DNA of 41,897 nt, taken from positions 1-41,897 of the forward strand of contig CAMNRF010000013.1 of assembly GCA_946551795.1 (NCBI GenBank), read 5' to 3'. A program made the position numbers and the translations under genes. The notes under the pieces are model-generated. The model saw only the letters and a program-made list of their open reading frames with translations. It had not been told where the DNA came from and did no database searches. Below, in pieces: positions 1 to 41,897 of the stretch (positions are counted from its first letter, which is position 1; every line of letters starts with the position of its first letter). Source of the stretch: an uncultured Oscillibacter sp. Lineage in GTDB: Bacteria > Bacillota > Clostridia > Oscillospirales > Oscillospiraceae.

Positions 1-2
1 AA

Positions 3-545
3 ATCTACATTTTTTCCTCGGCGTTTTCTGACATTTTATCACTGGCGCTGACACCCATCGGCTGGGTGGGCGATATGGCCTGGAAGGCCACCGTGGCCAC
101 CGTCACCGGCCTCATCGCCAAGGAGGAAGTGGTCAACACCTTCGGCGTGCTGTACCAGTATGCCGGCGAGGCGGACCTGATGGAGGACGCCAGCGGCATC
201 TACGCCGCCATCGGCGCGGACTTCGGCGCCATGGCCGCCTATTCCTTCATGATCTTCAACCTCCTCTGCGCCCCCTGCTTCGCCGCCATGGGCGCCATCA
301 AGCGGGAGATGAACAACGCCAGGTGGACGGCGGCGGCCATCGGCTACATGTGCGGCTTCGCCTATGTGGTGAGCCTGATCGTCTTCCAGATCGGCGGATT
401 GTTCACCGGTGAGGCGGTCTTTGGAATCGGCACCATCGCGGCGGCGGTCCTGCTGGCCGGCATCCTCTATCTGCTGTTCCGCAGGGGCTGTCAGGAGGAG
501 ACGCGGTCCCGCCGCCTGACCTCCGTGGCAGCCATGCGGCCTTGA
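3..545 (+). CDS. feoB: FeoB ferrous iron transporter, C-terminal part (cut by window start)
   Basis: The reading frame is already open at the first bases and ends at TGA 543-545, so only the last 180 or so residues are present. The block GLIAKEEVV followed by FGVLY and the later LLCAPCFAA..AIKRE are typical of the C-terminal membrane half of FeoB (compare GFIAKESVI..YTPCVAAISAVKRE in the complete FeoB at 17015-19018). At least three hydrophobic segments remain, ending in a short basic tail. FeoB is the GTP-driven inner-membrane Fe(II) importer. A Cys-rich microprotein follows 13 bases downstream, as it does after the second feoB. This is a different, longer subtype than the second copy: it has an acidic insert (EADLMEDASG) between the conserved blocks. 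The G domain lies outside the window, so integrity cannot be judged. Confidence 0.9.
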   Translation: MYIFSSAFSDILSLALTPIGWVGDMAWKATVATVTGLIAKEEVVNTFGVLYQYAGEADLMEDASGIYAAIGADFGAMAAYSFMIFNLLCAPCFAAMGAIKREMNNARWTAAAIGYMCGFAYVVSLIVFQIGGLFTGEAVFGIGTIAAAVLLAGILYLLFRRGCQEETRSRRLTSVAAMRP

Positions 546-558
546 GGAGGACAGCATC

Positions 559-708
559 ATGAACGCACTGATCGGAAACGGCGTCGTGCTGCTGGTGCTG
601 GCGGCCGCCGTGGGCCTTGCGGTCCGGTCCCTGTGGAGGTCCCACCGGTCCGGCGGGCACTGCAGCGGCGACTGCGGAAGCTGCGGCGGGTGCCGTCACG
701 GAAAATAG
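559..708 (+). CDS. FeoB-associated Cys-rich membrane microprotein
   Basis: This 49-residue protein has one hydrophobic helix (about residues 4-22, ALIGNGVVLLVLAAAVGLA), a basic stretch, and a C-terminal cluster CSGDCGSCGGC with four Cys. GAGGAGGA at 544-551 is its ribosome binding site. This arrangement (single helix, then C-x3-C-x2-C-x2-C, directly after feoB) is that of the FeoB-associated Cys-rich membrane protein family common in Clostridia. Its job is not established; a role in metal hand-off or redox sensing at FeoB is commonly supposed. It is co-transcribed with the feoB fragment upstream. A similar 41-residue protein follows the second feoB at 19031-19156. Confidence 0.85.
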   Translation: MNALIGNGVVLLVLAAAVGLAVRSLWRSHRSGGHCSGDCGSCGGCRHGK

Positions 709-756
709 AGTACGGGGCGGCGGGGACTCATGGGAAGCGGTCCCCTGCCGCAAAAA

Positions 757-792
757 AATACGGGAGATGGTGGTCTCACCATCTCCCGTATT
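757..792 (-). terminator. Rho-independent terminator of the aminotransferase gene
   Basis: A perfect 15-base-pair stem (757-771 with 778-792, loop GGTCTC) stands 5 bases beyond the aminotransferase stop. On the minus strand it is followed by the complement of an A7 run (752-758), giving the U-tract. It probably also stops transcripts coming from the feoB side, but the U-tract there is only two bases. Confidence 0.85.
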
Positions 793-796
793 CTGC

Positions 797-1978
797 TCAG
801 GCTGTCTCGATCAGCTCCCTGAACACCGGCAGGCTCCGCTGGATCATATCGTAGTCCACGCAGGTGCTGACCCGGAAGAAGTCCGGGCAGCCGAAGTCGC
901 CGCCGGGGACTACCAGGAGGTTCTTCTCCTTGGCCCGGTCGGAGAAGGCCTGGGCGTCTCCGCCGGGGGCCTGAACGAACATGTAGAAGGCCCCGGTGGG
1001 CTTGGCGCAGCGGTAGCCGTACTCCGTCAGCGCCTCGTAGAGGGCGGTGCGGTTGCGGTCGTAGGCCTTGAGGTCCGGCCGCACCGCGGCGCACCTGGCC
1101 ACCACCAGCTGCTGGAGGGAGGGGGCGCAGACGTGGCCCAGCACCCGGGCCGCCCCGGCCACGGCGGCGTAGACCCGCTCACTGTCCTCCGCCTGGTCCG
1201 GGACGCAGACGTAGCCGATGCGCTCCCCCGGCAGGGAGAGGGACTTGGAGTAGGAGTAGCAGACGATGGTATTGGGGTAGATGTTGGGGATGAAGGGGGG
1301 CACCACGCCGTCGTAGCTCAGCTCCCGGTAGGGCTCGTCCGCCAGGATGTAGATGGGGTGGCCGTACTCCCGGGACTTGCGGCTGAGGACCTCCCCCAGG
1401 CGCTCCAGGGTCTCCCGGGTGTACACCACGCCGGAGGGGTTGCAGGGGGAGTTGACGATGATGCCCTGGGTATGGGAGGTGATCCGGGCTTCCAGCTCGT
1501 CAAAGCGGATCTGGAAGGCCTCCCGGTCGGCGGGGACCGCCACGAACTTGGGGCCGTTGGCCTCCACAAAGGGGCGGTACTCGGCGAAGTAGGGGGCGAT
1601 GGCCATGATCTCCGCCCCCTCCACCGCCAGCGCCCGGATGGCGGCGATCAGCGCCGGGGCGGCGCCGCAGGTCAAAAACAGGTTCTGGGGACGGATTTTG
1701 GCGTCGCAGCGGGCGTTCAGGTCCGCCGCCACGGCGGCGCGGGCCTCGTCGCTGCCGCCGGCGGTGGTGTAGCCGTGGACGGACAGGCTGTCCCGCTCCT
1801 GAACGATGGAGACAAACGCCTCGTTCACCTCCGGCGGGGCGGGGATGGAGGGGTTGCCGATGGAGAAGTCGTAGACGTTCTCCCTCCCCACCACCTTGGC
1901 CTGCCGCAGGCCGTATTCAAAGAGCTCCCGGATGCAGGACCGCTTGGAGCCCAGGGCGTACATGGTTTCTGAGACCAT
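797..1978 (-). CDS. PLP-dependent aminotransferase, class I/II
   Basis: This 393-residue fold-type I aminotransferase is of the aspartate/alanine/LL-DAP aminotransferase kind and probably cytosolic. Visible landmarks are the substrate/PLP strand YDFSIGNPSIPAPPEV, the phosphate/ring stacking region TCGAAPAL, the conserved NSPCNPSGVVY (Asn contacting PLP), the ILADEPYREL Asp/Tyr pair, the Schiff-base lysine in SYSKSLSLPGERIGY and a C-terminal FFRVS arginine for the substrate carboxylate. Length is normal. AAGGAGAG lies 7 bases before the ATG. It has its own promoter (2027-2055) and terminator, so it appears to be a single-gene unit. The exact amino donor and acceptor cannot be read from sequence; aspartate aminotransferase-like use is the likeliest. 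Confidence 0.9.
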   Translation of the reverse strand: MVSETMYALGSKRSCIRELFEYGLRQAKVVGRENVYDFSIGNPSIPAPPEVNEAFVSIVQERDSLSVHGYTTAGGSDEARAAVAADLNARCDAKIRPQNLFLTCGAAPALIAAIRALAVEGAEIMAIAPYFAEYRPFVEANGPKFVAVPADREAFQIRFDELEARITSHTQGIIVNSPCNPSGVVYTRETLERLGEVLSRKSREYGHPIYILADEPYRELSYDGVVPPFIPNIYPNTIVCYSYSKSLSLPGERIGYVCVPDQAEDSERVYAAVAGAARVLGHVCAPSLQQLVVARCAAVRPDLKAYDRNRTALYEALTEYGYRCAKPTGAFYMFVQAPGGDAQAFSDRAKEKNLLVVPGGDFGCPDFFRVSTCVDYDMIQRSLPVFRELIETA

Positions 1979-2026
1979 TGGGTGTCACTCTCCTTTGTTG
2001 TCTGGGGTCAAAATCTGGATGGGAAA

Positions 2027-2055
2027 AGAGTACCACGGCCGAGGGCGTCTGTCAA
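2027..2055 (-). promoter_or_regulatory. Sigma-A promoter of the aminotransferase gene
   Basis: On the minus strand: TTGACA (-35, 2050-2055), 17-base spacer, TACTCT (-10, 2027-2032), about 48 bases before the start codon. Confidence 0.6.
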
Positions 2056-2056
2056 A

Positions 2057-2566
2057 TCACAATCCGAACTCCGGCGGGTAGACGACCCCGCCGCTGAGGG
2101 GCTCTGCCCCCTCCCGCAGCCGCAGGGCCATGAAGTTGGCGGAGGGGAAGCCCTCCGGGACGGTGACGCCCAGCTCCTCCGCCGGGCGGTAGCCCACCCG
2201 GGGATAGTAGTCCTCGCTTCCCAGCACGAGGATATAATCATATCCCAGGGCCCTGGCGATCCTGTGGGCCTCCCGCATCAGGGCGGTGCCCACCCCCTGC
2301 CGCTGGAACTCCGGCCTGACGGACAGCGGCGCCAGCGCCAGCACAGGGACGCCGCCCACACTGGCCCGGGTCAGCAGGATGTGGCCGGCCAGCACACCGC
2401 CCTCTTCCGCCACCAGGGCCAGCTCCGGCAGATAGGCCGGGCCCCTCCGCAGGGCCTCCACCAGGTCCTGCTCATTGCCGTCGGCGTGCTCGGCGGCGGC
2501 AAAGGCCTCCTTGACCAGCCGGTGAATCTCCGGGTAGTCCTGTTCCCGCTCCTGTCTGATCCGCAT
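2057..2566 (-). CDS. GNAT family N-acetyltransferase (YhbS-like)
   Basis: This 169-residue protein is a GNAT acetyltransferase. The acetyl-CoA binding motif A is seen as LSVRPEFQRQGVGTALM (Q/RxxGxG/A), preceded by the strand VLALAPLSV, and followed by the helix REAHRIARALGYDYILVLG and YYPRVGYRPA, the arrangement of the YhbS-like subgroup. The N-terminal IRQEREQDYPEIHRLVKEAF is the usual first helix. It transfers acetyl from acetyl-CoA to an amine on an unknown substrate. Start ATG is preceded by GAAGGAGGA. It is probably transcribed alone from 2593-2621; the aminotransferase promoter lies right after its stop codon. Confidence 0.88.
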   Translation of the reverse strand: MRIRQEREQDYPEIHRLVKEAFAAAEHADGNEQDLVEALRRGPAYLPELALVAEEGGVLAGHILLTRASVGGVPVLALAPLSVRPEFQRQGVGTALMREAHRIARALGYDYILVLGSEDYYPRVGYRPAEELGVTVPEGFPSANFMALRLREGAEPLSGGVVYPPEFGL

Positions 2567-2592
2567 AAGATGTCCTCCTTCGGGTTTTCTCC

Positions 2593-2621
2593 ATCATACC
2601 CGACGGGTCCTTGCTTTACAA
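2593..2621 (-). promoter_or_regulatory. Sigma-A promoter of the GNAT gene
   Basis: On the minus strand: TTGTAA (2616-2621), 17-base spacer, TATGAT (2593-2598), about 27 bases upstream of the ATG. Confidence 0.5.
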
Positions 2622-2769
2622 GGAAAAGATCGCTTTTTTCAGAGATCCGCAGGCCGGGTCACAGGACGATTCATCAGAATCCGTAAAGAGAGGAGCTTTC
2701 CTTGCAAAAAGCACCTCGCTAAAATACAGGTTTGTCTCTGTAAACCGTTTGGTGTGCTCAACCTGGACG

Positions 2770-3042
2770 CTATCCGCCGGAACAGCAAGGGGTGTTATAT
2801 CCAACCACGAGTGTAAGAATACCGATTGTCATGTAAATCAACGGAATGAACAGATCATTCCCGGGTCTCTTATGCGTATACGTATAGAATATAAGGAACA
2901 GCAATGACATCACACTGAATCCACATATTAAAAAAGGATAGACTATTTCCTGGCCAAGGTGCCTTGCCGCAATAGAACGAACATTTGCAATATACCAGGC
3001 AAGATATACAAACCCAGGGCAGAGCAAAAGAATTTTTTTCAC
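2770..3042 (-). CDS. Small AT-rich membrane protein, unknown function
   Basis: This 90-residue, very hydrophobic protein has a GTG start after AGGAGGAG. Three likely transmembrane helices are visible: residues about 3-20 (KILLLCPGFVYLAWYIA), 33-53 (VYPFLICGFSVMSLLFLIFY) and 66-83 (FIPLIYMTIGILTLVVG). It ends with a Cys-Cys pair (PCCSGG). I do not recognise a family. Base composition (many A/T-ending codons) differs sharply from the surrounding GC-rich genes, which suggests recent acquisition or relaxed selection. It has a good promoter (3087-3115). It lies between the GNAT gene and a Cys-rich protein on the other strand, without an obvious functional link. Confidence 0.6.
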   Translation of the reverse strand: MKKILLLCPGFVYLAWYIANVRSIAARHLGQEIVYPFLICGFSVMSLLFLIFYTYTHKRPGNDLFIPLIYMTIGILTLVVGYNTPCCSGG

Positions 3043-3086
3043 AACAAAAAAGCTCCTCCTCCCATAGATGCCGGCCTTCTGAACGC

Positions 3087-3115
3087 ATTATAGCACAGGG
3101 CAGCTGTCATATCAA
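3087..3115 (-). promoter_or_regulatory. Sigma-A promoter of the small membrane protein
   Basis: On the minus strand: TTGATA (3110-3115), 17-base spacer, perfect TATAAT (3087-3092), about 45 bases before the GTG start. Confidence 0.6.
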
Positions 3116-3188
3116 TCATATGCTTTTGCAGAAACCGCCGAAGCTGTCACCGAAGCGCATTCTTAAACGGGATGAAAAGTATCGCCGG

Positions 3189-3217
3189 TTGCGGAGGGGC
3201 GGCAGGTGTGATATGAT
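3189..3217 (+). promoter_or_regulatory. Promoter of the Cys-rich putative winged-helix gene
   Basis: TTGCGG (3189-3194), 17-base spacer, TATGAT (3212-3217), with an AT-rich start region and a leader of about 50 bases. Confidence 0.5.
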
Positions 3218-3274
3218 AAGAATAGAAATATATTCGACAGGGCAAGCTGGAGAACACACAGAGGAGGGTCGGAC

Positions 3275-3655
3275 ATGGGCTGCGGAACATCGGATTGCGG
3301 AAGTTGCGGCGGGTGCGGCTCCTGCGGGGGCGGCTGCCGCCGGGAGATCGTGCTGACGCCCCCGGAGGCGGCGCTGCTGCTGCGGCTGGGGGAGGTGGCC
3401 TTCCTGCCAGCGGCCCGCCGGAAAGGCAGTGAGACGCCCATCTATCTGGAGGAGGCGGACTACTCCCCCGAGGAGTGCGGCGAGGCCCTGGCTTGGCTGC
3501 AATTGAAGGGGCTGGTCAGTCTGGACTATGACCTGCCTCTGGTGAATTTCGACTACGCGGCCTACGGAGAGGATCTCCTCCACGGCAGCGCCGCCCTCAC
3601 CGCCGCCGGACAGGAGGCGGTGGAGGTGCTGGAACTACAGGGAACAGGCGAATAA
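3275..3655 (+). CDS. Cys-rich N-terminal protein with probable winged-helix body
   Basis: This 126-residue protein starts with six Cys in 21 residues (C3, C8, C11, C14, C17, C21) in C-x2-C repeats with Gly and Ser between. The repeats resemble the tails of the two FeoB-associated microproteins in this window. The rest (about 25-120: LTPPEAALLLRLGEV.., YSPEECGEALAWLQLKGLVSLDYDLP.., LTAAGQEAVEVL) reads like a winged-helix domain: helix, turn, recognition-like helix, wing and final helix. FeoC, a small winged-helix protein with a Cys cluster, is a possible functional analogue, but that is inference. AGAGGAGGG precedes the ATG. It stands as a single-gene unit between a promoter and a terminator, 2.6 kb from the feoB fragment. 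Confidence 0.7.
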   Translation: MGCGTSDCGSCGGCGSCGGGCRREIVLTPPEAALLLRLGEVAFLPAARRKGSETPIYLEEADYSPEECGEALAWLQLKGLVSLDYDLPLVNFDYAAYGEDLLHGSAALTAAGQEAVEVLELQGTGE

Positions 3656-3663
3656 AAACAGCA

Positions 3664-3693
3664 AGCGGAGCGCCGGAAATCCGGCGCTCCGCT
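3664..3693. terminator. Bidirectional terminator between convergent genes
   Basis: A 14-base-pair perfect stem (3664-3677 with 3680-3693) lies between the end of the Cys-rich gene and the end of the alcohol dehydrogenase gene. The two-base loop implies that the innermost pairs open. The downstream bases are T-rich (GATCTTT) on the plus strand; the minus side has the complement of AATAAAAACA. Confidence 0.75.
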
Positions 3694-3708
3694 GATCTTT
3701 GGGGAAAC

Positions 3709-4896
3709 TCAGAAGCACTTGCGGTAGATAGCCTCCTCGGCCTCCAGGTCGAAGGGATAGTAGGCGTTGGTCATCAGGCGCTGCTGGTTGGCCTCCACGG
3801 ACAACGGGAAGGCCTTGAAGTCCGCCTCGGTGAAACCGCAGTCCCGCAGGGGGCGCAGGGGCAGAATCCGCTGGAGCAGGGCGTTCAGCTCGGGAATGGC
3901 GTCCTTGGCCTCGCAGCCCAGAATGCGGGCCACCAGCTCCTTGAAACGCATGATCTCGCCGTCGGGGTTCTTCTCGTCGTAGTAGTCCAGGATGGCGCCG
4001 AAGAGCATATAGTTGCTCTCGCCGTGGGCCACGTGGTAAGTGCCGCCCAGGGGGAAGCTCATGCCGTGGACCGGGCCGCAGCCGGCCTTCAGGAAGGCGA
4101 TGCCGGCGTAGAAGCTGGCGGTCACAAACTCGTCCAGATACTCAAAGCGCGCGTCCTGACCCTTCTCGTCAATGAGCTTGAAGCCCTTGAGGATCACGTC
4201 CATGGCCTTCTCGGAGAAGAGCTCGCTGGTCATGGTCTTGCGGTGGGGGCTCAGGAAGGACTCGGTGGCGTGGACCAGCGCGTCGATGGCGGAGCAGGCG
4301 AAGGGCTTATAGGGCAGGGTCTTGATGAGGTCGGGGATCAGGCAGACCTTGTTGGGGATGATGTCGTCGGACACCAGGCCCAGCTTGGTCTCGCCGCCGG
4401 TGAGCACGCCGTCCTTCTCGTCCTTGACGATGGCCACGGAGATGTTGGTGCACTCGCTGCCAGTGCCGCAGGTGGTGGGGATGGCGATGACGTCCTTCTC
4501 ATGCTGGACGGGGAAACGCTTGAAATACAGGTTGTGCACGGTGTCGGGCCGCTTGCAGCCCAGCAGCTTGCACAGGTCCATGATGGCGCCGCCGCCCACG
4601 GCGATGACCCGGTCATAGCTGTCATAGGGGATGGCGTCGTACATGATCTGGATCATTTCCTCGCTGGGCTCGCCGGCGCCGAACTTCTCCTGGAACACAA
4701 ACTGGCACTTGAGGCCGAGGTCCTTCATGAAGGGGGTGTAGATGAACTCGTTGGTCAGCACCACGTCCCGGTCGTTCAGCTTGAACTCCTCCGCCATGGC
4801 GGCGAAGGTATCGAACTTGTACACGGTGGGGGCGAAGATGATCTCCCGCTTGTCGGCCATCAGAGCGGCGGAAAAAGCGTCCATTTTCTGAGCCAT
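3709..4896 (-). CDS. Iron-type alcohol dehydrogenase, 4-hydroxybutyrate dehydrogenase-like
   Basis: This 395-residue group III (Fe) alcohol dehydrogenase interconverts an aldehyde and an alcohol with NAD(P). The nucleotide loop VIAVGGGAIMD, the PTTCGTGSE block, the metal ligands Asp/His in CSAIDALVHATESF and two His in GPVHGMSFPLGG..HVAHGE are all present. Several blocks (VYKFDT, VLTNEF, FQEKFGAGEPS, GGTYHVAHGESNY) recall, from memory, 4-hydroxybutyrate dehydrogenase of Clostridium kluyveri, so succinate semialdehyde or a related short polar aldehyde is a reasonable guess. The ATG at 4896 is chosen because AAGGAG sits 10 bases upstream; an in-frame TTG at 4905 would abut that site. Upstream lies a 350-base structured non-coding stretch and then the split transketolase, on the same strand. 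The proximity suggests a shared carbohydrate-derived aldehyde, which is inference. Confidence 0.9.
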   Translation of the reverse strand: MAQKMDAFSAALMADKREIIFAPTVYKFDTFAAMAEEFKLNDRDVVLTNEFIYTPFMKDLGLKCQFVFQEKFGAGEPSEEMIQIMYDAIPYDSYDRVIAVGGGAIMDLCKLLGCKRPDTVHNLYFKRFPVQHEKDVIAIPTTCGTGSECTNISVAIVKDEKDGVLTGGETKLGLVSDDIIPNKVCLIPDLIKTLPYKPFACSAIDALVHATESFLSPHRKTMTSELFSEKAMDVILKGFKLIDEKGQDARFEYLDEFVTASFYAGIAFLKAGCGPVHGMSFPLGGTYHVAHGESNYMLFGAILDYYDEKNPDGEIMRFKELVARILGCEAKDAIPELNALLQRILPLRPLRDCGFTEADFKAFPLSVEANQQRLMTNAYYPFDLEAEEAIYRKCF

Positions 4897-4905
4897 TGCT
4901 ATCAA

Positions 4906-5268
4906 TCTCCTTAATTAAAGTTTAGGTCAAGCCTCGCGTGCCCCGAAGGGGTATTTCAAAGGCTTGCGGGGGTGCAAGGGGCGGCGCCCCCTGCGGGTCA
5001 GCCGCAAAACGGCTGATCGTCAAACCAGCGCCTGTCCGGCCAAGCCGGACACAGCGGAAACAAAGCAGCGCACCAGGGGTATTCGCAGGAGCTCTGCCTC
5101 TGCACCCCGCCACACGGGGCCCCCGCCGCAAAGCAAAGCGAAGCGTTTGCGGCGGGGAGAGGAGGGGGAAACGGAACTGAGCGGAGCTTTCGGCCCTAGC
5201 CGGAAGCGCAGCGGTGGAGTTTCCTCCGACGAGGCGCCCCTGGACCCGCCAGCTGCGGCTTCGCCGCA
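4906..5268. repeat. Non-coding stretch dense in inverted repeats (possible dispersed intergenic element)
   Basis: These 363 bases between transketolase and the alcohol dehydrogenase hold no convincing gene; open frames on both strands lack ribosome binding sites and are low-complexity. Several hairpins can be seen. CCCCGCCGCAAA (5121-5132) pairs with TTTGCGGCGGGG (5146-5157), a 12-base-pair perfect stem. TGTCCGG..CCGGACA lies around 5032-5050, CAGCCG..CGGCTG around 4998-5014, and GCGGCTTCGCCGC just after the transketolase stop. The last could end the transketolase transcript. The texture (GC-rich with short stems) is like repeated intergenic elements of this bacterial group; only a genome search can show copies. 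Confidence 0.5.
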
Positions 5269-6240
5269 TTACTTACGGGCAATCGCCTTCTTCACGGCCT
5301 CCACGATATTGGCCGCCCGCAGGCCGTAGGTATCCATCAGGAAGTCCTGGGGACCCACCTGGCCGAACTCATCCTGCACGCCCACGAACTCCTGCACCGT
5401 CGGGCAGTTCCGCGCCAGGCAGTTGGCCACCACAGACCCAAGACCGCAGCAGGTGTTGTGGTTCTCCGCCGTGACAATGGCCCCGGTCTCCTTCGCGGCC
5501 TTGATAACCAGCTCCTCGTCCAGGGGCTTCCAGGTGAACATATCGATCACCCGGACACTGATCCCCTCACTCTGGAGGGCCTCGTAGGCTTTCAGGCTCT
5601 CGTCCACCATGATGCCGGAGGTGATGATGGCGGCCTGGTCCGCGCCGCTCTCGTGGAGCACCACGCCCTTGCCGATCTCGAACTCGCTGCCCTCGCCGTA
5701 GACCTGGACGATGCCCTTGCGGACGAAGCGGGTGAAGCTCACGCCCTCCACATTCACAAGGCCCCGGGTCACGCTGGCCAGCTGGTCGTAGTCCGCCGGG
5801 TCCAGCACGGTGGTCCCGGGGATGGAGAGGTACATGGCGGCGTCCTCCAGGGGCATGTGGGTGCCGCCGTTGAAGGCGGCGGTGACGCCGGCGTCGCTGC
5901 CCAGCACCCGGACACTCAGGCCGGCGTAGGCGGCGGACATATAGATCTGGTCATAGCAGCGGCGGGAGGAGAAGGTGCCGAAGGAGTGGAAGAAGACCTT
6001 CTTCCCCGTGGCGGCCAGGCCCGCGGCCACGCCCGCGGCGTTGCCCTCGGCGATGCCGGCCTCAAAGGCCCGCTCGGGATAGTTTTTCCGCAGCTGCTTG
6101 GTATTGATGCAGCCCATCAGATCGCAGTCCACGTAGACGATGCTCTTGTCCTCGGCCATCAGCTCGTTCAGGGTCAGAGCCAGGCCGTCCCGGCAGGCCC
6201 GGGAGTCCTTTTCATGCTTGCCGATCAGTTTCACATTCAT
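5269..6240 (-). CDS. Transketolase, C-terminal subunit (pyrimidine-binding and C domains)
   Basis: This 323-residue second half of a split transketolase has the Pyr domain first (DGLALTLNELMAEDKSIVYVDCDLMG.., then the glutamate-containing ERAFEAGIAEGNAAGVAAGLA, whose Glu activates ThDP) and the C-terminal domain after about residue 190 (IITSGIMVDESLKAYEAL..IDMFTWKPLD). With the N-terminal subunit (6256-7089) it should form the heteromeric enzyme moving two-carbon ketol units between sugar phosphates. The ATG at 6240 is chosen because AAAGGAGGG lies 9 bases upstream; the in-frame GTG at 6249 would touch it. The ribosome binding site overlaps the stop of the upstream subunit, so the two are translationally linked. 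Split transketolases serve the pentose phosphate route but also apiose and sulfoquinovose pathways, so the donor here is open. Confidence 0.92.
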   Translation of the reverse strand: MNVKLIGKHEKDSRACRDGLALTLNELMAEDKSIVYVDCDLMGCINTKQLRKNYPERAFEAGIAEGNAAGVAAGLAATGKKVFFHSFGTFSSRRCYDQIYMSAAYAGLSVRVLGSDAGVTAAFNGGTHMPLEDAAMYLSIPGTTVLDPADYDQLASVTRGLVNVEGVSFTRFVRKGIVQVYGEGSEFEIGKGVVLHESGADQAAIITSGIMVDESLKAYEALQSEGISVRVIDMFTWKPLDEELVIKAAKETGAIVTAENHNTCCGLGSVVANCLARNCPTVQEFVGVQDEFGQVGPQDFLMDTYGLRAANIVEAVKKAIARK

Positions 6241-6255
6241 CTCTCTCACCCTCCT

Positions 6256-7089
6256 TTAAGCGTTCCGCGCGGCTTCCAGCTCTTTTTCAGAGGCCGCGAT
6301 GGCCTCCTGCCACTGCTCCTCATTGGGCTGGGAGGAGTGGTCGTGCTTGGGCTCGGCGAAGGTGGCGCCCTTGCCCTTGCTGGTGTTCAGCACGATGCAG
6401 CTGGGCACGCCCTTGGTCTCTTTCGCCTTCTGGATGGCGTCATAGATGGCTTTCACATCGTGGCCGTCCACCACCTGGGTGTGCAGGCCGAAGCCCTCGG
6501 CCTTTTTGGCCAGACTGCCGTGGGCCAGGATGTCGTCGGTGGGGCCGTCCAGCTGATAGCCGTTGTTGTCGATGAAGTAGATGATGTTGTCCAGCTTGTG
6601 GGCGCAGGCGAAGTGGAAGGCCTCCCAGACCTGGCCCTCGTCGGCCTCGCCGTCGCCGATGACGCAGTAGACGTAGTTGTCCCGGCCGTCGATCCGGTTG
6701 CCCAGAGCCGCGCCGGTGGCGGTGGAGGCACCCTGGCCCAGGGAGCCGGTGGTCAGGTCCACGCCGGGGGTGAGCTTGCGGTCCGTGTGGCTGGGGAATT
6801 TGGTGCCGGGCTGGTTCAGGGTGTAGGCCTCCTCCATGGGGTAGAAGCCCATCAGGCCGAAGGTGGCGTAGGCCACCGGGCCCGCGTGGCCCTTGCTGAG
6901 CACCAGCCAGTCCCGGTCCTCCCAGCGGGGATTCTTGGGGTCGAACTTCATGACCTCGCCGTACAGCACGGCCATCAGGTCCGCCAGGTCCATGGACCCG
7001 CCCACATGGCCGAAGCCCCGGCTGTGGATGACCTTCAGCGTCTCCAGCCGGATCTCCGCCGCCAGTACCTTGAGATTTTTTTCGTTCAT
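6256..7089 (-). CDS. Transketolase, N-terminal subunit (ThDP diphosphate-binding domain)
   Basis: This 277-residue N-terminal half carries the ThDP/Mg motif GDGEADEGQVWEA..DNNGYQLDG (GDG-x26-31-N type), the conserved SRGFGHVGGSMDLADL near the start, SKGHAGP, and the GSLGQGAS loop. The start at 7089 (MNEKNLKV) matches the family N-terminus and has a GGAAGAGAG purine run upstream; longer in-frame starts add a low-complexity tail. It is the first gene of a two-gene unit behind the promoter at 7240-7269, and its leader carries a perfect inverted repeat (7177-7200). The partner subunit follows after 15 bases. It lies beside the permuted phosphoglycerate mutase, but a terminator separates the two transcription units. 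Confidence 0.92.
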   Translation of the reverse strand: MNEKNLKVLAAEIRLETLKVIHSRGFGHVGGSMDLADLMAVLYGEVMKFDPKNPRWEDRDWLVLSKGHAGPVAYATFGLMGFYPMEEAYTLNQPGTKFPSHTDRKLTPGVDLTTGSLGQGASTATGAALGNRIDGRDNYVYCVIGDGEADEGQVWEAFHFACAHKLDNIIYFIDNNGYQLDGPTDDILAHGSLAKKAEGFGLHTQVVDGHDVKAIYDAIQKAKETKGVPSCIVLNTSKGKGATFAEPKHDHSSQPNEEQWQEAIAASEKELEAARNA

Positions 7090-7176
7090 CAGCTCTCTCT
7101 TCCTTTCCATGTTTTGCCGCCTGCCGCACCGCGGGTCCCGCCGGGGCACGGAGCCGGTCAGAGCAGGACTTCCCGG

Positions 7177-7200
7177 AAACTGTGTGCGTTCACACAGTTT
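7177..7200. promoter_or_regulatory. Perfect inverted repeat in the transketolase leader (operator or RNA hairpin)
   Basis: AAACTGTGTG (7177-7186) and CACACAGTTT (7191-7200) form a 10-base-pair perfect repeat with a 4-base gap, about 35-60 bases downstream of the predicted transcription start of the transketolase genes. It could be a regulator-binding site or an mRNA hairpin. It does not match the AAACGTTT sites of the LacI regulon. Confidence 0.5.
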
Positions 7201-7239
7201 TGCACAGCTATATCCGGAGGCCTTGTTCATTGCGGGTCT

Positions 7240-7269
7240 ATTCTACTCCCATTCAAAGTGTCCCGTCAA
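7240..7269 (-). promoter_or_regulatory. Sigma-A promoter of the transketolase operon
   Basis: On the minus strand: TTGACG (7264-7269), 18-base spacer, TAGAAT (7240-7245), giving a leader of about 140 bases. Confidence 0.6.
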
Positions 7270-7343
7270 TATCTGTTTGAATTTTCACAATAGATTGGGG
7301 AAAACGCAAAAAAAGCCGCCGTGTTTCGTGACAAAACATACAA

Positions 7344-7370
7344 AGGCGGCGCGGCAGAGCCGCGCCGCCT
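7344..7370 (-). terminator. Terminator after the permuted phosphoglycerate mutase gene
   Basis: An 11-base-pair GC stem (7344-7354 with 7360-7370, loop of 5) lies 6 bases past the stop codon. On the minus strand it is followed by TTTGTATGTTTTG, a moderate U-rich stretch. Confidence 0.65.
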
Positions 7371-7376
7371 CTCCCT

Positions 7377-8945
7377 TTATTCGTACCGGGTTCCGGTGCC
7401 CTCCACCATGGCGTCGTAGGCACGCTTGACCTTGTCGTAGTTCTTGTCCCGGTCCAGGGCCACGCCCCGGCCCACGCCGTCCACGATGCGGCCCACGCCG
7501 ATGGCCTCCAGACGCTGGTCCGTCTCCGCCAGCAGGGCGGGGGCGGAGCCGGGGTCGGTGGAGCGGCCGTCGAAGATGATGTGGAGATACACCCTGTCCA
7601 GCCCGTTGTCCCGGGCCATCTCGCAGATGTTCAGGGGGTAGTCGATGCAGCCGTGGGAGGACTTGTAGGTCAGATACGCCAGCAGGTGCAGGGCGGTGCC
7701 GTTCTTTTTGGCGTGCTCGATGGCCTGGAGGAAGATGGGGTTCTTCTTAAAGCTGCCGTCCTTCACGGCGGCGTCCAGGCGGACGTCGTCCTGCATCACG
7801 CAGCGGCCCGCCCCCAGGTTGGAGTGGCCCGCCTCGGAGTTGCCGGCCTTGCCGGCCCCCAGGCCCACGAACTCACCGGAGGCCTGGAGCCTGGACCAGG
7901 ACTTCTCCGCCAGCAGGGAGTCCCAATAGGGGGTGTCGGCCAGGTGAATGGCGTCGCCGTCGTCGCCGGTGCCAAGGCCCCAGCCGTCGCAGATGATGAG
8001 AAGCATCTTCCGCCCCTCACCCCAGTCCCTGCCCTCGCAGAGGGGTTTTCCGTCCATCTCGGGGGGCTGGGGGATGCCCATCACGTCCAGCACCGTGGGG
8101 GCCACGTCCCCCAGGGAGCCGTCCCGCAGGGCGATGGGAGCGGGGTCGGCGGGGTCGATCAGGATGAAGGGCACCAGGTTGGTGGTGTGGGCCCCGTCGG
8201 GCTTGCCGGCGGCGGTGTAGAGCTTTTCAATGTTGCCGTGGTCGGCGGTGATGGCCACCACATAGCCCTTCCCCAGGGCGTCGTTGACCACCTTGTCCAG
8301 GTACTGGCTCACATAGCCGCAGGCTTTGATCTTGGCCTGGGTGTTCTGGGTGTGGCCGATGACGTCGCCGTTGGCGAAGTTGGTCACCACGAAGTCGTAC
8401 TTCCCCAAGGCGTCCATGACGGCGTCCGCCACCTGGGGCAGGGACAGCTCCGGCTTCTGGTCGAAGTCGATGCCCTTGGGAGAGGGGAAGCACAGGTCGT
8501 CCTCCCCGGGGAAGGCGTTGTTCTCGCCGCCGTTGAAGAAGAAGGTCACGTGGGCGAACTTCTCGCTCTCGGCGCAGTGGAACTGGCTCTTGCCCGCCTC
8601 GCTCAGCACCTGGGCCAGGGGCTTCACCACCTTGGCGGGGGCGAAGGCGATGGGCAGATCCTTGAACTTGTCGTGGTACATGGTCATGATGACGAAGTCC
8701 AGGTCCTTGAGCTTCCGGCGCTCCGCCTTGTCGAAGCCCTCCTCCGTGAACATCTCGGTGAGCTCGATCTCCCGCTCGCCCCGGCGGCAGCAGAAGATGG
8801 CGGCGTCGCCGTCGGAGATCTTGCCCACGGGCTTGCCGTCCTCCACCAGGACCATGGGCTCTAGGTGATAGTCGTCCTGCCCCAGCCCGTATGCCTTTTT
8901 AACGGCCTCCGCCAGCTGGGCGCCGCCGCGTTTGATGTCTGCCAT
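7377..8945 (-). CDS. Circularly permuted cofactor-independent phosphoglycerate mutase homologue
   Basis: This 522-residue protein carries the whole iPGM (GpmI, alkaline phosphatase superfamily) sequence, but the halves are swapped. Residues about 8-301 match the usual C-terminal half (from after GxGPTYRD to the end). Residues about 314-521 match the usual N-terminal half, joined by a short linker (CEGRDWGEGRK) with a Met (M314) where the ancestral start would be. Metal and catalytic residues remain: D194, H198, D235, H236 (ADHGN), H253 (AHTTN), D320 (CDGWG) and nucleophile S370 (GNSEAGH). Arg55, Arg58, K129, H431, R493 and R499 fit known substrate contacts. Two pocket motifs differ: usual SDGGVH reads TYKSSH (426-431), and DGRD reads DGRS (459-462), so the substrate may not be 3-phosphoglycerate. 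AGGAGG precedes the ATG. It is last in the HAD operon, under the predicted LacI operator. Confidence 0.93.
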   Translation of the reverse strand: MADIKRGGAQLAEAVKKAYGLGQDDYHLEPMVLVEDGKPVGKISDGDAAIFCCRRGEREIELTEMFTEEGFDKAERRKLKDLDFVIMTMYHDKFKDLPIAFAPAKVVKPLAQVLSEAGKSQFHCAESEKFAHVTFFFNGGENNAFPGEDDLCFPSPKGIDFDQKPELSLPQVADAVMDALGKYDFVVTNFANGDVIGHTQNTQAKIKACGYVSQYLDKVVNDALGKGYVVAITADHGNIEKLYTAAGKPDGAHTTNLVPFILIDPADPAPIALRDGSLGDVAPTVLDVMGIPQPPEMDGKPLCEGRDWGEGRKMLLIICDGWGLGTGDDGDAIHLADTPYWDSLLAEKSWSRLQASGEFVGLGAGKAGNSEAGHSNLGAGRCVMQDDVRLDAAVKDGSFKKNPIFLQAIEHAKKNGTALHLLAYLTYKSSHGCIDYPLNICEMARDNGLDRVYLHIIFDGRSTDPGSAPALLAETDQRLEAIGVGRIVDGVGRGVALDRDKNYDKVKRAYDAMVEGTGTRYE

Positions 8946-8978
8946 ATGAAAATACCTCCTGTATGGATGAAATCAGTA

Positions 8979-9755
8979 TCACTGTCCGTCGTCGGGGCGG
9001 ATCAGCCTGTCGATGGCCACCTGCCCGCAGGCGGGGAAGATGTCCAGCAGCTGGGGGAAGGTGTAGACCTTGCCGTCGGGCATGTTCTCCTCCGTCAGTT
9101 TCAGGGGCTTATTCCTGTCGTACTGCACTGTGACGGTCATGCCGAAGGCGCAGGCCTTGGCCCCCACGATGTCCCGGTTCAGGTTGTCGCCCACGTAGCA
9201 GCAGTTCTCCGGCTGCGCGCCCACCTCGTCCAGAGCGTAGTAGTAGATGGCGGGGCCGGGCTTGCGGACGTAGGTGATGGAGGACTGCTGCACGGTCTTG
9301 AAGTAGGGCCGCAGGCCGTCCGCGTCCAGCCACTCGTCCACCTCCCGCTTTCCCACCAGGTCGCTGATGATGCCCAGGGTGTAGCCCCGGGCGCACAGCT
9401 CCTTGACGGTCTCGGCGCCGCCGGCCACCACGGTGCGGCGGCCCTTGGTCTGGCGGTACTGGTAGGTGAGCTCCGCGGCGTTTTTCAAAATCCGCTCCCG
9501 GTCCATGTCATAGGCAAGCCACCGGGTCCACAAAACCTCCTCCGGCGCCTCGCACATGAATTTCAGCGCCCACTCCCGGTACTTGTCGTACCGCTTGTCG
9601 ATGACGTCGCTGAACCACTGGTTGGGGTCGTCGGTCTCCACGCCGCAGAGCGCCGCGATCTTCGCCCGGGCGGCGGAGAGGTAGGCGGGGTCCTCGTCGA
9701 TGACCCGGAAGGTGCCCCCCAGGTCCAGAAAGATATAGCGAATATCGGTGTTCAT
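8979..9755 (-). CDS. HAD superfamily protein 1 (second Asp of motif I replaced by Gly)
   Basis: This 258-residue HAD protein has a helical cap inserted after motif I (residues about 20-110). Motif I is FLDLGGT: nucleophile D11 is present but the usual second Asp, the general acid/base, is G13. Motif II is GIISD, motif III the lysine in VRKPGPAIY, motif IV YVGDNLNRDIVGAK. It is clearly paralogous to the next two genes upstream: all share a [YR]xKYRxW segment, a YQYRQxKGRR stretch and the RKP-IY block. Canonical HAD phosphatases need the second Asp; dehalogenases (Tyr) and phosphonatases (Ala) do without, so chemistry other than plain phosphate ester hydrolysis is possible. AAGGAGG lies 10 bases before the ATG. 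It is third in the operon HAD-HAD-HAD-mutase; the gap of 98 bases upstream contains a GC hairpin. Confidence 0.88.
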   Translation of the reverse strand: MNTDIRYIFLDLGGTFRVIDEDPAYLSAARAKIAALCGVETDDPNQWFSDVIDKRYDKYREWALKFMCEAPEEVLWTRWLAYDMDRERILKNAAELTYQYRQTKGRRTVVAGGAETVKELCARGYTLGIISDLVGKREVDEWLDADGLRPYFKTVQQSSITYVRKPGPAIYYYALDEVGAQPENCCYVGDNLNRDIVGAKACAFGMTVTVQYDRNKPLKLTEENMPDGKVYTFPQLLDIFPACGQVAIDRLIRPDDGQ

Positions 9756-9853
9756 GGGTGATCAGCCTCCTTATTGTATTGGTATTGAATCGCGGAATCG
9801 CAAAAGGCAGGGCGCGCCCGGCGGGCTTCCGCCCCCGGACGTCCCATGGTTCT

Positions 9854-10591
9854 TCATTTCAGCGGGGGAAGCAGGTCCAGAATCTCCCGGAAGTCGCTGA
9901 CCACCGCGTCGGGGCGGTTGGCCTCGGTGAACTCCACGGCGTGCTTTTTCTCCGGGGAGCGGAAGATGATATTGCAGCCGATGCCCGCCTCCTTGGCGCC
10001 GGTGATGTCCCGCTTCACGTTGTCCGCCACGGACACGCAGTCCTCCGGAGCCACGCCGATGTCCCGGCAGGCGATGTCGTAGATCTCGGAGCAGGGCTTG
10101 CGCAGTCCGCAGACCGAGGAGAGGACCACGGTGTCGAAGTACCGGTCCAGGCCGTCCTCCTCCAGCCAGTCGGGCACCTCGTGCTCGCCGATGAGGTTGG
10201 AGATGATCCCCAGCTTGTAGCCCCGCTCATGGAGCCCCTGGATGACCTCCACGCCGCCGTCCACGACGACCCGGCGGCCCTTGCACTGGCGGTACTGAAA
10301 GCTCAGCTCGTGGCAGACCTGCCTGATCCGCTCCTGATCGTAGTCCGGCAGCAGCCATTTGCACCACAGCTCCTCGTCCCGGGACTCCCGATTCTCCTCC
10401 AGGGCCCACTTGCGGTAGGGCTCGTACCGCTCCTCGATCATCTGGTAGAACTCCTCGTAGGGCACGGGGGAGCCGGCGATCTCCGCCATCTTTCGGCGGG
10501 CGTGCTTCATCCAGGGCTCCTCCAGCAGGGCGATGCGCAGCGTGCCCCCCAGGTCGAAAAAGACGGCCTTGTAACGCTTGCTCGTATCCAT
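9854..10591 (-). CDS. HAD superfamily protein 2 (second Asp of motif I replaced by Gly)
   Basis: This 245-residue paralogue of its neighbours has motif I FFDLGGTLR (D13 nucleophile, G15 in place of Asp). A helical cap includes ERYEPYRKWALEE and ELWCKWLLPDYD. Motif II is GIISN, motif III LRKPCSEIY, motif IV VADNVKRD, where the usual Gly of GD is Ala. Cap similarity to HAD 1 and HAD 3 is strong over the full length, so the trio arose by tandem duplication. GGAGGAAG precedes the ATG. It starts 15 bases after the stop of HAD 3, so the two are co-transcribed from the promoter at 11447-11475. Confidence 0.88.
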   Translation of the reverse strand: MDTSKRYKAVFFDLGGTLRIALLEEPWMKHARRKMAEIAGSPVPYEEFYQMIEERYEPYRKWALEENRESRDEELWCKWLLPDYDQERIRQVCHELSFQYRQCKGRRVVVDGGVEVIQGLHERGYKLGIISNLIGEHEVPDWLEEDGLDRYFDTVVLSSVCGLRKPCSEIYDIACRDIGVAPEDCVSVADNVKRDITGAKEAGIGCNIIFRSPEKKHAVEFTEANRPDAVVSDFREILDLLPPLK

Positions 10592-10606
10592 GGCGCTTCC
10601 TCCTTA

Positions 10607-11341
10607 TTAAGTACGGGCGGGGAAGATGTCCAGCAGCTCCGACAGGGCGGTGATCACGTGGTCGGGGGTGAACTCCCTGCCGGTGGCGTGCTCGTTGTTC
10701 AAGGTGTCGGGCTCGTCGATGCGGATCATCATGCCGAAGCCCGCGGCCTGGGTGCCCTCCACGTCCCGGACGGGGTTGTCGCCCACATAGGCGCAGTTGG
10801 CCTCAGGGGTGCCGATGCAGCGGCAGGCCAAGTGGTAGATCGCCGGGTCGGGCTTGCGCAGCCGCACCTTGGAGGAGAGGATGGTGGTCTTGAAGCACTG
10901 GGCCACGCCGTCGGCGGCCATCCAGTCGGGGATCTCCGTCTCCGTGACGGTGTTGGCGATGATGCCCAGGGTGTAGCCCCGGGCGCAGAGCTCTTTAAGC
11001 GTTGACACGGCGTCGGGCCGGGCCACCCGGCGGCCGTCGTGGTCCCGCCACAGGCGGGTGAGCTTGGGCGCGTTGGCGAAGATCATGTTGGGCTCGTACT
11101 CCGGCAGCATGTACTGAGTCCACAGCTCGCCCTCGGAGGCGTCCAGCAGCGTCTCCTTGGACAGCCTGCGGTACTTCTTCCACCGCTCCTCCAGCTTGGC
11201 GAAGAGCTCGTCGTGGCTCTCCGTGGTCTGGATCAGCTCCATGAGGCCCGCCTCGGCCCGGTCGATAAAGTCCTGCTCCTTGAGCACGATGCGCAGGGTG
11301 TTGCCCACATCAAAGAAAATCGTCTGAATATCCGGGGTCAT
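10607..11341 (-). CDS. HAD superfamily protein 3 (motif I and motif II both altered)
   Basis: This 244-residue protein is the first gene of the operon. Motif I is FFDVGNTLR (D11 kept, G13 replaces the second Asp, N14 the usual Gly). Motif II reads GIIAN, with Ala where the phosphate-binding Ser/Thr normally stands. Motif III is LRKPDPAIY and motif IV YVGDNPVRD. The double change suggests reduced or altered catalysis, or a binding or scaffold role within the paralogue set. The ATG at 11341 is used because AAGGAGG lies 8 bases upstream; the in-frame TTG at 11359 sits upstream of that site. The divergent lacI lies about 330 bases away, and the operator at 11418-11429 lies in this gene's leader. 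Confidence 0.88.
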   Translation of the reverse strand: MTPDIQTIFFDVGNTLRIVLKEQDFIDRAEAGLMELIQTTESHDELFAKLEERWKKYRRLSKETLLDASEGELWTQYMLPEYEPNMIFANAPKLTRLWRDHDGRRVARPDAVSTLKELCARGYTLGIIANTVTETEIPDWMAADGVAQCFKTTILSSKVRLRKPDPAIYHLACRCIGTPEANCAYVGDNPVRDVEGTQAAGFGMMIRIDEPDTLNNEHATGREFTPDHVITALSELLDIFPART

Positions 11342-11417
11342 TTCAAAGTCCTCCTTCAAAATAATAATCGAGGAAAACCCGCCGGCGGGCCGCGCCGTCC
11401 GGCGGTGGGACCGGCTT

Positions 11418-11429
11418 GTAAACGTTTGC
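11418..11429. promoter_or_regulatory. LacI-family operator in the HAD operon leader
   Basis: GTAAACGTTTGC contains the palindrome AAACGTTT with a central CG, the usual form of LacI-family sites. It begins about 18 bases downstream of the -10 box of the minus-strand promoter, a position suited to repression. Confidence 0.75.
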
Positions 11430-11446
11430 GGCCTTTTATAGATTTC

Positions 11447-11475
11447 ATTCTAAATAATGGCGGGTTCTTTGTCAA
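11447..11475 (-). promoter_or_regulatory. Sigma-A promoter of the HAD-HAD-HAD-mutase operon
   Basis: On the minus strand: consensus TTGACA (11470-11475), 17-base spacer, TAGAAT (11447-11452). Confidence 0.75.
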
Positions 11476-11547
11476 TATGCCAAATGCCAAAGTGTAGGGC
11501 AGTTTTTTCGTTTTTATGCCCAAAAGGCGGAAAAAATCAGATTGTTA

Positions 11548-11576
11548 TTGACAATAGTGGGAAAATCATATATGCT
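11548..11576 (+). promoter_or_regulatory. Sigma-A promoter of lacI
   Basis: Consensus TTGACA (11548-11553), 17-base spacer, TATGCT (11571-11576), with a leader of about 90 bases that holds an operator. Confidence 0.65.
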
Positions 11577-11630
11577 TTCATTATATGGCTGGCAGTGGGA
11601 ACCACGCTGCCGGCCGCCAAATATAAGACG

Positions 11631-11641
11631 GAAACGTTTGC
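11631..11641. promoter_or_regulatory. LacI-family operator in the lacI leader
   Basis: GAAACGTTTGC has the same AAACGTTT core as the sites at 11418 and 25356. It lies about 50 bases downstream of the predicted lacI transcription start, so lacI probably represses itself. Confidence 0.7.
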
Positions 11642-11670
11642 GATTTTGCCCGCCGGGGAGGTTGAATTCT

Positions 11671-12675
11671 ATGAAAAGCGTAACGCTCAAAGATGTGGCA
11701 AAGGCCGCCGGCGTCTCTTACGCCACCGTCTCCCGGGCCCTGTCCGGCAGCCCCCAGATCGGCAGCGACACCCGGGAGCGCATCATCAAGCTCTGCGACG
11801 AGATGGGCTACACCACAAACTATGTGGCCCGCTCCATGGTGATGAAGAAGACCGACCTCATCGGCCTGGTGGTGCCCTCGGTGGACAACCAGTTCATGAG
11901 CGAGATGGCCTACCATGCGGAGATGAGCGCCCGGACCCACGGCTACAACATCATGCTGTGCAACTCCGGCCCGGACCTGAAGCAGGAGAAGACCGTGGTC
12001 AAGCTGCTGCTGGGCCGCCAGGTGGACGGCATCCTCATCGTGCCCCAGGGGCCCCAGACCTATGAGAACATCCGGGCCTACACCGACCAGGTGCCCACGG
12101 TGTTCGTCAGCGAGAACCTGCGGGACCAGCCCCAGAGCTACGTCACCGTGGACAACAGCCGGGGCACCTACATCGGCACCAAGTACCTCTACGAGCTGGG
12201 CCACCGGGACATCCTCTACTTCGGCCGCCGCCGCACCACCACCCACCAGCTGCGGGCGGAGGGGTATATGCGGGCCTGTCAGGAGCTGGGCCTCCAGCAG
12301 CGGTTTTTCAACAGCGAGTACAGCCGCTCCTCCATCAACAACGGCTACCAGATGGCCCGGGAGCTCTTCTCCCGACCCATCGACTACACCGCCATCTTCG
12401 CCTCCACGGACTCCCACGCCCTGGGCGTCATGCGGGCGGCGGACGAGCTGCGGATCGACATCCCCGGCCACCTCAGCCTCATCGGCTTCGACAACATCCC
12501 CTCGGCGGAGCTGCCCCGCATCGAGCTGACCACCATCGAGCAGCCCCTGCGGGAGATGGCCATCCAGGCCGTGGACATGCTGCGGGACAAGATCGAGCAC
12601 GGCACCCAGGGGTATGTCCACCAGATCCTCCTGCCGGGCCTCGTGAAGCGGGGCACCTGCCGGGCGCTGGACTGA
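11671..12675 (+). CDS. LacI family transcriptional regulator
   Basis: This 334-residue protein has an N-terminal helix-turn-helix (residues about 3-27: VTLKDVAKAAGVSYATVSRAL), a hinge helix near YTTNYVARSMV, and a two-lobed periplasmic-binding-protein-like effector domain from IGLVVPS to the C-terminus. Recognition residues YATVSR fit operators with a central CG. A ribosome binding site GGGGAGG stands before the ATG; longer in-frame starts would run back through the operator. It is divergent to the HAD-mutase operon and followed by PHP and PfkB genes on the same strand. The three AAACGTTT sites in the window suggest that it controls itself, the HAD operon and the ABC importer operon; the inducer is probably a sugar or sugar phosphate of that pathway (inference). 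Confidence 0.93.
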   Translation: MKSVTLKDVAKAAGVSYATVSRALSGSPQIGSDTRERIIKLCDEMGYTTNYVARSMVMKKTDLIGLVVPSVDNQFMSEMAYHAEMSARTHGYNIMLCNSGPDLKQEKTVVKLLLGRQVDGILIVPQGPQTYENIRAYTDQVPTVFVSENLRDQPQSYVTVDNSRGTYIGTKYLYELGHRDILYFGRRRTTTHQLRAEGYMRACQELGLQQRFFNSEYSRSSINNGYQMARELFSRPIDYTAIFASTDSHALGVMRAADELRIDIPGHLSLIGFDNIPSAELPRIELTTIEQPLREMAIQAVDMLRDKIEHGTQGYVHQILLPGLVKRGTCRALD

Positions 12676-12753
12676 GCCCCGGCCCATTTCAAAAATCCAG
12701 GGATGCCCGACATCCACGCCGGACCCCCATAAAAGAAAGGGAGCAGATCTCAT

Positions 12754-13482
12754 ATGAACGGCTATCTCTACGACCCCCACACCCACACGGCGGAGACCAG
12801 CAGGTGCGGACACCTCTTCGCCGCCGACGTGGTGGACCGCTACCTCCGCCACGGCTTCTCCGGCCTGGTGGTCACCGACCACCTCCACCCGGAGTACCTC
12901 TCCCGCATCGACACGGAGCACAACTGGGACAAGGTCATGGACCACTACCTCTCCGGCTACCACGCCTCCAAGAAGCGGGGCGACGAGGTGGGCCTGGACG
13001 TGCTCCTGGGCGCCGAGTTCCGCTTTCCCGAAAACGACAACGACTACCTGGTCTACGGCATCGACGAGCAGTGGCTCCGCTCCAATCCCTACGCCTGCTG
13101 CATGAGCGCCCAGGAGTTCTTTGACAAGTTCCACGACCAGGTCCTGATCATCCACGCCCACCCCTTCCGCAAGGGCAGCGCCCCGGTGCGGGAGACCGCC
13201 GTCCACGGCGCGGAGATCATCAACGGCAACCCCCGCCACGAGAACAACAACGACCAGGCCCTGGACCTGTGCCGCCGCCATCCCGAGTACTACCGCCTGG
13301 CCGGGTCCGACACCCACCGGGACGGGGACGAGGCCCGCACCGCCGTCATCCTGCCGGAGCGGGTCCACGACTCCTTCGCCTACAAGGCCCTCATCGAACG
13401 CCGGGACTTCCACCTCTGGAGCCCGTCGTTCCAGGAGTTTGTGGAGGCCGACGAGGCCATGCGGAAGGAGGCGGCGCAATGA
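12754..13482 (+). CDS. PHP domain metal-dependent phosphoesterase
   Basis: This 242-residue protein has the PHP metal-binding motifs in order: DPHTHT (7-12), GLVVTDHLH (about 37-45), the Glu of LLGAEFRF, IIHAHPF, and the C-terminal SDTHRD. PHP proteins are polynuclear metal phosphoesterases (histidinol phosphatase, nucleoside 3',5'-bisphosphate phosphatase and the like); no polymerase or other domain is attached. AAAGGGAG lies upstream of the ATG. It follows lacI by 78 bases and overlaps the kinase gene by ATGA, so PHP and PfkB are translationally coupled. A phosphatase coupled to a sugar kinase suggests that a phosphate is moved from one position of a substrate to another, but this is inference. 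Confidence 0.88.
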   Translation: MNGYLYDPHTHTAETSRCGHLFAADVVDRYLRHGFSGLVVTDHLHPEYLSRIDTEHNWDKVMDHYLSGYHASKKRGDEVGLDVLLGAEFRFPENDNDYLVYGIDEQWLRSNPYACCMSAQEFFDKFHDQVLIIHAHPFRKGSAPVRETAVHGAEIINGNPRHENNNDQALDLCRRHPEYYRLAGSDTHRDGDEARTAVILPERVHDSFAYKALIERRDFHLWSPSFQEFVEADEAMRKEAAQ

Positions 13483-14360
13483 GCCGGTTTGACTCTCTGA
13501 TCATCGGCGAGGTGGCCCGGGACACCAACGTGGACTACGACGGCACCACCGTCCAGGCCATCGGCGGCGCGGTGTACTACTCCGGCTACGCCGCCGCCAA
13601 TATCGGGCACAAAATCGCGGTGCTGCCCAAGGCGGCCATGGCCCCGGCGGAGCTGGAGGCGGCCTTCGCCAAGGCCCCTGACGCCGCGGTGTACCCCCTG
13701 CCCAGCACCCGCTCCTTTGTGACCAAAAACGTCTACCACACCCCGGACCGGGAGCGGCGCACCTCCACGGTGGACAGCGTCATCGACCCCTACCGCACCG
13801 ATGAGATCCCCGCCGGCATCGACGCCGCCATCTGGCACCTGGCGGGCCTGGTGGGGGGCGACATCCCCGACGGGATGATCCCCTTCGCCGCGGAGCGGGC
13901 CATGGTGGCCATCGACGTGCAGTGCATGCTCCGCTGGGTGGAAAACGGCGGCATGGTGTACCGCGACTGGGCGGCGAAAAAGGAGATGCTGCCCTATGTC
14001 CGCTTCCTCAAGACCGACGCCGCCGAGGCGGAGATCCTCACCGGCCTCACGGACCGGGCGGAGGCCGCCAAAATGCTCTACAGCTGGGGAGCAAAGGAGA
14101 TTCTGATCACCCACAATACCGAGGTGCTGGTCTACGACGGAAGGGAGATCTACACCTGCCCCATCAAGGCCCGGAACCTCTCCGGCCGCACCGGGCGGGG
14201 GGACACCACCTTCGCCTGCTACATCAACGAGCGGCTGACGGAGGACATCCCCACGGCCCTCCGCACCGCCACGGCCCTGGTCTCTTTGAAGATGGAGACG
14301 CCGGGGCCCTACATGGGCACCCGGGCGGATCTGGAGGATTACATCAAAGCGTTCTACTGA
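13479..14360 (+). CDS. PfkB family carbohydrate kinase
   Basis: This 293-residue ribokinase-like protein has an N-terminal substrate strand (SLIIGEVARDTNVDYDG), the GGAVYYSGYAAANIG block (first PfkB signature) and the second signature NLSGRTGRGDTTFACYI, where the Asp of GRGD is the catalytic base and the anion-hole Gly residues remain. Length is normal. The lid region is short, as in monomeric members of the family. It phosphorylates a sugar, sugar acid or nucleoside; the exact substrate is not readable. ATGA overlap with the PHP gene gives coupling. It ends at a strong terminator (14382-14415). Its location under lacI control suggests catabolism rather than salvage. Confidence 0.9.
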   Translation: MSRFDSLIIGEVARDTNVDYDGTTVQAIGGAVYYSGYAAANIGHKIAVLPKAAMAPAELEAAFAKAPDAAVYPLPSTRSFVTKNVYHTPDRERRTSTVDSVIDPYRTDEIPAGIDAAIWHLAGLVGGDIPDGMIPFAAERAMVAIDVQCMLRWVENGGMVYRDWAAKKEMLPYVRFLKTDAAEAEILTGLTDRAEAAKMLYSWGAKEILITHNTEVLVYDGREIYTCPIKARNLSGRTGRGDTTFACYINERLTEDIPTALRTATALVSLKMETPGPYMGTRADLEDYIKAFY

Positions 14361-14381
14361 GCGGAGCACGGGCAAACATAC

Positions 14382-14415
14382 AGGGGCGGGGCGCTGAAAA
14401 CGGCGCCCCGCCCCT
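14382..14415 (+). terminator. Terminator of the lacI-PHP-pfkB unit
   Basis: A 13-base-pair GC stem (14382-14394 with 14403-14415, 8-base loop) lies 22 bases after the pfkB stop, followed by CTGTCACTTTT. Confidence 0.7.
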
Positions 14416-14525
14416 CTGTCACTTTTGCCGCAAATCTGTATCCCTTTTGTAATCCTTTTGAGATTTTTTTCATCCCGCGGAGTGGTATCCTTTCCCTGTC
14501 AAACTGATAGAAAGGACTTTCCGCC

Positions 14526-15395
14526 ATGAACCGTTTTCTCACCGCCCTTCTCCCGCTGTGTCTTCTGCTGTCCCTGACCGCCTGCGGCGGAGAGCCCGCC
14601 GTTCCCGCCCCAGATGCTCCGCCGGAGGCGGCGTCCCCGGCGGGCACCGATGTCCCGGCGGAGTCCGGCCCCGCGGCGGATGAGGCCCGGCGGGCCGCCT
14701 TCGCCCAGGTCCTGCGCACCGCCCACGACCAGCAGATCCTGCCGGACGGCACGGAGCTGGAGGGCGGCTCCATCGAGGGAATCGAGGGCAACCTCTTCGC
14801 CCTCCACGACGTGGACGGCGACGGCGCGGAGGAGCTGATCCTCCTCTGGCAGAACGCCTGCATGGCCGGGCAGACGGAGACCGTCTACGGGTACGACGAG
14901 ACCGCCCGCGAAGCGCGCCAGGAGCTGCGGGAGTTCCCCGGCGTCATCTTCTACACAGGCGGCGCGGCGGAGGCTCCCTGGTCCCACAACCAGGGCTGGG
15001 CCGGGGAATTCTGGCCCTACACCCTCTACCGCTGGCAGGCGGAGACGGACACGTATGAGAACATGGGCTCCGTGGACGCCTGGGACAGGGCCCTGGTCTC
15101 CGACGGCTTCCCCCGGGATGTGGACACCGACGAAGACGGCATGATCTACTTCCTCCTCACCGACAACTGGAACTTCACCGCCCACCGCGACCACGGCACC
15201 GGCGCGGAGCACTGGTACTACGAGGAGCCCCCGGTGGACGGGGCGGCGTACCTCCGCTGGCGGGACGCCGTCCTGGGAGACGCGGAGGCGCTGGAGCTCT
15301 CCTTCGTCCCCCTGACGGCGGAGAACATCGCCGAAGAGCTGGATGTGCCCTATGAGCCCCTCATTACAACGCTGACCCCCAACGCCCTCGGGTAA
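14526..15395 (+). CDS. Predicted lipoprotein with a calcium-loop-like motif
   Basis: This 289-residue protein has a type II signal peptide (basic MNR, hydrophobic core, lipobox LTAC with Cys at about 20), then a Pro/Ala-rich linker (to about 55). An exported domain contains DVDGDGAEELIL, an EF-hand-like or FG-GAP-like Asp-rich loop that often binds calcium, and later DTDEDG. I do not recognise a family beyond 'lipoprotein with Asp-rich loop'. AGAAAGGA precedes the ATG. It appears to be its own unit between two terminators; no clear -35/-10 pair could be fixed in the 130 bases upstream. Likely surface-exposed. Confidence 0.75.
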   Translation: MNRFLTALLPLCLLLSLTACGGEPAVPAPDAPPEAASPAGTDVPAESGPAADEARRAAFAQVLRTAHDQQILPDGTELEGGSIEGIEGNLFALHDVDGDGAEELILLWQNACMAGQTETVYGYDETAREARQELREFPGVIFYTGGAAEAPWSHNQGWAGEFWPYTLYRWQAETDTYENMGSVDAWDRALVSDGFPRDVDTDEDGMIYFLLTDNWNFTAHRDHGTGAEHWYYEEPPVDGAAYLRWRDAVLGDAEALELSFVPLTAENIAEELDVPYEPLITTLTPNALG

Positions 15396-15402
15396 AAAAG
15401 AG

Positions 15403-15431
15403 CCCCGGCTCCGCCTGCGGCGGAGCCGGGG
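15403..15431. terminator. Terminator between convergent lipoprotein genes
   Basis: A 13-base-pair perfect stem (15403-15415 with 15419-15431) is followed by AATTTCGTTT and preceded by an A6 run, so it can work in both directions. Confidence 0.8.
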
Positions 15432-15455
15432 AATTTCGTTTCCACGGGAAATCCA

Positions 15456-16046
15456 TTACTTCTCCTCAGGGGTGAAGTAGACGAAGAAGGTGTCGCCCTC
15501 GTCGCCCTGCTCAAAGGCCTCCAGATAGGAGATGGAGAAGTCCTTACCGCTGGCGGGGACCTCGTACACCAGCAGGCCGGTGCGCTCCTGATTCACGCCC
15601 AGCTCGTATGTACCGGGCAGCTGGTCCTCACTGATGGGGTCCAGCTCCTCAAAGGTCTCCGGGTCGGTGGTAATGGGCAGACGGTAGTCCTCCTCGCCGC
15701 TGGCACCCCATTGGGCCTGGAAGTCGGTGTCGTACATCTCCACGCTGGCGGTCATGGTGTTCTTCACGGTGATCTCCACCACCAGCAGCTTGCTGTCCTC
15801 CGCCGCCTGGCGGCCGGCAAACTCGCCGCAGGTGTAGGCGCTGTTTACCGTGTAGTTGAAGAAATAGGTGTGCATGGTGTCGCCCAGCCGTCCCTCGGCC
15901 CAGCCGTCCTCGGCGTAGACGTCCCCGTTGCCGGAGCCCACGTTGTCCCCGCCGCCGGCCCCGGAGCTTCCGGGGTCCTTGCCTCCGCAGCCCGCCAGGG
16001 CCAGTGCCAGAACCGCCGCCAGCAATACCGACAACCACCGTCTCAT
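15456..16046 (-). CDS. Predicted lipoprotein, DUF4352-like
   Basis: This 196-residue protein has a signal peptide and lipobox LAGC (Cys about 20), a Gly/Ser-rich linker, and then a beta-rich domain (GDTMHTYFFNYTVNSAY..LLVVEITVKNTM..MYDTDFQAQW..GLLVYEVPASGKDFSISYLE). That pattern is typical of the immunoglobulin-like DUF4352 lipoproteins of Firmicutes; family assignment is by pattern only. The ATG at 16046 has GGAGGG 9 bases upstream; longer in-frame starts would lack the signal peptide at the N-terminus. It is driven by the promoter at 16117-16145 and is a single-gene unit. Confidence 0.78.
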   Translation of the reverse strand: MRRWLSVLLAAVLALALAGCGGKDPGSSGAGGGDNVGSGNGDVYAEDGWAEGRLGDTMHTYFFNYTVNSAYTCGEFAGRQAAEDSKLLVVEITVKNTMTASVEMYDTDFQAQWGASGEEDYRLPITTDPETFEELDPISEDQLPGTYELGVNQERTGLLVYEVPASGKDFSISYLEAFEQGDEGDTFFVYFTPEEK

Positions 16047-16116
16047 CTGAAATCCCTCCAAAAATCTCTCAGCTTTCGCGCCCCTTCCGGCGCCGTGCCC
16101 CTGTAGGGCAGGAAAT

Positions 16117-16145
16117 ATTTTATCACCGCCGTGCCGCAAAGTCAA
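16117..16145 (-). promoter_or_regulatory. Sigma-A promoter of the DUF4352-like lipoprotein
   Basis: On the minus strand: TTGACT (16140-16145), 17-base spacer, TAAAAT (16117-16122). Confidence 0.65.
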
Positions 16146-16217
16146 TCCGCTCTTTGCCTTTTTCACCGGCTCCTGACGCCCGCCCGTCTCCGGCAGGGGC
16201 CGCGGGCGGGGGCTTCG

Positions 16218-16583
16218 TCACCGGCCGGGAATGATCTCGATCCAGTACCCGTCCGGGTCGCTGATGAAGTAGATGCCCATGGCCGGGTTCTCAAAGCAGA
16301 CGCAGCCCATCTGCTGGTGCCGCCGGTGGGCGGCCTCATAGTCCTCCGCCGCCATGGCCAGATGGAACTCGCACTCCCCCAGGTCGTACTTCTGAGGGTG
16401 GCCCCGCAGCCAGGTGAGCTCCAGGCGGAAGTCCGTCCTCCCGTCCCCCAGGAAGACGATGACGAAGCTCCCGTCCTCCGCCTCCTTCCGGCGCACCTCC
16501 GTGAGGCCCAGGGCGTCCCGGTAAAACCGGATGGATGCCTCCAGGTCGGACACATTGAAATTGAAATGGTTGAATGTCAGCAA
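16218..16583 (-). CDS. VOC superfamily protein (glyoxalase I-like)
   Basis: This 121-residue vicinal-oxygen-chelate protein has the four metal ligands of the glyoxalase I site in their usual places: H6 (FNHFNF), E55 (LELTW), H74 (EFHLAM) and E116 (YWIEIIP). The two beta-alpha-beta-beta-beta modules are evident, with the second ending in ISDPDGYWIEI. A lactoylglutathione lyase-like or related isomerase activity is probable; bacteria of this group often lack glutathione, so another thiol or another substrate is possible. The start is a TTG with GAGGTG upstream. It is a single gene between the lipoprotein and the divergent feo operon. Confidence 0.85.
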   Translation of the reverse strand: MLTFNHFNFNVSDLEASIRFYRDALGLTEVRRKEAEDGSFVIVFLGDGRTDFRLELTWLRGHPQKYDLGECEFHLAMAAEDYEAAHRRHQQMGCVCFENPAMGIYFISDPDGYWIEIIPGR

Positions 16584-16717
16584 ATCTCATCACCTCACCG
16601 GCAGTATAGCACGGCCCGCCCCGACGGCGCAAGGGTCTTCCCCGCCGGCGCGGAGGAATCCATCGGTCTGTACGAAAAAGCCGTCGAACTTTCTCTGTTT
16701 TTCTGGCAATTCCCTGT

Positions 16718-16746
16718 TTGACGGCGGCGCCGTTCCGTGATACTCT
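16718..16746 (+). promoter_or_regulatory. Promoter of the feoA-feoB operon
   Basis: TTGACG (16718-16723), 17-base spacer, TACTCT (16741-16746), about 40 bases before feoA. Confidence 0.6.
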
Positions 16747-16752
16747 TACTGT

Positions 16753-16770
16753 AGTTAGAAGATGCTAACT
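16753..16770. promoter_or_regulatory. Inverted repeat at the feo start site, possible DtxR-family iron box
   Basis: AGTTAG (16753-16758) and CTAACT (16765-16770) with a 6-base gap overlap the predicted transcription start. The TTAG..CTAA arms resemble DtxR/IdeR/MntR-type boxes, which would give iron repression of feoAB. No such regulator gene is in the window. Confidence 0.5.
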
Positions 16771-16787
16771 CTGTAGGAGGAACCGAT

Positions 16788-17018
16788 ATGACATTGGATC
16801 TGCTGCCCCTGGGCCAGGAGGCCGTCATCACCGCCGTGGGCGGGCAGGGGGCCCTGCGCTGCCGCCTGCTGGACATGGGGCTGATTCCCAAGACCGCCGT
16901 GCGGGTGGAGAAAATTGCCCCCCTGGGGGACCCCATCGAGCTGCGGGTGCGGGGCTACGCCCTGTCCCTGCGGAAGGAGGACGCCCGGAATATCCAGGTG
17001 GAGGTGCGTGAGGTATGA
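16788..17018 (+). CDS. feoA: FeoA, SH3-like ferrous iron transport accessory protein
   Basis: This 76-residue small beta-barrel protein has the FeoA pattern: LPLGQEAVITAVGGQGALRCRLLDMGLIPKTAVRVEKIAPLGDP, then the RGYALSLRKEDARNI strand and turn. It is thought to work with FeoB at the inner face of the membrane. GTAGGAGGA precedes the ATG. Its stop overlaps the feoB start by ATGA, so the two are translationally coupled. A putative iron box stands just upstream. Confidence 0.93.
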   Translation: MTLDLLPLGQEAVITAVGGQGALRCRLLDMGLIPKTAVRVEKIAPLGDPIELRVRGYALSLRKEDARNIQVEVREV

Positions 17019-19018
17019 TCTTCGCCCTGGCCGGCAATCAAAACTGCGGCAAGACCACCCTGTTCAACCAGCTCACCGGCTCCAACCAGCACGTGGGCAA
17101 CTTCCCCGGCGTAACGGTGGATCAGAAGTCCGGCGCCGTGCGGGGGCAGAAGGACTGCACGGTGGTGGACCTGCCGGGCATCTACTCCATCCGGCCCTAC
17201 ACGCCGGAGGAGATCGTCACCCGGGACTTCATCCTGAACCAGAGGCCCGACGGCATCATCAACATCGTGGACGCCACCAACATCGAGCGGAACCTGTACC
17301 TGACCCTCCAGCTGCTGGAGATGCGCATCCCCATGGTGCTGGCCCTGAACATGATGGACGAGGTCACCGCCGGCGGCGGCACCATCGACGTCAAGGCCAT
17401 GTCCGCCGCCCTGGGCATCCCGGTGGTGCCCATCTCCGCCGTGAAGAACCAGGGCGTGGAGGAGCTGATCCGCGTCGCCGTGGCCGCGGCCCGGAACAAG
17501 ACCCTGCCGGCGGTGTACGACTTCTGCGCCCCCGGCCCGGTGCACCGCTGCATCCACGCGGTGGTCCACCAGATCGAGGACCACGCCGAGGCCGCGGGGC
17601 TCCCCGTGCGCTTCGCCGCCGCCAAGCTCATCGAGGACGACGAGGACGTGCGGAGCCGTTTGAAGCTGGACCAGAATGAGCTGGAGCTCATTGAGCACAG
17701 CGTCCAGGAGATGGAGGCGGAGCACGGCATGGACCGCAACGCCGCCCTGGCGGATATGCGCTACGACTTCATCGAGGGCGTGTGCGCCCGCACGGTGGTA
17801 AAGTGCCAGGAGTCCCGGGAGCGCCGCCGCAGCGAGGCCATCGACCGGGTGGTGACCAACAAGTACCTGGCCCTGCCCATCTTCTTCGGCATCATTCTCC
17901 TGATCTTCTACCTGACCTTCAGCGTAGTGGGCCAGGGGCTCTCAGACCTGCTGGCGGCGGGCATCGCCGCTCTCACCGCCGCCGTGGACGCGGGGCTGAC
18001 GGCCTACGGCCTCAACCCGGTGGTCCACAGCCTTGTGATCGACGGCGTCTTCGCCGGGGTGGGGAGCGTGCTGAGCTTTCTGCCCATCATCGTGGTGCTG
18101 TTCTTCTTCCTCTCCATCCTGGAGGACACCGGCTACATGGCCCGGGTGGCCTTCTTCATGGACCAGCTGCTGCGGAAGATCGGTCTCTCCGGCCGCAGCA
18201 TCGTGCCCATGCTGGTGGGCTTCGGCTGCTCCGTGCCGGCCATCATGTCCACCCGGACCCTGGCCTCGGAGCGGGACCGGCGGATGACCATCCTGCTGAC
18301 GCCCTTCATGAGCTGCTCCGCCAAAATCCCTATCTACGCCGTCTTTGCCGCCGCCTTCTTCCCCCGCTATGCCCCCCTGGTGATGATCGCGCTGTACTTC
18401 GGCGGCATCCTGGTGGGCATCATCGCCGCCAAGGTGCTGGGGGCCACGGCCTTCCGGGGCAACCCCGTGCCCTTTGTCATGGAGCTGCCCAACTACCGTT
18501 TCCCCTCCGCCCGCAGCGTCTGGCAGCTGTGCTGGGACAAGGCCAAGGACTTCCTCACCCGGGCCTTCACCATCATCTTCGTGGCCACCATCATCGTCTG
18601 GTTCCTCCAGACCTTCGACACCCGCCTGAACCTGGTGACCGACAGCTCCAACAGTCTGCTGGCCGCCGTAGGCGCCTGGATTGCCCCGCTCTTCACCCCC
18701 CTGGGCTTTGGGGACTGGCGGGTCTCCACCGCCCTGATCACCGGCTTCATCGCCAAGGAGTCCGTTATCTCCACCCTGGGGGTCCTGACAGGCTCCGGCG
18801 CAGAGGTCTCCGCCGCCGCCCTGGGAACGCTGTTCTCCCCCGTCACCGCCGCCAGCTTCCTGGCCTTCACCCTGCTGTACACCCCCTGCGTGGCCGCCAT
18901 CTCCGCCGTGAAGCGGGAGCTGGGCTCCGGGTGGAAGGCCGCCGGGGTGGCCGCGGCCCAGTGCGCCGTGGCCTGGGCGGTATCCCTGCTGGTGTACCGG
19001 ACCGCCCTGCTGCTCTGA
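17015..19018 (+). CDS. feoB: FeoB ferrous iron transporter, complete
   Basis: This 667-residue protein imports Fe(II) across the cytoplasmic membrane. The N-terminal G domain shows G1 GNQNCGKTT (7-15; clostridial form of GNPNxGKST), the switch threonine near GNFPGVTVDQKSG, G3 DLPGIYS and G4 NMMD. A helical spacer follows, then two gate-type membrane halves of about 8-9 helices starting near residue 285 (YLALPIFFGIILLIFYLTF), with conserved FGCSVPAIM and TPCVAAISAVKRE. It is coupled to feoA upstream and followed 12 bases later by a Cys-rich microprotein. It is the second feoB of the window and lacks the acidic insert of the first. Confidence 0.96.
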   Translation: MIFALAGNQNCGKTTLFNQLTGSNQHVGNFPGVTVDQKSGAVRGQKDCTVVDLPGIYSIRPYTPEEIVTRDFILNQRPDGIINIVDATNIERNLYLTLQLLEMRIPMVLALNMMDEVTAGGGTIDVKAMSAALGIPVVPISAVKNQGVEELIRVAVAAARNKTLPAVYDFCAPGPVHRCIHAVVHQIEDHAEAAGLPVRFAAAKLIEDDEDVRSRLKLDQNELELIEHSVQEMEAEHGMDRNAALADMRYDFIEGVCARTVVKCQESRERRRSEAIDRVVTNKYLALPIFFGIILLIFYLTFSVVGQGLSDLLAAGIAALTAAVDAGLTAYGLNPVVHSLVIDGVFAGVGSVLSFLPIIVVLFFFLSILEDTGYMARVAFFMDQLLRKIGLSGRSIVPMLVGFGCSVPAIMSTRTLASERDRRMTILLTPFMSCSAKIPIYAVFAAAFFPRYAPLVMIALYFGGILVGIIAAKVLGATAFRGNPVPFVMELPNYRFPSARSVWQLCWDKAKDFLTRAFTIIFVATIIVWFLQTFDTRLNLVTDSSNSLLAAVGAWIAPLFTPLGFGDWRVSTALITGFIAKESVISTLGVLTGSGAEVSAAALGTLFSPVTAASFLAFTLLYTPCVAAISAVKRELGSGWKAAGVAAAQCAVAWAVSLLVYRTALLL

Positions 19019-19030
19019 GGAGGGACGCCG

Positions 19031-19156
19031 ATGCTGGAAGTGCTGATTTCAGCGGTCCTGGGCCTCTGGCTGGTTCTGGCCCTGCGCTCCTGCCGCCGCC
19101 GTAAGGGCGGCTGCGGCGGGGACTGCGCCCACTGCCCCGGCTGCCGCCGGAGCTGA
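19031..19156 (+). CDS. FeoB-associated Cys-rich membrane microprotein
   Basis: This 41-residue protein has one hydrophobic helix (MLEVLISAVLGLWLVLAL), a basic RSCRRRKGG stretch and the cluster CGGDCAHCPGC, matching the C-x3-C-x2-C-x2-C pattern of the microprotein at 559-708. GAGGAGGGA lies before the ATG. It ends right before a strong terminator and is therefore the last gene of the feoAB operon. The function is unknown; the constant link to feoB argues for an iron-transport role. Confidence 0.85.
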   Translation: MLEVLISAVLGLWLVLALRSCRRRKGGCGGDCAHCPGCRRS

Positions 19157-19161
19157 CTCAA

Positions 19162-19195
19162 AAAGCGCCCTCCCCCATTTGGGGGAGGGCGCTTT
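19162..19195. terminator. Bidirectional terminator between the feo operon and the ABC importer operon
   Basis: A perfect 15-base-pair stem (19162-19176 with 19181-19195, loop ATTT) includes A/T ends, so a U-tract forms in either direction. It separates two convergent operons. Confidence 0.88.
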
Positions 19196-19205
19196 GTTCT
19201 CTCTA

Positions 19206-19967
19206 TCACACAGCCTCGTGCTGCTCCAGATCCCGCAAAATGGCGTAGACCTGGTAAATGTCGTCAATCTCATAGGTGGCCCGGATCTCCTTGGGCACGT
19301 CCACATCCTTGCACTTTGTCAGCTTGGAGTTGATGTGGAAGGTCATGCCGAAGCCCATGCGCTGGGGACCGATGACATCCCGGGACACCGTGTCGCCCAC
19401 GTAGGCGCAGGTGGACGGGTCGGACCGGACCTGGTTCAGGGAAACCCTGAAAATATTCTCATCCGGCTTGCGGTAGCCGGTGACGGAGGACAGCGTCACA
19501 TCCTGGAAATAGTCCCGGATGCCGTACTCCTCCAGAATGTCGAACACCTGGTAGAGGCTGGCGGTGTTGCTGATGACGCCCAGCTTCATCCCCAGGCCCT
19601 TCAATCCCGCCAGCATCTCCGCCACCCGGGGGCGGAGGGTGCGGTGGTAGTAGGTGACCTCCCACATATGGGCCAGCTCCTCGGCAAAGGGGGCCGCCGT
19701 CTCCTGGTCCAGGCCGAAGTCTGTCAGAACATACTGCCCCCAGATCTCCTCCGGCTTCAGCTCCCGGTCCGTGGGGCCCCGGTAGGCGGCGTAGCGGTCC
19801 CAGCCGTCCGCCAGCTTCTTCCGGGCGGCTGGCAGGTCGTCGGGCACGAGGATGCCCTTCTCTCTCAGGATGCGCAGGACTTCCCGGGCGGAGGCCTCCC
19901 GGCTCTCCTCGTCCGTATAAATATCCTCCAGCGTTCCGCCCATATCGAACAATACAGTATCAATCAT
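19206..19967 (-). CDS. HAD superfamily protein 4 (second Asp of motif I replaced by Gly)
   Basis: This 253-residue protein is a further relative of the HAD trio at 8979-11341. Motif I is LFDMGGT (D8 nucleophile, G10 instead of Asp), motif II GVISNT, motif III YRKPDENIF, motif IV YVGDTVSRD. The cap includes WDRYAAYRG and EELAHMWEVTYYHRTL. It is the last gene of the importer operon, only 4 bases after the membrane protein gene. Its presence in the transporter operon, together with a predicted shared LacI operator, ties the importer to the HAD-mutase cluster. It probably acts on the imported compound or a product of it; direct evidence is lacking. Confidence 0.88.
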   Translation of the reverse strand: MIDTVLFDMGGTLEDIYTDEESREASAREVLRILREKGILVPDDLPAARKKLADGWDRYAAYRGPTDRELKPEEIWGQYVLTDFGLDQETAAPFAEELAHMWEVTYYHRTLRPRVAEMLAGLKGLGMKLGVISNTASLYQVFDILEEYGIRDYFQDVTLSSVTGYRKPDENIFRVSLNQVRSDPSTCAYVGDTVSRDVIGPQRMGFGMTFHINSKLTKCKDVDVPKEIRATYEIDDIYQVYAILRDLEQHEAV

Positions 19968-19971
19968 CGTC

Positions 19972-20520
19972 TTACGGCCCTTTCCTAAGCTCCGCCACGT
20001 CTTTGACAGGGGGCTTATGTTTCCAGTATCGGTAAAACAGGAGCATCGACAGCCCGTCTCCCAGAATCAGGGGGACCAGCACGAACATCCCGAAAAATTG
20101 CAGAGCCAGGATCTGCGCCCCACGCTCTCCTCTCAAAAGAACCAGCAGGGCGATCAGGCAGGCCAGCATCAGCAGCGTCAGCCACAGATAGGCCGCCGGC
20201 AGTTTTCTCTTGTCGCCGGGCAGGAGCCAGGCCAGGCCGCACACCGCCGTGCCCAGAACCGCGGGGACCAGGGCGGTGACCAGATTTTCAAGGAAAACCG
20301 GCGCTCCGTCCATCAGCGCGTGCAGCGGGGTGATCAAGAGGGCGACGGCCCCGCCGTGGACGGCGGCAAACACCCAGCAAAGGCAGAAGGAGTACAGCAT
20401 CAGCGTGCTCTTCACCCTGCCGTTTTCCACCATCTGAAAGGCGGACCAGAAGCTGTCCGCCGCCCGGCCGATTTTCTCGTCGATCTGATTTTCCCGAATG
20501 GGATTGCCTCTGCCCAGCAT
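19972..20520 (-). CDS. Membrane protein of unknown function in the importer operon
   Basis: This 182-residue protein has a polar N-terminus (about 30 residues, RENQIDEKIGRAADSFWSAFQMVENGRVK) and four likely membrane helices (about 39-63, 77-100, 113-130, 138-162), ending with a charged cytoplasmic tail. I recognise no family; the overall look is of the YesL-like membrane proteins that accompany sugar ABC importers in Firmicutes, but that is a resemblance only. GAGGAGGAA precedes the ATG. It sits between the solute-binding protein gene and HAD 4. Confidence 0.7.
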   Translation of the reverse strand: MLGRGNPIRENQIDEKIGRAADSFWSAFQMVENGRVKSTLMLYSFCLCWVFAAVHGGAVALLITPLHALMDGAPVFLENLVTALVPAVLGTAVCGLAWLLPGDKRKLPAAYLWLTLLMLACLIALLVLLRGERGAQILALQFFGMFVLVPLILGDGLSMLLFYRYWKHKPPVKDVAELRKGP

Positions 20521-20541
20521 GGAGTTCCTCCTCTTGGAAAA

Positions 20542-20568
20542 GGGCGGGCGGCCATGGGCCGCCCGCCC
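20542..20568 (-). terminator. Hairpin after the binding-protein gene (attenuator or mRNA stabiliser)
   Basis: A 12-base-pair GC stem (20542-20553 with 20557-20568) stands between the binding protein and the next gene. On the minus strand it is followed by only TTTCC, so partial termination or mRNA protection that raises binding-protein yield is more likely than full stop. Confidence 0.6.
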
Positions 20569-20607
20569 GGCGGAGCCGCTTACGCGGCAGATGTCCTTAG
20601 GGATGTC

Positions 20608-21945
20608 TTACTTGGGGGCCTGGTCGCGCCAGAAGGTCCACATATCCTGCACGTCGGGATAGATGCCGTAAATGGCGTCCAGGTCGTTGGCGCGGGCGCC
20701 CAGGTCGTGCAGGGAGACGGGGTTCTTGTCGTTGGGGACGTCGTCCCGCAGGGGCCAGTTGCCGGTCTTGGTGAAGGGCTTGAAGCCGCCGCTCTCGCCG
20801 TCGGCGCCGCCGGTGACGTAGCGGATGAAGAGCCGGGCGCCGGCGGGGCTGTCGCAGCCCTTGACGGCGAACATGGACTCGGTGTTCAGCAGCGCGGTGT
20901 AGGGGGTCAGGTTGGTGCACCAGTCAATGTTGTAGCCGGACTCCTCCCGGTTTTCGATCTTGCCGGCGGAGGCCAGGCACAGGGCGGGATCGTCCTTGGT
21001 GGAGTTATGGACGGCCAGCACCAGCTCGTCGCCGTCGCCGATGAAGGTCATCTTGGCCTGGGTGAAGCGCCACAGGTACTCCACGCCGGCGTTGTTCTCG
21101 GGCACGGGGAAGGCGAAGCCGGAGGGATCATAGGTGTACTCCAGGTCGGTGCCGTAGATGTCCTTATAGGACTGCTCCATCTCGTCGGCGTTGGTGATGA
21201 AGCTGGCAAACAGGGAGAGGTAGGCGGTCTCCTGGCCGATCTCCTTGGCGAAGATGCGGTACTTCTGGCTGCCGTCGGGGTTCTTCTCGATGATCTGCCA
21301 CCAGCTGTCGATGGGCTGGCCGTCAGGGAACGCCTCGGTGTTATAGTACCAGAAGGCCTGGGAGGCGTACAGCGGGAAGCTGAACTTCAGGTTCTCCTCC
21401 TCGATGTGGGAGCAGATGTCCCGGGGATAGAAGGGCTCGATGACGCCCTTGCTGTAGTACTCAAAGAACACGTTGCCGTTGACGTCCTTGGTCTGGAGCA
21501 CGTCGGCGGTGATGTTGTTGGTGCTGTTCTCGATCTCGGCCTTGCTCAAAACCTCGTCGGAATCCAGGTCGGAGACCACCAGGTCCAGGCCGGGATACTT
21601 CTCCTCAAAGCCCTCTTCGCACTTGAGCATCTTGGAGGAGGTGGCGTAGACGTTGATCTCCTTGGCGCCGCCCTCGACTTCCTTCAGAGCCTGCTCATAG
21701 AGCTCCTCGTCGGTCATGTCGCTCCAGTCGTCCCAATAGGGGCCATAGACCTCTTCCTTGGTCTCGCGGTTGTAGCCGAACTGCTTGGCGCCGGTGTCGG
21801 CATCGGAAGCGGAATCACCGCCGGCGGCGGGCTCGTTCTGCGCGGGGGTGTTCTCGGCAGGCGGCGTATCCGTCTTGCCGCCGCAGGCCGCCAGGCTCAG
21901 CACCATGACGGCTGCCAGTAAGAGTGCCAGTAACTTCTTCTTCAT
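20608..21945 (-). CDS. ABC importer solute-binding lipoprotein, family 1 (Fbp/Afu-like)
   Basis: This 445-residue lipoprotein has a signal peptide (MKKKLLALLLAAVMVLSLAAC, lipobox LAAC with Cys at 21), a disordered Pro/Ala/Ser linker to about 55, and then a type II periplasmic-binding fold (INVYATSSKMLKCEEGFEEKYPG start, SFPLYASQAFWYYNTEAFP in the first lobe, GSGF-like YTYDPSGFAFPVPENN later). Together with one ATPase and one double-length permease this is the architecture of Fe(III)/thiamine/sugar-phosphate/aminoethylphosphonate importers. The ligand cannot be named. ATG at 21945 is preceded by AAAGGAG; earlier in-frame starts would bury the signal peptide. It is transcribed with the ATPase and permease upstream of it. 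Confidence 0.88.
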   Translation of the reverse strand: MKKKLLALLLAAVMVLSLAACGGKTDTPPAENTPAQNEPAAGGDSASDADTGAKQFGYNRETKEEVYGPYWDDWSDMTDEELYEQALKEVEGGAKEINVYATSSKMLKCEEGFEEKYPGLDLVVSDLDSDEVLSKAEIENSTNNITADVLQTKDVNGNVFFEYYSKGVIEPFYPRDICSHIEEENLKFSFPLYASQAFWYYNTEAFPDGQPIDSWWQIIEKNPDGSQKYRIFAKEIGQETAYLSLFASFITNADEMEQSYKDIYGTDLEYTYDPSGFAFPVPENNAGVEYLWRFTQAKMTFIGDGDELVLAVHNSTKDDPALCLASAGKIENREESGYNIDWCTNLTPYTALLNTESMFAVKGCDSPAGARLFIRYVTGGADGESGGFKPFTKTGNWPLRDDVPNDKNPVSLHDLGARANDLDAIYGIYPDVQDMWTFWRDQAPK

Positions 21946-22014
21946 CGGGTTCTTCTCCTTTCGTTTTTCCAGAATGATTGGGGAATTTCGCCGGAGCTCT
22001 ATAATCAAGCGGGG

Positions 22015-22039
22015 CCGGGCGGCATCCTCCGCCGCCCGG
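22015..22039 (-). other. GC hairpin between importer ATPase and binding-protein genes
   Basis: A 9-base-pair stem (22015-22023 with 22031-22039) has no U-tract. It probably shapes mRNA stability within the operon. Confidence 0.45.
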
Positions 22040-22068
22040 GAGCGCCTTGATCCGGAAGGGCGGAGGGA

Positions 22069-23190
<1,122 letters not shown>

Positions 23191-23230
23191 TATCGTTCTT
23201 TCCTTTCTGTCATGTCATGTGGTCCGTGGT

Positions 23231-25057
23231 TTACCAGCTCTTGCCGATGTCGGCGCCGCCGACCTTGTTGGCGACGATGTAGCAGACCAGGATGAACAGC
23301 AGCACGCACACGGAGATGGCGTCGGACATCTGGTTGTAGCCCTCCTGGGAGTAGGTGAAGGCCAGGAAGGACATGGTCCGGGTGGTGGGCGTCATCATGA
23401 TGATGATCAGGTCCAGCTCCTTGGCGATGGAGATGAAGGTCAGCATGAAGCCGGAGATAAAGCCGTTCTTCGCCAGGGGGATGATGATGGAGCTCATGCG
23501 CTTCCAGAAGCTGGCGCCGGCGATGTCCGCCGCCTCCTCCAGCTCCACGCTGATGGAGAGCATGTTGGCGGTGCCGGAGCGGCTGGCGAAGGGGAAGTGC
23601 TTGACCACGGAGGTCAGAACGATCAGGGTGAAGGTGCCGTACAGAGAGGGGATCAGGCCCCCCAGGTGGGGGATGCTGAACATGGAGAAGTACATGGTGG
23701 AGAATGCCACGCCGCTCATCAGGTAGGGCACGAACACCAGCTGCTCGGTGAGGTTGCCGTACCACTTGCCGCGGCCCCGGGAGCTGATGTAGCCCAGGAA
23801 CTGGCCGCAGATGGCGGTGATGATGGAGCCGATCAGCGTCAGCTTGACGGTGTTCCAGAAGGCGCTCCAGAACTCGTCATGCTGGAAGATGCCGGGATAG
23901 TTGGTGTACTTCTGGGCCTCGTCCACGGTGCCGATCCAGTTGTAGAGGGTCAGGTTGTCCAGGCCGTAGCCCGCGCCGGTGGTGATCTGGAAGGTCTCCA
24001 TGATCAGCACGAAGAAGGGCATCACCATGGCCAGGAACAGGAACACCGCCAGGAAGACCATCATGGGCTTCTTGGCCGCGCCCAGGGGCATCAGGGTGCT
24101 GCGGCCGCCCTTGCCGCCCACGGTGGCGTAGGACTTGCGGACGCCGATGGCCTTCTGGTTGCTCATGAGGATCAGCGCGGCCAGGCCCACCAGGACAATG
24201 CTCATGGCGTAGCCCACGGCCTGGGGACCCTGGTCGATGAACATGCGCATGCGGGTGGCCAGGGTGTAGTAGCCGATGCGATTGCCCAGGTTGGCCGCCA
24301 CGCCGTATGTACCGATGGACTTGGAGACGGTCATGACCAGGGCACTGAGCACGGAGGGCAGGATCAGCGGCAGGGTGATGTGGCGCAGAATCTGGGCCTT
24401 GTTGGCGCCCTGGATCTCACCCATCTCCTCCAGCTCGGAGTTGATGGAGCGCAGCGCGCCGGAGACCTGGATGTAGGAGAAGGCGTAGTAGTGCATGGAC
24501 ATGCACAGGACGATGGCGATGGGGCCGTAGGCCAGCGCGTCGGGAATGGGGATGCCCAGGCCGGTCAAAAAGCCGTCGGCACCGCTGGTGGGGGTGCGGA
24601 ACACCGCCAGCCACGCCAGGGCCTTGGTCCAGGAGGGAATCATGTAGGGCACGGTGACCAGAATGCCCAGCAGCTTTTTGCCGGGGATGTCGGTGCGGAT
24701 CATCAGCCAGGCCAGCACCGAGCCCAGGGGCACGGAGATCAGCGTGGTGAAGAGGCCGCAGACGAAGGAGTTGAACAGCGGCTTCCACAGCACGGCCTTG
24801 GACATGTTGCTCGCGGCCATGTACCACCAGTAGTACAGGGTGAAGTCGCCCACGTTGCCGTCCACACGGCGCAGTTCGCCCTCCGCCAGGGTGAAGGTGG
24901 ACTTGATCATGGTCAGCAGGGGAATGAGGATCAGGCAGAACAGCACAATGAGGCTGACCAGCACGATCATGTTGAAGGGATTTCGCAGGACGTTCAGGAT
25001 CAGATTTTTCAGCCTTGTTTTCGTCAGGGGTTTTCTGGGAAGCTCTTTCTTTGCCAC
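23231..25057 (-). CDS. ABC importer permease, double-length (two permease units fused)
   Basis: This 608-residue protein has about 12 membrane helices and two binding-protein-dependent transport domains in tandem, each with its EAA loop: EEMGEIQGANKAQILRHITLP in the first half and EEAADIAGASFWKRMSSIIIP in the second. This fused form is typical of FbpB/ThiP/AfuB and PhnU/V-like transporters. The start is a GTG at 25057 with AGAGGTG 6 bases upstream; an in-frame ATG at 25119 or so has no ribosome binding site. It is the first gene of the operon, preceded by a 300-base leader with a LacI-type operator near its 5' end. Confidence 0.92.
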   Translation of the reverse strand: MAKKELPRKPLTKTRLKNLILNVLRNPFNMIVLVSLIVLFCLILIPLLTMIKSTFTLAEGELRRVDGNVGDFTLYYWWYMAASNMSKAVLWKPLFNSFVCGLFTTLISVPLGSVLAWLMIRTDIPGKKLLGILVTVPYMIPSWTKALAWLAVFRTPTSGADGFLTGLGIPIPDALAYGPIAIVLCMSMHYYAFSYIQVSGALRSINSELEEMGEIQGANKAQILRHITLPLILPSVLSALVMTVSKSIGTYGVAANLGNRIGYYTLATRMRMFIDQGPQAVGYAMSIVLVGLAALILMSNQKAIGVRKSYATVGGKGGRSTLMPLGAAKKPMMVFLAVFLFLAMVMPFFVLIMETFQITTGAGYGLDNLTLYNWIGTVDEAQKYTNYPGIFQHDEFWSAFWNTVKLTLIGSIITAICGQFLGYISSRGRGKWYGNLTEQLVFVPYLMSGVAFSTMYFSMFSIPHLGGLIPSLYGTFTLIVLTSVVKHFPFASRSGTANMLSISVELEEAADIAGASFWKRMSSIIIPLAKNGFISGFMLTFISIAKELDLIIIMMTPTTRTMSFLAFTYSQEGYNQMSDAISVCVLLFILVCYIVANKVGGADIGKSW

Positions 25058-25086
25058 GGTAACACCTCTTTCTGATACTATCCGCC

Positions 25087-25112
25087 AATGAAAACCGGTC
25101 TCGGTTTTCATT
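25087..25112. other. Perfect hairpin just upstream of the importer permease gene
   Basis: AATGAAAACCG (25087-25097) pairs with CGGTTTTCATT (25102-25112), loop GTCT. In the minus-strand mRNA it lies about 30 bases before the GTG start and could affect translation. Confidence 0.5.
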
Positions 25113-25355
25113 CCGTCAGCTTCGCTGCCGGGACACGCCGCAGCGGCGGTGTCGGCGAAGTCGTGCCATACGAATCTCTCCAAACTCCATACGGACGTCG
25201 GAAACCGCGGCATCTGCCGCGGCGCCAAAACACGGAGGGCCGCATTTTAACGAAGGCTTCGCATGGCGACTGCGGGAGAACGCGTGAATCAGTCTTCTTT
25301 TCCCTCAGCTCTCGCTCTGTCTCCACAAATCCGCGGTGATCAGGCGCAAATTTGT

Positions 25356-25367
25356 GCAAACGTTTGC
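25356..25367. promoter_or_regulatory. LacI-family operator of the ABC importer operon
   Basis: GCAAACGTTTGC is a perfect 12-base palindrome sharing 11 of 12 bases with the operator at 11418-11429. It sits 14 bases downstream of the -10 box of the minus-strand promoter. A CcpA-type cre site is the alternative, but the outer bases fit cre poorly. Confidence 0.75.
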
Positions 25368-25381
25368 GTTTTTGCATTTTC

Positions 25382-25411
25382 ATTATAAAGAGTTTTACCG
25401 CCCTTTGTCAA
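25382..25411 (-). promoter_or_regulatory. Strong sigma-A promoter of the ABC importer operon
   Basis: On the minus strand: consensus TTGACA (25406-25411), 18-base spacer, consensus TATAAT (25382-25387). Confidence 0.8.
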
Positions 25412-25453
25412 TTGATATGTTCCCTATTTTGCGGCGGGTTTTTTGGCCATTTT

Positions 25454-25466
25454 CACAACTGTTGTG
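25454..25466. promoter_or_regulatory. Perfect palindrome upstream of the importer promoter
   Basis: CACAAC-T-GTTGTG lies about 45-60 bases upstream of the -35 box on the minus strand, a place where an activator could bind. The regulator is unknown. Confidence 0.4.
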
Positions 25467-25562
25467 GACACTATATAAATTTATTGTTCAAATTTTTATA
25501 ATTTGCCGATTGACTTTTGCACCGCTTTCGGATACGTTTTCGTACTCCTCCCCCGGTGCGGC

Positions 25563-27293
25563 TCACTCCGCCGCCCGGTACAGCGAGGCGTAGATGCCCC
25601 CCGCCGCCAGCAGCTCCTCGTGGGTTCCCGCCTCCGCCACGCCCCCCTGGTCCAGCACCAGGATGCGGTCCGCCCGGCGGACGGTGGCCAGGCGGTGGGC
25701 GATGACAAAGCAGGTCCTCCCCTGCCGCAAGTGCTCCATGGCCAGGCTGATCTCCCCCTCCGTCTCCGTGTCCACATTGGAGGTGGCCTCGTCCAGAATC
25801 ACGATGTCCGCGTCGGTCAAAAAGCACCGGGCGATGGCCAGCAGCTGCCGCTGGCCCTTGGAGATGCCCGCCCCCTCGTCGGTGAGGACGGTGTCGTACC
25901 CGTCGGGCAGGGAGGTGATGAAGCGGTGGACCCGGGCGGCCTTGGCGGCCTCCACGATCTGCTCCCGGGCGGCTCCCGGCGCGCCGTAGGCGATGTTCTC
26001 CGCGATGGTGCCGCCGAAGAGCCAGGTATCCTGGAGCACCAGGGCCAGGCGGCGGCGCAGGCCGTCCCGGGTGTACGCCTCCAGGGGCAGGCCGTCCACG
26101 GTGATGGAGCCGCCCTGGGGACGGTAGAACCGCAGCAGCAGGGAGACCAGGGTGGTCTTCCCCGCCCCGGTGGGGCCCACCACCGCCGCCAGGCTCCCCG
26201 CGCCGACGCGGGCGGTGAAGCGCCGCAGCACGGGCCGGTCCGGGTCGTAGGCGAAGTCCACCCGGTCAAAGACGATCTCCCCCCGCAGCCGTTCCGGTTC
26301 CAGGGCGCCGGGGGCGTCCCCCGCCTCCGGCGGCTCATCCAGCAGGTCCAGCACCCGCTCCGCCGCCGCCGCGCTGGACTGGAGCTCACTCAAGAGATTG
26401 GCGGCCTCCCGGATGGGGCTGGAGAACTTGCGGGAGTACAGCACGAAGGAGGAGAGATTCCCCAGGGTCAGCCCGCCCCCCAGGTACAGCAGCGCGCCGA
26501 ACATGCTCACCGCCGCCAGGGAGAGGTTGTTGATGAAGTTCACCGACGGCCCCAGGGAGGCGCTGGCCCGGTCGGCCTCATAATAGGCCTCCGAGGCGGC
26601 ATGGTTGTACTTCTGAAACTGCTCCAGGTCCGCCGCCTCCACACCGTAGGCCCGGATGGCCCGCTGGCGGCTCACCCGCTCCTCGGCAAAGCCGTTGAGA
26701 GCCCCCAGCTCCCGGGACCGCAGGCGGAACAGGGGGTGGATGCGCCGCATCTGGAAGCGGGTGAGAAAGAGGGAGAGGGGCACCGTGACGAAAAACACCG
26801 TCGTCAGCCGGGGGGAGATGGCCAGCAGCATCAAAAAGGAGCCCCCCACCGTCAGGGCGCTGGTGCACAGGTGGAGCAGGTCCGTGGAGATGGCGGCGTT
26901 CACCGTGTCCACGTCGTAGCACACCCGGCTCACCAGGTCCCCCGCCGGGTGGGTGTCAAAGTACTCCACCGGCAGCTCGCTCATGCGGTCGAAGGCCGCC
27001 CGCCTGAGGTCCCGGGACACGGACTGCCCCACCTTGATCAGCCGGGCGGAGACGGCGTAATTCAGCGCCGCGGAGAGGGCGTAGCAGGCCAGCATTCCCC
27101 CGCAGGCCCGGAACACCCCGGGAAAGTCCACCCCGCCGGGGGTCAGGCCCACCGCGTCCACCGCCCGGCCGGACAGCAGCGGCGCCGCCAGGGCCAGCAG
27201 GCTGGAGAGGACCGTCAGCCCCAGGCACAGCGCCAGCCGCAGGCCGTAGGGCCGGAGAAAGCGGACCAGCCGCCGCAGAATGTGCTTTTTCAC
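25563..27293 (-). CDS. Heterodimeric ABC exporter, subunit B (non-canonical signature motif)
   Basis: This 576-residue half-exporter has six membrane helices (about 1-310) fused to an ATPase domain. Walker A GPTGAGKTT, Walker B VILDEATSNVD with the catalytic Glu, and H-loop VIAHR are intact, but the signature reads ISKGQ instead of LSGGQ. The GTG start (27293) overlaps the stop of subunit A by GTGA, and GAGGGGGG lies upstream. In heterodimeric exporters such as TM287/288 or BmrCD one nucleotide site is degenerate: it pairs this altered signature with the altered Walker B of the partner. The cargo (drug, peptide or lipid) cannot be told. No terminator with a clear U-tract follows. Confidence 0.92.
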   Translation of the reverse strand: MKKHILRRLVRFLRPYGLRLALCLGLTVLSSLLALAAPLLSGRAVDAVGLTPGGVDFPGVFRACGGMLACYALSAALNYAVSARLIKVGQSVSRDLRRAAFDRMSELPVEYFDTHPAGDLVSRVCYDVDTVNAAISTDLLHLCTSALTVGGSFLMLLAISPRLTTVFFVTVPLSLFLTRFQMRRIHPLFRLRSRELGALNGFAEERVSRQRAIRAYGVEAADLEQFQKYNHAASEAYYEADRASASLGPSVNFINNLSLAAVSMFGALLYLGGGLTLGNLSSFVLYSRKFSSPIREAANLLSELQSSAAAAERVLDLLDEPPEAGDAPGALEPERLRGEIVFDRVDFAYDPDRPVLRRFTARVGAGSLAAVVGPTGAGKTTLVSLLLRFYRPQGGSITVDGLPLEAYTRDGLRRRLALVLQDTWLFGGTIAENIAYGAPGAAREQIVEAAKAARVHRFITSLPDGYDTVLTDEGAGISKGQRQLLAIARCFLTDADIVILDEATSNVDTETEGEISLAMEHLRQGRTCFVIAHRLATVRRADRILVLDQGGVAEAGTHEELLAAGGIYASLYRAAE

Positions 27294-28990
27294 AGCAGCA
27301 CCCCCCTCTGGAGTTCGGCGATATGGCGGTAGCGGGCGCATCGCTCCAGCAGCTCCTCGTGGGTCCCCTGGGCGGCAATCCGCCCCTCCTCCAGCACCAG
27401 GATGCGGTCCGCGTCCCGCAGGGAGGCCACCCGCTCGGAGATCACCACCAGCGTCACGCCGGGGCAGTCCCGGCGGATGGCGGCCCGCAGGGCGGCGGCG
27501 GTGGCGTAGTCCAGGGCGCTGTCGGCGCTGTCCAGCACCAGGACGGAGGGCTTTCCCGCCAGGGCCCGGGCCGTCAGCAGCCGCTGGCGCTGCCCGCCGG
27601 AGAGGTTGGCCCCCCGGATGTCCAGGCGGCTGTCCAGCCCCTCCGGCAGCGCCTGGATGAAGTCCCAGGCCTGGGCGGTCCTGGCCGCGGCGGTCACGTC
27701 CTCCCGGGGGATGTTCCGCAGGAAGGAGATGTTCTCGTACACGCTGTCGTTCAGCAGGGCCTCGCTCTGGAACACCACGCCGAAGCGGCGCTCCTCCCGG
27801 GGGACGGCGGTCACGTCCCGGCCCCCCACCCAGACCACGCCCTCCCCGGCGTCGTACAGTCGCATCAGCAGTGCCGCCAGGGTGCTCTTCCCGCTGCCGG
27901 TGGGGCCCAGGATGCCCAGGGTCTCCCCCTTCCGCAGGGTGAAGGTCACATCCGCCAGGTCCCGCTCCACCCCCAGATAGGAGAAGGAGACCCGGTCCAT
28001 CCCCAGCTCCGCTCCGGAGGACGCCGCCGAGGGCCGGAGGAGCTGGTCCTCCGGCTCCAGCAGGATCTCCTGAATCCGCCGGGCGGAGGCCGCGCCCTTG
28101 CTGATCCGGATGAACACCTTGGCAATGCCCAGGGTGGCGGTCTGGATCAGGGTGAAGTAGGACAAAAACGCCACGATCTGGCCCGGCGGCATCTGCCCGG
28201 CGTTGACCCGCAGGGCCCCCACCAGCACCACCAGCACCAGTCCCGTGTTCAGCAGCAGGTCCGTCAGGGGGTTGGCGGCGGCCATGACGCACCCGGCGGT
28301 CTCCTCCGCCCGGCGGGCGGCCTCGCTGGCCTCTCCGAACCGCTGCCGCTCCCGGCCCTGGCAGGCCAGGGCCTTCACCACCCGGACGCCGGAGGCGTTC
28401 TCCCGGATGATCCGCACCACCGTGTCCCCGGCCTCCTGGGCCGCGGCGTAGTGGGGGATGCCCCGGCGGGTCACCTGCCAGATGGTGAGAAAGGTCAGAA
28501 GGCTCACCGCCAGCTGCACCGCCGCCAGGGCCGGCTCCAGCAGAAAGGTCAGCACCAGTCCCCCCAGCACCAGCATGGGGGCCCGGATGCCCCCCCGCTG
28601 CACCTTGTCGAACATCTGGTGGACGTTGTAGGTGTCGTTGGTCAGCCGGGACACCAGGGAGGAGGCGGAGAAGCGGTCCATCTGAGCGCAGGAGAGGCGC
28701 TGGGTCCGGCCGTACAGGTCCCCCCGCAGCTTCTCCGTCACCTCCATGGACACCCGCGCCGCCATGCGGTTGGCGGTGATGTTGCAGAAGGCCGCGCCGA
28801 AGGCCAGGGCCGCCATCAGCCCGCCGCAGAGCCAGATGGCGGCCAGGTCCCGGGCGGGAACGCTCACGTCCACGATGTGCTCCAGCAGCAGCGGCAGCAC
28901 CAGCTCCAGCAGCGCGGCGGTGAACTTCACCGTCACGCCGCAGGCCACCCGAACGCCGTGGGGCCGCAGGTATCCCAGCACCGTGCCCAT
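27290..28990 (-). CDS. Heterodimeric ABC exporter, subunit A (degenerate Walker B and H-loop)
   Basis: This 566-residue half-exporter has a membrane domain to about 310 and then an ATPase domain. Walker A GPTGSGKST and signature LSGGQRQR are intact. The Walker B region reads VLVLDSADSALD, with Ser where the catalytic Glu should be, and the H-loop reads VISERV, with Glu for His. Thus this subunit supplies the inactive Walker A/B face and the good signature. The substitutions are stronger than the usual Glu-to-Asp. GAGGAGG lies before the ATG. It is the first gene of a two-gene operon under the promoter at 29113-29140, with a MarR-like palindrome further upstream but no regulator gene beside it. 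Confidence 0.92.
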   Translation of the reverse strand: MGTVLGYLRPHGVRVACGVTVKFTAALLELVLPLLLEHIVDVSVPARDLAAIWLCGGLMAALAFGAAFCNITANRMAARVSMEVTEKLRGDLYGRTQRLSCAQMDRFSASSLVSRLTNDTYNVHQMFDKVQRGGIRAPMLVLGGLVLTFLLEPALAAVQLAVSLLTFLTIWQVTRRGIPHYAAAQEAGDTVVRIIRENASGVRVVKALACQGRERQRFGEASEAARRAEETAGCVMAAANPLTDLLLNTGLVLVVLVGALRVNAGQMPPGQIVAFLSYFTLIQTATLGIAKVFIRISKGAASARRIQEILLEPEDQLLRPSAASSGAELGMDRVSFSYLGVERDLADVTFTLRKGETLGILGPTGSGKSTLAALLMRLYDAGEGVVWVGGRDVTAVPREERRFGVVFQSEALLNDSVYENISFLRNIPREDVTAAARTAQAWDFIQALPEGLDSRLDIRGANLSGGQRQRLLTARALAGKPSVLVLDSADSALDYATAAALRAAIRRDCPGVTLVVISERVASLRDADRILVLEEGRIAAQGTHEELLERCARYRHIAELQRGVLL

Positions 28991-29112
28991 GACAACGCCT
29001 CCTCACTCTTTATCATTAAGGGTCAGAACCGCGGATTATCAAAAGACGGGCCGCCCGCCCGGCCGCGGGGCCCGGCGGACGGCTGTCCGCAATGCCGCAG
29101 ATCTCTGTTAAA

Positions 29113-29140
29113 ATCATACCATATCCCAGCGTCAAGTCAA
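29113..29140 (-). promoter_or_regulatory. Promoter of the ABC exporter operon
   Basis: On the minus strand: TTGACT (29135-29140), 16-base spacer, TATGAT (29113-29118), leader of about 115 bases. Confidence 0.55.
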
Positions 29141-29150
29141 TCCGCAATTT

Positions 29151-29165
29151 GTTGTAATATGCAAC
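29151..29165. promoter_or_regulatory. Imperfect palindrome upstream of the exporter promoter (possible MarR-type site)
   Basis: GTTG-TAATATG-CAAC lies 10 bases upstream of the -35 box. The TTGCATATTACAA form resembles MarR-family operators, which often control exporter pairs; this is a resemblance only. Confidence 0.35.
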
Positions 29166-29197
29166 TAATTTTCAAAACTCCCACCTTGGAAAAGAGA

Positions 29198-29224
29198 AGC
29201 GGGCGGGCCATACGCCCGCCCGCT
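29198..29224 (-). terminator. Terminator of the lipase-like gene
   Basis: An 11-base-pair stem (29198-29208 with 29214-29224, loop CATAC) is followed on the minus strand by TCTCTTTTCC. Confidence 0.75.
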
Positions 29225-29237
29225 CCCTGTTTTCCGA

Positions 29238-30608
29238 TCAATATCCCCGGCGCTTCAAATCCGCCGCCAGCTTCACATAGAACTCCCGCACGTCGAAGCC
29301 CTTGATATTCTCCCGGTTCAAATCCACCACGTCGCCGTGGGAGATGCCCCGCTTCCCCTCCGGCTCCAGCAGGGTGAACGTCTCTCCCCATTTGGCGGAC
29401 TCCACCGACACCAGCCCGTCGTTGAGGCCGTCAAAGTGCTTGACGATGGGATAGGTCATGTTCAGCGGAAACTTGCCGTGCTGGGCCTTTTTGCAGTAGG
29501 ACATGACGCTCTCGTACACCACGCCGGGGGCGTCGGGGGTCACCTGGTTCCGGGCAAGGCAGGCGCTCTCCGTCAGGTCTGTCACCGCCGCCAGGAAGTC
29601 CGGGCTGGGGTCCCCCGCCTTCCGCATGGCGGCGTTGTAGGCCGCCGCGATCTTCTGCCGGGCGGCCTCCGGCACCTTGCCCAGCAGATACTCGGCGAAG
29701 ATGCAGCCCCGGTGGGGCGTGTTGATGGTGGTAAGGCTTGCCACATAGGGCGCCATTCCGCAGTGGGAGATGGCGGCCCGGCTGTCCAGCCCGCCCTTGG
29801 AGTGGGCGATGATGTTCACCTTTCCGCAGCCCGTCTCCTCCACAATCTGCCGGATGCGCTCCGCCAGCTCCCTGCCGCTGTCCTCCACCGCCGCGGCGGA
29901 CTGCTGCTGGCCGTAGTAGACCGCGGCCCCGTTGCGCATAAGCTCCTTCGGGATGCGGCCCCAGTAGTTGAGGTATCGGAAGTCCCGGAAGAAGACGCCG
30001 TGGACCATCAGGAGAGGGTACTTCGTCCTGCAGACCTCGCTCTCCGCCCGGACGGCGTCCAGCTCCCACTTCTCCGTCTCAAACTCCGCCTCGTCCCCGC
30101 AGATACGGATAATTTTTGTCAGATACCAGAGATTCACCAGGGGAATCCACCCGCACAGGGCCGCCAGCACCCGGTGCTTGATCCCCAGCTGCACGGAGGT
30201 GAGATAGACCCGGACCATGCCGTTCCAGAAGACCACGGCCAGCAGGAGCACCGCCAGCAGCAGGCCCGCCGCGCCCCCGAAAACCGTCCACCACGCAAGG
30301 AAGCCGTCTTCCGCGAAATCCGTGTACAGGACGTTCAGCCAGAGGAGCTGGAGCAGGACAGCGGCCGTGGCGGACACGCAGAACAGCCGCAGCAGCTCAC
30401 AGCCCTCCGCCAGCCGCTGGATGCGCTTGGTGGGGCCGGCCTTCGGAATGGGACGGAGATTGATCCAGAGGAACGCCGCCGCCAGGGGCAGGAACAGCCA
30501 CCCCGCACCGGGAACCGACCATTTCGCATACAGCAGCCAGATCAGCGGCAGGGCGTTTGCTGCCACCGTCAGCAACAGGCTGTAGACGATCCGTCTGACA
30601 TATTTCAC
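29238..30608 (-). CDS. Membrane-anchored alpha/beta hydrolase, triacylglycerol lipase-like
   Basis: This 456-residue protein has about four N-terminal membrane helices (7-28, 34-50, 76-96, 104-128) before a lipase domain from about 195. The domain has the oxyanion-hole strand PLLMVHGVFFRD, the nucleophile elbow AHSKGG with S270, a TTINTPHRG strand as in bacterial true lipases, an Asp near FDGLNDGLVSVESAKWGE, and a late His in ISHGDVVDL. The catalytic triad is therefore complete in outline. The activity is likely on lipid esters at the membrane. It follows the GreA-family gene by 27 bases on the same strand and ends at a terminator. The combination of helices and lipase domain is unusual but repeated in gut Clostridia as far as I can recall. 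Confidence 0.85.
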   Translation of the reverse strand: MKYVRRIVYSLLLTVAANALPLIWLLYAKWSVPGAGWLFLPLAAAFLWINLRPIPKAGPTKRIQRLAEGCELLRLFCVSATAAVLLQLLWLNVLYTDFAEDGFLAWWTVFGGAAGLLLAVLLLAVVFWNGMVRVYLTSVQLGIKHRVLAALCGWIPLVNLWYLTKIIRICGDEAEFETEKWELDAVRAESEVCRTKYPLLMVHGVFFRDFRYLNYWGRIPKELMRNGAAVYYGQQQSAAAVEDSGRELAERIRQIVEETGCGKVNIIAHSKGGLDSRAAISHCGMAPYVASLTTINTPHRGCIFAEYLLGKVPEAARQKIAAAYNAAMRKAGDPSPDFLAAVTDLTESACLARNQVTPDAPGVVYESVMSYCKKAQHGKFPLNMTYPIVKHFDGLNDGLVSVESAKWGETFTLLEPEGKRGISHGDVVDLNRENIKGFDVREFYVKLAADLKRRGY

Positions 30609-30635
30609 GATAAACCACCCTTTTCCCGTATGGAC

Positions 30636-31148
30636 TCAATAGGAGCTGATGTCCAGGCTCTCGTCGTCCGTGCCCTTCTCAATGGACCGGATCTCCACAA
30701 AGTACTTTGTCTGCGAATCCACCTCCACCTGGACCCGGTCCCCCGCCCGGTGCCCCAGCAGGGCCTTTCCCACTGGGGACTCCTTGCTGATGAGCCCTTT
30801 CAGGGCGTCCTGGCGCAGAGTGGTGACGATGCGGATGGTCATCTCCCGCCTGACAAGCTCGTTGTAGATGGTCACGCGGTCAAAGAGGCCCACCGTGTCC
30901 TCTCCGCCCCGGACCTCGATGATTTTGGCGGTGCGGATCATCCGCTCCAGGTAGCGGATGCGGCTGTCGTTGCGGTTCTTCGCCTGCTTGGCGCACTTGT
31001 ACTCAAAGTTCTCGCTGAGGTCCCCGAAGGCCCGGGCGGTCTGCACCTCCTCAATGAGCTGGGGCCGCAGGACCCGGACCCGGTGGTCCAATTCCTCCCG
31101 CATCTTTTTGATGTCCACCTCTGTCAGTTCGTCGTACACGGAAATCAT
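30636..31148 (-). CDS. GreA/GreB family transcription elongation factor
   Basis: This 170-residue protein has an N-terminal coiled coil (about 10-80) with the tip motif GDLSENFEY (42-50), where D43 and E46 are the acidic residues that bring Mg to the RNA polymerase active site for transcript cleavage. A C-terminal FKBP-like domain follows (..ISKESPVGKALLGHRAGDRVQVEV). Start: ATG at 31148 keeps the family N-terminus but has only 2 bases between AGGAG and ATG; a GTG at 31139 would give 11, and a GTG at 31166 is also in frame. It may be a paralogue rather than the housekeeping greA, since the N-terminus differs (ELTEVDIKKMREEL). It lies between the hypothetical gene and the lipase gene, probably co-transcribed. 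Confidence 0.88.
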   Translation of the reverse strand: MISVYDELTEVDIKKMREELDHRVRVLRPQLIEEVQTARAFGDLSENFEYKCAKQAKNRNDSRIRYLERMIRTAKIIEVRGGEDTVGLFDRVTIYNELVRREMTIRIVTTLRQDALKGLISKESPVGKALLGHRAGDRVQVEVDSQTKYFVEIRSIEKGTDDESLDISSY

Positions 31149-31191
31149 CTCTCCTCTTCGTATCACCGGCCGCTCCGGGGCGCGGCCGTCC

Positions 31192-31755
31192 TCACTCCTG
31201 GAAAAAGGTCTCCTGCACCCGCTCCAGGGTCTCCTCCACCTCTTTCCTCATATCAGGCTCCCCGAAAATATGGAAGCGGTACAGCACCGGTCCCCGCGCC
31301 TGACAGGCGATATTGGAGAAAAAACCCGCCGTCCCGGTCTGCAGCGGCTCCTCCGCCGCGTCCTCCAGATAGCTCTGCCGCTCCAGCTCCACCGACCAGC
31401 CGCTGTCCGCGGGCTTCGTATCCGCGGGGCCGCCATACAGGGCGGCGCTTGCCGTGACGCGGACCGGGCCGTCCCGGTAACCGGCCTGGACGTCGATCCA
31501 CTCCACATGGCCGTCCCTCGTCCCGTACCAGCCGGCCTGCACGCGGAAGGCGTCCCGGAACCCCAGCGGCATGGCCGCATAGGTGCCCTGCCCCAGCCAG
31601 GGGCACTCCTCCAGAGGGTTTGCAATCGAAAATCCCAGAAACTCCCCGCAGTCCGCCCAGCTGTCAAAACAGCGCCGGCAATGGCCCGGTATCCGGCTGG
31701 AGAGCATCTTCCCGTCGTCGTCCAGGCGGTCCCACGCGGCCCACCGTCTTCTCAT
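31192..31755 (-). CDS. Hypothetical soluble protein
   Basis: This 187-residue protein has no recognised family. Features: basic N-terminus (MRRRWAAW), a Cys group CRRCFDSWADC (about 26-36), Trp/Gly-rich middle (GTYAAMPLGFRDAFRVQAGWYG) and an acidic helical C-terminus (PDMRKEVEETLERVQETFFQE). No signal peptide or membrane helix. The ATG at 31755 follows GGGGGCGG and a clear promoter. First gene of the probable hypothetical-greA-lipase operon; the gap to greA is 43 bases. Confidence 0.65.
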   Translation of the reverse strand: MRRRWAAWDRLDDDGKMLSSRIPGHCRRCFDSWADCGEFLGFSIANPLEECPWLGQGTYAAMPLGFRDAFRVQAGWYGTRDGHVEWIDVQAGYRDGPVRVTASAALYGGPADTKPADSGWSVELERQSYLEDAAEEPLQTGTAGFFSNIACQARGPVLYRFHIFGEPDMRKEVEETLERVQETFFQE

Positions 31756-31776
31756 ACCGCCGCCCCCTTTTCGTAC

Positions 31777-31805
31777 AATATACCACAATCCCCCGTCCCT
31801 TTCAA
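31777..31805 (-). promoter_or_regulatory. Promoter of the hypothetical-greA-lipase operon
   Basis: On the minus strand: TTGAAA (31800-31805), 17-base spacer, TATATT (31777-31782), about 20 bases before the start codon. Confidence 0.65.
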
Positions 31806-31838
31806 GGCGGCAGACCGCGGCCGCTTTGCAATCCGCTC

Positions 31839-31869
31839 TTGACTTGGACCCCGCTCCATGCTGTATAAT
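31839..31869 (+). promoter_or_regulatory. Promoter of the kinase-DUF3842 unit
   Basis: TTGACT (31839-31844), 19-base spacer, consensus TATAAT (31864-31869), 35 bases before the start codon. The long spacer is compensated by the perfect -10 box. Confidence 0.6.
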
Positions 31870-31904
31870 AGAGAAAAATCAGGTTTGAAAGCGAGAGGCC
31901 CTGA

Positions 31905-32975
31905 ATGGATGAACCCCGGTCCACAACTGAATTTCTGCTGGCCCAGTGCCGCGCCTGTCCCGCCCTGCGGCCCCAGGACCTGTTAAAGGCCCTGCACCAG
32001 AGCGTGTTTGGCTGCGGCCACTTCATCACGGACGAGGCGGCGGGCCTGGAGCGGCTCCGGGCGGAGCTGGCCCGCCTGCCGGAGGACGCCGCCTCCGGCG
32101 TGGAGGCGCTGGACGGCCCCTATGTCCGGCTTCACCTGGGGAATCTGCGGGGTCTGGCTCCCCGAACGCTGCAACGCCTCTTCGCCCTGTCCGCCGAAGG
32201 CCCCGCCGGGGACCGGGCGGCGCTGGAGGAGAAGCTCCGGAGCCTGCTGGACCTGGCCCGGCAGGGCCGTCTGCCCTTTTCCTGTGAGGAGGCCGCCCGG
32301 GCCGTGGAGTCATGGCGGGCGGCGGGCTGCCCGGCCTGCCATCACTCGGAGGCGTTCCGCGCCGCCCGCGCCCCGGCCTACCGGGTGATCCGGCGGGAGT
32401 ACGTCCCGCTCCTGCCCCTGCTGTCCAGCCTGGACCGGCTCCTGGCGGAAAAACCCCGGGTCACCGCGGCCCTGGAGGGCGGCAGCGCCGCGGGCAAGAC
32501 CACTCTGGCGGCCCTGCTGGCCCGGATCTACCCGGACTGCCGGGTGTTCCACATGGACGACTTCTTCCTCCGCCCGGAGCAGCGGACGGAGGCCCGTCTG
32601 GCGGAGCCCGGCGGCAACGTGGACTGCGAGCGGTTCCTGGAGGAGGTGCTCCTGCCCCTGGCCCGGGGGGAGACGGTCCAATACCGGCCCTATGACTGCC
32701 ATACCCGGACGGTGGGCGGCCCGGTCCCCATGACCCCCGGGGCGCTGAACATCGTGGAGGGGGCCTACAGCACACACCCGGCCCTGGCGGGGTACTACGA
32801 TCTCTCCGCCTTTCTGCGGGTCTCCCCGGAGACGCAGCGGGCCCGGATTCAAAAGCGGAACGATCCGGAGGCCCAGGAGCGGTTTTTCAGCACCTGGATT
32901 CCCCTGGAGCGGCGGTACTTTGACGCCACGGACGCGGCGCGCCGCTGTGATCTCACTTTGGAGGTGGACGGATGA
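31905..32975 (+). CDS. P-loop kinase (uridine kinase-like) with unknown N-terminal domain
   Basis: This 356-residue protein has two parts. Residues about 1-180 form a helical domain without a known family (LLKALHQSVFGCGHFITDE.., PAYRVIRREYVPLLPLL). Residues 185-356 form a uridine kinase/phosphoribulokinase-like domain: Walker A GGSAAGKTT (192-200), the DDFF motif (FHMDDFFL), RPYDCHTRT, IVEGAYSTHP and a late RIQKRN lid arginine pair. The kinase domain phosphorylates a nucleoside or sugar-like substrate. It overlaps the DUF3842 gene by ATGA. The N-terminal half may bring its own activity, for example a hydrolase or acyl-acceptor role, but nothing visible decides this. Confidence 0.8.
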   Translation: MDEPRSTTEFLLAQCRACPALRPQDLLKALHQSVFGCGHFITDEAAGLERLRAELARLPEDAASGVEALDGPYVRLHLGNLRGLAPRTLQRLFALSAEGPAGDRAALEEKLRSLLDLARQGRLPFSCEEAARAVESWRAAGCPACHHSEAFRAARAPAYRVIRREYVPLLPLLSSLDRLLAEKPRVTAALEGGSAAGKTTLAALLARIYPDCRVFHMDDFFLRPEQRTEARLAEPGGNVDCERFLEEVLLPLARGETVQYRPYDCHTRTVGGPVPMTPGALNIVEGAYSTHPALAGYYDLSAFLRVSPETQRARIQKRNDPEAQERFFSTWIPLERRYFDATDAARRCDLTLEVDG

Positions 32976-33388
32976 AGGTTCTTGTGATTGACGGCCAGAG
33001 CGGCCGCATGGGCCAGGTGCTCATTGAGCGGATCAGGGCCGCCGCCCTGCCCTGTGAGCTCATCGCCGTGGGCACCAACGCCATCGCCACCTCCGCCATG
33101 CTGAAGGCCGGGGCGGACGCCGGCGCCACCGGGGAGAACCCGGTGGTGGTGAACTGCCGGGACGCGGACGTCATCGCCGGGCCCATCGGCATCCTGGCCG
33201 CCGACTCCCTGCTGGGGGAGGTGACCCCCGCCATGGCCCTGGCCGTGGGCCAGAGCCCCGCCCAAAAGCTCCTTCTGCCGGTAAACCACTGCAAAAACGT
33301 GGTGGTGGGCACCCAGTCCATGACCCTCTCCAGGCTTATGGACGAGGCGGTGGATCTGCTGCGGGCCATGTGTCCGAAGGCGGAATGA
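32972..33388 (+). CDS. DUF3842 family protein
   Basis: This 138-residue protein begins MKVLVIDGQSGRMGQ, a Rossmann-like or P-loop-like first strand and glycine-rich turn, followed by LIAVGTNAIATSAMLKAGAD, GENPVVVNCRDADVIAGPIGIL and a C-terminal MTLSRLMDEAV. This is the DUF3842 pattern found across Clostridia; function unknown. It is coupled by ATGA overlap to the kinase and is 123 bases upstream of an ECF S-component, a neighbour relation that suggests vitamin or cofactor handling. Confidence 0.85.
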   Translation: MKVLVIDGQSGRMGQVLIERIRAAALPCELIAVGTNAIATSAMLKAGADAGATGENPVVVNCRDADVIAGPIGILAADSLLGEVTPAMALAVGQSPAQKLLLPVNHCKNVVVGTQSMTLSRLMDEAVDLLRAMCPKAE

Positions 33389-33511
33389 CCTTGCGCGCAA
33401 TTTCCCGGCCAAGCCGGAGATTCACATAGATTTCCCCGCATCCAATCGCGCCATGAAGGCGCGGCCTCCCGTTCAAGACGGCAGACACATTTGAAAGGGA
33501 GAAGAACCTCT

Positions 33512-34057
33512 ATGAAACAGCTGAACGTCAAAAACATGGTGACCGCGGCGGTCTGTCTGGCCCTGTGCCTGGTGCTGCCCTTCCTGACGGGCCAGATCCC
33601 CCAGATCGGCAGCGCCCTGAGCCCCATGCATATCCCCGTGCTGCTGGCGGGCTTCCTCTGCGGCCCCTGGTGGGCCATGGCGGCGGGTCTCATCGCGCCG
33701 CTGCTGCGGCACATCCTCTTCCACATGCCGCCCCTGATCACCGCCGTGGCCATGTGCTTCGAGCTGGGGACCTACGGGCTGGTGTCCGGCTTGCTGTACC
33801 GGCGTCTCCCCAAGCGGAACTCCAGCATCTACCTCTCGCTCATCATCGCCATGGCGGCGGGCCGGGTGGTCTGGGGCATCGTCCGGGCGCTCCTGAGCGG
33901 CGCGTCCGGGGAGCCTTTCACCTGGGCCATGTTCCTGGCGGGGGCGTTTTTCAACGCCGTCCCCGGCATCGTCGTCCACATCGTGCTGATTCCCCTGCTG
34001 GTGATGGCCCTGAGACGGGCCGGATTTTTCGGGCGGACATCGCCTGTCCCCGCCTGA
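33512..34057 (+). CDS. ECF transporter S-component
   Basis: This 181-residue membrane protein has six likely helices, beginning NMVTAAVCLALCLVLPFLTG and including SPMHIPVLLAGFLCGPWWAMAAGLIAPLL, the typical HIPVxLAGFLCGPxxG loop of energy-coupling-factor substrate-binding subunits. It captures a vitamin (pantothenate- or folate-like subgroup by appearance) and works with a shared EcfAA'T module encoded elsewhere. GAAAGGGAG precedes the ATG. I see no known riboswitch in the 123 bases upstream, only short GC stems. A terminator follows. Confidence 0.87.
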   Translation: MKQLNVKNMVTAAVCLALCLVLPFLTGQIPQIGSALSPMHIPVLLAGFLCGPWWAMAAGLIAPLLRHILFHMPPLITAVAMCFELGTYGLVSGLLYRRLPKRNSSIYLSLIIAMAAGRVVWGIVRALLSGASGEPFTWAMFLAGAFFNAVPGIVVHIVLIPLLVMALRRAGFFGRTSPVPA

Positions 34058-34081
34058 GCCCCGCGGAACCGCACACCGGCG

Positions 34082-34115
34082 AAAAACCGCAGCGGCCAAG
34101 CCGCCGCGGTTTTTT
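34082..34115 (+). terminator. Terminator after the ECF S-component gene
   Basis: A stem of 15 pairs with one mismatch (34082-34096 with 34100-34114) is followed by a run of six T. Confidence 0.88.
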
Positions 34116-34116
34116 C

Positions 34117-34145
34117 TTGACATTTCCTTCCTACAAGTGTAGTAT
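34117..34145 (+). promoter_or_regulatory. Promoter of the blaI-M56 operon
   Basis: TTGACA (34117-34122), 17-base spacer, TAGTAT (34140-34145). It starts within the T-run of the preceding terminator. Confidence 0.75.
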
Positions 34146-34167
34146 AGCAGCATGACTACACTTGTAG
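34131..34167. promoter_or_regulatory. Twin BlaI/MecI-type operators
   Basis: Two palindromes with TACA..TGTA arms, CTACAAGTGTAG (34131-34142) and CTACACTTGTAG (34156-34167), are reverse complements of each other. The first overlaps the promoter spacer and -10 box; the second overlaps the start of transcription. This is the classic autoregulated BlaI layout. Confidence 0.85.
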
Positions 34168-34178
34168 GAGGTGTTTCC

Positions 34179-34544
34179 ATGGCAAATCTGTCGGAGCGGG
34201 AGTGGACGGTCCTCACGGCTCTGTGGGCCTCCGGCGGCAGCACCCTGGGAGAGCTGACGGAGGCCCTGCGGCCGGAGACCGGCTGGAGCCGGAACACAGT
34301 GCTGACCTATCTCACCCGGATGGAGGGCAAAGGGCTGGTGGCCATTTGCAAGGAGGGCTCGCCCCACGTCTACCGTGCCGCCCTGAGCCGGGAGGACTGC
34401 CAGGCCCGGGAGCGGGAGACCTTCCTCCGCCGGGTCTACCGGGGGGCCGCCGGGGACCTGGTAGCGGCGTTTTTGAAGGAGAGCCCCATCTCCTCCCAGG
34501 AGCGGGAGGAACTGCGGCGGCTGCTGGACGAGATGGAGGTATAG
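34179..34544 (+). CDS. BlaI/MecI family transcriptional repressor
   Basis: This 121-residue protein has a winged helix (residues about 3-75: LSEREWTVLTALWASGGSTLGELTEAL..WSRNTVLTYLTRMEGKGLV) and a short C-terminal dimerisation helix region, as in the BlaI family (Penicillinase_R). It binds TACA-n-TGTA operators, two of which lie in its own promoter, and would be released when the M56 protease downstream is activated. GTAGGAGGTG precedes the ATG. The cleavage site is not obvious by eye. Confidence 0.93.
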   Translation: MANLSEREWTVLTALWASGGSTLGELTEALRPETGWSRNTVLTYLTRMEGKGLVAICKEGSPHVYRAALSREDCQARERETFLRRVYRGAAGDLVAAFLKESPISSQEREELRRLLDEMEV

Positions 34545-34642
34545 CAAAATCGGAGGCCGGACCGCCGGGGGCGGCGGCCTGACAAACGGCCCGCCGTCCA
34601 GGATCTTGCGGATTTCGATCCATTGACAGGAGGTATTTCACG

Positions 34643-36631
34643 ATGTCCGACATCTGGTCATTTCTCTTGCAGACCCTCACCGCCTCCGGGGCGGCGGCGG
34701 TGCTGCTGGCCGTCAAGGCCATGCTCCGGGACAAGCTCTCCCCCCGGTGGCAGTTCGCCGTGTGGGGGGTGCTGGCCCTGGTGCTGCTGGTGCCGGCGGG
34801 CCTCGGCGGGCGGTACGCCCTGGTGAACTGGCCCCTGGCGGTGGAGTTTCTGCGCTCCCTCCTGACGGAGGAGTTCAGCGCCCTGGCCCATGTGTCCGCC
34901 CCCGTGCCCCTGCCCCGCTTTACGGGGCTGCCCCGGTCCGGGGCGGAGTGGGCCTATGTAGTGTATCTGGCGGGGGCGGCATTGCTGCTGGGCCGGTACG
35001 CCGTCTCCTACCTGCGTCTGCGGCTGGCCCTGCGGCGGGGAACCCCCGCCGGGGCGGACCGGACCGCCCTGATCCGGGAGACGGCGGCGCGGTACGGCCT
35101 GCCGTCCTGCCCTGCCGTGGAGGTAGAGGGGCTTCATTCCGCCTTCATCTGCGGTGTGTTCCGGCCCGTGCTGGCCCTGCCGGCGGGGGAGGAGACCGAC
35201 GAGAAGGTCATCCTCCACGAGCTGCTGCACCTAAAGCACCGCGACGCCGCCTGGGGGCTTTTGATCTGCCTTCTCCGGTGTCTCCACTGGTGCAACCCCC
35301 TGCTGTGGCACTGCGCGGACCTGGCGGGCAACGACCTGGAGTCCCTCTGCGACCAGCGTGTGCTGGAGCGCCTGGAGGGAGAGAACCGACGGGACTACGG
35401 CCGCATTCTCCTCTCCATGGCCAATGAGAAATACGCCCGGGCCCCCGGCACCTCCTCCATGGCCAACGGCGGGAGGAACATCCGCCGCCGCGTCGAGGCC
35501 ATCGCCCGGTTCAAGCGCTACCCCGCCGGGATGGCGCTGGCCAGCGTGTGCGCGGCGCTGGTGCTGGCGGGGCCGTGCCTGATCGGCACCCGGGCCCAGG
35601 GCGTCTACACGGGCGGCGGGCTCCTCCCCCAGCGCCTGCGGCCCTACGCCGCCATGGCCTCCGCCCGCACCACCTGCTGCACCACCTACGCCGGGGCCTT
35701 CGACACCTACGCCAAGGCGGTGCTGGCGGAAAATCCCGTCTACCTGGCCATGTGCGCCCCGCTGGAGGACCAGGACCGGCTGTGGATCAGCGCCCGCCTG
35801 CGGCGGGCCTCCCGGCTGGAGAGCTGGGACAGCGTCAGGATGCCACGGCTGGAGAGCTTCACTGTGGACTGGCAGTCCGGCTACCGGATCTACAACCTCC
35901 GCCCTGTGGAGGACGGCGCTTACGAGGGGCTGCTGGTGCTGGAGCCCGACACCGTTGCGCCGTGGGTCGAAAAAGAGCTGCCCCCCTGGGACGGCACCGT
36001 CCACAGCCGCTATCTGGCCATCCAGCCCCTGCGGGCGGAGAAGCAGGGGGACCGCTGGGTCGTCCTGCCCCTGGGGGATTTCCAGGTGGTGCAGGGAGAT
36101 GAGAGGGACACCGGAAACCTGGGCCTGCCCGCCTGGGTCTACGAGGCCCGATGCGGGGACTTCACCCTGCGGATGCGGTACCAGACCAACAGCTGGGTGG
36201 AAGAAAGCTATGTGACACGGTTCCATCTTTTCAGCACCAAGCCCCAGCCCGATGGAGAGTTTAGCAGCAGCTATTACGGCACAGACCTCACAGCCATCTA
36301 CAACGGCACCCCGGCGGACCGGGCATCCATCCGCAGCGTGGGCGTCTCCTGCGCCCCGTGGCCATTTGAAGACCGGCGCCCGGAGCTGCAAAGGGGCATG
36401 GGCAATTCCAGCGGTTCCAGCTCCACAGGCTGCATCTGGGACTTCAGGGACAACTTCGACTGGGAGCTGCACGGTGACGAGATCCCCCTGGGCGGAGGCG
36501 GAGGCGGGGGCAGCGGCGGCACCGAGTCCTGGGTGTATCCGCCCCCGGACCGCTACGCCGCGGATTTCTACCTGAACGGAGAAAAAGCCGGGGAACTGAC
36601 CCTGCTCCCCGTGGAAGGAGGCCTCCCATGA
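34643..36631 (+). CDS. BlaR1-like M56 membrane metallopeptidase
   Basis: This 662-residue protein has N-terminal membrane helices (about 8-27, 37-55, 104-124), the M56 zinc motif HELLHLKHRD (H192, E193, H196), the downstream RCLHWCNPLLW segment with a probable further helix, and a helix near 300-320 (AGMALASVCAALVLAGPCL). The C-terminal 340 or so residues are extracytoplasmic and show no penicillin-binding-type SxxK domain; they contain a paired CC, several Tyr/Trp-rich repeats and a Gly-rich run near the end. So it is a BlaR1-type sensor protease with a different sensor domain. GACAGGAGG precedes the ATG; it overlaps the next gene by ATGA. It probably cleaves BlaI on sensing a cell-envelope signal. 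Confidence 0.88.
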   Translation: MSDIWSFLLQTLTASGAAAVLLAVKAMLRDKLSPRWQFAVWGVLALVLLVPAGLGGRYALVNWPLAVEFLRSLLTEEFSALAHVSAPVPLPRFTGLPRSGAEWAYVVYLAGAALLLGRYAVSYLRLRLALRRGTPAGADRTALIRETAARYGLPSCPAVEVEGLHSAFICGVFRPVLALPAGEETDEKVILHELLHLKHRDAAWGLLICLLRCLHWCNPLLWHCADLAGNDLESLCDQRVLERLEGENRRDYGRILLSMANEKYARAPGTSSMANGGRNIRRRVEAIARFKRYPAGMALASVCAALVLAGPCLIGTRAQGVYTGGGLLPQRLRPYAAMASARTTCCTTYAGAFDTYAKAVLAENPVYLAMCAPLEDQDRLWISARLRRASRLESWDSVRMPRLESFTVDWQSGYRIYNLRPVEDGAYEGLLVLEPDTVAPWVEKELPPWDGTVHSRYLAIQPLRAEKQGDRWVVLPLGDFQVVQGDERDTGNLGLPAWVYEARCGDFTLRMRYQTNSWVEESYVTRFHLFSTKPQPDGEFSSSYYGTDLTAIYNGTPADRASIRSVGVSCAPWPFEDRRPELQRGMGNSSGSSSTGCIWDFRDNFDWELHGDEIPLGGGGGGGSGGTESWVYPPPDRYAADFYLNGEKAGELTLLPVEGGLP

Positions 36632-37254
36632 TCGACCGGTCCAGCTTATACAAGGGCCTCTCCTGCGCCGCCTGGGGGTATTTTTTCCTAGTCTTCGACG
36701 TGAACCTGGGGACGGTCAGCATCCTGCCCCGGTTCGTGGGGTGGCTGCTGCTTCTCCGTGCCATCGACGAGCTGAAGGAGGAGCGGCGGGACCTGGCCCT
36801 GTTGCGGCCCCTGGGCATCCTGCTGGCGCTGTGGACCGGGGCTGACTGGCTGGCCTCCTGGGCCGGAAAGGACGTGGACGGCCATCTCCTGCCCCTGGAT
36901 TTGATCGTGGCCGTGGCCCAGCTCTACTTCCTCTTCCAGTTCCTCACGGACCTGGCGGCCCTGGCCAGGACCTGGTGCCGGGAGCCGGAGGCGGCGGACC
37001 TGAGCCGGAGGATTCTCCGCTGCCGTACAGTGCAGACGGTTCTCGTCACCGTCCTTGCCCTGGTGCCCTATGTTCCCGCGCCCCGCTGGCTGCCGGAGGG
37101 AGTGTCCGGCGGCGCGCTGGTGGTCCTGGCCATCGTGTACTGTCTCCTGGGCATCGCCCTGATGCTCTATCTGTTCCGGCTGCGGGGCACCTTCAAGGAC
37201 GCGGCGCCGCCGCCCCTTCCCCCCGCCTCCGGCGGCGGCACTGGGGAAATCTGA
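36628..37254 (+). CDS. Membrane protein coupled to the M56 peptidase, unknown function
   Basis: This 208-residue protein has about six hydrophobic segments (WGYFFLVFDVNL.., LPRFVGWLLLLRAI, LRPLGILLALWTGADWL, LDLIVAVAQLYFLFQFLT, TVQTVLVTVLALVPYV, ALVVLAIVYCLLGIALMLYLF) and a Pro/Gly-rich C-tail. No family recognised. ATGA overlap with the M56 gene couples their translation, so it is likely a partner or target of the BlaI/M56 system. Confidence 0.75.
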   Translation: MIDRSSLYKGLSCAAWGYFFLVFDVNLGTVSILPRFVGWLLLLRAIDELKEERRDLALLRPLGILLALWTGADWLASWAGKDVDGHLLPLDLIVAVAQLYFLFQFLTDLAALARTWCREPEAADLSRRILRCRTVQTVLVTVLALVPYVPAPRWLPEGVSGGALVVLAIVYCLLGIALMLYLFRLRGTFKDAAPPPLPPASGGGTGEI

Positions 37255-37257
37255 CCC

Positions 37258-37286
37258 TTGTGCCGGGAGCCGGAATGTGGTATCAT
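37258..37286 (+). promoter_or_regulatory. Promoter of the flotillin gene
   Basis: TTGTGC (37258-37263), 17-base spacer, TATCAT (37281-37286). The leader holds an imperfect hairpin TTCTGCC..GGCAGAA (37308-37337). Confidence 0.5.
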
Positions 37287-37398
37287 GAAGGGGCGAAAGG
37301 CGGCGTTTTCTGCCGGGCGGTGAACCCGGCGGCAGAAATCCCGTCCCCATCAATCGGACGCGCCGCCCGAAAACAATTTGCAGAGGAGGTTTCCCCGA

Positions 37399-38910
37399 AT
37401 GCTTGACGCCATTTTGTCCTTCCTTCCCATCCTGATCATCCTGATCCTTGTGCTGGTCCTGCTGCTGGTGGGCTATGTCAAGGCCCCGCCGGATCAGGCG
37501 TACATCATCTCCGGCCTGAAAAAGGACGGCAAGATCCTCATCGGCCGGGCCGGGATCAAGATTCCCTTCTTTGAGCGGCTGGATAAGCTGTACCTGGGCC
37601 AGATGACCGTGGACATCAAGACGGAGCAGTCCGTCCCCACCAACGACTTCATCAACGTCAACGTGGACGCCGTGGCCAAGGTCCGCATCTCCCCCACGCC
37701 GGAGGGCATCAAGCTGGCGGCCAAGAACTTCCTGAACAAGAAGGCCGTGGACATCACCCGGGACCTCCAGGACTCCCTGCAGGGCAATATGCGGGAGATC
37801 ATCGGCACGCTGTCCCTCAAGGAGATCAACACCGACCGGGACTCCTTCTCCGACCAGGTGATGCAGAAGGCCTCCAAGGACATGGACAAGCTGGGCATTG
37901 AGATCCTCTCCTGCAACATCCAGAACGTCACCGACGAAAACGGCCTCATCCGGGACCTGGGCGCGGACAACACGTCCCTCATCAAGAAGAACGCCGCCAT
38001 CGCCAAGGCCCAGGCGGACCGGGACGTGGCCATCGCCCAGGCGGAGGCCGACAAGGCCGCCAACGAGGCCCGGGTCCTCTCCGACACGGAGATCGCCCGG
38101 ATGAACAACGAGCTGGAGATCAAGAAGGCGGAGCTGAAAATCATCTCCGACACCAAGAAGGCGGAGGCGGACGCCGCCTACACCATCCAGCAGCAGGAAC
38201 AGCAAAAGAGCATCGAAACCGCCACGGTCAACGCCCAGATCGCCAAGGCCGAGCGGGACGCGGAGCTGAAAAAGCAGGAGGTGGAGATCGCCAAGCAGAA
38301 GCTGGACGCAGAGATCCGCGCCCAGGCGGACGCCGAACGCTACCGCATGGAGCAGGAGGCCCAGGCGGACCTCTTCAAGCGCCAGAAGGACGCCGAGGCC
38401 AAGCGCTACGAGGAGGAGCAGGCCGCCGAAGCCGCCAAGAAGGCCGCGGAGGCCGCCAAGTACGCCAAGGAGCAGGAGGCCGCCGGCATCGCCGCCGTGG
38501 GCCGGGCGGAGGCCGAGGCCATCCAGGCCAAGGCCCTGGCGGAGGCGGAGGGCATCGACCGCAAGGCCGAGGCCATGAAGAAGTACGGCCAGGCCGCCAT
38601 GGTGGAGATGGTCATGCAGGCCCTGCCGGACATCGCCCGGAACGTGGCAGAGCCCCTTTCCAAGGTGGAGAAGATCACCATGTACGGCGAGGGCAACAGC
38701 GCCAAGCTTCTCCAGGACATCATCAACGGCACCACCCAGATTACCGAAGGATTTACCGAAGGCATGGGCATCGACGTCAAGTCCCTGCTCTCCGGCCTGC
38801 TGGGCGGCAAAATTGCCGCGGGAGACAGCCGGGACGGCCAGACCGTCATCAACATCTCCGGCGGCGAGGCCGCGCAGGAAAATCCCGCTCCGGAGGCGCC
38901 GGATGCGTAA
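37399..38910 (+). CDS. Flotillin-like SPFH domain protein
   Basis: This 503-residue protein has one N-terminal membrane helix (5-28, ILSFLPILIILILVLVLLLV), an SPFH/band-7 domain (about 32-200: PDQAYIISG.., IGRAGIKIPFFERLDKLYL.., VPTNDFINVNVDAVAKVRIS) and a long charged Ala/Glu/Lys coiled coil (about 205-400) with EA repeats, then a short Gly/Ser tail. Length and order match bacterial flotillins (Bacillus FloT/YuaG type). It scaffolds membrane microdomains. GAGGAGG precedes the ATG. It is a single-gene unit between its promoter and a strong terminator; no NfeD-type partner stands beside it. Confidence 0.93.
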   Translation: MLDAILSFLPILIILILVLVLLLVGYVKAPPDQAYIISGLKKDGKILIGRAGIKIPFFERLDKLYLGQMTVDIKTEQSVPTNDFINVNVDAVAKVRISPTPEGIKLAAKNFLNKKAVDITRDLQDSLQGNMREIIGTLSLKEINTDRDSFSDQVMQKASKDMDKLGIEILSCNIQNVTDENGLIRDLGADNTSLIKKNAAIAKAQADRDVAIAQAEADKAANEARVLSDTEIARMNNELEIKKAELKIISDTKKAEADAAYTIQQQEQQKSIETATVNAQIAKAERDAELKKQEVEIAKQKLDAEIRAQADAERYRMEQEAQADLFKRQKDAEAKRYEEEQAAEAAKKAAEAAKYAKEQEAAGIAAVGRAEAEAIQAKALAEAEGIDRKAEAMKKYGQAAMVEMVMQALPDIARNVAEPLSKVEKITMYGEGNSAKLLQDIINGTTQITEGFTEGMGIDVKSLLSGLLGGKIAAGDSRDGQTVINISGGEAAQENPAPEAPDA

Positions 38911-38926
38911 TCCCCTCACAGGCACA

Positions 38927-38961
38927 AAAAATTCCCCTGACGTTTCGTCAGGGGAATTTTT
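38927..38961. terminator. Bidirectional terminator between flotillin and leuB
   Basis: A perfect 16-base-pair stem (38927-38942 with 38946-38961, loop TTT) ends in A/T runs at both feet, so it serves both convergent genes. Confidence 0.9.
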
Positions 38962-38974
38962 CGCGTGAAACCGA

Positions 38975-40045
38975 TCAGATATGCTCCCGGATCAACCGGC
39001 CCATCTCCCGGCAGCCCACCGGCTTTCCGCCGCCCTGCATGATGTCTCCGCAGCGCCAGCCCTCTTTCAGCACCGCGTCCACCGCCGCCTCCACGGCGTC
39101 GGCCTCCGCCGCCATGTCGAAGCTGTAGCGTAGCATCATGGCCGCCGCCAGCACCGTGCCGATGGGGTTGGCCCTGTCCTGTCCGGCGATGTCCGGGGCG
39201 GAGCCGTGGATGGGCTCGTACATCCCCCGGGTGCCCTCCCCCATGCTGGAGGAGGGGATCATGCCGATGGAGCCGGTGATCTGGCTGGCCTCGTCGGAGA
39301 GGATGTCGCCGAAGAGGTTCTCCGTGACGATGACGTCAAACTGGCTGGGGTCCCGGACGATCTGCATGGCGGCGTTGTCCACGTACATGTGCAGGAGCTC
39401 CACATCCGGGTACTCCTCCGCCACCGCCGTCACGGTCCTGCGCCACAGCCGGGAGGTGTCCAGCACGTTGGCCTTGTCGATGGAGGTCACCCGCCGCCGG
39501 CGCTTCCGGGCCATCTGGAAGGCCACGTGGGCCACCCGGCGGATCTCGTGCTCCGTGTAGCTCATGATGTCCACGGCCCTCTGCTCGCCGTCCACCGTCT
39601 CAGTGGTGTGCTCGCCGAAGTACACGCCGCCGATGAGCTCCCGGACCACCACAAAGTCAATGCCCCGGGCGGCGATGTCCGGGCGCAGGGGGCAGGCGGC
39701 GGAGAGATCGGGAAACATCCGGGCGGGCCGGACGTTGGTGTAGAGGCCCATGGCCTCCCGCAGCTTCAAAAGGCCCCGTTCCGGGCGATTGGCGGCGGGC
39801 TGACCGTCCCACTTGGGGCCGCCCACGGCCCCCAGCAGCACGCTGTCGCTCCGCAGGCAGGTCTCCAGGCTGGAATCCGGCAGGGGCACGCCGAAGGCGT
39901 CGATGGCGCAGCCGCCCATGGGGGCCTCTTTGTACGTGAAGGTGTGGCCGAATCTGGCGGCCGCGGCGTCCAGCACGCCCAGGGTCTCCCCCACGATCTC
40001 CGGGCCGATGCCGTCTCCCCGGATCACGGCGATGGTCTTGTTCAT
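38975..40045 (-). CDS. leuB: 3-isopropylmalate dehydrogenase
   Basis: This 356-residue enzyme oxidises and decarboxylates 3-isopropylmalate to 2-oxoisocaproate with NAD in leucine synthesis. Visible are [13 protein letters not shown] at the N-terminus, the substrate-binding [17 protein letters not shown] arginines, [15 protein letters not shown], the Lys/Asp block [15 protein letters not shown], the metal-binding Asp residues in [19 protein letters not shown], and the NAD site [20 protein letters not shown]. Length is normal. Its start overlaps the end of leuD by ATGA. It is the last gene of a leuC-leuD-leuB operon. Confidence 0.97.
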
Positions 40046-40539
40046 ACCCGCGCCTCCTTTGCCCTCAGGGAGGCCATCAGGCCGCCCCTGGCGATCATCT
40101 CCTTGATGAAGGGCGGGAAGGGCTCCGCCTGGTAGGTCTCGTCTTTCGTCAGGTTTTTGATAACGCCGGTGTCAAAGTCCACGGAGACCTCGTCCCCGTC
40201 ATCGATGCCCTCGCTGGCGGCGGGGCACTCCAGGATCGGCATCCCGATGTTGATGGCGTTGCGGTAGAAGATGCGGGCGAAGTTCTTTGCGATGACGCAG
40301 GAGACGCCGGCGGCCTTGATGGCGATGGGGGCGTGCTCCCGGGAGGACCCGCAGCCAAAGTTCAGCCCCGCCACCATGATGTCGCCGGGCCTGCTCTTAG
40401 TGCGGAAGTCCTTGTCGATGTCCTCCATGCAGTGGGCGGCCAGCTCCGCGTGGCTCTGGGTGTTCAGATACCGGGCGGGGATGATGACGTCGGTGTCCAC
40501 GTGGTCGCCGTACTTATGGGCAGTTCCGTGTGCGTTCAT
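40042..40539 (-). CDS. leuD: 3-isopropylmalate dehydratase small subunit
   Basis: This 165-residue small subunit (swivelling domain) of isopropylmalate isomerase has the signature [19 protein letters not shown], followed by [21 protein letters not shown]. The start [16 protein letters not shown] is typical of the short, LeuD/HacB-like form. It pairs with LeuC (40710-41897) to convert 2- to 3-isopropylmalate via an Fe-S cluster. GTAAGGAGATC precedes the ATG. The gap to leuC is 170 bases and holds a structured repeat. Confidence 0.97.
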
Positions 40540-40619
40540 GAAATGATCTCCTTACGAAAAATTTTCCATTTATATCCAGAGTATGCTGTCGTGCACCGCA
40601 CCCGGATACAAGAGAGATT

Positions 40620-40735
40620 TGGCAGCGCGATAAAGTTCTTTCTGGTTCTCTTCACCCCGAGGGGATAGGGGTCTCCAAGCGGCAAAGCCGCTAAGAGTCC
40701 CCCTATCTTTCAAGAAAGAGAATCAGGATGGGCGA
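40620..40735. repeat. Structured repeat in the leuC-leuD gap, overlapping the leuC 3' end
   Basis: An imperfect long hairpin runs from GATAGGGG (40664-40671) to CCCCTATC (40700-40707), with an inner stem AGCGGC/GCCGCT (40678-40683, 40687-40692). Flanking TTCTGGTTCTCTT (around 40639-40651) and AAGAGAATCAGGA (around 40716-40728) can pair over 11 of 13 bases, so the structure runs into the last leuC codons. It looks like a REP-like intergenic palindrome; copy number in the genome is unknown. Confidence 0.55.
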
Positions 40736-41897
40736 TATGTCCGGCCACGCCGGAGGCCGCCGCCACGGCGGGGGAGGCCAGGTAAACCTCGCTGTCCACG
40801 TGGCCCATGCGGCCCACAAAGTTGCGGTTGGTGGTGGAGACGCACCGCTCCCCCGCCGCCAGAATCCCCATGTAGCCGCCAAGACACGGCCCGCAGGTGG
40901 GGGTGGAGACGACGCACCCCGCGTCCAGGAAGATGTCCGTGTACCCCCGGTGCATACACTCCCGGTACACGCTCTGAGTGGCGGGGATGACGATGCCCCG
41001 GACGCCGGGGGCCAGGCGCCGGCCCTTCAAAATCTCCGCCGCCGCCGCCAGATCCGGCAGCTGGCCGTTGGTGCAGGAGCCGATGACGATCTGGTCGATG
41101 GCGAGACCGCCGCCCTCCCGGGCGCTGTGGGCGTTCTCAGGCAGATGGGGCCAGGCCACGGTGCAGTCCACCTCAGAGAGGTCGATCTCCACGGTGCGCT
41201 CGTACTCTGCGTCCGCGTCCGCCTCCACGGCCTCCCAGGGGCGCTTCACCCGGTCCGCGACATACGCCCGGGTAATGTCGTCCACGGGGAAGATGCCGTT
41301 TTTCGCCCCGGCCTCGATGGCCATGTTGGAGATGGTCAGCCGGTCGTAAATGGTCAGCTCCGCGACGCCGGGGCCGGTGAACTCCAGGGACTGGTAGCGG
41401 GCCCCGTCCACGCCGATCCTGCCGATGAGGGTCAAAATCACGTCCTTGCCGGAGACATAGGGCCGCAGCTTCCCGGTGAGATTCACCCGGATGGCGGAGG
41501 GCACCTTGAACCAGGTCTCCCCCGCCGCCATGGCGGCGCCCATGTCCGTGGACCCCACGCCGGTGGAGAAGGCCCCCAGGGCGCCGTAGGTGCAGGTGTG
41601 GGAGTCGGCGCCGATGACGGCCTCGCCGGGGGCCACCAGCCCCTGCTCCGGAAGGAGCGCGTGCTCGATGCCCATCTGCCCCACGTCGTAGTAGTGGTCG
41701 ATGTCAAACCGCCGGGCGAAGGCCCGGCACTGCTGGCACTGGGCGGCGGCCTTGATGTCCTTGTTGGGGGCGAAGTGATCCATCACCAGGGCGATTCTGC
41801 TCTTGTCGAACACCCGCTCAAAGCCCGCCGCCTCGAACTCATTGATGGCCACGGGGGTGGTGATGTCGTTGCCCAGCACCAGGTCCAGCTTCGCCTG
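40710..41897 (-). CDS. leuC: 3-isopropylmalate dehydratase large subunit, N-terminus cut by window end
   Basis: The frame is open to the last base, giving 395 residues; only about 20-30 N-terminal residues are missing. Aconitase-fold landmarks are the DHFAPNKDI and [25 protein letters not shown] blocks, the cluster ligands in [10 protein letters not shown] and in [13 protein letters not shown], and the ANRNFxGRMGH-type [11 protein letters not shown]. The short length is that of the HacA/LeuC2-like group, matching the short LeuD. It is the first leu gene visible of the leuCDB operon; leuA or regulatory leader, if present, lies beyond the window. Confidence 0.96.

Follow-up and report, generated by a model that had tools for sequence, protein, structure and literature searches.

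A circularly permuted relative of cofactor-independent phosphoglycerate mutase in Oscillibacter and other bacteria

Gene content of the locus

The DNA analysed here (the window) is a stretch of 41,897 nucleotides from an uncultured gut bacterium, Oscillibacter sp., whose genome assembly comprises 2.42 Mb in 127 contigs and is 85.66% complete. On the minus strand of the window, three genes encoding HAD-superfamily proteins are followed by a gene related to that of cofactor-independent phosphoglycerate mutase (iPGM, GpmI), by the genes of a split transketolase, and by a gene of an iron-type alcohol dehydrogenase (Table 1). The alcohol dehydrogenase gene comes after the iPGM-like gene and transketolase in close relatives of this locus too. 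Divergently from the operon is transcribed the gene of a LacI-family regulator, with the gene of a PfkB-family carbohydrate kinase behind it. Genes of a fourth HAD protein and of an ABC importer are on the minus strand farther away, and homologues of this importer are found near the iPGM-like gene in some other loci. The fourth HAD gene is separated from the importer by a gene encoding a 182 aa protein, homologues of which occur in three other loci (L063, L106, and L081).

HAD phosphatases usually carry a second Asp in motif I. The cluster of HAD proteins associated with the iPGM-like genes (c2) is characterized by motif I of the DxG[GNADS]T type, with Gly at the position of the second Asp in 204 of its 255 members (shadow frames included); 8 of the remaining members have another match and 43 have none. 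Judging by this motif, the HAD proteins encoded beside the iPGM-like gene may not be ordinary phosphatases.

Table 1. Predicted features of the window; positions are those of the 41,897-nucleotide stretch
Feature	Position	Strand	Basis or remark
Iron-type alcohol dehydrogenase	3709..4905	-	PF00465
Transketolase C subunit	5269..6249	-	PF02779/PF02780
Transketolase N subunit	6256..7230	-	PF00456
Circularly permuted iPGM-like protein P0001	7377..8945	-	Pfam, NCBIfam, PDB matches
P0001 residues 314-521, old N-terminal half	7383..8006	-	1ejj 6-213; iPGM_N at 391-519
D320 (presumed metal ligand), S370 (nucleophile), pocket H431, R461, R493, R499	within 7383..8006	-
Ser462, at the position of substrate residue Asp154	7560..7562	-	residue alignment
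SSHG (429-432), mostly GVHS (121-124) in normal iPGM	7650..7661	-	residue alignment
Ser370, at the position of nucleophile Ser62	7836..7838	-	alignment to 1ejj
P0001 residues 303-313, 11 aa joint of old C-terminus to old N-terminus	8007..8039	-	gap between 1ejj alignments
P0001 residues 1-302, old C-terminal half	8040..8945	-	TIGR01307 214-503; 1ejj 218-508
D194, H198, D235, H236, H253 (presumed metal ligands), pocket R55, R58, K129	within 8040..8945	-
Ribosome-binding site AGGAGGT, 8 bases before ATG (8943-8945)	8954..8960	-	sequence
HAD-superfamily protein, motif I DLGGT	8979..9755	-	33 bases upstream of permuted gene
HAD-superfamily protein, motif I DLGGT	9854..10591	-	family search
HAD-superfamily protein, motif I DVGNT	10607..11359	-	family search
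LacI-family regulator	11542..12675	+	PF00356
PfkB-family carbohydrate kinase	13269..14360	+	PF00294
Fourth HAD protein, motif I DxG[GNADS]T type	19206..19967	-
182 aa protein with hydrophobic stretches	19972..20520	-	no family match
ABC importer as a whole	20608..25228	-
Importer solute-binding protein	20608..22008	-	below Pfam cut-off
Importer ATPase	22069..23190	-	family search
Importer fused permease	23231..25228	-	family search

Permuted architecture of the iPGM-like protein

The iPGM-like protein (P0001) is 522 aa long. A sequence-only reading of the window had described its gene as one uninterrupted frame, naming no strand; the frame of 522 codons is indeed unbroken, starts with ATG, ends with a stop codon that the coordinates 7377-8945 include, and lies on the minus strand. 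The NCBIfam, PDB, and Pfam comparisons all agree that the two halves of the protein are swapped with respect to GpmI, in which the N-terminal half precedes the C-terminal one. In the best stretch of the profile search, positions 214-503 of TIGR01307 match P0001 residues 12-302. In the case of the Geobacillus enzyme (1ejj), chain positions 218-508 align with P0001 residues 13-302 and positions 6-213 with residues 314-521 (whole-sequence E 3.4e-110), while the Pfam models Metalloenzyme (66-251 of 252) and iPGM_N (2-130 of 217) match residues 104-292 and 391-519, respectively. The TIGR01307 score summed over two stretches is 452.2 bits, which is above the equivalog cut-off of 330.65, whereas the stretches taken singly score 259.5 and 194.2 bits, both below it. 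The PF01676 Metalloenzyme domain is present in all 41 members of an alignment set of the family (A4), which places them in the alkaline phosphatase superfamily.

On the grounds of these alignments P0001 is to be regarded as a genuine circular permutant of the iPGM fold, in which the old termini are joined and the transferase half is opened, between the positions equivalent to 213 and 218 of the Geobacillus enzyme; the sameness of the fold is a prediction. The part of the normal chain that separates the new ends is about four positions long (214-217). The sequence-only reading had put the break in the same half, had delimited the aligned regions as 8-301 and 314-521, and had estimated the joint at about 12 residues, all of which agrees to within a few residues with the family profiles and with the 1ejj alignment. 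It had also taken a Met at the place of the old start for a trace of tandem duplication and trimming. This Met is present in P0001 (M314), but among 80 aligned permuted proteins the position is occupied by Met in 59, by Val in 16, and by another residue in 5; since it is not invariant, it says little in favour of a start codon having once stood there. Neither a duplicated intermediate nor a normal-order gene with the SSHG/Ser154 signature described below was found among the loci read, which cover the best 80 of 187 relatives. An origin of the permutation by tandem duplication and trimming is plausible.

Structure prediction, proposed along with that reading, gave a confident model. AlphaFold2 run on 41 permuted sequences yielded a pLDDT of 93.4 and a pTM of 0.83; the two blocks extending over the joint have mean pLDDT values of 90 and 96. 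All 22 Foldseek matches of the model with E up to 0.001 are iPGM structures. Each of the alignments has 230-335 columns, which is about half of the chain, and a TM-score by query of 0.37-0.49, a result of the kind that a sequential aligner should give with a permutant. P0001 most likely adopts the two-domain structure of iPGM with its binuclear metal site. The gene is under purifying selection: when 28 close copies were compared in 375 pairs, dN/dS ranged from 0.034 to 0.704, with a median of 0.140. The medians for the two halves are 0.133 and 0.146, and that for the joint is 0.375, indicating weaker purifying selection in the joint.

Relatives and spread of the permuted gene

Full-length copies of the permuted gene, of 78-100% identity, are present in 14 of 37 genomes of the same genus (own genome included); a fragment was found in one of the remaining genomes (G036) and nothing in 22. 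No copy was found in 23 genomes from other families of the order. When genome_contigs was scanned with an alignment covering the C-terminal 108 residues, 187 relatives were identified. In the best 80 of them the gene is permuted in one frame in 75 cases and in normal order in none, while five loci could not be classed, three being cut by contig ends (L048, L098, and L118) and two having broken frames (L082 and L092); in both of the latter the old C-terminal half is upstream. The start is readable in 73 permuted relatives: it is an ATG at the same place in 72 of them, and a Shine-Dalgarno-like GGAG, GAGG, or AGGA is present no more than 20 bases upstream in 69. Two further genes (L071 and L110) are permuted without a start. 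Genome G746 contains two different full-length permuted genes (in C102 and C8).

The possibility that an assembly chimera or a frameshift fused two partial iPGM genes, which had been named as the finding that would overturn the permutation, is refuted for the family: the window genome is indeed fragmented and contains a normal-order iPGM gene on another contig, but this gene and the permuted one are merely 43-44% identical, the swapped order recurs full length in other genomes, including strain-labelled records, and the low median dN/dS also speaks against an artefact, so that its probability is practically nil.

The relatives are labelled as Oscillibacter, Dysosmobacter, other Oscillospiraceae, Lachnospiraceae, Erysipelotrichaceae, Spirochaetes, and Chloroflexota, but as most of them are metagenome-assembled, these names may reflect misbinning. 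Strain-labelled carriers include Oscillibacter sp. 1-3 and O. valericigenes An890, An860, and An411. Screening for full-length matches at a strict threshold (E up to 1e-75), which can miss distant copies and in which own and centre genomes are counted, detected the permuted gene in 7 of 300 genomes of the same family, 2 of 391 genomes of the class, 2 of 350 genomes of a Chloroflexota set (where an additional match, G1160, is in normal order), and 1 of 247 genomes of a spirochaete set, namely the centre genome. The 13 matches in a set of 398 genomes of the phylum are the own gene, 11 genes with an identity of 40-42% whose alignments pass through the joint, and a normal-order gene (G1623). By sequence comparison, the permuted genes are of two branches, one with the gene of the window and the other with distant copies of about 40% identity; the latter was found in 11 further Bacillota genomes (398 examined) and one Chloroflexota genome (350 examined). 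Close relatives of P0001 were absent from viral_contigs. Among 72,556 plasmid records, 44 match P0001, all at less than 60% identity; the eight matches listed in detail align in two pieces, and six of these are annotated gpmI.

For tree inference, the halves of permuted proteins were rearranged to normal order by a script. In the first tree, of 31 permuted (out of 80) and 55 normal (out of 87) proteins, the two kinds are split on one branch (SH-aLRT 99), and in the second, of 35 permuted (out of 89, distant branch included) and 49 normal proteins, one change accounts for the distribution (SH-aLRT 99). Both are quick trees without bootstrap and with no inferred root, and they contain long rows (L202 in both, L205 in the first). 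Neither tree places the permuted proteins as a sister group to the normal iPGM of their own genus. The family thus sampled probably arose by a single permutation. A spirochaete-labelled protein (L111) groups with a Clostridiales-labelled one (L107) with a support of 100, and species with the permuted gene sit beside species without it within one genus, which suggests horizontal movement or misbinning.

Active site

Residues were counted, in 1ejj numbering, in 89 permuted proteins (78 near and 11 distant) and 87 normal rows; an earlier count in 80 permuted proteins overlaps with this one. A partial copy (G1634), the normal-order G1623, and the permuted genes without a start were omitted from the residue sets, as were a partial (L146) and a broken (L147) sequence from the normal set. 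Residues D12, D403, H407, D444, H445, and H462, which we take to be the six Asp/His metal ligands, and the nucleophile S62 are kept in all 89 permuted proteins, so that the survival of the metal ligands and Ser nucleophile noted from the sequence of P0001 extends to the whole set.

In Geobacillus iPGM, nine residues interact with 2-PG and 3-PG according to PMC3886921: S62, H123, R153, D154, R185, R191, R261, R264, and K336. Eight of them are kept in all 89 permuted proteins. The exception is D154, which is replaced by Ser in 88 proteins and by Gly in one, while Asp is present in 85 of the 87 normal rows. In addition, residues 121-124 are SSHG in 89 of 89 permuted proteins and mostly GVHS in the normal rows. 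Ser at 121 or 122, or Ser or Gly at 154, is not found in any of the 87 normal rows.

Other phosphoglycerate mutases in the same genomes

Of 33 genomes carrying the permuted gene, 30 yielded another phosphoglycerate mutase (PGM) as well, in some cases as fragments only. Separate matches of the normal iPGM kind are present in 24 of the 33, some of them partial (e.g., G756, G764, and G767). Among the other nine, dPGM above the cut-off is present in G750, G760, G761, G769, and G771, and apgM in G761, G765, and G771. No other PGM was found in G747, G755, and G763, for which completeness is not given; broad histidine-phosphatase family genes are present in the last two. The same concerns three genomes of the same genus (G005, G011, and G014; 80, 71, and 91% complete), where no other PGM was found.

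Gene neighbourhoods of permuted genes

Neighbouring genes were counted as single-linkage clusters, with contig ends uncorrected, for the window together with the 80 loci (81 stretches in all). Members of the HAD cluster are present in 69 stretches, PfkB genes in 55, LacI genes in 54, H+-pyrophosphatase genes in 25, and an MgtC gene in 21. Importer genes, with a fused permease, are directly upstream of the permuted gene in L070, L079, and L096. By family search, the importer of L079 is of the same class as the PhnU2, sulfate, and spermidine permeases, with scores that reach the cut-off of no family. A phosphonate-related role, to which the DxG motif of HAD proteins and PhnU2-like permeases might point, was considered and rejected, as the importer families of the window and relatives score far below the NCBIfam cut-offs and only the transporter class can be claimed; the matches listed in a literature search on phosphonates and PGM contained nothing on permutation. 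Also rejected was a HAD-mutase fusion in L103 and L105 (frames of 792 aa), the upstream part of which is not HAD-like on translation and resembles a shadow frame. Genes of beta-CASP metallo-beta-lactamases occur near permuted genes in L079 (374-1609), L109 (4428-5690, minus strand), L093, and L096.

In four loci of the distant branch (L205, L223, L224, and L229) the order of genes is GntR regulator, homologue of cyclic 2,3-diphosphoglycerate synthetase (cDPGS), solute-binding protein, permease, ATPase, and the permuted gene. L225, cut before the regulator, has this order from the cDPGS homologue onward, and L226 retains the ATPase only; both start at a contig end. The permuted gene is the last one in these importer operons, while the operon of the window has HAD, transketolase, and LacI genes instead. 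The cDPGS homologue of L205 can be aligned along almost its entire length with cyclic 2,3-diphosphoglycerate synthetases of solved structure (430 bits, E 1e-127); it is encoded at positions 916-2253 of this locus, followed by the solute-binding protein at 2258-3253, and has no Pfam or NCBIfam model match. The window and the stretches of the 80 named loci yielded no cDPGS homologue. The distant copies L227, L228, L230, and L231 lack the importer genes seen with other members of their branch; RapZ is encoded beside L227, L230, and L231, and a phosphohexomutase beside L227, L228, and L231. The Chloroflexota copy (L202/L232) has no importer, cDPGS, RapZ, or phosphohexomutase neighbours. The difference in gene company between the branches implies that the substrate may vary within the family.

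In L107, the permuted gene is followed (5383-9683) by genes of inositol 2-dehydrogenase, type II (archaeal-type) GAPDH, and phosphoglycerate kinase, after which comes a homologue of the transketolase N subunit gene of the window. An IolG homologue is encoded 3' of the permuted gene in seven loci (83 sequences searched).

Possible function

The conservation of catalytic residues together with purifying selection leads us to infer that P0001 functions as a phosphotransferase. The substitutions at substrate positions, the additional PGMs of the carrier genomes, and the importer, HAD, and cDPGS genes in the neighbourhood of permuted genes suggest that the exchange of glycolytic 2-PG and 3-PG is not its main job, while the retained arginine pocket suggests that the substrate is phosphoglycerate-like. 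The best reading of these data is that of an accessory phosphomutase, and we consider it slightly better than an even bet that this permutant of the iPGM fold uses the iPGM mechanism on a phosphoglycerate-like solute other than the glycolytic 2-PG and 3-PG. The Ser would accept the phosphate, as in iPGM, the Arg/His/Lys pocket would hold the acid, and the phosphate would be returned to a different position of the molecule. The mutase chemistry, the substrate, and the pathway are our inference from sequence and gene context.

Two other explanations, both rather improbable, concern the reaction itself. The protein may be an ordinary PGM, i.e., a permuted GpmI isozyme that tolerates Ser154 and SSHG and acts as a second glycolytic or gluconeogenic PGM of its operon. 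The eight retained substrate residues, the TIGR01307 equivalog score reached in sum (452 vs. 331 bits), the type II GAPDH and phosphoglycerate kinase genes of L107, and the lack of another detected PGM in 3 of 33 genomes and in three incomplete genomes of the same genus are in line with such a role. It is argued against by the replacement of Asp154 in every permuted protein, by the other PGMs in 30 of 33 carrier genomes, by the patchy occurrence within one genus (14 of 37), and by the company of importer, HAD, and LacI genes. Hence, from the name of circularly permuted phosphoglycerate mutase given by the sequence-only reading, the permutation stands, being confirmed by profiles and by 75 of 80 loci, while the PGM function is not upheld in view of the substitution at 154, the invariant SSHG, and the separate normal-order iPGM in the window genome. 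Alternatively, and with a similarly small chance, the protein may be a hydrolase, in which water attacks the phosphoenzyme and phosphate is removed from an imported organophosphate rather than moved within the molecule. An intact metal site of the alkaline phosphatase superfamily and the neighbouring importers and HAD proteins would suit a hydrolase, but both halves are kept under selection, including R153, R185, and R191 of the transferase side, and it is not obvious why a plain phosphatase should require this.

With regard to evolution, we tentatively propose, as a scenario that falls somewhat short of an even chance, that a single old permutation, fixed along with a rebuilt substrate loop (SSHG and Ser154), founded a separate enzyme family, whose members take part in a pathway not yet described and act there on a phosphoglycerate-like compound brought in from outside, together with HAD proteins devoid of the second Asp, in bacteria represented by Bacillota, Chloroflexota, and spirochaete records. 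Phytate or an inositol phosphate is a possibility as the substrate; a literature search for such a link returned nothing.

Comparison with known systems

The iPGM of type apgM and phosphopentomutase have a normal order of halves. The permuted family shares with them a weak similarity of the metal-binding half, but P0001 scores far below the cut-offs of their families. The closest known system is normal iPGM/GpmI (Geobacillus 1ejj/1o98), with which both halves are homologous and the metal ligands, the Ser, and eight of nine substrate residues are common. The permuted family differs from it in the swapped halves, in the change of Asp154 to Ser or Gly and of GVHS to SSHG, and in that its gene is mostly found in a genome beside another PGM and in importer/HAD operons.

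The remark of the sequence-only reading that it knew of no described permuted iPGM is consistent with our search, as no title or abstract opening among the matches listed from the open-licence literature concerns one. Passages of PMC2876114, PMC6957218, and PMC11046441 treat other permuted proteins, and the string 'permut' is absent from the main text of PMC12077085, PMC5382265, and PMC3886921. The permuted iPGM family is widespread and, by all appearances, undescribed. As the summed profile score names plain GpmI, genome annotations and metabolic models probably carry the permuted gene as a second glycolytic PGM. A natural permutant of a glycolytic-enzyme fold, occurring in several phyla and with a switched active site, offers a direct test of whether permutation opens the way to a new function, and the operons with permuted genes point to an uncharacterised use of organophosphates in gut and rumen bacteria.

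Catalytic residues have been lost from two normal-order iPGM copies of the genus of the window (L167 in G003 and L168 in G026), the changes being D444S, H462G, R261G, K336R, H123Y, and D154T. They are the sole iPGM matches in their genomes, where histidine-phosphatase family genes are present, and judging by these residues they look like dead or repurposed iPGM.
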